Origin: Streptomyces torulosus
Lineage (GTDB): Bacteria; Actinomycetota; Actinomycetes; Streptomycetales; Streptomycetaceae
Assembly: GCF_001419765.1 (NCBI RefSeq)
Contig: NZ_LIRK01000299.1
Location: 1-34,590, forward strand
DNA: 34,590 nt
Direction: 5' to 3'
Shown in pieces: positions 1 to 34,590 of the stretch; the stretch's first letter is position 1; every line of letters begins with the position of its first letter. Position numbers and translations under genes: made by a program. The notes below the pieces were generated by a model. The model saw only the letters and a list, made by a program, of their open reading frames with translations. It was not told the DNA's origin and did no database searches.

Positions 1-2
1 CC

Positions 3-260
3 ACCGACCACCCCATCGGCACCATGCTCCAGGCGTGGACCGACACGGCTGACGCCTACCTCGCCGAAGTGGTCCCCGGCCGTCGGGCGGAGGCGCAGGA
101 CTTGGGCGTCCACCTGTGGACCGCCCTGCACGGCCAGCTCGTCCTGTGGCACACCCTGCCGAGTTCCGCCGCCGGCAACGAGGCCATCCTGATCGAGCTG
201 GAGGAGTCCTTGCTGCGACGCCTGCTCCCGGCACCGGAGGCTCCGAGCCCCGCGGAGTGA
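3..260 (+). CDS. C-terminal part of a probable TetR-family regulator (partial)
   Basis: The reading frame is open from the left edge and ends in TGA at 258-260, so only the last 85 or so residues are present. The helical segment with the motif LWTALHGQLVLWH followed by a Leu/Glu-rich last helix resembles the ligand-binding C-terminal domain of TetR regulators, where a W-x-x-L-H-G type helix is common. The DNA-binding half lies outside the window, so the family call rests on this weak signature alone. It is followed after 38 bases by the convergent AraC gene. Confidence 0.5.
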   Translation, partial: TDHPIGTMLQAWTDTADAYLAEVVPGRRAEAQDLGVHLWTALHGQLVLWHTLPSSAAGNEAILIELEESLLRRLLPAPEAPSPAE

Positions 261-298
261 CAGGCCAGAATGGCCCTCTGCTCCCGGAAGGTGGACGG

Positions 299-1324
299 TC
301 AGACTCGGGTGACGGCTGCGGTTCGGAGGGCGTCGGGGGTGGTTCCGGTCCAGGTGCGGAAGGCGCGGTAGAAGGAGTTGGTGTCGTCGTAGCCGAGTAG
401 GTAGGCGATTTCGGCGGTGCGCATGGTGCTGTTGCCGAGGTAGTGGCGGGCCAGGTTTTCGCGGGTGGTGGCGAGGATTTCCTGGAAGCTGGTTCCTTCG
501 AGCTTCAGTTGTCGTTGCAGGGTGCGGTTGCTGACGGCGAGGTGACGGGTGACCGCGGTCATGGAGCTTCCGCCGGCGGGAAGTGTTTCGTGCAGCGCGG
601 CCCGCACCCGCTCGGCGACACTGGCCGTCGCCTGCAGGTCGGACAGGCGTCGGCGGAGTTCCGGGGCGAAGAACCGCCAGAGTTGCTCGTTCTCGGTGAG
701 GAACGGGCGGTTCGCGTCGGCGGGCGCGAAGGTGATCGCGTGCGTCTGTCCCTTGTGGACTTCTACGCCGAGGTAGTCGTCCAGGCCGGCGTGCTCGGCA
801 GGGAGCCAGGGATCGGTGGCCCGGACCGGCCGGATGTCGTGGCGGGTCGCGATCCGGGCCAGAGCGACCCAGAACACCATCTCGGCGGCGGCCAGCAGGG
901 GCGGCGGAGGGGTGTCCGGCGGCCACCGGAAGCTGATCGTCAAGCCTTCGTCGCCGTTGTCGAGCCGCAGGTGCAGGGGTCCGATGAGGGGCTTGTAGAT
1001 CGCGATGCGCTCGGCTGCGGTCCGCAGATCGGGGCTGCACAGGGCGGCGAAGATCGGCGGGTGGAACATCTCGACCGAGATCGACCGGCCGATCGCGACA
1101 GCCAGGTCCGGATCGCCGCTCTCGGCCTCGAGCGCCTCCCACAGCCGGAAGTACTCCTCGAGGGGGAGGGCGACCGGGCCGCGGCCGAACAGGTCGGCAG
1201 GCAGCCGGGCGCGCCGGAGTACCCGGGTGGATGACACGCCGAGGTCCTTCAGCAGGGCTTTGATGCTGGGATCCAGGGTGAATCGTCCGGTGCTCACGAC
1301 GGGGAGCGTAACGGCCGCCGGCAT
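299..1324 (-). CDS. AraC-family transcriptional regulator
   Basis: Probable regulator of about 341 residues. The first two thirds match the AraC-type arabinose-binding-like domain (LFGRGPVALPLEEYFRLWEA, then FHPPIFAALCSPDLRTAAER). The C-terminus has the double helix-turn-helix: VTRHLAVSNRTLQRQLKLEG for the first and TAEIAYLLGYDDTNSFYRAF for the second. The frame stays open up to 1462, but the extra upstream residues are Trp/Arg-rich and not family-like. I chose ATG at 1324; GTG at 1297 (332 residues) is equally possible because neither start has a good ribosome-binding site. It is divergent from the SDR gene at 1486, the normal arrangement for a regulator and its target. Confidence 0.85.
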   Translation of the reverse strand: MPAAVTLPVVSTGRFTLDPSIKALLKDLGVSSTRVLRRARLPADLFGRGPVALPLEEYFRLWEALEAESGDPDLAVAIGRSISVEMFHPPIFAALCSPDLRTAAERIAIYKPLIGPLHLRLDNGDEGLTISFRWPPDTPPPPLLAAAEMVFWVALARIATRHDIRPVRATDPWLPAEHAGLDDYLGVEVHKGQTHAITFAPADANRPFLTENEQLWRFFAPELRRRLSDLQATASVAERVRAALHETLPAGGSSMTAVTRHLAVSNRTLQRQLKLEGTSFQEILATTRENLARHYLGNSTMRTAEIAYLLGYDDTNSFYRAFRTWTGTTPDALRTAAVTRV

Positions 1325-1340
1325 GCCTGTCACCAGCGGA

Positions 1341-1420
1341 TGGCGCCATTCCCCTCGCCAAGCGCGCCATCGAAAGCTGGCGTCATACGCAAGTGAGTTG
1401 GCGCGCCACGCTAGTGCCAG
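1341..1420. promoter_or_regulatory. Candidate AraC operator region between the AraC gene and the SDR
   Basis: The divergent intergenic region contains two direct copies of a TGGCGYCAT element (TGGCGCCATT at 1341-1350 and TGGCGTCATA at 1378-1387, 37 bases apart). It also has a TTGGCGCGCCA palindrome at 1399-1409 and TGCCA at 1415-1419. Direct repeats on one face are typical AraC-family targets. That this regulator binds here is inferred from position. Confidence 0.4.
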
Positions 1421-1485
1421 GCCGAAGATCCCCTTCCAGCGTTCACAACGAAAGGTCACCACTTCCCACCGAAAGGATCACCACC

Positions 1486-2337
1486 ATGACCACCAAGGTC
1501 GCACTCGTCACCGGGGCTTCGTCGGGGATCGGCGAGGCCACCGCGCTCAAGCTGCGCGAGGCCGGCTACACCGTCTACGGCGCGGCGCGGCGTGTGCAGC
1601 GCATGCAACACCTGACCGAGCAGGGGATCCACCTGCTGGCCATGGACGTCACCGACGACACTTCCATGCGGGAAGGCGTCGAGAAGCTCATCGCCGACAC
1701 CGGCCGGCTCGACGTCCTCGTCAACAACGCCGGCTACGGTTCCTACGGCGCCGTCGAGGACGTCCCCCTGCAGGAGGCCAGGGAACAGTTCGAGGTCAAC
1801 GTGTTCGGTGCGGCGCGCCTGACCCAGCTGGTCCTGCCGCACATGCGGGCGCAGCGCTCGGGAACCATCGTCAACATCACCTCGGTGGGTGGCCGCATGT
1901 GCACCTCACTGGGAGCCTGGTACCACGCCACGAAGTTCGCGCTGGAAGCGCTCAGCGACTGCCTGCGCATGGAGCTCAAGCCCTTCGGGATCGACGTCGT
2001 GGTGATCGAACCGGGCGGGGTCAAGTCCGAGTGGGGCGGCATCGCCGCGCAGAAGGCCCGCGCCGTCTCCGGCACCGGCCCGTACGCCCCGCAGGCCAAC
2101 GCCGTGGCCGACTCGCTCAGTTCGGAGGCCAACGAACGCCGCCTGTCGTCGCCGGACTTGATAGCCAAGACCATCGTCAAGTCCGTCCGGGCACGCCGGC
2201 CCAAGACGCGTTACGCCGTCGGCTTCGGCGCCAAGCCCATGATCTTCCTGCACAACACGCTGCCCAACCGCACCTTCGACGCGTTCATGCGCCGCGCCAC
2301 CGGCGTGCCCGCGAACTACGTGCCCGCGAACAACTGA
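1486..2337 (+). CDS. Short-chain dehydrogenase/reductase (classical SDR)
   Basis: NAD(P)-dependent oxidoreductase of 283 residues with a Rossmann fold. The cofactor loop TGASSGIG lies at residues 9-16, the NNAG motif begins at residue 80, and the catalytic set is Ser133, Tyr146 and Lys150 (YHATK). The Arg-Arg after the second strand (YGAARR) suggests NADP preference. The start ATG at 1486 has a GAAAGGA ribosome-binding site at 1471-1477; the frame is open further upstream but that part is not SDR-like. The C-terminal region resembles SDRs often annotated as oxidoreductases of unknown substrate. It is divergent from an AraC regulator and followed directly by a broken paralogue. Confidence 0.93.
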   Translation: MTTKVALVTGASSGIGEATALKLREAGYTVYGAARRVQRMQHLTEQGIHLLAMDVTDDTSMREGVEKLIADTGRLDVLVNNAGYGSYGAVEDVPLQEAREQFEVNVFGAARLTQLVLPHMRAQRSGTIVNITSVGGRMCTSLGAWYHATKFALEALSDCLRMELKPFGIDVVVIEPGGVKSEWGGIAAQKARAVSGTGPYAPQANAVADSLSSEANERRLSSPDLIAKTIVKSVRARRPKTRYAVGFGAKPMIFLHNTLPNRTFDAFMRRATGVPANYVPANN

Positions 2338-2338
2338 C

Positions 2339-2620
2339 GTGACGGTCGTGAAGACCGCGCTGGTCACCGGCGCGTCGTAGGGTGTCGGCGGAGCGGTCGC
2401 CACCAAGCTGGTCGCCCTCGGCTGCATCGTCTACGGCGCCGCCGAAACCGGCCGGCTCGACGTGCTGGTCAACAACGTCGGCCACGGCTTCTACGGTGCC
2501 GTCGAGGACGTGCACATGGACGAGGCGCGCCGCCGGATGGAGGTCAACGTCGTCGGCGCCGCCCGCCTCACCCAGCTGGTCCTGCCGCACCTGCGTGGCC
2601 GGCGGGGGACGATCATCGAC
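2339..2620 (+). pseudogene. Decayed tandem paralogue of the SDR
   Basis: Starting at GTG 2339, two bases after the stop of the intact SDR, the translation reads TVVKTALVTGAS, then a TAG stop at 2378-2380 inside the cofactor loop, then GVGGAVATKL in the same frame. Relative to the neighbour, about 36 residues (35-70) are missing by an in-frame deletion, joining VYGAA directly to ETGRLDVLVNN. The match continues through VNVVGAARLTQLVLPHL and ends at RGTIID near 2620, where transposase-like sequence begins. The catalytic Ser, Tyr and Lys are absent. This is a tandem duplicate broken by a nonsense codon, a deletion and an IS-associated truncation. Confidence 0.88.
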
Positions 2621-2630
2621 CGCAGGATGA

Positions 2631-2985
2631 CTGGCCGTCGACGTTCTGGGGCTGATCATCGGTGTCGTGGTGCTGGCCGCCTCCGCCCACGACAACGCCG
2701 CCGGCACCCGCCTGCTCGACCAGGCGGCCGAGCGGTGCTGGATGTGTCTGGAGAAGGCCCTGGTGGACCAGGGCTTCAAGGACGAGGTTCGGCTTCATCC
2801 CGCAACCCAAGAGGTGGATCCTGGAGCAGGTCAACGGCACATTGATGCTGCACCGCCGCCTGGCCCGCGAGGACGATCACCGCCCTGACACCTCCGCCTC
2901 GCGCGTCTACTGGGCTTCCATCGCCAACATGACCCGCCGCCTCACCACACCCGCCCCCGCCTGGCGAGACACCCTCGGGCTGGCC
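2631..2985 (+). mobile_element. IS5-family transposase remnant (C-terminal part, frameshifted)
   Basis: The segment translates as LAVDVLGLIIGVVVLAASAH, then DNAAGTRLLDQ and EKALVDQGFKDEV, which I recognise as the catalytic-core region of IS5-type transposases common in Streptomyces. Near 2790 the match moves to another frame and continues as FIPQPKRWILEQ, NGTLMLHRRLAR, DHRPDTSASRVYW and NMTRRLT. The N-terminal half of the transposase and both inverted ends are missing, so the element is dead. A second remnant of the same family lies at 14612-14720 in the same orientation. Confidence 0.82.
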
Positions 2986-3076
2986 GCGCGGACATCAGCG
3001 AGCTCCTGGCAGACCTCCAGGACCAGCACGACAAACCACAGTCCGGGCCGGTGAACTACGCGACCAGATCGACCAC

Positions 3077-3385
3077 TTGTCCGCCGCCCCGGCCGAGGCC
3101 GAAGGGCGACTCGCGGACCTGGCCACCACCCGGAAGATCACCGCCGAACGCGTCCCGCGCGGGACCGAGCCCGATCCGCCCGAGACGAACACCGCCTACC
3201 AGGCCATCGTGAACGCCTTCAATCAGCACCCCGGCCGGGCATTCCGAGCCCGCGAGCTGCACGGACTCCTCGGCATGCCCACCGACGAGGCGACCGTCAA
3301 CGTCACCCGCAGCCGCCTCGGACGCCTCGTCCGACAAGGCTTCCTCACCCATCCCGGACGAGGCCGCTACCAGAAACGGACCTAA
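3077..3385 (+). CDS. Small winged-helix-like protein or fragment, unknown role
   Basis: About 102 residues from a TTG at 3077. The N-terminal stretch AEAEGRLADLATTRKITAE looks like a short coiled coil. The C-terminal half (AYQAIVNAFNQHPGRAFRA, then RLGRLVRQGFLTHPGRGRY) reads as a small winged-helix domain ending in a basic wing. No convincing start or ribosome-binding site is visible. An adjacent frame just upstream (DISELLADLQDQHDK) looks like the missing beginning, which implies a frameshift near 3050. Together with the IS remnant before it, this suggests a truncated gene. I do not recognise a function. Confidence 0.45.
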   Translation: MSAAPAEAEGRLADLATTRKITAERVPRGTEPDPPETNTAYQAIVNAFNQHPGRAFRARELHGLLGMPTDEATVNVTRSRLGRLVRQGFLTHPGRGRYQKRT

Positions 3386-3419
3386 CGTCCAGTCAAGCCT
3401 CGCAAGAGCACCGGCGTTT

Positions 3420-4028
3420 TTACTCTTGAGGGGCCGCTGTCGATGCCAGGCCTCGCCATGCGAGCGGCAGCAGTCCTGCCGCCAGGGCGGTCTTGAGCGC
3501 GTCGGTGATGAGGAAAGGGGTGACTCCCAGCGCGATGGCCTGCTGGGCGCCGAGGTGCAGGTCCATGGCCAGCCACACGGTCCCGGCCAGGTAGATGACC
3601 GCGTTGCCCAGCGTCATCAGACCCACGGTGCCCAGGATGCCTCGGTCGTTGCCGCGGCGGGCGAGTTCGCCGACGAGGACGGCGGCGAGGACGAACCCGA
3701 CGACATAGCCGAAGCCGGGGCCGCCCAGGCCGTGGGTGTGATTGGCGAACCAGGGCACTCCGGCGGCACCGGCGGCGAGATAGAGCAGCATGGCCGCCGC
3801 CCCGCGAACGGTACCGAGCGCGGTGCCGACCAGCAGGACCGCGAGGGTCTGGAAGGTGAAGGGCACGGGGCTGAGCGGTGTGTGCAGGGAGACCTGGGCG
3901 CAGAGGCCGGTGAGGCCCGCGCCGCCGACGACGAGAAGCGTGTCCCGCAGGAGGGCGGATCCGGGGACCAGGTCGGCAAGGACTCCGGGATGGGCGCTCG
4001 GTCGCAGGGAGGCGGTCGTGGTGGTCAT
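3420..4028 (-). CDS. bioY: Biotin transporter BioY
   Basis: Membrane protein of 202 residues, the usual size of BioY, the substrate-binding S component of biotin ECF transporters. The family signature PVPFTFQTLAVLLVGTALG near residues 54-72 is clear, followed by several hydrophobic segments and the conserved GxPGFGYVVGFVLAA region. The ATG at 4028 overlaps the stop of the HAD gene by four bases (ATGA). It is the last gene of the carboxylase operon, where biotin uptake would serve the biotin-dependent carboxylase. No bioM/bioN partners are visible, so it would work alone or with distant energy-coupling genes. Confidence 0.93.
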   Translation of the reverse strand: MTTTTASLRPSAHPGVLADLVPGSALLRDTLLVVGGAGLTGLCAQVSLHTPLSPVPFTFQTLAVLLVGTALGTVRGAAAMLLYLAAGAAGVPWFANHTHGLGGPGFGYVVGFVLAAVLVGELARRGNDRGILGTVGLMTLGNAVIYLAGTVWLAMDLHLGAQQAIALGVTPFLITDALKTALAAGLLPLAWRGLASTAAPQE

Positions 4029-4921
4029 GTCGGTACGGGTCCGTTCTCGATGGGGTGGGAGTGCAGGGCGGGCAACAGGGTGGTCAGCCCGCCCACACCC
4101 TCGACGGTGAGATGCGGGCGCTGCTCCGTGGGCAGCGTGGCGAAGTGGTCCGCCGCGTGGATGCCGGTGGTTACGGCGATGCCGAGAGCGCCGGCACGCC
4201 GGGCCATGGCCATCTCCAGTTCAGGGTCGTCTCCGACGACGGCGAGGTGTTGCGGGGCCAGGCCCAGACGGCGCGCGGCGCAGCGCAGGCCGGTCAACGA
4301 GGGCTTTCCCATGACCTGTTCGGTGACACCCGTGACACTGCTGATCATGGCGCAGATGGCCCGGGACGTGCCCAGTGCCCGACCGTCGGCGCTGGCGAAG
4401 AACACCGACTGTGAGCTGCTGTAAAGGGTGGCGCCTCCGAAGACGGCGTGGCAGGCGGTTTCCAGGTCGTCCATCGTGAACTCGCGGTACCAGCCGACGA
4501 GCACGGCGTCGGCTTCCGGCTTCCCCGTGGGTTCGACGATCTCGATGCCGGCTTGGCGCAGCGGCTCCTTCAGGCCGTCGCCGCCGAGCACCAGCGCGCT
4601 GCGGTGTCCCATGGCCAGGAAGTGGTCGACGGCACTGGTCGCCGGAGTGAGCATGGCGTCGTCCGGCAGGTCGAACCCGATGCGGCGCAGCGTCTCGGCG
4701 TAGGCCGACGGAGTGCGGGTGGTGCCGTTGGTGAAGGTGACCCAGGGCAGGCCGCGGGCGGTGAGGGCGGCCGTGACTTCCAGGGCTCCAGGGAGGGGAG
4801 TGAGCCCGTGGTTGCGCCGGTCGCCCAGGACGAGCGTGCCGTCCATGTCGAAGACGACGCCGCGGACGGCCCGCAGACGGTTGGTCAGGTCGGCGGCCTC
4901 GTCAGGCTGGTCGGCGGTCAC
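4025..4921 (-). CDS. HAD-superfamily (class IIA, NagD-like) phosphatase
   Basis: Predicted phosphatase of 298 residues. Motif I is FDMDGTLVLGD with the nucleophile Asp25 and acid Asp27. Motif II is FTNGTT, Lys sits in MGKPSL, and the last acidic motif is VVGDDPELEMAMA followed by the typical C-terminal GIAVTTG. The cap between motifs II and III fits class IIA enzymes such as NagD or p-nitrophenyl phosphatases. The start is GTG at 4921 with TGGAG seven bases upstream; it overlaps the carboxyltransferase gene by 20 bases and bioY by 4. In this operon it could hydrolyse a phosphorylated intermediate made by the dikinase-like subunits or clear a misphosphorylated side product; both are inference. 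Confidence 0.88.
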   Translation of the reverse strand: MTADQPDEAADLTNRLRAVRGVVFDMDGTLVLGDRRNHGLTPLPGALEVTAALTARGLPWVTFTNGTTRTPSAYAETLRRIGFDLPDDAMLTPATSAVDHFLAMGHRSALVLGGDGLKEPLRQAGIEIVEPTGKPEADAVLVGWYREFTMDDLETACHAVFGGATLYSSSQSVFFASADGRALGTSRAICAMISSVTGVTEQVMGKPSLTGLRCAARRLGLAPQHLAVVGDDPELEMAMARRAGALGIAVTTGIHAADHFATLPTEQRPHLTVEGVGGLTTLLPALHSHPIENGPVPT

Positions 4922-6377
4922 GGTGCAGCTCCAGTCGGAAGTCGGGCCGGTCCAGGACCAGTTCGGGGGTTGCCGGGCGTGTCCGCAGGCCTTGGAGCAG
5001 GTCGAGCACCGGTTTGACGTCGGGGTTGTAGTGCCGCCGAGCCGGACCGGCGGCCACCATGGCGTCCACCTGTTCTGCGGGCATGGTGGCCCGCAGGAGC
5101 AGTTCTTCGTCGCTGATGCCGCGCGGGAAGCGCCGGCGCAGTTCCGCGACGGTGGGCGGAGGTGGTTCGGCGGCGAGTTCCTTCGCCCGGGGCCGTCCCA
5201 GGATGCGGTCGGCGACCTGCGGGTCCACGGGGGCGGTGGGGCGGCCGAAGCTGCCCAGCACGTACCGGATCACCGGGTCGGAGACGTTCTCGTAGCGTTC
5301 GGTGCCGATCACGTTGTAGAGGGCCTGGGTGCACACCATCTGTGGGAAGGGGGTGACCATGATGGGGTGGCCGAGTTCGGCGCGGACGCGGGTCACCTCC
5401 TCGATGACCGCGTCGAAGCGGTCGCTGAAGCCCAATTCGTCGAGCTGCCGGTGCAGGGTGGTCATCACACCGCCGGCCACCTGGTGGCGCATGAACGCGG
5501 CGTCGTAGTCCCGGGGGCCGCCCACGGGCAGCCCCTCGGCCGCGGCCATGCCGTCGAAGTAGTCGGCGACCACGCTCAGTAGCCGGTCGTCGACGTCCAC
5601 GGTGTGGCCGATTTCGCGCAGATTGGCCACGACCTGCTGGGCGTTGGGCAGGGACGTGCCGCCCGCGAGAGCCCCGCAGGCCACTTGGAGGGCCTGTACG
5701 CCCAGGTCGGCGGCCTTGAGGTAGGTCAGGCCCGGCAGACCGATCGTGCAGTGGGAGTGCAGCTCCAGCGGTGTGCCGACGAGCTTGCCCAGGACTGTCG
5801 GGATCAGCGTCGCGGCGCGTTCCGGAGTCAGCAGTCCGCCGGGGTCCTTGATGTAGACCCGGTCGATGTCCGGGCAGGCGGCCATCTGCGCCGCGAGCGA
5901 GGCGTAGTGGGCGTCGTCGTGGACGTCGCTGACGGTGAAGGTCAGTGCTCCGACGATCTCGGTGGCCCCAGCTGCTCGGATCATGCGGGCGGACTCGCGT
6001 ACGGCGTCCATGTCGTGCATGGGGTCCAGGACGACGTAACGGGTGACCCCGTTCACCACCAGCCGGTCGTAGACCAGTTGCATGAACTCGGGATGGGCGA
6101 CCTCCCAGGAGATGAAGCGCAGCCCGGTGCCGATGAACTGCAAGGGGGTGTTCGGCATGGCGCGGTGCGTCAGCCGTATCCGCTCCCACGGGTCCTCGCG
6201 GTGGGTGCGCACCGCCATGCCCATGTGGGTGCTGGAGGTGTAGTCGAGGGCGCGGAAGCCGACCCGGTCAAGGACTGGCGCGACCTGGAGGATCTTGCCG
6301 GTGTCGAGTCCGGTGGCGCCCCACAGGCTCTGGTTGCCGTCGCGCAGCGACACGTCGACGAGCTGGATGTCAGCCAC
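4902..6377 (-). CDS. Biotin-dependent carboxyltransferase subunit (pyruvate-carboxylase/OadA type)
   Basis: 491 residues with an HMGL-like TIM barrel (about 5-270) and a PYC/OADA conserved domain (about 285-430). It would move the carboxyl from carboxybiotin to a substrate carbanion or enolate. Visible landmarks are LRDGNQ (Arg12, Asp13, Gln16), Lys177 in YIKDPGGL (the carbamylated metal-ligand Lys of the family), His207 and His209 in LHSHC, and Thr241 in AGGTSLPN. Compared with pyruvate carboxylase, HxHDT is HSHCT, and the LLRG motif that carries the pyruvate-carboxylate-binding Arg (human R644) aligns by eye with IGTG, leaving Thr84. No biotinyl domain is fused; it is encoded separately at 7731-8225. 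The start is GTG 6377 with GGGAG upstream. The substrate is therefore probably not pyruvate. Confidence 0.9.
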   Translation of the reverse strand: MADIQLVDVSLRDGNQSLWGATGLDTGKILQVAPVLDRVGFRALDYTSSTHMGMAVRTHREDPWERIRLTHRAMPNTPLQFIGTGLRFISWEVAHPEFMQLVYDRLVVNGVTRYVVLDPMHDMDAVRESARMIRAAGATEIVGALTFTVSDVHDDAHYASLAAQMAACPDIDRVYIKDPGGLLTPERAATLIPTVLGKLVGTPLELHSHCTIGLPGLTYLKAADLGVQALQVACGALAGGTSLPNAQQVVANLREIGHTVDVDDRLLSVVADYFDGMAAAEGLPVGGPRDYDAAFMRHQVAGGVMTTLHRQLDELGFSDRFDAVIEEVTRVRAELGHPIMVTPFPQMVCTQALYNVIGTERYENVSDPVIRYVLGSFGRPTAPVDPQVADRILGRPRAKELAAEPPPPTVAELRRRFPRGISDEELLLRATMPAEQVDAMVAAGPARRHYNPDVKPVLDLLQGLRTRPATPELVLDRPDFRLELHRDRRPA

Positions 6378-7734
6378 GGCTGCTCCCTACTGGAAGGTCC
6401 CGCAGAAAGCGGGTGAACCAGGCGGTGTCCACGCCACCCTCGGCGAACTCGGCCTGTGCCAGCACCTCTTGGTGCAGCGGGATGTTGGTGCTGACCCCGA
6501 CGACCGCACACCGGGCCAGGGCGGCGCGCAGCCGTGCCAGCGCGTCGGCACGGTCCCGGCCGTGGACGATCAGCTTCGCGAGCAGCGAGTCGTAGTACGG
6601 CGGTACGCTCGCACCCGCCTGGAGGTGCGTGTCGATCCGGATGCCGTCACCGAGCGGCCAGACCGCCTCGGTCACAGTGCCGGGGCTTGGCTGGAAGTCA
6701 CGTGCCCAGTCCTCGGCGTTGATCCGACACTCGATGGCGTGTCCCGTGAAGCACACGTCCGCCTGTCCGAAGGAGAGCGATCGCCCCTCGGCGACGGCGA
6801 GTTGCTCCGCGACGAGATCCAGTCCGGTGATGGCCTCGGTGACCGGGTGCTCGACCTGGATGCGGGCGTTCATCTCCAGGAAGTAGAAGGTGCCCCGGTC
6901 GACGTCGACCAGGAACTCGACCGTGCCCAGGCCCCGGTACTCCAGATGCTTGCCGAGGGCCACCGCGGCACGGTGCATCTCCTCGCGCAGGGCCGGGTCG
7001 AGAGCGGGCGCGGGCGCCTCTTCGATCAGCTTCTGGTAGCGGCGCTGCACGGAGCAGTCGCGGGTGCCGAGGTGAACGACGTTCTCGCCGTCCGCGATGA
7101 GCTGGACCTCCACATGCCGCCCGGTGGCGACGAAGCGTTCGAGGTAGACGCGGGGGTCCCCGAAGGCGGCGCCCGCCTCGGCGACGGCCAGGTCGACGGT
7201 GGCGGACAGGTCCGCCGGATCGTGCACCTGCTTCATGCCCCGGCCGCCGCCACCGCCGACCGCCTTGATCAGCAGGGGGTAGCCGATCTCCGCGGCAAGC
7301 CGGGCCGCGTCGGCTGTGTCCTCCAGCGGCCCGCCGGGTACCACTGGCAGACCGGCCGCCACGGCATGCCGACGGGCCTCCAACTTGTCGCCCACTGAGG
7401 CGAGTTGTTCCACCGTGGGGCCGATGAACACGATGCCGGCCTCGGTGCAGGCCCTGGCCAGCCGCTGGTTCTCGGAGAGGAAGCCGTACCCGGGATGGAT
7501 GGCGTCGGCGCCGGCGGTTTTCGCCGCCGTGAGGACGGCGTCCACGTCCAGGTAGCTGGCCGAGGGCGGGGCGGGGCCGAGGCGCACCACCCGGTCGGCC
7601 AGTCGGGCCGGTACGGAGTCGAGGTCGGCGTCGGAGGCGGCGAGCACCGCCTCGATGCCGAGCCGCCTGCACGTACGGATGATGCGCAGGGCGATTTCAC
7701 CCCGGTTGGCGATCAGAACGCGTCGCAGGATCAC
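6370..7734 (-). CDS. Biotin carboxylase subunit
   Basis: 454 residues, the standard length of free-standing AccC-type biotin carboxylases, which use ATP and bicarbonate to carboxylate biotin on the carrier protein. The N-terminal domain starts LRRVLIANRGEIALRII. The ATP-grasp Gly-rich loop is GGGGGRGMK, and the active-site segment is EMNARIQVEHPVTE. The C-terminal domain has IECRINAEDW. Start GTG 7734 overlaps the BCCP stop by four bases (GTGA), and its own stop overlaps the carboxyltransferase start by eight. The operon context makes it the carboxylating half of the complex rather than a housekeeping acetyl-CoA carboxylase subunit. Confidence 0.95.
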   Translation of the reverse strand: MILRRVLIANRGEIALRIIRTCRRLGIEAVLAASDADLDSVPARLADRVVRLGPAPPSASYLDVDAVLTAAKTAGADAIHPGYGFLSENQRLARACTEAGIVFIGPTVEQLASVGDKLEARRHAVAAGLPVVPGGPLEDTADAARLAAEIGYPLLIKAVGGGGGRGMKQVHDPADLSATVDLAVAEAGAAFGDPRVYLERFVATGRHVEVQLIADGENVVHLGTRDCSVQRRYQKLIEEAPAPALDPALREEMHRAAVALGKHLEYRGLGTVEFLVDVDRGTFYFLEMNARIQVEHPVTEAITGLDLVAEQLAVAEGRSLSFGQADVCFTGHAIECRINAEDWARDFQPSPGTVTEAVWPLGDGIRIDTHLQAGASVPPYYDSLLAKLIVHGRDRADALARLRAALARCAVVGVSTNIPLHQEVLAQAEFAEGGVDTAWFTRFLRDLPVGSSRG

Positions 7735-8225
7735 GGCGCCACTCCTGTCGCCAGTGTGTCGATGAACATGAGCACGGCACCCTGCTCGGCGAACTCTCCG
7801 TCGCCCAAGACGATTTCGGCCACCGTGCCGGAGGCCTCCGCGTACACGGAGTTCATCAGTTTCATCGTCTCGACGATCCCGACGACCGTGGTCTCGGTGA
7901 CCTCGTCCCCGATCTCGACGAAGGGGGCCGCGCCGGGTTTCGGCGCCCGGTAGAAGGCACCGGGCAAAGGTGTACGGACCCCGGTCAGACCCTCGCGGGC
8001 GGGCTCAGTCTGCTCGTCCGCAGCTGCCACGCCCTGGACCGCGGGTACTTCACGGCCATCGACCAGCACCGGTTCGGCTGTCGTGCGCGCGGACTGTGTC
8101 CACTCGCCGTCGCCGCCACGGCAAAGCGACAGTTCGAACCGACCCGTGCGCAGATAGAGGCGGTCGACCTCCATGCCGTCGATGATCCGCAGGATGTCCT
8201 GGACGTCCTCGCCGGTCAGGTTCAC
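7731..8225 (-). CDS. Biotin carboxyl carrier protein
   Basis: 164 residues from GTG 8225, which overlaps the upstream stop as GTGA and has a GGGAG site. The C-terminal biotinyl domain carries the biotinylation motif VETMKLMN with Lys122, the expected M-K-L/M-M context. The N-terminal part (NLTGEDVQDILRIIDGMEVD, then LRTGRFELSLCR) resembles the AccB N-terminal segment that docks on biotin carboxylase. A variable linker of about 40 residues joins them. The frame is open upstream to 8402, but that part is out of family. As a separate carrier it would shuttle carboxybiotin between the carboxylase and the carboxyltransferase encoded next. Confidence 0.92.
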   Translation of the reverse strand: MNLTGEDVQDILRIIDGMEVDRLYLRTGRFELSLCRGGDGEWTQSARTTAEPVLVDGREVPAVQGVAAADEQTEPAREGLTGVRTPLPGAFYRAPKPGAAPFVEIGDEVTETTVVGIVETMKLMNSVYAEASGTVAEIVLGDGEFAEQGAVLMFIDTLATGVAP

Positions 8226-9322
8226 TTCGTACTCCCACCGGGGCCGGAGCCCGCGCCGCCGAGCAGCGACAGCACGTGGTCGAACGCCCTGGCCTTCGGC
8301 GAGGCCACCGGGGCCTTCTCCCTGCTCGCCCAGACGGTCTCGGGACGGCTTTGGAGCAGGTAGATGTTGTGGCCGGGGACGAGGTTGCGGGAGATCGCCC
8401 ACTCGATGTCCTGCGGTGCCCCGTAGTGGGACTCGACCTGCCGGCCGAGCCGTACGAGTTCGTGGATCTCCTCGTCGGACAGGCAGGGTTCGTCCCGGAG
8501 GTATTCCGGTACGTCCTCCTCCAGCACACCGGAGCCGCTGGGGTCCATCCGGTGCTGTCGCAGCTTCGCCGAGACGGTACGGGAGCAGATGTCCCCGGTC
8601 ACCTTGCCGACCACGTACTTGTCGGGTGTCACGTCACCGCTGACGAGAGCGGACCCCAGGCCCCAGGACGCTTCCAGGGCGACGACCGAGCGGTCCCCGG
8701 TGAGCGGGCTGCGGGTGAACATGACACCGGCGCAGCGCGGGTCGATCATGCGCTGGACGACGACGGCCATGGCGAGGTCGTGCTCCGGCAGGCCGAGGCG
8801 ACGCCGGTAGCTGACCGACTCGACGCTGTAGAGGCTGGCCCAGCAGCGGCGGACGTTCTCGACGAGGGAGTCCTCGCCGCGCACCCACAGGTAGGTGTCC
8901 TGCAGACCGGCGAAGCTGGCGTCCTCCGCGTCCTCGCTGGTGGCGCTGGAACGTACGGCGACGGGGGCGGGCTCACCCGGGGTGTCGGACTCGCTGTCCA
9001 GGCCGCGGTAGTGGCCGCGGATCGCCGACGCCACCTCTTCGGGCAGTTCGGCCGCCTCGATGCGCTCCCTGACGGGTGTGACCACGCGGGTGATCGCCTC
9101 GGTGTCCTCGGAGTCCAGCGCCTCGATGGCGGTGCGGATCTCGCCGTCCGGGTCGAGGACGCCGAGGAAGGCCTCGAAGGCCGTGGTGGTGACGACGTAG
9201 CCGGGCGGTACGGGGGCGCCGGCGAAGGTGAGTTCGCCGAGGCTCGCGCCCTTGCCGCCGACCGTGGGCCGGTCCGTCAGCCGCAGTTCCGCGAACCGGC
9301 GGACATGGGATGAGGTGTTCAT
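8222..9322 (-). CDS. PEP-synthase-like ATP-binding subunit of a split dikinase
   Basis: 366 residues covering only the PEP synthase/PPDK nucleotide-binding domain, which transfers phosphoryl from ATP to the histidine of a swivelling domain. Landmarks are TVGGKGASLGELTFAGAPVP at the start, VAVRSSATSEDAEDASFAG, CAGVMFTRSPLTGD, and the closing YLLQSRPETVW. There is no phosphohistidine domain and no PEP/pyruvate barrel; the histidine domain is in the gene just upstream (9340-11160). Size and split match the 40-kDa subunit of phenylphosphate synthase from Thauera. ATG 9322 with GGGAG seven bases upstream is preferred to GTG 9337. The gap to the preceding gene is 17 bases, and it overlaps the BCCP gene by 4. 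Confidence 0.9.
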   Translation of the reverse strand: MNTSSHVRRFAELRLTDRPTVGGKGASLGELTFAGAPVPPGYVVTTTAFEAFLGVLDPDGEIRTAIEALDSEDTEAITRVVTPVRERIEAAELPEEVASAIRGHYRGLDSESDTPGEPAPVAVRSSATSEDAEDASFAGLQDTYLWVRGEDSLVENVRRCWASLYSVESVSYRRRLGLPEHDLAMAVVVQRMIDPRCAGVMFTRSPLTGDRSVVALEASWGLGSALVSGDVTPDKYVVGKVTGDICSRTVSAKLRQHRMDPSGSGVLEEDVPEYLRDEPCLSDEEIHELVRLGRQVESHYGAPQDIEWAISRNLVPGHNIYLLQSRPETVWASREKAPVASPKARAFDHVLSLLGGAGSGPGGSTK

Positions 9323-9339
9323 TGTCGTGCTCCCCACGC

Positions 9340-11160
9340 TCAGTCGAGGATGGTGACGATGCCGCGGTCGCCGTCCACGCGCAGCCGCTGGCCGGTGGTG
9401 ATCCGCTTGGTGGCGTGGCCGGTGCCAACGACGGCGGGCAGCCCGTACTCACGGGCCACGATCGCCGCGTGCGACATGGTGCCGCCGATGTCCGAGACGG
9501 CGGCCGCGATCTTGCCGAAGACCGGGCCCCAGCTGGGCGCGGTCACCGGACAGACCAGCACCTCGCCCTCCCGTACCTGGCCGATGTCGTTGGCGCTCAG
9601 CAGCACCCGGGCGGTGCCCTCGACGACGCCCGGCGAGGCGGCGAAACCGCGTACCTCGTGATCGCCGTCCGCGGTCGGTGTGGACCAGGCCCGGATGGTC
9701 TCGGCGGTGATGCCCCACAGCATGCGCACCGCCGGGTCGTTGAGCGCCTCGGGGACCGGTCCCAGCGCGGGCGGCGGGGACCAGCCCGCGAGGGCGTCCA
9801 GCATCCGCTTGCGCTCAGCGACTGTCTCGCGCACGTGCGCCGAGCCCACCGGCTTGCTCCCGGCCGCCCAGGCGAGCATCACGTCCGTCAGAGCCTGGCC
9901 GACCTCGGTGTGGTTCAGCTGGAAGACGTCCTCGGCGTCGGCCAGGACACCCTGATCGCGCAGCAGCTCGCCGAACTCGCGGACCTTGGCGAAGAACTTC
10001 GTGGTGAAGTAGTGCTCGCAGTAGAAGTTGTGGTCCTCCACGAAGGGGAACACCACCCGGGCCAGGCCCAGCATCTGGTCGAAGGCGGCCTGCTCCTCCT
10101 CGCCGGCCAGCAGGGAGCGGTACTCCTGGGCGATGCGCTCGCGCTCGGCCGTGAGCTGTTCGGTGGGGCGGTCGAGCGGCTCGCCCCTCCTGGCCTGGTC
10201 GACATAGCCGGGCAGCGCCGCGAACGGCACCGTGAGGTCGTCGTTCCAGCTGCGGTGGTGATGGTAGAAACCGGCACCGGTCGACATGTTGAACCACGGC
10301 TCGCGCGCGGCGTCCATCGCCTCCAGCCAGCGGCGGCCGCCGTCCCCGCGGGCGGCGAGCGCGGCCAGCACCTTGTCGGGCTCGCAGCCCTCGACGAAGA
10401 GATCGTCGACGCCGTACTCGACCGCCAGCTTCGCCAGCTTCTTCAGCTCGTCGTCCGGGCGGTAGAGGATGACGTCGATCCCGGCGACCATGCGGGCCAC
10501 GTCCTGGTCGGGGATCTCCGGGAACGACGTCTTGCAGAACTCGAAGAACACGACGTAGGCGCCGTAGCCGAGCATCAGGAACTCGGAGTGGTGGTGCCAC
10601 ATCTTGGAGTACAGGTCGATCAGCCGGTGGTAGTTCTCCCGGACGTAGTGGTTCTGGGCCACGCCCTTGGCCTGGAACACGACCTCCGGGTCCTCGAACT
10701 CGGGCAGCCGGGGCACCTCGATCCGCTGCACCTCGTCGATCAGCGCGGTGATGCGGGCGACCCAGCCCTGGTAGAGCTCGTCCCAGTTCTCGTAGTAGTA
10801 CCCCGCCCGCTCACTGAACTCCGCGAGCCTGCGCTGAATCTCCTCGGGGTCGGTGACCGGGTTGGCGGTGATGTAGACCCGGCCGTTGACGATGCGGTGC
10901 TCGATGCCGAGCGTGGTGGGGAAGACGAACATGCGCGCGGTGTTCGCGCCGAGAGCGGTGTAGGGCGCCTCGGCAGTGATGGCGTCGAACGCGGGCATCG
11001 GCTCGGGGAAGTGCATCGCGTTGTAGAACCAGAACCGCTGGTCGTCCCCCGGCTGGAACCGGGTGTAGTACGGGTACATCGACGCCCAGCCTTCGGCACC
11101 CGCGACGTCGGTCAGCTCCGAGGGCAGTGGGAAGCGGGGGGCGGGTCTGGCATCGTTCAC
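9340..11160 (-). CDS. PEP-synthase-like phosphohistidine subunit (phenylphosphate-synthase large-subunit type)
   Basis: 606 residues. The C-terminal swivelling domain (about 500-606) has the motif GGTMSHAAIVAREYGLPA with the phospho-acceptor His564, then VVGTGHATKRI. The first 500 residues form an uncommon domain rich in Tyr, Trp and His (YPYYTRFQPGDDQRFWF, SKMWHHHSEFLMLGYGAYV, GFYHHHRSWND), as in phenylphosphate synthase large subunits and the acceptor-binding domain of rifampin phosphotransferases. The PEP/pyruvate TIM barrel is absent, so the phosphoryl acceptor is unlikely to be pyruvate. Size and likely His position agree with the 70-kDa phenylphosphate synthase subunit. GTG 11160 has GGAG seven bases upstream. 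Predicted role: phosphorylate a small hydroxyl or enol substrate from phosphohistidine. Confidence 0.88.
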   Translation of the reverse strand: MNDARPAPRFPLPSELTDVAGAEGWASMYPYYTRFQPGDDQRFWFYNAMHFPEPMPAFDAITAEAPYTALGANTARMFVFPTTLGIEHRIVNGRVYITANPVTDPEEIQRRLAEFSERAGYYYENWDELYQGWVARITALIDEVQRIEVPRLPEFEDPEVVFQAKGVAQNHYVRENYHRLIDLYSKMWHHHSEFLMLGYGAYVVFFEFCKTSFPEIPDQDVARMVAGIDVILYRPDDELKKLAKLAVEYGVDDLFVEGCEPDKVLAALAARGDGGRRWLEAMDAAREPWFNMSTGAGFYHHHRSWNDDLTVPFAALPGYVDQARRGEPLDRPTEQLTAERERIAQEYRSLLAGEEEQAAFDQMLGLARVVFPFVEDHNFYCEHYFTTKFFAKVREFGELLRDQGVLADAEDVFQLNHTEVGQALTDVMLAWAAGSKPVGSAHVRETVAERKRMLDALAGWSPPPALGPVPEALNDPAVRMLWGITAETIRAWSTPTADGDHEVRGFAASPGVVEGTARVLLSANDIGQVREGEVLVCPVTAPSWGPVFGKIAAAVSDIGGTMSHAAIVAREYGLPAVVGTGHATKRITTGQRLRVDGDRGIVTILD

Positions 11161-11220
11161 GGGGCTCTCCAGGGTGTGCGGCTCAGGCGGTAGGGAGCGG
11201 GGATCCGAGGGTGGTGCGGC

Positions 11221-13296
11221 TCAGACGGTGGCGGTGGCCAGGGGGTAGTCGCGCTGGGTACGGGCGTAGCGGGCAAGTGCGTCGAGCGCGCGCGGGTCGG
11301 CGACCGTGCTGCGGTCGGCCGCCTGTTCGACGGGGGTGCCGAGCAGGATGCGGCGCGCCGGCACCTCGAGCTTCTTGCCGGTCAGGGTGGTCGGGACGGC
11401 CGGGACCTGGATGATGCGGTCCGGTACGTGGCGGGGGCTGTACTCGCGGCGGAGTCGGTCCCGGATCGTCTGCTGGAGGCCGGCGTCGAGGGTGACGCCG
11501 TCGGTCAGGGCGACGAACAGCGGCATGAAGAACTTCTCGTCCGGCAGGTCGAGGCTGACCACCAGAGCTCCCGTGACCTGGTCGAGGGCTTCGACGACCC
11601 GGTAGATCTCCGCGGTGCCGATGCGCACGCCCTGCCGGTTGAGGGTGGCGTCGGCGCGGCCGAGTACGAAGCAGCCGCCGCGAGCGTTGACCTTGAAGAA
11701 GTCGCCGTGTCGCCAGGCGCCCGGGAAGTCCTCGAAGTACGTACGGCGGTACCGTTCGTCCCCGTCCGGGCCCCAGAATGTGACCGGCATGGACGGCAGC
11801 GGCTCCGTGATCACCAGCTCGCCGACCTCGTCCACGACCTGGCGGCCGTGCTCGTCGTAGGCGTACGCGGCGACCCCCAGCGAGCGTGCCTGCATCTCGC
11901 CGGCGTACACGGGAAGGGTGGGCACTCCGCCGACGAATCCGGTGCAGCAGTCGGTGCCGCCGCTGCCGGTGGCGATCCACAGGTCCGCCTTGACGTTGCC
12001 GTAGAACCAGGCGGTGCACTGGGGTGACACCGGTGAGCCGGCGGGCATGACCGTGCGCAGGGCGGACAGGTCGTAGCGTTCGCCGGGGACGATGCCGGCC
12101 TTGGTCATGAGGTCGACGTAGGCGGGGCTGGCGCCGAAGAAGGTGGTCCGGGTGTCCTGCGCGATCCGCCACAGAACGTCCGGCTCCGGGTGGGCGGGGT
12201 TGCCGTCGTAGAGCACTGGGCAGGCGCCGACCAGCAGGGAGCTGATCAGGAAGTTCCACATCATCCAGCCGGTAGTGGTGAAGAACAGCGGCCGGTCGCC
12301 CTCGCGCAGGTCCATGTGGAAGGTCTGCAGCTTCAGCTGTTCGAGCAGGATGCCGCCGTGCCCGTGGATGATCGCCTTGGGCAGTCCCGTCGTACCGGAG
12401 GAGAAGAGCACCCACAGCGGGTGGTCGAAGGGGACGGGCTCGAAGTCGAAGTCTTCGGCGGGAACGGGCGGGTGGTCGAGGACCTCGTCCCAGCGCAGGC
12501 CGCCGACGGCCAGCGGCTCGTCGTACCCGTCGTCGAGGACGGGAAGGTGGATCACGTGCTCCAGGCCGGGAAGCGCGTCGGCGATGCGGCGCACCTCGTC
12601 CCGGCGGTCGAAGGTCTTTCCGCCGTAGCGGTAGCCGTCGACGCAGAACAGGACCTTCGGCCTGAGCTGGCCGAACCGGTCGATGACGCCTCGCGACCCG
12701 AAGTCGGGGGAAGCGCTCGCCCATACGGCCCCGATGGCCGTCGTCGCGAGCATCGCGATCGCGGCCTGAGGCACGTTCGGCAGATATCCGCAGACCCGGT
12801 CGCCGGGGCGTACGCCGAACGCCCGCAACCGGGTCGCCAGGACGCGCACCCGGCCCGCGAAGTCCTCCCACGGAAGACCGACGGGAGCGGCGCTCTCGGA
12901 GCCGAACACCACGGCGTCGGTGCCCGACCGTTCGTTTCGCAGGACGTGCTCGGCGTAGTTCAGCCGCGCCCCGGGAAACCACCGCGCCCCCGGCATGCCC
13001 CGGCCGTCGAGCACCGAGGAGTACGGGGCCGTCGACCGAATGCCGAAGTAGTCCCACAGGGCGCCCCAGAATCCCTCCAGGTCGGTGACGGACCAGTTCC
13101 ACAGCTCGTCGTATCCGTCGAACCGCAGCCCCCGTTCCCGGGACAGCCAGTCCGCGAACCGCGTGACATTGGCCTCCGCGACCCGCCGCGGGCCGGGCGT
13201 CCACAGCAGCTCGCCTTCGGCCACCACGGCGGCCCCGCCGGCTGCGCCGTGTGCCCGACCAGTGGCAGGGAAGCCCCCTGCTGTCTCGACGGTCAT
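11221..13296 (-). CDS. Acetoacetyl-CoA synthetase-like acyl-CoA ligase
   Basis: 691 residues of the ANL superfamily (AMP-forming ligases). The ACAS-type N-terminal region has RWFPGARLNYAEHVLR. The phosphate loop is FSSGTTGLPKAIIHGHGGIL, a form typical of acetoacetyl-CoA synthetases. Later motifs are ATGSGGTD, WRHGDFF, ADATLNRQGVRIGTAEIYR and the catalytic Lys in TLTGKKLEVP. It would convert acetoacetate or a related beta-keto acid to its CoA ester with ATP. ATG 13296 has an excellent GAGGAGG site; ATG 13314 does not. It is the first gene of the operon, 60 bases before the dikinase subunit, and its presence suggests that the carboxylation product is a beta-keto acid. Confidence 0.92.
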   Translation of the reverse strand: MTVETAGGFPATGRAHGAAGGAAVVAEGELLWTPGPRRVAEANVTRFADWLSRERGLRFDGYDELWNWSVTDLEGFWGALWDYFGIRSTAPYSSVLDGRGMPGARWFPGARLNYAEHVLRNERSGTDAVVFGSESAAPVGLPWEDFAGRVRVLATRLRAFGVRPGDRVCGYLPNVPQAAIAMLATTAIGAVWASASPDFGSRGVIDRFGQLRPKVLFCVDGYRYGGKTFDRRDEVRRIADALPGLEHVIHLPVLDDGYDEPLAVGGLRWDEVLDHPPVPAEDFDFEPVPFDHPLWVLFSSGTTGLPKAIIHGHGGILLEQLKLQTFHMDLREGDRPLFFTTTGWMMWNFLISSLLVGACPVLYDGNPAHPEPDVLWRIAQDTRTTFFGASPAYVDLMTKAGIVPGERYDLSALRTVMPAGSPVSPQCTAWFYGNVKADLWIATGSGGTDCCTGFVGGVPTLPVYAGEMQARSLGVAAYAYDEHGRQVVDEVGELVITEPLPSMPVTFWGPDGDERYRRTYFEDFPGAWRHGDFFKVNARGGCFVLGRADATLNRQGVRIGTAEIYRVVEALDQVTGALVVSLDLPDEKFFMPLFVALTDGVTLDAGLQQTIRDRLRREYSPRHVPDRIIQVPAVPTTLTGKKLEVPARRILLGTPVEQAADRSTVADPRALDALARYARTQRDYPLATATV

Positions 13297-13367
13297 GTCG
13301 CCTCCTCGCGTCATTGGAGGAACGGTCTCCGACGAGCCGGGACGCGAGCAACAGTTCCCTGCTAGCT

Positions 13368-13382
13368 TTTCACCTGGTGAAA
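13368..13382. promoter_or_regulatory. Perfect palindrome, candidate IclR operator
   Basis: TTTCACCTGGTGAAA is a perfect inverted repeat with a 7-base arm on each side of a central T, in the 120-base gap between the divergent ligase and IclR genes. A related half-site, AGGTGAAAA, occurs just inside the IclR coding region at about 13430. IclR proteins bind palindromes of about this size. Assignment to the neighbouring regulator is inferred from position. Confidence 0.6.
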
Positions 13383-13416
13383 TCCACTCTCCGTCTTCGC
13401 AGGTGAGGGTCGTCTC

Positions 13417-14229
13417 ATGCGGCAGTACCAGGTGAAAACGATCACCTCTCTCGAGCGGGGCCTACAGGTGCTGAAGGCCCTGGAGGAGATGCGTGCCGCC
13501 AGCCTGCACGACCTGCACCAGGTCACCGGCATCCCCAAAGCCACCCTGATCCGCATCCTCCACACCTGCAACCAGGAGGGCCTGGTCTGGCAGCGGCTCG
13601 CCGACGGGGCGTTCGTCGCGAGCCTCAGACCCCAGAGGGCCCCGTACAACGACGTCGAGTGGCTCGGCGAGCTGGCGTCGTCGGTCCTGGAGGAGCTGTG
13701 CGAGCGCGTGATGTGGCCGTCCGTGCTGACCGTGCCCCGGCTGGACTACATGGAGACGATCGACACCAACAGTCCCAAGGCGTACTTCGACGAGGTGGTC
13801 CCCGTCGCGCCCATCGGTTTCCGTTCGCACATGCTGCTCGGCGCTTCGGGCCGCGCCTACATCGCCTTCTGCGCCGAGCGGGAGCGGGAGGCGGTCCTGC
13901 GCCGCCTGCGCGAGCACGATGCTCCGGGCAACGCATACGCCCACGACCCGGGCTGGCTGCGGCGTCTGCTGGCGACCACCCGGTCCCGGGGATACAGCGT
14001 GCGCGCACCGGAGTACGACTTCGACGGTCGCAACTCGATCGCCGTACCGATCCGCCTGCACGGGGAGGTCCTGGGATGCGTCAACGTGACCTGGCGCAAG
14101 ACGGTCATGTCCGCGCAGGAAGTGGCACGGCGCCACCTGGACGACCTGCGGGCCGCGGTGCACCGGATCGAAGAGCGGGCTTCGGCGGCCGTCCCGCAAC
14201 GACACGGGCCCGGCGGCGACGAGATCTGA
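13417..14229 (+). CDS. IclR-family transcriptional regulator
   Basis: 270 residues, a normal IclR length. The N-terminal winged helix-turn-helix contains ITSLERGLQVLKALEE and LHQVTGIPKATLIRILHT. The C-terminal effector domain has the conserved RSHMLLGASGRAYIAF, ending in SIAVPIRLHGEVLGCVNVTW. The overall character resembles MhpR-like members that control aromatic or ketone catabolism. ATG 13417 lies behind GGTGAGGG. It is divergent from the carboxylase operon and flanks the palindrome at 13368, so it is the likely substrate-responsive regulator of that operon. Confidence 0.92.
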   Translation: MRQYQVKTITSLERGLQVLKALEEMRAASLHDLHQVTGIPKATLIRILHTCNQEGLVWQRLADGAFVASLRPQRAPYNDVEWLGELASSVLEELCERVMWPSVLTVPRLDYMETIDTNSPKAYFDEVVPVAPIGFRSHMLLGASGRAYIAFCAEREREAVLRRLREHDAPGNAYAHDPGWLRRLLATTRSRGYSVRAPEYDFDGRNSIAVPIRLHGEVLGCVNVTWRKTVMSAQEVARRHLDDLRAAVHRIEERASAAVPQRHGPGGDEI

Positions 14230-14285
14230 AGACGAGGGAAAAAGACCATACACCGTCTTCCAGTCTCCAGCAGCCACCGGAAAGG

Positions 14286-14602
14286 CTATGCGCCAGGCCC
14301 CTGTGGAGCAGCCGAGTGGTCCCTGCGGTACTCACGCGGGCTGACGCAGTGGCGGCTCTTGAAGGCGCGGGCGAAGTGTGAGGCGTCCTTGAAGCCGACC
14401 GCGTAGGCGATGTCCGTGACACTCCGGCCCGTCTGGACCGGGTCGGCGAGCAGCCTGGCGGCGATGTCGATCCGCTGCTGCGCCCCGAACAGCAGCAGCA
14501 CCCTGTCACGGGCGCAGTCGTCCCCGATCTCGCCGCAGGTCCGCGCCCGCTCGACCGAGCGTCGTATCAGATCCTCGTGCCGCTCGCTGACCTCGGCGCT
14601 CC
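14286..14602 (-). pseudogene. AraC-family regulator remnant (C-terminal part)
   Basis: The minus strand reads RIDIAARLLADPVQTG, then DIAYAVGFKDASHFARAFKS and CVSPREYR, the second helix-turn-helix and end of an AraC-type regulator. The usual ligand-binding domain is missing. Upstream, the frame runs into sequence that on the other strand is a transposase remnant (14612-14720), so the gene has been cut there. It is probably non-functional; if translated, it would be a short DNA-binding fragment. Confidence 0.7.
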
Positions 14603-14611
14603 AGAAACACG

Positions 14612-14720
14612 GGCCTGGTGATCGCCGTGGTGGTGCTCGCCGCGTCCGTGCACGACAACTCCGCAGACATGCCCTGCTGGACAAGGTCCCCGCCGGCACC
14701 GACACCATGCAGAAGTGCGG
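14612..14720 (+). mobile_element. IS5-family transposase remnant (short, frameshifted)
   Basis: The plus strand gives GLVIAVVVLAASVHDNSA, then in a shifted frame ALLDKVPAGTDTMQKC, matching the same transposase region as the remnant at 2631 (GLIIGVVVLAASAHDNAAG, RLLDQ). Only about 36 codons remain, with at least one frameshift near 14668. It lies in the same orientation as the other copy, so the two bracket the carboxylase operon and its IclR gene. Confidence 0.75.
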
Positions 14721-14721
14721 T

Positions 14722-14866
14722 GTAGGAGTCGCCCAGGGTCACGTACGGTCCTTGCGCCGTGACCGGGGCGTCGTAGCCGTCGGCATGCCCGGTGAGGCCG
14801 ACCGCCGTGGCCAGTACGGAGAGCGAGGAGGACTCCGGTCAGCGTCGTCCGTATGTACGTCGTCAT
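14722..14866 (-). pseudogene. SGNH/GDSL hydrolase remnant (N-terminal fragment)
   Basis: From ATG 14866 on the minus strand the translation is MTTYIRTTLTGVLLAL, a basic-then-hydrophobic signal-peptide start. After a frameshift near 14820 it continues VLATAVGLTGHADGYDA and then VTAQGPYVTLGDSYTA, the catalytic GDS block of Streptomyces SGNH hydrolases. The match stops where the transposase remnant begins. The signal peptide and first catalytic motif survive, but the enzyme is truncated and frameshifted. Confidence 0.7.
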
Positions 14867-14963
14867 CGAGTGTCCGTTCGTCGAGGTGCCCTGCTCATCG
14901 AGGGCGAGCAGGCCGGTTCGGTGATGAGCGGGTACGGGGGCGAGCGGAGAGAGGGGAGGGCGG

Positions 14964-15101
14964 AGGGTGTAGTTGCGGTCTGAACCCGCCGGTCACCAGG
15001 AGCGATCTGACGATGTAGTTGGTCAGGTTGCGGAGCCTGAGGGCGGATCCGCGGAGGTGTTCGAGGCGTCCGTTGATCGCCTCGGTCGGTCCGTTGGATG
15101 T
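14964..15101 (-). mobile_element. ISL3-family transposase remnant (C-terminal end)
   Basis: The minus strand encodes SNGPTEAINGRLEHLRGSAL, then NLTNYIVRSLLVTGGF and RPQLHP, the C-terminal end of ISL3-type (IS204/IS1001/IS1165) transposases. Nothing of the upstream catalytic core is visible, and an AraC fragment in another frame precedes it. It is a dead remnant from a family different from the two IS5-type pieces. Confidence 0.75.
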
Positions 15102-15121
15102 GCCGGGGCGGTCGAGGTAGT

Positions 15122-15271
15122 ACCGGCGCGCAGGCGGATGATGTCCTGGACCGGTGGCAGTCCGTAGAAGGCCCGGTATTCGCGGCTGAACTGGGTCGCG
15201 CTGGCGTATCCCACGGTGTGGGCGACCTGGGCTGCGGTGGCGTCGCCGGCCAGCAGTTGGCGCCTGGCCGC
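15122..15271 (-). pseudogene. AraC-type helix-turn-helix fragment
   Basis: About 50 codons on the minus strand read AARRQLLAGDATAAQVAHTV, then GYASATQFSREYRAFYGLPP and VQDIIRLR, the second helix-turn-helix of an AraC regulator (pattern VGYxSxxQFSREYRxxFGxPP). No sensor domain is found upstream in any frame. It is a separate relic from the AraC piece at 14286-14602. Confidence 0.68.
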
Positions 15272-15564
15272 CGAGCACCAGAATCCGGAAGAACAGGGGC
15301 CGCTCGCCGCCAGATCGTTGAGGACAGCGTTGACCGTAGGCCAACAAAGGTCGGCTGTATCGAAGTCCGCACTGCGTGGCTGGCTTCTCGGCGAGGGGGC
15401 CGGGTTGCAACAGGTCCGAAGCCAGAGGAAGCAGTCCGCGTGGGTTGCGCGCACACAGCGCCCGAACCCGGAGGGATCGGCCCCATGAGGCCGAGCACCT
15501 TATATTTGGGCCCGAACAATTCTGATGTCTCACGCCTCCGCAGGCGGCCCGAAGGAGCGTGCCC
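15272..15564. other. Intergenic stretch before the MarR gene, no supported gene
   Basis: About 290 bases with no frame I can assign with confidence. The right end holds the promoter region of the MarR gene: an AT-rich patch TTATATTTG near 15501, a GGGCCC centre just after it, and the GAAGGAG ribosome-binding site at 15551-15557. Confidence 0.4.
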
Positions 15565-16131
15565 GTGCCCGGCCAACGATCCATCACCGAAGCCGAGAAG
15601 CTCGCAGAGGCCAAGCTCGGCGGTCGCGTCCGGCATGACCAGATGGCCGTCGTCGCCAACATCTATCGCGCCGCCTCAGCGGTGCGGCAGCACCTGGAGA
15701 ACTCCGTGCTGCGCGGCGTCGACCTGACCTGGACCGCCTTTGTGGTGCTCTGGGTCGTCTGGATCTGGGGTGAGTCGGAGACGCGGCACGTGGCCGAAGA
15801 GGCCGGGATTTCCAAGGGCACGCTCACAGGGGTTGCCGGGACACTGGAAAGACGAGGGCTCGTGCGGCGAGCAAACCATCCCACCGACGGCAGGCTGGTG
15901 CTCCTGAGCCTGACCGACGACGGCGAGAAGCTGATGCAGCGCGTCTTTCCGGCGTTCAATGAGGAGGAGGCCTTCGTCACCGGGCAGCTCGGCGAGGCGG
16001 ACTGCCGGACCGTCGCCGCCGGACTGCGCCGGGTGGTGCTGCAGGTGGAGGAGAAGGGCGAGGAACGCCGCCAGGATCTGTTGGGCGGTGCCGCCCCCGC
16101 GCCACGCCGTAGCGGCCGCCGCAAGGCTTGA
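15565..16131 (+). CDS. MarR-family transcriptional regulator
   Basis: 188 residues. The winged helix-turn-helix has VAEEAGISKGTLTGVAGTLE as the recognition region, followed by RRGLVRRANHPTDGRLVLLS, the classic MarR wing with the conserved D-x-R. The long N-terminal helix (DQMAVVANIYRAASAVRQHL) and the C-terminal helices form the dimer interface. GTG 15565 is preferred to GTG 15559 because the GAAGGAG site is then seven bases away instead of one. The basic tail (RRSGRRKA) is unusual but short. It is convergent with the phosphatase gene that follows; its target is unknown. Confidence 0.9.
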   Translation: MPGQRSITEAEKLAEAKLGGRVRHDQMAVVANIYRAASAVRQHLENSVLRGVDLTWTAFVVLWVVWIWGESETRHVAEEAGISKGTLTGVAGTLERRGLVRRANHPTDGRLVLLSLTDDGEKLMQRVFPAFNEEEAFVTGQLGEADCRTVAAGLRRVVLQVEEKGEERRQDLLGGAAPAPRRSGRRKA

Positions 16132-16177
16132 GCCGCGACCGGCCCGGACGAGAGGCCCGGACGAGGACGCCGCATCG

Positions 16178-18598
16178 CTACAGCTCGAATTGCCCGCCGA
16201 CGAAGGTCGCCAGCAGCTTGGCCGGCGACAGCGGCACCTCGGTCCAGATGGTCTTGCCTCTCGACGTGTACCGGGTTCCCCAGCTCCGGGTCAGCTGTGC
16301 GACCAGGAACAGACCTCGGCCGCCCTCGTCCTCCATCGCGGCCCGCCGCAGGTGGGGCGAGGTGTGGCCGCCGTCGGAGACCTCGACGATGAGGCCACGT
16401 TCCCGAATGAGCCGTAGACACACCGGAGCGCCGCCATAGCGGATCGCGTTGGTGACCAGCTCGCTGACGACGAGCTCGACGACGAACGACGCCTCTTCGT
16501 CGACTCCCCACGCGGCGAGCTGATCGCGGGACAGCGACCGTGCTCTTGCCACTTCTCCGGCGTCGGGGGCCATGTCCCACGTCGCCACCAGACTCTCGGC
16601 CAGGGCGTGGACGCGGAGCAGCAGCAGTGCTGCGTCGTCCTCGGGGGCTTGGGGCAGGAGTCTGGTGATGACCCTGTCGCATGTCTTGTCCAGTCGGCCG
16701 TCCGCGGGCCTGGCGAGTGCGGTGCAGAGAGAGCGGACTCCTGCGTCGATGTCCGTCTGACGGTTTTCGACGAGTCCGTCGGTGTAGAGAGCGAGCGTGG
16801 CGCCTTCCGGCAGCTCGATGTCGGCGCATTCGAACGGCAGGCCGCCCAGGCCGAGGGGCGGTCCGGCGGGAAGGTCCACCAGCTCGGCGTGTCCGTCGGG
16901 GGTGACCAGCACGGGTGGCAGATGGCCCGCACGCGCCATGACGCAGTGCCGGGAGACCGGATCGTAGATCGCGTACAGGCAGGTGACGCCCAGTGCCTGG
17001 TCCTCGGCCTCGGCGGGCCCGGAAGGCGGTGCGCCGGTTCGCGCCACCAAGTCGTCGAGGCGGGCGAGCAGTTCGTCCGGCGCGAGGTCGAGCGCCGCGA
17101 GCGCCGCGACGGTGGTGCGCATCCGCCCCATGGTGGCGGCCGCGCCCGTGCCGTGTCCGGCGACATCCCCCACCACCAGCCCGACGCGTGCCCCGGAGAG
17201 GGGAATGACGTCGTACCAGTCCCCTCCGACGCCGGCGGGCCCGGCCGCGGGCAGATAGCGGTGAGCGACCTCCACGCCCGGCTGCTGGGGCAGGGTGCGA
17301 GGGAGAAGATCACGCTGGAGCGTGAGCGCGGTCGCGTGTTCTCGGGTGTAACGGCGGGCGTTGTCCAGGCAGACCGCGGTGCGGGAGACGAGCTCTTCGG
17401 CGAGCTGAATCTCCTCCTGTTCGAAGGGGTCGGCGTCTCGGGAGCGTGCGAAGGCCACCACGCCCAGGGTGGCGCCACGGGCCTTGAGCGGAAGGGCGAG
17501 CACACGGGCGGCCGCGTCGGTGGCCGGCGTGTTCTCGGCCAGGCACCGCAGGCGGACGGTGTCCAGTTCGTCGTACGCGGTGTCCTTGGCCGCGGCGTGA
17601 TCGGTGCGGTGAGTCACCCGGCACAGGGTGGGACGAGTGTCGAAGTGTTGTGGTTCCTGCCCGCTCAGGACGGCTTCGAAGACATCCACGGTGACGGCAT
17701 CGGCGAACTCGGGAACCGCGAGTTCCGCCAGCTCTCCGGCCGTGCGCCGGATGTCCAGGGTTCTTCCGATACTGCCGCTCGCCCGGCTGAGCAGGGCGAG
17801 ACGCTGGCGTGCCACATAGCGGTCGGTGATGTCGAGGGCCGCCTCACAGACTCCGATCGGACGGCCTTCCCCGTCCTGGAGTCGGAAGTAGGAACACGAC
17901 CAGACGCGTGCGCGATGGGGGTCCAGGGGGGTGGTGCTGCGGTAACGGACGTCGACCACGGGTGCGCCGGTGCGGGCCACGCGCTGGACGATCTCCTCGA
18001 CGCTCGTCGTGACCGTCCCGTCGGCCTCCGCCAGCACCTCGCCCTGCGGCAGGATGTCCTTCACGAACCTGTCAGCAGCGTCCTCCAGTGGGATTCCGAA
18101 CTGCTTCTCGATCGCAGAGTTGATCCAGTGCACCCGGGCGTCCGTGTCGTAGACCACCAGCTGAACGGGCGCTTCCCGGTCGAGTCCGTCAAGCAGGGCC
18201 CGGCGGACGGTCTCCCGGTGCGCCAGCTCGGCATCCATGGCAGTCAGCAGCCACCCGGTCGCGTCCGCCCCCAGGGCGAGCGGGGTGAGGGACAGGGACA
18301 CGGACACCGGGCGGCCGTCACCGCGGCGGACCGGCCGAGGGCCGAGCGACCACGCCGCACCACCACCAGCGGCTGAGACGCCGGCTCCCGTCTCGGCATC
18401 GGCCAGGACGGCGTCGGCGGACCGGCCGAGGACTTCTTCGGACACCAGTCCGAACAGTTCCTCGGCTTCCCGGCTCCAGCCGGTGAACCGCAGGTGCTGG
18501 TCCAGTACCGCGGTCGCGCCGACGGGCGCAGGTATGGTCAAGGGCGTCGTACCGTGCGGCCGGACCTGCTGGTCGCGCCCTTTGAACATGCTCGTCAT
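16178..18598 (-). CDS. PAS/GAF/SpoIIE-type phosphatase with a C-terminal anti-sigma-like ATPase domain
   Basis: 806 residues of a multi-domain signalling protein common in Streptomyces. By eye the order is PAS (about 20-120), second PAS (130-260, with YDTDARVHWINSA), GAF (275-415), PP2C/SpoIIE phosphatase (430-650, with GGDWYDVIPL, VVGDVAGHG, ALYTDGLVE) and HATPase_c (670-790, with VSELVTNAIRYGG and DEGGRGLFLVAQLT). The phosphatase would dephosphorylate an anti-sigma antagonist, and the ATPase domain resembles RsbW-type anti-sigma kinases. No transmembrane segment is seen, so it is probably cytosolic. ATG 18598 with an AGGAG site is chosen over 18637. It sits 39 bases downstream of the TetR gene on the same strand and may be cotranscribed with it. 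Confidence 0.92.
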   Translation of the reverse strand: MTSMFKGRDQQVRPHGTTPLTIPAPVGATAVLDQHLRFTGWSREAEELFGLVSEEVLGRSADAVLADAETGAGVSAAGGGAAWSLGPRPVRRGDGRPVSVSLSLTPLALGADATGWLLTAMDAELAHRETVRRALLDGLDREAPVQLVVYDTDARVHWINSAIEKQFGIPLEDAADRFVKDILPQGEVLAEADGTVTTSVEEIVQRVARTGAPVVDVRYRSTTPLDPHRARVWSCSYFRLQDGEGRPIGVCEAALDITDRYVARQRLALLSRASGSIGRTLDIRRTAGELAELAVPEFADAVTVDVFEAVLSGQEPQHFDTRPTLCRVTHRTDHAAAKDTAYDELDTVRLRCLAENTPATDAAARVLALPLKARGATLGVVAFARSRDADPFEQEEIQLAEELVSRTAVCLDNARRYTREHATALTLQRDLLPRTLPQQPGVEVAHRYLPAAGPAGVGGDWYDVIPLSGARVGLVVGDVAGHGTGAAATMGRMRTTVAALAALDLAPDELLARLDDLVARTGAPPSGPAEAEDQALGVTCLYAIYDPVSRHCVMARAGHLPPVLVTPDGHAELVDLPAGPPLGLGGLPFECADIELPEGATLALYTDGLVENRQTDIDAGVRSLCTALARPADGRLDKTCDRVITRLLPQAPEDDAALLLLRVHALAESLVATWDMAPDAGEVARARSLSRDQLAAWGVDEEASFVVELVVSELVTNAIRYGGAPVCLRLIRERGLIVEVSDGGHTSPHLRRAAMEDEGGRGLFLVAQLTRSWGTRYTSRGKTIWTEVPLSPAKLLATFVGGQFEL

Positions 18599-18637
18599 CG
18601 CCGCTCCTGGGGTTGGTGCAGGAGAGCTTCGGCTCAT

Positions 18638-19255
18638 TCAATGTACGCCGGTCGCCCTTGGTGACGCCTGCGCGCGGTGAGCCGCGAGGAGCCGGCGCAA
18701 GGCGTCGATGCTCTCCTCGGTGCGGTCCGGTGCGCCGGACGTGACCTGGTGGAACACCAGGCCGTCCAGGGCCGCGAACACGATCTCCGTCATCTCCTGC
18801 GACACGTCGAAGCAGGCCAGCGCCTCGCGCACGGCATCGCGGTACGCGTCGTAGAGCAGGTCGACGTGGTGGCGCAGCTCCGGCCGCCGGCTGGCTTCGA
18901 GCTTCAGCTCGTACTGGAAGGCCTGGACGTCGGGGTCGGCCGCGATGAACTCGGCCAGGGTCGCGGCGAAGTCCTCCAGCCTTCCGCTGGCGGGCACCAG
19001 CGACGACGTCTCGATGCTGCGTGTGACACACCACCGCAGCGCCTCTTCGAGCAGCGTGTCGCGCGAACCGAAGTGGTGGGCGACCAGTCCGTGCGTGACA
19101 CCGGCTTCGGCGGCGACAGCACGGTAGGTCAGTTTCCGCAGGCCGCCCCGGCCCACCACCCTCACGGCCGCGGCCAGGAGCGCCCCTCGCCCTTCGCCGT
19201 AACCGGGCCGGGCCTCCTGGCCGGTCTCACCGTCCGCCTCCGCCTCGGCAGTCAC
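18638..19255 (-). CDS. TetR-family transcriptional regulator (paralogue of the one at 33516)
   Basis: 205 residues. The N-terminal helix-turn-helix is GLRKLTYRAVAAEAGVTHGL followed by VAHHFGSRDTLLEEAL. The ligand domain has DVQAFQYELKLEASRRPELR and EIVFAALDGLVFHQV. GTG 19255 has GGGAGG upstream. It is divergent from the GcvT-like gene, with a strong inverted repeat in between, so it probably controls that one-carbon cluster and itself. Much of the sequence, including GGLRKLTYRAVA and THGLV-HHFGSRD, is nearly identical to the TetR protein at 33516-34154. Confidence 0.92.
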   Translation of the reverse strand: MTAEAEADGETGQEARPGYGEGRGALLAAAVRVVGRGGLRKLTYRAVAAEAGVTHGLVAHHFGSRDTLLEEALRWCVTRSIETSSLVPASGRLEDFAATLAEFIAADPDVQAFQYELKLEASRRPELRHHVDLLYDAYRDAVREALACFDVSQEMTEIVFAALDGLVFHQVTSGAPDRTEESIDALRRLLAAHRAQASPRATGVH

Positions 19256-19288
19256 TCGCCCTCCCTCTGTCTGCTCTTCCCCCTCGAC

Positions 19289-19326
19289 CCAATCTATCCT
19301 ATTGACAAGTTATCCAGATGGATAGA
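19289..19326. promoter_or_regulatory. Inverted repeat, candidate TetR operator over a promoter
   Basis: AATCTATCC (19289-19297) and GGATAGATT (19318-19326) are perfect 9-base inverted arms 20 bases apart. Inside them lies a second perfect repeat, TATCCAGATGGATA (19309-19322). A TTGACA box at 19300-19305 falls within the repeat, with TAGATT 15 bases later as a possible -10. The site lies between the divergent TetR and GcvT-like genes. Binding by the TetR is inferred. Confidence 0.65.
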
Positions 19327-19371
19327 TTCTCGCTGCAGCGCACGTCTTCTCCTCTCTCCACTGGAGTCCCC

Positions 19372-20493
19372 ATGGCCATCCCCGAAGGACTGACCACCAC
19401 CCCGTTCGCTCCCCGCTACGCGGACCGAGTCGAGGAGTGGATCGACATCTACGGCAACGCCGTACCGCTGGCCATCAGCGACCCGGCCGAGGAGTACCTG
19501 GCCATCCGGACCGCCGTCGGGGCCTCGGAGTACTCGATGCTCTACAAGTGGCATGTCGAGGGTGAGGCTGCGGTCGCCGCCGTCGACGCCGTCTTCTCGC
19601 GCAGCGTCAAGGGTCTGGGCGCCGGACGCATCGCCTACGGGGTCGTGGTCGACGCCGACGGGATGATGCTCGACGACGTGACCGTGGCCGTCCTCGCGCC
19701 CGACCACGTGGTCGTCACCGGCGGCAACCCGGCCACCATGCAGTCGCTGGCCGCGCACGCCCCCGCCGGGACCACGGTCACCGAACGCCGCGACGAGTCC
19801 GCCGTGCTCACCCTGCAGGGCCCGCGCAGCCGGGACGTCCTCCAGCGCCTCACCCACGTCGACGTCTCCAACGCCGCGTTCCCCTACTACACCTTCCTGC
19901 GCGACGCCCTCATCGCGGGCATACCCGCCCAGGTGAGCCGTCTGGGCTTCACCGCCGAGCTCGGCTACGAGATCCAGGTCCCGCGGGAGCAGGCGCTCGC
20001 GTTGTGGGACGCGGTCTTCGAAGCGGGTGCGGACCTCGGGATCAGGGCCTTCGGCGCCATCGCCCTGCTGACCTGCCGCACCGAAGCCGGAATGATCATG
20101 GGGGAGCTGGAGTACGACCACACCGTCACCCCGTTCGAGTGCCGGATGGGCTGGGCGCTGGACTTCGACAAGGGCCCCTTCCAGGGCCGTGACGCGCTCC
20201 TGGCCAAGAAGGACAGCGCCACCGGGCGTGTCGTCAGCGTCGTCGTGGACGCCGCGCCGGAGGCCGCCGAGGGCGCCCGGCTGGAACTGGACGGCCGGGA
20301 CATCGGCTACGTGACCATGGCGCTGCCCTCCCCCGCCCTCGACGGCGCCACCCTCGGCCTGGCCCGGGTCCACCGCGACGCCGTGAAGTCCGGCACCGCG
20401 CTCACCTCCGTCGCCGCCGACGGCTCCAAGGCCGACGCCACCGTCCGGCCCACCCCCGTGTACGACCCCGAGCGCGCCCGCGTGCGGGCCTGA
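19372..20493 (+). CDS. GcvT-family tetrahydrofolate-dependent methyltransferase/demethylase
   Basis: 374 residues of the GcvT/YgfZ/DmdA family, which moves one-carbon groups from N-, O- or S-methyl compounds to tetrahydrofolate. Family marks are ADGMMLDDVTV (the conserved Asp of the GcvT folate site), LTLQGPRSRDVLQRL, LGFTAELGYEIQVPREQA, and GELEYDHTVTPFECRMGWAL with K-x-x-FQGRDALL at the C-terminal domain. ATG 19372 has GGAG at a good distance. No glycine-cleavage P or H genes are nearby; instead purU and folD follow, so it is more likely a catabolic demethylase than a glycine-cleavage T protein. The substrate is not determined by sequence; dimethylglycine, sarcosine or a methoxy compound are candidates. 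Confidence 0.88.
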   Translation: MAIPEGLTTTPFAPRYADRVEEWIDIYGNAVPLAISDPAEEYLAIRTAVGASEYSMLYKWHVEGEAAVAAVDAVFSRSVKGLGAGRIAYGVVVDADGMMLDDVTVAVLAPDHVVVTGGNPATMQSLAAHAPAGTTVTERRDESAVLTLQGPRSRDVLQRLTHVDVSNAAFPYYTFLRDALIAGIPAQVSRLGFTAELGYEIQVPREQALALWDAVFEAGADLGIRAFGAIALLTCRTEAGMIMGELEYDHTVTPFECRMGWALDFDKGPFQGRDALLAKKDSATGRVVSVVVDAAPEAAEGARLELDGRDIGYVTMALPSPALDGATLGLARVHRDAVKSGTALTSVAADGSKADATVRPTPVYDPERARVRA

Positions 20494-20512
20494 CCCGACG
20501 GAGATCCCTACA

Positions 20513-21358
20513 GTGCAACGCTACGTTCTCACGCTCCGCTGCCCCGACCAGCCGGGCATCGTCCACGCGCTCGCCGCGGGCGTCGCGGAGGCCCATGGCA
20601 ACATTCTGGAGAGCGCCCAGTTCTCCGATCCCGGCACCGGTATCTTCACCATCCGTGTGAGCCTGGAGACGTCCGAGGCCGACACCGAGAAGCTGCGGGA
20701 CGAGCTCACGCTGCGGCTGGCCCGCTTCGACCCCGTCCTGACCGTCCGGCCCGAGGAGCAGCGCCGCCGGGTGCTGCTGATGGTGTCGAAGTTCGACCAC
20801 TGCCTGGTCGACCTGCTCTACCGCTGGGACCTGGGTGAACTGCCCGTCGACATCCCGCTGATCGTCTCCAACCACCCCGACCTGGAACCGGTCGTGAAGC
20901 GGTACGGCATCCCCTTCGTCCACCTTCCCGTCACCCGCGACACCAAGCCCGAGGCGGAGGCCGAACTGCTGCGCCTGGTGGCCGAGCACCAGGTCGACTT
21001 CGTGGTGCTCGCCCGCTACATGCAGGTCCTCTCCGACAACCTGTGCCGCAAGCTGTCCGGGAGGGTCATCAACATCCACCACTCCTTCCTGCCGGGCTTC
21101 AAGGGCGCCAAGCCCTACCACCAGGCCCACGACCGGGGCGTCAAACTCATCGGCGCCACCGCCCACTTCGTCACCGCCGACCTCGACGAGGGCCCGATCA
21201 TCGAGCAGGACGTCGTCCGCGTCGGTCATCGCCACACCGCGCCCGAACTGGTCGCGATCGGCCGGGACGTCGAGCGGATCGTGCTGGCCCGGGCGGTCCG
21301 GCTGCACGCGGAGGACCGCGTCGTCCTCACCGGCTCCCGCACCGTCGTCTTCGCCTGA
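20513..21358 (+). CDS. purU: Formyltetrahydrofolate deformylase
   Basis: 281 residues, the usual PurU length. An N-terminal ACT domain ([20 protein letters not shown]) precedes the formyl-transferase-type hydrolase domain, which has [20 protein letters not shown] and [20 protein letters not shown] with the conserved catalytic His and Asp. It hydrolyses 10-formyl-tetrahydrofolate to formate and free tetrahydrofolate. GTG 20513 has GGAG upstream and lies 19 bases after the GcvT-like gene. Next to folD it completes a route from folate-bound C1 units to formate, as in catabolic demethylation clusters. Confidence 0.95.
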
Positions 21359-21384
21359 CGACCGCATCGAGAGGCTCGTACGAC

Positions 21385-22233
21385 ATGACCACCGCCACGC
21401 TGCTCGACGGGAAGGCCGCGGCAGCCGAGACCAAACGTGAACTCGCCGAGCGGGTGGACGTGCTCAAGCGCCGGGGCGTCGCTCCCGGCCTGGGCACCAT
21501 CCTCGTCGGCGACGACCCCGCCAGCCACTCCTACGTCGGCGGCAAGCACCGCGACTGCGCCCAGGTCGGCATCGCCTCGATCCGGGTGGAGCTGCCCGCC
21601 ACCGCGACCCAGGCCGATGTCGAGGCCGCCGTGCTGGGGCTCAACGCCGACCCGGCCTGCACCGGTTTCATCGTCCAGCTGCCGCTGCCGGCCCACATCG
21701 ACACCCACGCCGTGCTGGAGCTCATCGACCCCGCCAAGGACGCCGACGGGCTTCACCCCGCCAACCTGGGCCGGCTCGTACTGGGCATGCCCGGACCGCT
21801 GCCCTGCACCCCGCGCGGCATCATCGACCTGCTGCGCCGCAACCAGGTGCCCATCACCGGACAGCAGTTCTGCGTCATCGGCTGCGGGCTCACCGTGGGC
21901 CGCCCGCTCGGCCTGATGCTGACCCGCAGCACCGAGCACGCCACGGTGACCCTGTGCCACGAGGCCACCCAGGACATCGCCGCCCATGCTCGCGTCGCCG
22001 ACGTGGTCGTGGCCGCGGCCGGTGTGGCCCACCTGGTCAGGCCCGACTGGGTCAAGCCGGGCGCCACCGTCCTGTCCGTGGGCATCACCCGGACCGTCGA
22101 AGGCATCCTCGGAGACGTCCACCCGGACGTCGACCAGGTCGCCGGCTCCCTCGCCCCGCCCGTCGGCGGAGTAGGACCCATGACCCGCGCCATGCTGCTG
22201 ACCAACATCGTCGAGGCGGCGGAGCGCGGCTGA
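21385..22233 (+). CDS. folD: Methylenetetrahydrofolate dehydrogenase/cyclohydrolase
   Basis: 282 residues. The folate site has [18 protein letters not shown] with the Tyr and Lys of the catalytic Y-x-x-x-K, and [20 protein letters not shown]. The Rossmann domain has [16 protein letters not shown] in place of the more common VGRSNIVGKP, and the closing [15 protein letters not shown] is intact. It oxidises 5,10-methylene- to 10-formyl-tetrahydrofolate. It starts 26 bases after purU and is followed by a strong hairpin. As part of a catabolic operon it is probably a second, pathway-dedicated FolD; another housekeeping copy is expected elsewhere. Confidence 0.95.
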
Positions 22234-22239
22234 GAAGGC

Positions 22240-22273
22240 ACGGGGCCGCGCCGCGCGGACGACGCGGCCCCGT
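22240..22273 (+). terminator. Hairpin terminator after folD
   Basis: ACGGGGCCGCG (22240-22250) pairs perfectly with CGCGGCCCCGT (22263-22273) around a 12-base loop, starting 7 bases after the folD stop. There is no T-run, as is usual for Streptomyces terminators. Confidence 0.75.
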
Positions 22274-22320
22274 CCTCAGGGATCCACACCGCCGTACGCC
22301 ACCACGGAGAGGACGGCACC

Positions 22321-22713
22321 ATGCCTCCACGGAAGTTCCCGGCGACCCCATTGGCGCGGCGCGGCGAGGGCCCTCGCGGGCATGCCTTCATCGCCCACGC
22401 GCCGCCGGGCCGGCCTCAGCAACTGGCAGTCATGGAGTGGGAGCTGCGCGGCGAGTCCTGGACCGACGAGCATCCCCACGACGAGCTCAACTACGTCCTC
22501 CAGGGCCACCTGTTCGTGCGGTGCGACGGGGAGACGACGGACGTGCGCACCGGGGATCTCGTCCTGGTCCCGGCGGGCGCGGTCGGCACGTACTGGGCTC
22601 CCAAGTACGCGCGGATGCTCGCGGTCTACGGCCCCGACCCCCAGGGACGCCCGAGCCGCATCCACGGCTACGAGCGAATCCTCCCCCGGCCCGACACCCC
22701 GGGCCCGTCCTGA
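22321..22713 (+). CDS. Small cupin-domain protein
   Basis: 130 residues with one cupin fold. The metal-binding motif is HPHDELNYVLQGHLFVRCDG (H-x-H with a following Glu), and the second motif is TGDLVLVPAGAVGTYW. Glycine spacing and length fit single-domain cupins related to EutQ or phosphomannose-isomerase-like proteins. ATG 22321 has a GGAGAGGA site. It stands between the folD terminator and the Rieske gene. No catalytic role can be read from sequence; a sensor or isomerase/lyase-like role in the pathway is possible. Confidence 0.8.
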   Translation: MPPRKFPATPLARRGEGPRGHAFIAHAPPGRPQQLAVMEWELRGESWTDEHPHDELNYVLQGHLFVRCDGETTDVRTGDLVLVPAGAVGTYWAPKYARMLAVYGPDPQGRPSRIHGYERILPRPDTPGPS

Positions 22714-22743
22714 CCGCACGCGACCGAGGGCATCGCGCACACC

Positions 22744-22798
22744 GGGCCGGTCAATGTACGCGCGCACAAGAGCGGACACCCACCTTGTGCACCGGCCC
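22744..22798. repeat. Nested inverted repeat between the cupin and Rieske genes
   Basis: The outer arms GGGCCGGT (22744-22751) and ACCGGCCC (22791-22798) enclose the inner arms GCACAAG (22764-22770) and CTTGTGC (22784-22790) around a 13-base loop. A 12-base bulge lies on the left side only. A further GGTGATGTCACC palindrome lies near 22830. The block could be a terminator for the cupin gene or a regulatory site for the Rieske operon. Confidence 0.5.
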
Positions 22799-22880
22799 AC
22801 ATACGGGACGTGACTTTCCAGCCACATTGGTGATGTCACCCACTTCCCGACCCACTCGCTCCACAGGGAGTTCGATCGAT

Positions 22881-24098
22881 ATGACCGGACCCGTCTCCGC
22901 ACCCCTCGACCCCGCCGGCCTCAACCCCGCGCTCGAAGAGCATCTCTCCGAGGCCCGGACCCTGCCGGTCGAGGCCTACCTCTCACCCGATGTCCTCACA
23001 TGGGAACGCAAGCACCTGTTCGAGGCCGCCTGGGTCTGCGTGGGCCGCAGTGACCAGATCGCGCAGCCAGGTGACCAGAAGGCGATTCGCGTGGGCACAC
23101 AGGGAATCCTGCTGACGCGTGACCAGGACGGCCAGGCGCACGCCTTCCACAACACCTGCCGACATCGCGGGCACGAGCTTCTGGCGGAAGGCGCATGCGC
23201 CAACCGCCGTGCCGTCAGCTGCCCCTACCACGCCTGGGTGTACGGCCTCGACGGCGAACTGCGCTCGGCCACCCGGTTCATGGACTCGCAGAACTTCGAC
23301 ACCAAGGCATGGCCACTGCTGCCCCTAGGGATCACCGAATGGTTCGGCTGGCTGTTCGTGAACGCCTCCGGTGACGCACCCGACTTCCAGCAGTGGGTCG
23401 GCAACCTCACCGAAGTGGCCGCACCGTGGCTCAACGGCACACTGGTGACGGGCGCGACGCACACCTACACCCGGGAGACCAACTGGAAGCTGGTCCTGGA
23501 GAACTACCTCGAGTGCTATCACTGCCCGTCCATCCACCCCGAACTGTGCCGTGTCTCGCCCCCGGAGACGGCCCGCGGCTACGCGCACACCGGCATGTGG
23601 ATCGGGGGGCCGATGGAACTGCGCGACGAGGCCCAGACGATGTCCCTGGACGGCCGCAGCGGCGGTGAGCGCATCCCGGGGCTCACGGATGAACAGGCCC
23701 GTCGCGTCACCTACTTCTCCCTGGCCCCCAACCTGCTGATCACCCTGCAGCCGGACTACGTCATGACGCACCGGCTGACACCCCTGTCCCCGGGCCGCAC
23801 CGTGGTGGAGTGCTCCTGGCTGTTCCCCGAGCACGTCGCGGCCCGGCCGGACTTCGACCCGTCGTTCGCGTCCGACTTCTGGGACATCACCAACGAGCAG
23901 GATCTGGCGGCGTGCGAGTCGGTGTACCGGGGCATGCAGTCGGAGGGCTTCCGTCCCGGCCCGTTCGACGAACGGGAGGACGCCGTCCGGGCGTTCCAGG
24001 CCCAGGTCGCGGAGGCTTACCTGACCGGCCGCTGGGGCAAGGCGAAGGTCAACACGATGGGCACCGGCGACCTCGCCGACGCGGGAGCGAGCACATGA
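22881..24098 (+). CDS. Rieske non-haem iron oxygenase, alpha subunit (GbcA/betaine-demethylase-like)
   Basis: 405 residues. The Rieske [2Fe-2S] site is CRHRGHELLAEG followed by CPYHAW. The mononuclear iron site is in ENYLECYHCPSIHPEL (two His), with a later Asp in the segment DFWDITNEQDL. This architecture is shared by glycine betaine monooxygenase GbcA, stachydrine demethylase and carnitine monooxygenase, which oxidise a methyl or adjacent carbon of quaternary amines and typically release formaldehyde. The stop overlaps the reductase start (ATGA). With GcvT-like, FolD and PurU upstream and an amino-acid-type permease downstream, a betaine or methylated amine substrate is likely; the exact compound cannot be told. 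Confidence 0.9.
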   Translation: MTGPVSAPLDPAGLNPALEEHLSEARTLPVEAYLSPDVLTWERKHLFEAAWVCVGRSDQIAQPGDQKAIRVGTQGILLTRDQDGQAHAFHNTCRHRGHELLAEGACANRRAVSCPYHAWVYGLDGELRSATRFMDSQNFDTKAWPLLPLGITEWFGWLFVNASGDAPDFQQWVGNLTEVAAPWLNGTLVTGATHTYTRETNWKLVLENYLECYHCPSIHPELCRVSPPETARGYAHTGMWIGGPMELRDEAQTMSLDGRSGGERIPGLTDEQARRVTYFSLAPNLLITLQPDYVMTHRLTPLSPGRTVVECSWLFPEHVAARPDFDPSFASDFWDITNEQDLAACESVYRGMQSEGFRPGPFDEREDAVRAFQAQVAEAYLTGRWGKAKVNTMGTGDLADAGAST

Positions 24099-25066
24099 CC
24101 TCCGCCGCCCCACAGGACGTCGGCAGACTGGCCGTGCGCGTCAGCGCCATCGGCGACCAGGCCGACCGGGTCCGCTCGTTCAGGCTGGAGCCCGCCGACG
24201 GAAGCGCCCTGCCACCGTGGGAGCCGGGCGCGCACATCGACGTGCACCTCCCCACAGGGCTGGTACGCCAGTACTCGCTGTGCGGGGACCCGGCCGAACG
24301 CGACGCGTACGTCATCGCCGTTCTCCGCACGCCCGACAGCCGCGGCGGCTCTCGGTACCTGCACGACACACTGGGGGGCGGGGACACGCTGACCATCGGC
24401 GCCCCGCGCAACAACTTCCCCTTCCAGGCGCGGGGACGCAGGCTCCTGTTCATCGCTGGCGGCATCGGGATCACACCGATCCTGCCGATGGTCCGGCAGG
24501 CCGAACGAGAGGGTGAGTCCTGGTCCCTGTTCTACGGCGGCCGCAGCGCCGACTCCATGGCCTACGCCCGGGATCTCGCCCGCTTCGGCGACCGCGTGCG
24601 GATCGTCCCCGAGGACAGTGCGGGCCGACTGGATCTGGACGAGATACTGGGGCGCCCGCGCACCGACACCGAGGTCTACTGCTGCGGCCCCGAAGGCATG
24701 CTGAAGGCCGTACGCGAGCGGTGCGACCGCTGGCTCCCGGGCCACCACCACGAAGAGCGCTTCACCGCCTCGCGGAGCGCCCAGGGCGCTGAGACCGCCC
24801 ATACGTTCCGGGTAGTGGCGCGCCGCACCGGTGTCGAGGTCACCGTCCGTTCCGACGAATCGATCGCGGACGCGTTGACCGCGGCGGGCGTGCCGGTCAT
24901 GACCTCGTGCCGCGAGGGCCTGTGCGGTACGTGCCAGACCACGGTGATCGACGGCGTCCCGGACCACCGCGACGACATACTCGGCCAGGCCGAACGGGCA
25001 TCCGGCACGACGATGGTGCTGTGCGTGTCCCGCTGTCGGGGCGACCGCCTGGTGCTGGACATCTGA
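24095..25066 (+). CDS. Ferredoxin-NAD(P)H reductase with C-terminal [2Fe-2S], Rieske partner
   Basis: 323 residues in the order flavin domain (VRQYSLCGDP for flavin binding), NAD domain (LLFIAGGIGITPILPMVRQA, then VYCCGPEGMLKAV) and plant-type ferredoxin (SCREGLCGTCQTTV with a last Cys in MVLCVSRC). This is the phthalate-dioxygenase-reductase/VanB layout and supplies electrons to the Rieske oxygenase encoded just before it. ATG 24095 overlaps the upstream stop by four bases, which suggests translational coupling. Confidence 0.93.
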   Translation: MTSAAPQDVGRLAVRVSAIGDQADRVRSFRLEPADGSALPPWEPGAHIDVHLPTGLVRQYSLCGDPAERDAYVIAVLRTPDSRGGSRYLHDTLGGGDTLTIGAPRNNFPFQARGRRLLFIAGGIGITPILPMVRQAEREGESWSLFYGGRSADSMAYARDLARFGDRVRIVPEDSAGRLDLDEILGRPRTDTEVYCCGPEGMLKAVRERCDRWLPGHHHEERFTASRSAQGAETAHTFRVVARRTGVEVTVRSDESIADALTAAGVPVMTSCREGLCGTCQTTVIDGVPDHRDDILGQAERASGTTMVLCVSRCRGDRLVLDI

Positions 25067-25087
25067 AGAGGGCCTTTTGGCCGCTCT
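25067..25087 (+). terminator. Short hairpin after the reductase gene
   Basis: AGAGGGCC-TTTT-GGCCGCTCT forms an 8-base-pair stem with one bulged G and a four-T loop, directly after the reductase stop. It could end or attenuate transcription before the permease, or stabilise the upstream message. Confidence 0.5.
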
Positions 25088-25152
25088 CCCCCTCATCACG
25101 AGCACCGGCCGCCCCCACCGCCCCGGGCCCGTCCATCCGCAAGGAGCAGGCC

Positions 25153-26622
25153 ATGTCAACCACCCCCGCTGCGGCGGAGCAGCCGCAGAAGCTCCATAAC
25201 ACCCTGAACTGGCGGGACGGCCTCGCGCTGTCCATCGTGTGCGTCAACGGCTTGTTCGTGTCGCTCGGCTACGCCGTCGGTATCCTCGGCGCCTGGACGG
25301 CCATCCTCATCTGGGTCGCGGCCACCTGCGTCGGACTGCTGCAGAACCAGCTGTTCGCCGAGCTCGCCGCCATGTTCCCGGACAAGTCCGGCGGCGTGGC
25401 CCGGTACGCCATCGAGGGCTGGAAGCGCTACTTCGCCCCACTCGGCGCCATCGCCTCCTTCGGCTACTGGATCGGCTGGTCCCTGTCGATCGCGGTCACC
25501 GCCTCGGCACTGGGCGGCATCGTCCAGACCCAGTGGTTCACCGGGTCGACAGGGACCGTCCGCTTCCTCGGCAACCACCTCGGGCTTTCGCACGTGTTCG
25601 CGATCGCGGCGATCTGGCTGGCCTGGGGCGTCAACTATGTCGGCATCCGCCTGGCCACCACCATCAACAAGATCACCGGAGTGGTCGTGACCATCGGTCT
25701 GGTGCTGGTCGCCGTGCTCGGGGTCGTCCGCGGCCAATGGCACGCCGACGGCCTCGGCTGGGGCTCCGGGCTGACGTTCAGCACCATCGTCGTCTGGTAC
25801 TACCTCACCGCGTGGACGACGTACGGCGTCGAGATCGGTGCCAGTTTCGCTCCCGAGTACCGGAACCCGGTCCGTGACACCGCCAAGGCCCTCAGAGCCA
25901 CCTCGGTGTTCATGCTCGTGGCGTTCGTCGCCATCCCGCTCGGAGTCACCGGCACCATCGGGGAGCAGAAGCTGGCCGAGAACCCCATCGCGTACGTCAC
26001 CGTCGCCTTCGACCAGCTCTTCGGCGGATACGGCTGGATCGGGACGGTCGTCCTGGTGTTGTCCCTGTGGCTGGCGATGATCTCGACGACGGCCGACGGC
26101 GGCCGGGCGTTGTACGGCCTGGCCCAGGAGGGCATGACCGTGCGCCAGCTCGACCATCTCAACCGCTGGGGCGTGCCGGGGCGTTCCCTCACCCTCGACG
26201 GGATCATCAACACCGCGCACGTGGTTCTGCTGTCCACCCCGGTGGCCATCCTGCTGGCGAGCAACCTTGGCTACATGACCGCCCTCACGCTCGCGGTGGG
26301 AGCATTCGTCCTGCTGCGCCGGGACCGACCGCACTGGCCCCGGCCGATCCGCCGAGGTCGGGTGTGGGTACCCGTCGCCGTCGCGATCTTCCTGCTCAAC
26401 CTGTTCGTCACCGTCTGGGGCGTCACCCATCCTTCCGACGCGGGCTATGGCGGTCCGAAGGAAACGGCCATCGGTGTCGGCATCCTGGTGCTGTCGGTGG
26501 TGCTGTTCGCCTACCGGCAGGTCGTGCAGGACAAACGCCCCATTCGCTGGCGTGACCGCGATGACGACAACGGTCAGGAGGCCGGGGCTCCCGGGCCCGA
26601 CCCGCTGCCCACGGCACCGTGA
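25153..26622 (+). CDS. APC-superfamily amino acid/amine permease
   Basis: 489 residues with about 12 hydrophobic segments and a hydrophilic tail. The start of the first membrane helix is NWRDGLALSIVCVNGLFVSL, and later helices contain FGYWIGWSLSIAVTASALGG and FSTIVVWYYLTAWTTYGVEI. The loop FAPEYRNPVRDTAKALRATS is a typical APC feature. ATG 25153 has AAGGAG upstream. It follows the oxygenase/reductase pair and overlaps the PucR gene by GTGA, so it probably imports the substrate of the demethylation pathway. Substrate specificity is not visible. Confidence 0.9.
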   Translation: MSTTPAAAEQPQKLHNTLNWRDGLALSIVCVNGLFVSLGYAVGILGAWTAILIWVAATCVGLLQNQLFAELAAMFPDKSGGVARYAIEGWKRYFAPLGAIASFGYWIGWSLSIAVTASALGGIVQTQWFTGSTGTVRFLGNHLGLSHVFAIAAIWLAWGVNYVGIRLATTINKITGVVVTIGLVLVAVLGVVRGQWHADGLGWGSGLTFSTIVVWYYLTAWTTYGVEIGASFAPEYRNPVRDTAKALRATSVFMLVAFVAIPLGVTGTIGEQKLAENPIAYVTVAFDQLFGGYGWIGTVVLVLSLWLAMISTTADGGRALYGLAQEGMTVRQLDHLNRWGVPGRSLTLDGIINTAHVVLLSTPVAILLASNLGYMTALTLAVGAFVLLRRDRPHWPRPIRRGRVWVPVAVAIFLLNLFVTVWGVTHPSDAGYGGPKETAIGVGILVLSVVLFAYRQVVQDKRPIRWRDRDDDNGQEAGAPGPDPLPTAP

Positions 26623-27765
26623 CCACGGCGCCCGGGCCGACGGGCGGCATGCCGCCGGCCGACCAGGAACTGCTGGGGCACCGAGCACTGGCCGATGCCA
26701 TGCTCGGGGCCCGGCCACTCCCCGAACTGATGATCGTTCTGCACCGTCTGATCGGCGTGCCCGTCGCCGTCCTCGACCACCGGGGCGGGATGTTGGCCGG
26801 TGCACCGTCGCGCGCCGAGTGGCCCGTCGAGCAGATCCTTGGCGTCGTGCCCGACGAACGTGGCACGACGGTCGCCGGGTGCCTCGTCCTACCGGTGGAT
26901 CTCGACGGTGAGCGCGTCGCGGTGTTGAGTGCCCGGTGTGTGGAAGGAAAGGAGCCGCTGCTCGGGTTCGCGGCGGGCCTGGTGGGGATCGAGCTCTCGC
27001 GCCGCAACGCCTCCCTGAGCGGTCGGCGCGAGCTCCTGGGGCAGGTACTGGAGGACCTGTTCACCCGGCGTTCCCCGGAGTCGGAAGCCGCACGCCGCCT
27101 GGCCGAGTACGGACTCGACACGGCCGGCAGCCATCGTGTCGTCGTCGGCCAGACCGAGTGCCTCCCCGCCCGGCTGAAGACGTTCCCGTGGAACCTGCAT
27201 CGTCGACGGCCGGGTGGTCCTCGTGGTGCCGGACAACGCGGCCCAGCACGTCGCCCGCCTGTGTCACACGCATCTGGGCAGGCTCGGGGCGCATCCTCGC
27301 GTCGGTGTCGGCGGGTGCCACCAAGGCGTGCAGGGCATCCGCATCAGCTACCTGGAGGCGCGCACCGCGCTGCGCGGCGGTGACGGTGTCCGCACCCACC
27401 GCCCCCGCGACCTGCCCGCCGTGCTGCTGCTGACCGCCGTGGAGGCCCGGGTACCGCTGTACGAACTGAGCAGCGAGGTCCTGGCGCCGCTGATCGACCA
27501 CGACGGCAGGCACCACACGGATCTCGTCCATACGCTGCACACGTATCTGCGGACCGGCTGCTCTCCGGCCGAAACCAGCGCCCGGCTGTTCGTCCACCGC
27601 AACACGCTGCGTTACCGTCTGCGGCTCATCGAGCAGCTGAGCGGGCAGGATCTGAGCACACCGGCGGCTCAGATGCATCTCTGGGTCGCGACGACAGCCT
27701 GGACCTGGGGCCCTGACGCCGATGCCGAGTCCGTACTCACCTGGAGCGTCGGCGATGACCAGTAG
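26619..27765 (+). pseudogene. PucR/CdaR-family regulator with a frameshift
   Basis: The gene begins at GTG 26619, overlapping the permease stop (GTGA). The N-terminal part (ALADAMLGARPLPELMIVLH, later LLGFAAGLVGIELSRR) runs to about CLPARLKTFPWNLH near 27195, then leaves frame. The continuation is in the next frame from about 27200 (VDGRVVLVVPDN) through the PucR C-terminal helix-turn-helix AETSARLFVHRNTLRYRLRL. Together they make a protein of about 380 residues in the PucR style. A single-base change near 27196-27203 separates the halves, either a real mutation or a sequencing error. The intact form would regulate the adjoining transport and demethylation genes. Confidence 0.82.
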
Positions 27766-28585
27766 CCCGCACCCCGCGACGGCCGGCGGTTCCGTGATCC
27801 TCTTCAGCGAGAACGCCGCGGAGAGCCGCGAGTTCTACCGCGCGGCGTTCGGCTGGGGTTGCGACGAAGCCTGGATGACCGCGTGCGGTGTGCGCGTCGC
27901 CTGGATCAGACCCGACGACCGCTCCGACGTCCCCAGGCACTGCTGGGTTCCCACCTTCGTGGTCCGCGACCCGGCTGTCACCCGGCACCTCGTTCTGCGG
28001 TCCGGTGGCGGTGCGCTCGACGTATTGCGTGAAGGCCGGACACGCTGGGCTGTGCTCTCCGACAGCGAAGGAGTGGCGTTCGCGGTGTCGGACGGCGACA
28101 CCTCACCTGGCGACCAGCCGGTGGGCGGTCTCGGCTTCGTGGACCTCTACAGCCGGGCCGTCCCCGCCGCCCTGCGCCTGTACGGCTCTGCCCTGGGCCT
28201 TCGTCCGGTGGACGAGCCCGTGGACGGTCCGGGTGAGTACCACCTGCTGGTCGCGAAGCGGCGCCCCGTTGCGGGCATCCTCGGCATGGACGACTTTCTG
28301 CCGCCGTCCGTGGCCCCGTACTGGTTGCCCTATTTCCGCGTCGACGATCTGGGGCCGGAGGTCGCCCGCCTCGTCGAGCTGGGTGCACGGGTGCGTGTGC
28401 CGAGCACCGACACCTCCCTGGGGGCCTTCGCCGTGCTCACCGACCCCCAGGGCATCGCTTTCGGACTCCAGACGCGGGCGTCGGACACCCTGCTGCGCTC
28501 TCTCTCCGCCGCCGTCTCCCCGCACGTCCGCGGCGACGGCCGTGCGGCCGAGAGCCGCACGCACGCCTACCCCCGACCGGAGTAG
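27755..28585 (+). CDS. Two-domain VOC (glyoxalase-fold) protein
   Basis: 276 residues with two VOC repeats: SVILFSENAAESREFYRAAF in the first and LGFVDLYSRAVPAALRLYGS in the second, each followed by the F-x-V type beta strands. In the second, PYWLPYFRVDD and PSTDTSLGAFAVLTDPQGIA are typical of the CFP32/hydroxylase-like VOC group. ATG 27755 overlaps the PucR end by 11 bases and has GGAG upstream. Some VOC proteins bind metal; the ligands are not clear here. Its 3' end overlaps the convergent hypothetical gene by 19 bases. A role in the pathway is possible but unsupported. Confidence 0.85.
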   Translation: MTSSPHPATAGGSVILFSENAAESREFYRAAFGWGCDEAWMTACGVRVAWIRPDDRSDVPRHCWVPTFVVRDPAVTRHLVLRSGGGALDVLREGRTRWAVLSDSEGVAFAVSDGDTSPGDQPVGGLGFVDLYSRAVPAALRLYGSALGLRPVDEPVDGPGEYHLLVAKRRPVAGILGMDDFLPPSVAPYWLPYFRVDDLGPEVARLVELGARVRVPSTDTSLGAFAVLTDPQGIAFGLQTRASDTLLRSLSAAVSPHVRGDGRAAESRTHAYPRPE

Positions 28586-29472
28586 TCCGTGTAGCACTCC
28601 ACCGGGTCCCCCTCGTAGGTCCACGGCCAAGGCGTCACCAGTCCGCCGACCGCGGAGAAGACCGGGGCGGCGTCGCTGCCGCGGCCCGCCCGGACCAGGG
28701 CGTAGGCGAGTGTGCCCAGATCCGTGACGGCTGCCGCGTGACGCAGGTGACCGGGTCGCAGCCAATGGGTTCTGGCCTGGTCCAGCAGCCGTGCGGTGTG
28801 CGGCTGCGACCAGTACTGACTCATCCCCAGCGCCTCGATCCCCCCGCTGCTCCTTGCGCGGTGGTACTGCCGCACAGCCGCCGTCAGGGGCAGGCATGCC
28901 GTCGGCGCGTCCCACGGCATGACCGCGACGGCATCGTCGAGGAAGTCCCGCAGCGCGGCCTGGCTGCCCTGCTCCTCCGGGGAGAGGTAGCCCAGGATCT
29001 GCAGGTGCGCCTCCCTGTGCCATGGATCACGCGCGCGTATCTCCTGCCAGACGGGAGAGAGCTCAGAGCTCGGCCGCCCCAGAAGCCGCAGCGCGGCCAG
29101 CGCAGCCACCCACGGTGTCGGATCAGCCGGCCGGGCGTCGGCGGCGACGCGGCAGAGCGCCAGCGCGCCCCGCGGATCGGTCGCCAGTTCGCCCCAGGTG
29201 GCCAGCACCAGGGCGTCCGGGTCGCGGGGCCGGCGCTCGCGCCAGCCCCGGGCCAGTGCGGGCGCGGCCTGCGCGAGGACGCCGACCCGGTGGCTGCGGC
29301 GGTCCCAGTCGTCCCCGGTGCCGCGCAGGAGCCGTTCCACCTGGGCGATCGCGAGGTCCTGCGGCCCCGGTCCCCGGGCGGCCGCGATGCCTCTCAGCAC
29401 CCGGCCCAGCGGGACGTCGTCGAGTTCGGGTGCGAGGCGGGGGGCCTGTCGCTTGGGGCCGAAGAACACCAT
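28567..29472 (-). CDS. Hypothetical protein with a helical-repeat look
   Basis: 301 residues with no family I can name. It is rich in Ala, Leu, Arg and Trp, with repeating helices such as AIAQVERLLRGTG, LALCRVAADARPADPTPWVA and ALAYALVRAGRGSDAAPVFS, which look like TPR or similar alpha-helical repeats. No signal peptide is seen. ATG 29472 follows GAGCAGGA and lies 7 bases after the C26 hydrolase stop, so it is probably cotranscribed with puuD-like and aldehyde dehydrogenase genes. Similar proteins in Streptomyces are usually annotated as hypothetical. The far upstream frame (to 29712) is low-complexity shadow. Confidence 0.75.
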   Translation of the reverse strand: MVFFGPKRQAPRLAPELDDVPLGRVLRGIAAARGPGPQDLAIAQVERLLRGTGDDWDRRSHRVGVLAQAAPALARGWRERRPRDPDALVLATWGELATDPRGALALCRVAADARPADPTPWVAALAALRLLGRPSSELSPVWQEIRARDPWHREAHLQILGYLSPEEQGSQAALRDFLDDAVAVMPWDAPTACLPLTAAVRQYHRARSSGGIEALGMSQYWSQPHTARLLDQARTHWLRPGHLRHAAAVTDLGTLAYALVRAGRGSDAAPVFSAVGGLVTPWPWTYEGDPVECYTDYSGRG

Positions 29473-29479
29473 GTCCTGC

Positions 29480-30234
29480 TCACTGTCTGTGGTGGGCGGC
29501 GCGCACCAGCGCGTCGAACAGGGCCTGTTGGGCCGGGTCCTGGTCCGCGGTGTCCTCGGGGTGCCACTGCACCGCCGTGAGCCAGCCGGGGTGTCCGGGC
29601 AGTTCGAGCCCCTCCACCGTGCCGTCGACGGCCCGCGCGGTGACCGTGAGCCCGACACCGATGCGGTCGACTCGCTGGTGGTGGTAGCAGGAGGCCTCCG
29701 TCTTCTCGGCACCGGTGGCCTGTTCGAGCAAGGTGCCGCGCTGGATCGAGACCGGGTGCACCACGTGCCGGTGCTCGCGGTCGGCGCCGCCCATGTCCTG
29801 TTCCAGGCTGCCGCCGAGGGCGACGTTCATCACCTGCATCCCGCGGCAGATCGCCAGCAGGGGCCGCCCCAGGTCGAGTGTCCGGCGGGCGACTTCGAGG
29901 TCGAACGCGTCCTGGAGGTCGTCGACGTCATAGACGCTGTCGTGGGTGTCGGTGGCTCCGTAGCGGTGCGGGGCCAGATCTCCGCCGCCCGGGAGCAGCA
30001 CGCCGTCGAAGCGGGCGAGCCGATCGGCGACGTCGGCCGCCGCCGGGTCGGCGGGGTGTACGCTCACGGGCTCCCCGCCGGCCCGCCACACCGCCTCGAT
30101 CAGGGCGCGGGCGTTGACCTCTGCGGCATAGCGGAGCGCGGACGTGGTGGCGGCGAACCGGGCCGGAATCGCGATCAGGGGTCGATGAGGCGTCAGGGGT
30201 CGCGTGGGCGTCGGGGGGCGCGTGGGCGAAGGGG

Positions 30235-30238
<4 letters not shown>
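29480..30238 (-). CDS. C26-family gamma-glutamyl hydrolase (PuuD-like)
   Basis: 252 residues of the class I glutamine amidotransferase fold. The nucleophile is in LAICRGMQVMNVALGG (Cys), the His/Glu of the triad in VQWHPED, and the oxyanion-side motif is LLPGGGDLAP. This matches gamma-glutamyl-gamma-aminobutyrate hydrolase and related peptidases. The start is GTG 30238, overlapping the aldehyde dehydrogenase stop by four bases (GTGA). Beside the PuuC-like dehydrogenase and an APC permease, it fits the last step of a gamma-glutamylated polyamine or amine pathway, releasing glutamate and the free acid. A Pro/Thr-rich leader of about 18 residues precedes the domain. Confidence 0.9.
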
Positions 30239-31725
<1,487 letters not shown>

Positions 31726-31780
31726 CGGCTCTCCTCTTCCTGAGTCGGGTGGGCGGCAGGTCGGATCGGTGGCGGGAGTG

Positions 31781-31820
31781 GGCCGACGACGGCACCAGGG
31801 GAGTGGTGCCGCCGTCGGCC
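31781..31820 (-). terminator. Hairpin between the APC permease and the aldehyde dehydrogenase
   Basis: GGCCGACG-A-CGGCACCA (31781-31797) pairs with TGGTGCCG-C-CGTCGGCC (31804-31820) around a 6-base loop, with one A/C mismatch. It lies 20 bases after the permease stop in the transcription direction. It could terminate permease transcripts or reduce read-through into the dehydrogenase operon. Confidence 0.65.
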
Positions 31821-31839
31821 GCGGGGCGGGACGTCGGGG

Positions 31840-33306
31840 TCAGCCCGCGGCGGCGTGGCTCCGTCGGGTCAGCCGAGCCGCGACGAGCCCCAGGGCCAGC
31901 ACGACGGGCACGGTCAGCTGGAGCCAGAGGGCGGTGGTGGGGTCGCCGCCGATGAGCGTGGTGAAGTTCTCGATGATCAGCCAGATCGCGCCGGCGATGC
32001 CGAGCGCGCCCAGGACGGGGGCGATCAGCGTGTTCCAGAGCCGGGTGTCGGCGCGCGAGCGGCGGAAGAAGACGACCACGGACACCGAGGTCAGGAAGTA
32101 CAGCAGCATGATCGCGAGGACGGCGACCCCGCTGAACCAGGAGAAGAGGGTCAGTACCGGGTCCTTGCCGAGGAGCGCGAACGGGACGACGAGGGCCACC
32201 GCGATCACGGTCTGGACGGTGCCGGCGGCCCAGGGGGAGTGACGGCCGTTGAGCGCGGTCAGACCGTGCGGCAGCAGGCCCTCACGGCCCAGCGAGAACA
32301 GATAGCGGTTGGCTGAGTTGTGGAAGGCGAGGATGCCCGCGAACAGCGAGGTGGCCAGCAGGATCGGCAGGACGTCGCCGGTCCACGCGCCGAACAGGTC
32401 GGCGATCGGGGCGAACACCCAGGCGGCGGCGTCGCCGCTCTCCAGCGCCTTGCCCGCATCCGCCGTCGCCCTGGGCGCGCCGTGCGCGGAGACCAGCATC
32501 CACGATGTGAAGGCGAAGAACACGGTGATCACGGCGACCGACACATAGGTGGCCCGGGGGACGGTTCTCTTCGGTTCCCGCGCCTCCTCGCCGTAGATGG
32601 CGGTCGCCTCGAAGCCGAACATCGACGCCACCGCGAACATCAGCGCCACACCCGGGGCGCCCTGGAGGGCCGCGTCCGGCGAGAAGCTGTCGGTGAAGCC
32701 GAGACCCTCGGGGCCGCCGCCCTTGAAGAAGGTCACCAGGGCGAAGGCGATGAGGATGCTGAACTCCGCGAGGACGAACACGGCGAGCACCTTGGCGCCC
32801 ATCTCGATGCCGGCGGCGCCCAGCACCTGCACGACCGCCATCGTGACCAGCGCCCAGACCCACCAGGCGACGCCGACGCCGGTGTAGTGCTCGACGAGGC
32901 CGCTCATGGTCGCGCCGTACAGCCCGTACATGGCGGCCTGGATCGCGCAGTAGGCGAACAGGGCCACCCCGGCGCTGCCGGAGCCCGTCGACCGGCCGAG
33001 GCCCTTGCCGATGTACGTGTAGAAGGCGCCGGCGTCCACGACGTGGCGGCCCATGGCGACGAAGCCGATGGAGAACAGCAGCACCACCACGCCGGCCGCG
33101 ACATACGCGGCGGGGGCGCCGGCCCCGTTGCCGATGACGACGGCGATGGGCACGGCACCGGCGATGCCGGTGAGCGGGGCCTGGGCGGAGAGGACGAAGA
33201 AGAGGATGCCCAGGACGCCTAGGGAGTCGGGCTTGAGCCTGCTTGCCGTGGAGGAACCTTGCGAGGTGTGCGGGGCGACCGCCGTCTGACTGTCCACTCG
33301 GATCAC
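31840..33306 (-). CDS. APC-superfamily amino acid/polyamine permease
   Basis: 488 residues with about 12 membrane helices. Helix 1 contains LGVLGILFFVLSAQAPLTGI, then GIAGAVPIAVVIGNGAGAPA. The conserved later region is FGFEATAIYGEEAREPKRTV, and HNSANRYLFSLGREGLLPHG is the typical helix 8/9 block. The GTG at 33306 or, better spaced from AGGTGA, GTG 33297 starts the gene. The next gene upstream on the same strand is the TetR gene at 33516. It would import the amine or amino acid degraded by the dehydrogenase and hydrolase downstream. Confidence 0.92.
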   Translation of the reverse strand: MIRVDSQTAVAPHTSQGSSTASRLKPDSLGVLGILFFVLSAQAPLTGIAGAVPIAVVIGNGAGAPAAYVAAGVVVLLFSIGFVAMGRHVVDAGAFYTYIGKGLGRSTGSGSAGVALFAYCAIQAAMYGLYGATMSGLVEHYTGVGVAWWVWALVTMAVVQVLGAAGIEMGAKVLAVFVLAEFSILIAFALVTFFKGGGPEGLGFTDSFSPDAALQGAPGVALMFAVASMFGFEATAIYGEEAREPKRTVPRATYVSVAVITVFFAFTSWMLVSAHGAPRATADAGKALESGDAAAWVFAPIADLFGAWTGDVLPILLATSLFAGILAFHNSANRYLFSLGREGLLPHGLTALNGRHSPWAAGTVQTVIAVALVVPFALLGKDPVLTLFSWFSGVAVLAIMLLYFLTSVSVVVFFRRSRADTRLWNTLIAPVLGALGIAGAIWLIIENFTTLIGGDPTTALWLQLTVPVVLALGLVAARLTRRSHAAAG

Positions 33307-33343
33307 CTGTCGGGACGGGGAGGGATGGAGGTTCGTTTCGGGT

Positions 33344-33383
33344 CAAACGAGTTGCCTTATCGTGGGCTTGAACTATCCGTTTG
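33344..33383. promoter_or_regulatory. Inverted repeat upstream of the permease, possible operator
   Basis: CAAACG (33344-33349) and CGTTTG (33378-33383) are inverted arms with TTGCC and GGCAA nested close to them. The block lies 38 to 77 bases upstream of the permease start. It would suit a regulator site, perhaps of the TetR at 33516. This is a weak, position-based call. Confidence 0.4.
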
Positions 33384-33463
33384 GCAAGGGGGTGAGAGCA
33401 AGATTTTCCACTGGGTGGACACCCCCGTCGCGCCCACCCCTGATCGCGGGCGGGCAACACGAC

Positions 33464-33495
33464 GAGGCCCCGGACGAAACGGCGTCCGGGGCCTC
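33464..33495 (-). terminator. Strong hairpin after the TetR gene
   Basis: GAGGCCCCGGACG (33464-33476) pairs perfectly with CGTCCGGGGCCTC (33483-33495) around a 6-base loop. It lies 20 bases beyond the TetR stop in its direction of transcription, a typical Streptomyces terminator without a T-run. Confidence 0.85.
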
Positions 33496-33515
33496 GGAAA
33501 GCGCAGGTGGGAGGG

Positions 33516-34154
33516 CTACTCGGCGGCGTCCCCGCCGTCGGCGCGGCCGGGGTCGCCGTCGGCGTCCAGAAGCCGCAGCAGACCGCGCAGCCGCTCCACG
33601 GCGGCGTCCGTGACCTCCGGCTCGCCCAGCACGAGCTGGTGCAGCACCAGACCGTCGAGCGCGGCGAACACCAACCGGACCAGCGCCTGGTCGGCGTCGG
33701 CCGGCAGCATGCGGCTCAACTCACGCCGGGTGGCATCGAAGTACTCGTCGTAGAGCGCCCTCAGCTGCGGCAGCAGCTCCGGGCGGCGGCGCGACTCCAG
33801 CAGCAGCTCGTACTGGAAGGCCTGCCTCCCGGGGTCCGCCGTGACCATCTCCGACAGGCCCGTCGAGAAGTCGGCGACCTTGCCGGTGCCGGGTTCGAGC
33901 GCGCTGACGCTCAGCGACGTGCGGATGGTGTGGGCGAGCGCCTCCTCGATCAGCGCGTCCCGCGAGCCGAAGTGGTGGACGACGAGTCCGTGGGTGACCC
34001 CGGCCTCCTCCGCGACGGCCCGGTAGGTGAGCTTGCGCAGTCCGCCCCGCGCCACCACCCGGACCGCGGCGTTCAGCAGGGCCTCCCGCCCCTCGCCGTA
34101 GTGCAGGCGCTTGCGCGGCTTCCGGCTCTTGGGCGCGTCGGCGGAATCGGTCAT
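33516..34154 (-). CDS. TetR-family transcriptional regulator (paralogue of the one at 18638)
   Basis: 212 residues. The N-terminal basic tail (KSRKPRKRLHYGEGREALL) leads to the helix-turn-helix GLRKLTYRAVAEEAGVTHGL, followed by VVHHFGSRDALIEEAL. The C-terminal domain has QAFQYELLLESRRRPELLPQ and FAALDGLVLHQLVLG. These are nearly the same blocks as in the TetR at 18638-19255, including the YGEGR lead-in, so the two are recent or constrained paralogues. ATG 34154 has AGGTAGGG upstream. It is expected to regulate the permease and Puu-like genes that follow on the same strand. Confidence 0.92.
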   Translation of the reverse strand: MTDSADAPKSRKPRKRLHYGEGREALLNAAVRVVARGGLRKLTYRAVAEEAGVTHGLVVHHFGSRDALIEEALAHTIRTSLSVSALEPGTGKVADFSTGLSEMVTADPGRQAFQYELLLESRRRPELLPQLRALYDEYFDATRRELSRMLPADADQALVRLVFAALDGLVLHQLVLGEPEVTDAAVERLRGLLRLLDADGDPGRADGGDAAE

Positions 34155-34266
34155 GCCGGTGACCCTACCTGTACGGTTGCGGGCCCTCGCGGGGTGCCCG
34201 AGGGGCCCGCCGTACCGCACCGGGCGCCCGGTGCGGCGGCCCGGTGCGGCAGGACGCGGGGCGCGG

Positions 34267-34590
34267 TCAGCGCCGGGGCGGGCGGACGCCGCGGAACTCC
34301 CAGTCGCCGCCCAGCGCCGTGGACAGCACCTCCTCGGACTCGGTGGGCTGCGCGCCGACGTCGCCGCGGATCGGGGTGGGGCCGGTGACGATGTGGTTGG
34401 TGAGCCGGCCGAGGCCCTCGACCTCGACCTCGACGACGTCACCGGGCTGGACGGGGCGGGAGTTGGCGGGGGTGCCGGACAGCAGTACGTCGCCCGGGTA
34501 GAGGGTGATGGTGCGGGCGATGTCGGCGACGAGGTAGTGCATGTCCCACTGCATCTCGTCGGTCGTACCGTCCTGGACGACCTTGCCGTT
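34267..34590 (-). CDS. FAH-family hydrolase/isomerase, C-terminal part (partial)
   Basis: The frame is open to the right edge, so only the last 107 residues are present. The sequence reads NGKVVQDGTTDEMQWDMHYL, then TLYPGDVLLSGTPANSRPVQ and DVVEVEVEGLGRLTNHI. The GD-V-LLSGTP and metal-associated loops are typical of fumarylacetoacetate hydrolases and the related 2-hydroxyhepta-2,4-diene-dioate isomerases. The upstream part is outside the window, and the substrate cannot be told from this tail. Confidence 0.9.
   Translation of the reverse strand, partial: NGKVVQDGTTDEMQWDMHYLVADIARTITLYPGDVLLSGTPANSRPVQPGDVVEVEVEGLGRLTNHIVTGPTPIRGDVGAQPTESEEVLSTALGGDWEFRGVRPPRR

Follow-up and report, generated by a model that had tools for sequence, protein, structure and literature searches.

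What do eight adjacent minus-strand genes at 3420–13296 of Streptomyces torulosus contig NZ_LIRK01000299.1 do together? (By the window we mean the whole 34,590-nucleotide stretch that was analysed.) A first-pass annotation of this DNA had assigned the eight genes to families and had taken their combination for a new pathway. The open reading frames and family profile matches bear out the genes and their families (Table 1), but the combination is not new: the same set makes up the published Hpe/Acv pathway (PMC9618137), to which this operon belongs. Our best explanation, to which we give a probability of roughly 0.83, is that the operon carries the Hpe gene set and serves to degrade para-hydroxyphenyl methyl ketones, for example 4-hydroxyacetophenone or acetovanillone. 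Breakdown of lignin-type aromatic ketones is predicted because the Hpe set is present, minus HpeF and plus BioY.

As judged from the ORF ends, seven of the eight genes are chained by overlaps or a 2-base gap, much as the first-pass annotation had described them, and the ligase gene, in the first position, lies upstream of the dikinase gene across a gap of 60 bases. For the ligase, the ATG at 13296 is a more likely start than 13314 because it is preceded by GAGGAGG, and for the biotin carboxyl carrier protein (BCCP), the GTG at 8225 (164 aa) is more likely than the ORF opening at 8402 because its GTGA overlaps the stop of the dikinase gene. The HpeH-like protein belongs to the PEP-utilizer/phosphohistidine family, and its SDIGGTMSH matches the T/SxxGGxxxH motif of the HpeH family, with the ATP-grasp partner present; the catalytic residue is predicted to be His564 within that motif. 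Next comes a biotin-dependent carboxylase made of three subunits, whose carboxyltransferase is of the pyruvate carboxylase type and has the motifs SLRDGNQS, IKDPGG and LHSHC. Inside the operon there is also a HAD phosphatase, which scores over its Pfam cut-off and under those of the NCBIfam models. The ligase is predicted to make aroylacetyl-CoA, and BioY to be the substrate-binding component for biotin uptake.

Table 1. Features of the operon and its upstream region in the window; percentages are protein identities to the Rhodococcus anchor locus L088.
Feature	Position	Strand	Basis
Acyl-CoA ligase, acetoacetyl-CoA synthetase type, HpeE-like	11221..13296	-	profile matches; 42% to L088 HpeE position
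HpeH-like dikinase subunit, substrate domain and swivel domain	9340..11160	-	PF00391, NF006153; 49% to L088 HpeH; tree
HpeI-like ATP-grasp dikinase subunit (PPDK_N)	8222..9337	-	best PDB match 9goj_A, 1e-82; 43% to L088 HpeI
BCCP, HpeC-like, biotin motif ETMKLM	7731..8225	-	PF00364; 51% over 81 aa to L088 HpeC
Biotin carboxylase, HpeB-like	6370..7734	-	profile matches; 53% to L088 HpeB
Carboxyltransferase, pyruvate carboxylase B / OadA type (PYC_OADA), HpeA-like	4902..6377	-	46% to L088 HpeA
HAD phosphatase IIA type, HpeD-like, motif FDMDGT	4025..4921	-	38% to L088 HpeD
BioY	3420..4028	-	PF02632, 2e-35, Pfam only
IclR-family regulator, divergent	13417..14229	+	ORF opens ATG 13417, exact start uncertain
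Palindrome TTTCACCTGGTGAAA, predicted IclR operator	13368..13382	.	motif conservation across loci

The hpeHICBADEF pathway was described in Rhodococcus rhodochrous GD02 (PNAS 2022; PMC9618137), where HpeHI phosphorylates the phenol hydroxyl, HpeCBA adds a carboxyl group at the methyl of the acetyl side chain and HpeD takes the phosphate off, all three having been assayed; HpeCBA was active on the phospho-ketone, with no activity detected on the unphosphorylated one, and HpeE and HpeF were proposed to yield hydroxybenzoate and acetyl-CoA. HpeHI is a dikinase whose His581 is essential (PMC12167813), and moving the GD02 genes into RHA1 gave growth on hydroxyphenyl ketones (PMC13101465). Our anchor, L088, is the GD02-type locus of Rhodococcus sp. 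JS3073, with the gene order HICBADEF. HpeI of this locus and PDB chain 9goj, presumably the crystal structure of that protein, are nearly identical, and HpeH of the locus has a histidine at residue 581, matching the published essential position. Calculated masses of its A, B and C proteins (57.5, 49.5 and 17.6 kDa) compare with published values of 57.4, 49.3 and 17.4, and those of H, I and D (70.5, 39.6 and 31.4 kDa) with 71.2, 40.6 and 30.2 for tagged proteins (PMC9618137). Identities between window and anchor proteins are moderate, 38–53% over the whole range, and we know of no assayed member among the carboxyltransferase's closest relatives (56–98% identity).

By analogy with these homologues, we infer that the substrate of the window operon is a hydroxyphenyl ketone. 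HpeI would use ATP to phosphorylate His564 of HpeH, which would pass the phosphate to the hydroxyl of the phenol ring; biotin carboxylase would load CO2 onto the BCCP biotin, BioY supplying the biotin, and the carboxyltransferase would move the CO2 to the methyl carbon to give a phosphorylated aroylacetate. HpeD would then remove the phosphate and the ligase would turn the aroylacetate into its CoA thioester. Much of this had been anticipated: biotin-dependent carboxylation on the ketone methyl is the published chemistry of the homologous Hpe enzymes, and activation of a beta-keto acid to a CoA thioester is a step in Hpe as well, published as a proposal (PMC9618137). Of the suggested phosphorylation of the ketone, the phosphorylating dikinase stands and the enol target does not, the published kinase taking the phenolic hydroxyl (PMC9618137).

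HpeF is absent from the window operon, and the remaining steps would be encoded elsewhere in the genome. The host has an HpeF homologue (61%) at G000:C73, where its neighbours are an SDR gene and a gene for an acyl-CoA ligase; this hydrolase may cleave the thioester to acetyl-CoA and 4-hydroxybenzoate or vanillate, from which protocatechuate would be formed. The host has a 4-hydroxybenzoate hydroxylase that scores 612 bits against a subfamily cut-off of 351 and misses the PobA equivalog (490 bits, cut-off 539), together with PcaH and PcaG (protocatechuate dioxygenase) and one VanA_C protein; a vanillate demethylase role for its gene gained no support, as neither of two ORFs tried gave an NCBIfam match at E <= 1e-40. 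Sphingobium lignivorans SYK-6 likewise encodes the last two steps outside its operon (PMC13101465), so HpeF in the operon is not defining for the wider Hpe/Acv group.

The ligase also bears on the substrate that the first-pass annotation had favoured, acetone or butanone. A small methyl ketone could be phosphorylated as its enol, carboxylated and converted to acetoacetyl-CoA, and both the pyruvate carboxylase type of the carboxyltransferase and the ligase scores, which exceed both acetoacetate–CoA ligase cut-offs (912 bits on NF002937, cut-off 639, and 802 against 521), would fit such a route. However, GD02-type HpeE, from an operon of the hydroxyphenyl-ketone kind, is the same type of ligase, and characterised members of the window kinase's family act on phenols (PMC12167813), a placement that the HpeH tree described below shares. 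Locus L037 also argues against acetone and an enol phosphate: its genes run ligase-H-I-C-B-A-D-F and continue into a 4-hydroxybenzoate hydroxylase (463 bits, under the PobA equivalog cut-off of 539) and protocatechuate 4,5-cleavage genes, which ties the cluster to aromatic ring cleavage. An HpeF-type hydrolase further occurs in L088, L090 and 6 of 80 related loci, many of these stretches being cut (L026 and L055 have it at a distance of several kb or on the opposite strand), and an amidohydrolase takes the same place in L109. A para-hydroxyphenyl methyl ketone is thus the likelier substrate, and we regard acetone as very improbable. The literature search gave no paper on a biotin-dependent acetone carboxylase in Rhodococcus, and the report of avidin-sensitive ketone carboxylation in that genus to which the first-pass annotation alludes was not among its best-ranked matches; Rhodococcus is the genus in which the Hpe pathway was described, for acetovanillone. 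A carboxylase for camphor or another terpene ketone was also considered and dropped, the search having found no paper that uses the term camphor carboxylase.

Do the modules belong together at all? The related loci that we compared are the best 80 of 177 carboxyltransferase relatives, close relatives among them not being independent. The ligase-to-phosphatase order recurs in three other Streptomyces loci (L008, L009 and L011; proteins 83–98% identical to the window's, BCCP 73–96%), and the dikinase and carboxyltransferase share 42 of the 80 loci, so the operon is not a chance neighbourhood of unrelated modules, and the linkage that the first-pass annotation had proposed to check by co-conservation is not refuted. 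The 42 include partial HpeH matches at contig ends (21% in L021, 43% in L025 and 73% in L031), a partial HpeI match (38%, L034) and L029, where HpeH is on the other strand. HpeI occurs without HpeH in five loci, three with little upstream sequence (L019, L024 and L070) and two, L010 and L041, with upstream room yet no HpeH match (L041 has 95 N); five of the 80 loci are cut off upstream. In 28 of the 80, a UPF0261 protein, probably MarK-like, stands in the dikinase's place, and in none do both kinases occur together. That two unrelated families of kinase replace each other so cleanly agrees with the published need of the carboxylase for a phosphorylated ketone. A phosphatase lies on the same strand in 76 loci and a ligase in 23; of the 42 dikinase loci, 21 have the ligase upstream of HpeH. 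BioY was matched in L008 only.

These counts weigh against reading the operon as two or three independent neighbouring units, an acyl-CoA carboxylase beside a phenol or cresol kinase, as does the conserved palindrome described below. That reading could draw on the biotin carboxylase, which with 601 bits clears the 597-bit cut-off of a subfamily model for acetyl-CoA carboxylase, and on the Thermomicrobium kinase pair of L108, which has no carboxyltransferase annotated nearby; it is already contradicted, and we give it almost no weight. The BCCP scores under its own equivalog cut-off.

In a midpoint-rooted tree of 47 HpeH rows, a split with support 98/81 groups the window and L088 within 43 of them, leaving outside the phenylphosphate-type L106, the cresol-type L107 and L110, and the haloarchaeal L111. 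(The tree omits the host copy L001 and the rows with fewer than 480 aligned residues, which are L005, L021, L025 and L031; stops within tblastn matches were set to X.) Some branches are long, 1.41 for L088 and 1.72 for L106. Membership in a phenylphosphate or cresol kinase operon was rejected on this split and on comparison with L106, L107 and L110. Window HpeH is 49.3% identical to the anchor; its identity to the phenylphosphate-type kinase of Azoarcus is 46.6%, to cresol-type kinases 43% and to the Thermomicrobium kinase, of unassigned role, 50.7%; kinase identity alone would thus barely separate it from phenol kinases, and the closeness of the first two values slightly lowers our confidence in the Hpe reading.

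It is possible, though rather unlikely, that the same chemistry serves another para-hydroxyaryl ketone as natural substrate, such as acetosyringone, propiophenone or a plant-specific acetophenone. The window's nearest relatives include Streptomyces species that we take to be plant-associated, and the branch to L088, which stands in for the assayed enzyme, is long. Published kinases of the HpeHI kind also differ in ketone preference (PMC13101465), but the 4-hydroxybenzoate hydroxylase in both the L037 cluster and the host genome fits 4-hydroxyacetophenone.

For the Hpe-type operon as we read it, control would lie with the divergent IclR protein acting through the palindrome TTTCACCTGGTGAAA, which in the 9.8 Mb of the host genome occurs exactly only here, upstream of the operon. 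One palindrome arm and positions 13427–13438 form a 12-nt inverted repeat. IclR homologues occur in 30 of 111 loci examined, and a test against single-letter shuffles on 29 of these shows the palindrome to be conserved; L109, left out because its IclR gene has the other orientation, has an exact copy at 8724. The palindrome offers a testable regulator site for the design of lignin biocatalysts. A bolder and distinctly tentative extension is that a divergent Hpe lineage in plant-associated Streptomyces destroys, through phospho-carboxylation, phenolic plant ketones of the acetosyringone/acetovanillone type, and that one IclR/palindrome regulon controls the carboxylase across phyla, with either the dikinase or the unrelated UPF0261/MarK-like kinase as the first enzyme of the pathway.

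The Hpe gene set is now seen in Streptomyces and many other actinobacteria; a 2026 paper counts only four further genomes with a full syntenous hpe operon, and 52 of 836 clusters that link kinase and carboxylase (PMC13101465). Our 42 of 80 nearest carboxyltransferase loci were chosen differently, so the two rates are not comparable, and the 2025 survey from which the 836 come may already list some of these loci. Our search returned no paper joining hydroxyphenylethanone with Streptomyces, or hydroxyacetophenone with bisphenol and biotin carboxylase. Among 61 genomes, the carboxyltransferase was found at E <= 1e-100 in its own genome only and in none of 60 sampled relatives; the operon is therefore rare in that sample.

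Several known systems can be set beside the operon. AcxABC and acetophenone carboxylase Apc act on the methyl group of ketones, are biotin-independent and belong to a different protein family; no Acx/hydantoinase-type family appears among the profile matches of the eight operon proteins, nor do PpsC (CBS) or Ppc families. The phenylphosphate synthase PpsABC system (L106, Azoarcus KH32C) has a homologous dikinase, but it differs from the window in having a CBS-domain gene and a Ppc/UbiD-type carboxylase, the latter not homologous to HpeCBA (PMC9618137). The 4-hydroxyacetophenone carboxylase XccBCA of Aromatoleum aromaticum EbN1, by description, is a homologous biotin carboxylase that clusters with hpeHI homologues (PMC9618137), in an anaerobic betaproteobacterium rather than a Streptomyces. 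The Acv pathway of SYK-6 (acvABCDEF; Higuchi et al. 2022, as described in citing papers) is homologous and syntenous to hpeHICBAD according to PMC9618137; SYK-6 is described as having no homologue of HpeE or HpeF and as relying on VceA and VceB, whereas the window has an HpeE-like ligase. Unlike the GD02 Hpe operon, the window has its ligase first rather than seventh, no HpeF, an added BioY and a Streptomyces host, but the two share the two-component dikinase, the C-B-A three-subunit biotin carboxylase, the HAD phosphatase, the acetoacetyl-CoA-synthetase-type ligase, overlapping genes and regulator genes upstream of the operon.

The operon in the window is an ordinary, well-formed, new member of the Hpe (hydroxyphenylethanone degradation) pathway. 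Open reading frames and family matches bear out the eight minus-strand genes at 3420-13296 and the families that the first-pass annotation had assigned to them, which in the sense of transcription run ligase, HpeH-like, HpeI-like, BCCP, biotin carboxylase, carboxyltransferase, HAD phosphatase and BioY. We take the listed motifs of the BCCP, carboxyltransferase and phosphatase to have catalytic roles. The window carboxyltransferase shares 98% identity with its counterpart in Streptomyces sp. MA5143a and 97% with the one in S. stelliscabiei, and the genome around the window is, judged by sequence, Streptomyces-like.

Features of the operon and its upstream region
Feature	Position	Context	State
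TTTCACCTGGTGAAA (palindrome)	13368-13382	between IclR gene and ligase gene	
IclR gene	opens ~13417	divergent from operon	
Swivel-domain motif SDIGGTMSH (His564)		HpeH-like protein	intact
ETMKLM		BCCP	intact
SLRDGNQS, IKDPGG, LHSHC		carboxyltransferase	intact
FDMDGT		phosphatase	intact

This combination of modules had been put forward as new, but PMC9618137 already describes the same set. There, Rhodococcus rhodochrous GD02, with the eight-gene operon hpeHICBADEF, uses acetovanillone and 4-hydroxyacetophenone for growth: HpeHI phosphorylates the phenol, HpeCBA acts on the phosphorylated ketone (carboxylation of the free ketone was not detectable), HpeD takes off the phosphate, and HpeE and HpeF are proposed to carry out the CoA step and cleavage. 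PMC12167813 identifies HpeHI as a dikinase in which His581 is essential and reports a crystal structure of HpeI, and PMC13101465 compares three operons of the Hpe kind in R. jostii RHA1. Table 1 of PMC9618137 labels hpeB carboxyltransferase and hpeA biotin carboxylase; these labels look swapped, because the domain content of the window homologues, together with mass, assigns biotin carboxylase to the 49 kDa subunit and carboxyltransferase to the 57 kDa one.

Comparison with GD02 was made by proxy, through a plasmid locus of Rhodococcus sp. JS3073 (L088). The HpeI of this locus is almost the same protein as PDB 9goj, which we take to be the HpeI structure and which the PDB table lists only under the name phosphoenolpyruvate synthase. 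The L088 HpeH has 629 residues and, like the published HpeH, its phospho-histidine at position 581; the A, B and C masses lie within 0.2 kDa of the values in PMC9618137, and those of H, I and D differ by no more than about 1.2 kDa from the tagged proteins described there; the HpeE and HpeF genes come next. Seven window proteins, each in the matching role, are 38-53% identical to those of L088.

In a 47-row HpeH tree (midpoint-rooted as a drawing aid only), the window protein clusters with three Streptomyces and next with other carboxylase-linked kinases. A 98/81 split places L088 on the window's side and, opposite, the phenylphosphate-type kinase of Azoarcus KH32C (L106), whose gene adjoins ppcBDAG, two kinases called cresol-type from their neighboring genes (L107 and L110), and a haloarchaeal one (L111). 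The window's side is not purely carboxylase-linked, since it includes the kinase of Thermomicrobium L108, near which no carboxyltransferase is annotated, although the opposite strand there carries a biotin carboxylase gene. Because raw identities to the window HpeH hardly separate the groups (49.3% for L088, 46.6% for L106, 43% for L107 and L110, 50.7% for L108, 57.0% for Rhizobium L109) and the L088 branch is long (1.41), the kinase alone does not tell the substrate.

Gene content was counted in the loci of the best 80 of the 177 carboxyltransferase relatives. HpeH and HpeI were both present in 42 and HpeI without HpeH in 5; in 28 a UPF0261 (Tm-1-like) protein replaced the dikinase, its gene directly ahead of the BCCP gene in locus coordinates, and in 5 the sequence ended before the kinase position. 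None of the 80 had dikinase and UPF0261 protein together, and 76 had the phosphatase on the same strand, in some several kb away. PMC13101465 mentions MarK of Novosphingobium aromaticivorans, a kinase with a single component that we infer to be the UPF0261 protein. A PDB UPF0261 protein, 9mpy, matched at 1e-134. The UPF0261 form also occurs on two plasmids from bisphenol degraders (as one species name also indicates), pBAR1 of Sphingomonas bisphenolicum AO1 and one of Pseudomonas putida YC-AE1; 4-hydroxyacetophenone is a product of bisphenol A breakdown. Two UPF0261 paralogues flank the carboxylase genes in L012, L013, L015 and L054 (Geobacteraceae, Desulfuromonadaceae, Geobacter, Telmatospirillum), one 60-63% and the other 30-32% identical to the Pseudomonas protein; the second may have a different role in these lineages.

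A Burkholderiales locus, L037 (carboxyltransferase 64% and HpeH 66% identical to the window's), has the order ligase-H-I-C-B-A-D, an HpeF homologue (63%) and a periplasmic binding protein, and further on a 4-hydroxybenzoate 3-monooxygenase (NF006091, 528 bits, cut-off 351; below the equivalog TIGR02360 cut-off, 463 vs 539), a LigK-type aldolase, 4-oxalomesaconate tautomerase, two amidohydrolases and protocatechuate 4,5-dioxygenase LigA and LigB. Read together, these genes would take 4-hydroxyacetophenone all the way to ring cleavage. In L109, HICBAD stand in the GD02 order and are followed by an acetoacetate-CoA-ligase-type gene and an amidohydrolase. The host itself encodes a 4-hydroxybenzoate 3-monooxygenase (612 bits, subfamily cut-off 351; below the equivalog cut-off, 490 vs 539) and PcaH and PcaG, both above their cut-offs.

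The palindrome TTTCACCTGGTGAAA is the sole match with ≤2 mismatches in the window (0.01 expected) and is matched exactly nowhere else in the host genome (9.8 Mb); of 111 loci, 7 contain it without a mismatch (L008, L009, L016, L080, L084, L090, L109). In the stretch next to the IclR homologue, a match with ≤3 mismatches is present in 27 of 29 loci, which are related and not independent, and is equalled in each by 0-2 of 200 shuffles; L010 and L022 had no such match there. Being common to loci of both kinase types, the palindrome is a predicted IclR operator. In two Novosphingobium clusters (L080:5793, L084:5894) the exact copy lies at or near the 3′ end of the IclR gene, and a looser one (2 mismatches) at the divergent promoter. 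In the Streptomyces caniscabiei cluster (L010), where ligase and HpeH matches were not found, IclR gene fragments directly adjoin the HpeI gene at about 6540-7040, so this copy appears partly deleted.

Elsewhere in the window, a separate plus-strand set (19318-26622) encodes a glycine-cleavage-T-like protein, a formyltransferase with an ACT domain (reminiscent of formyltetrahydrofolate deformylase), a Rieske oxygenase alpha subunit, a ferredoxin-NAD reductase with a weak DmmA-like match and an amino acid permease; the set hints at demethylation in which one-carbon units are recovered through folate. On the minus strand, 16178-18637 encodes a PAS-GAF-SpoIIE phosphatase-HATPase protein by domain matches, a kind of regulator that is frequent in Streptomyces.

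From the combination of genes, the chemistry already published and the neighboring genes for aromatic catabolism, we infer with good confidence that the substrate of the window operon is a ketone of the Hpe class. The window operon lacks HpeF, but an HpeF homologue (61%) is encoded elsewhere in the host genome (C73:16043-16909). It sits between genes for an SDR and an acyl-CoA ligase, and an IclR-type gene is close by, in an arrangement reminiscent of a coumarate-type cluster.
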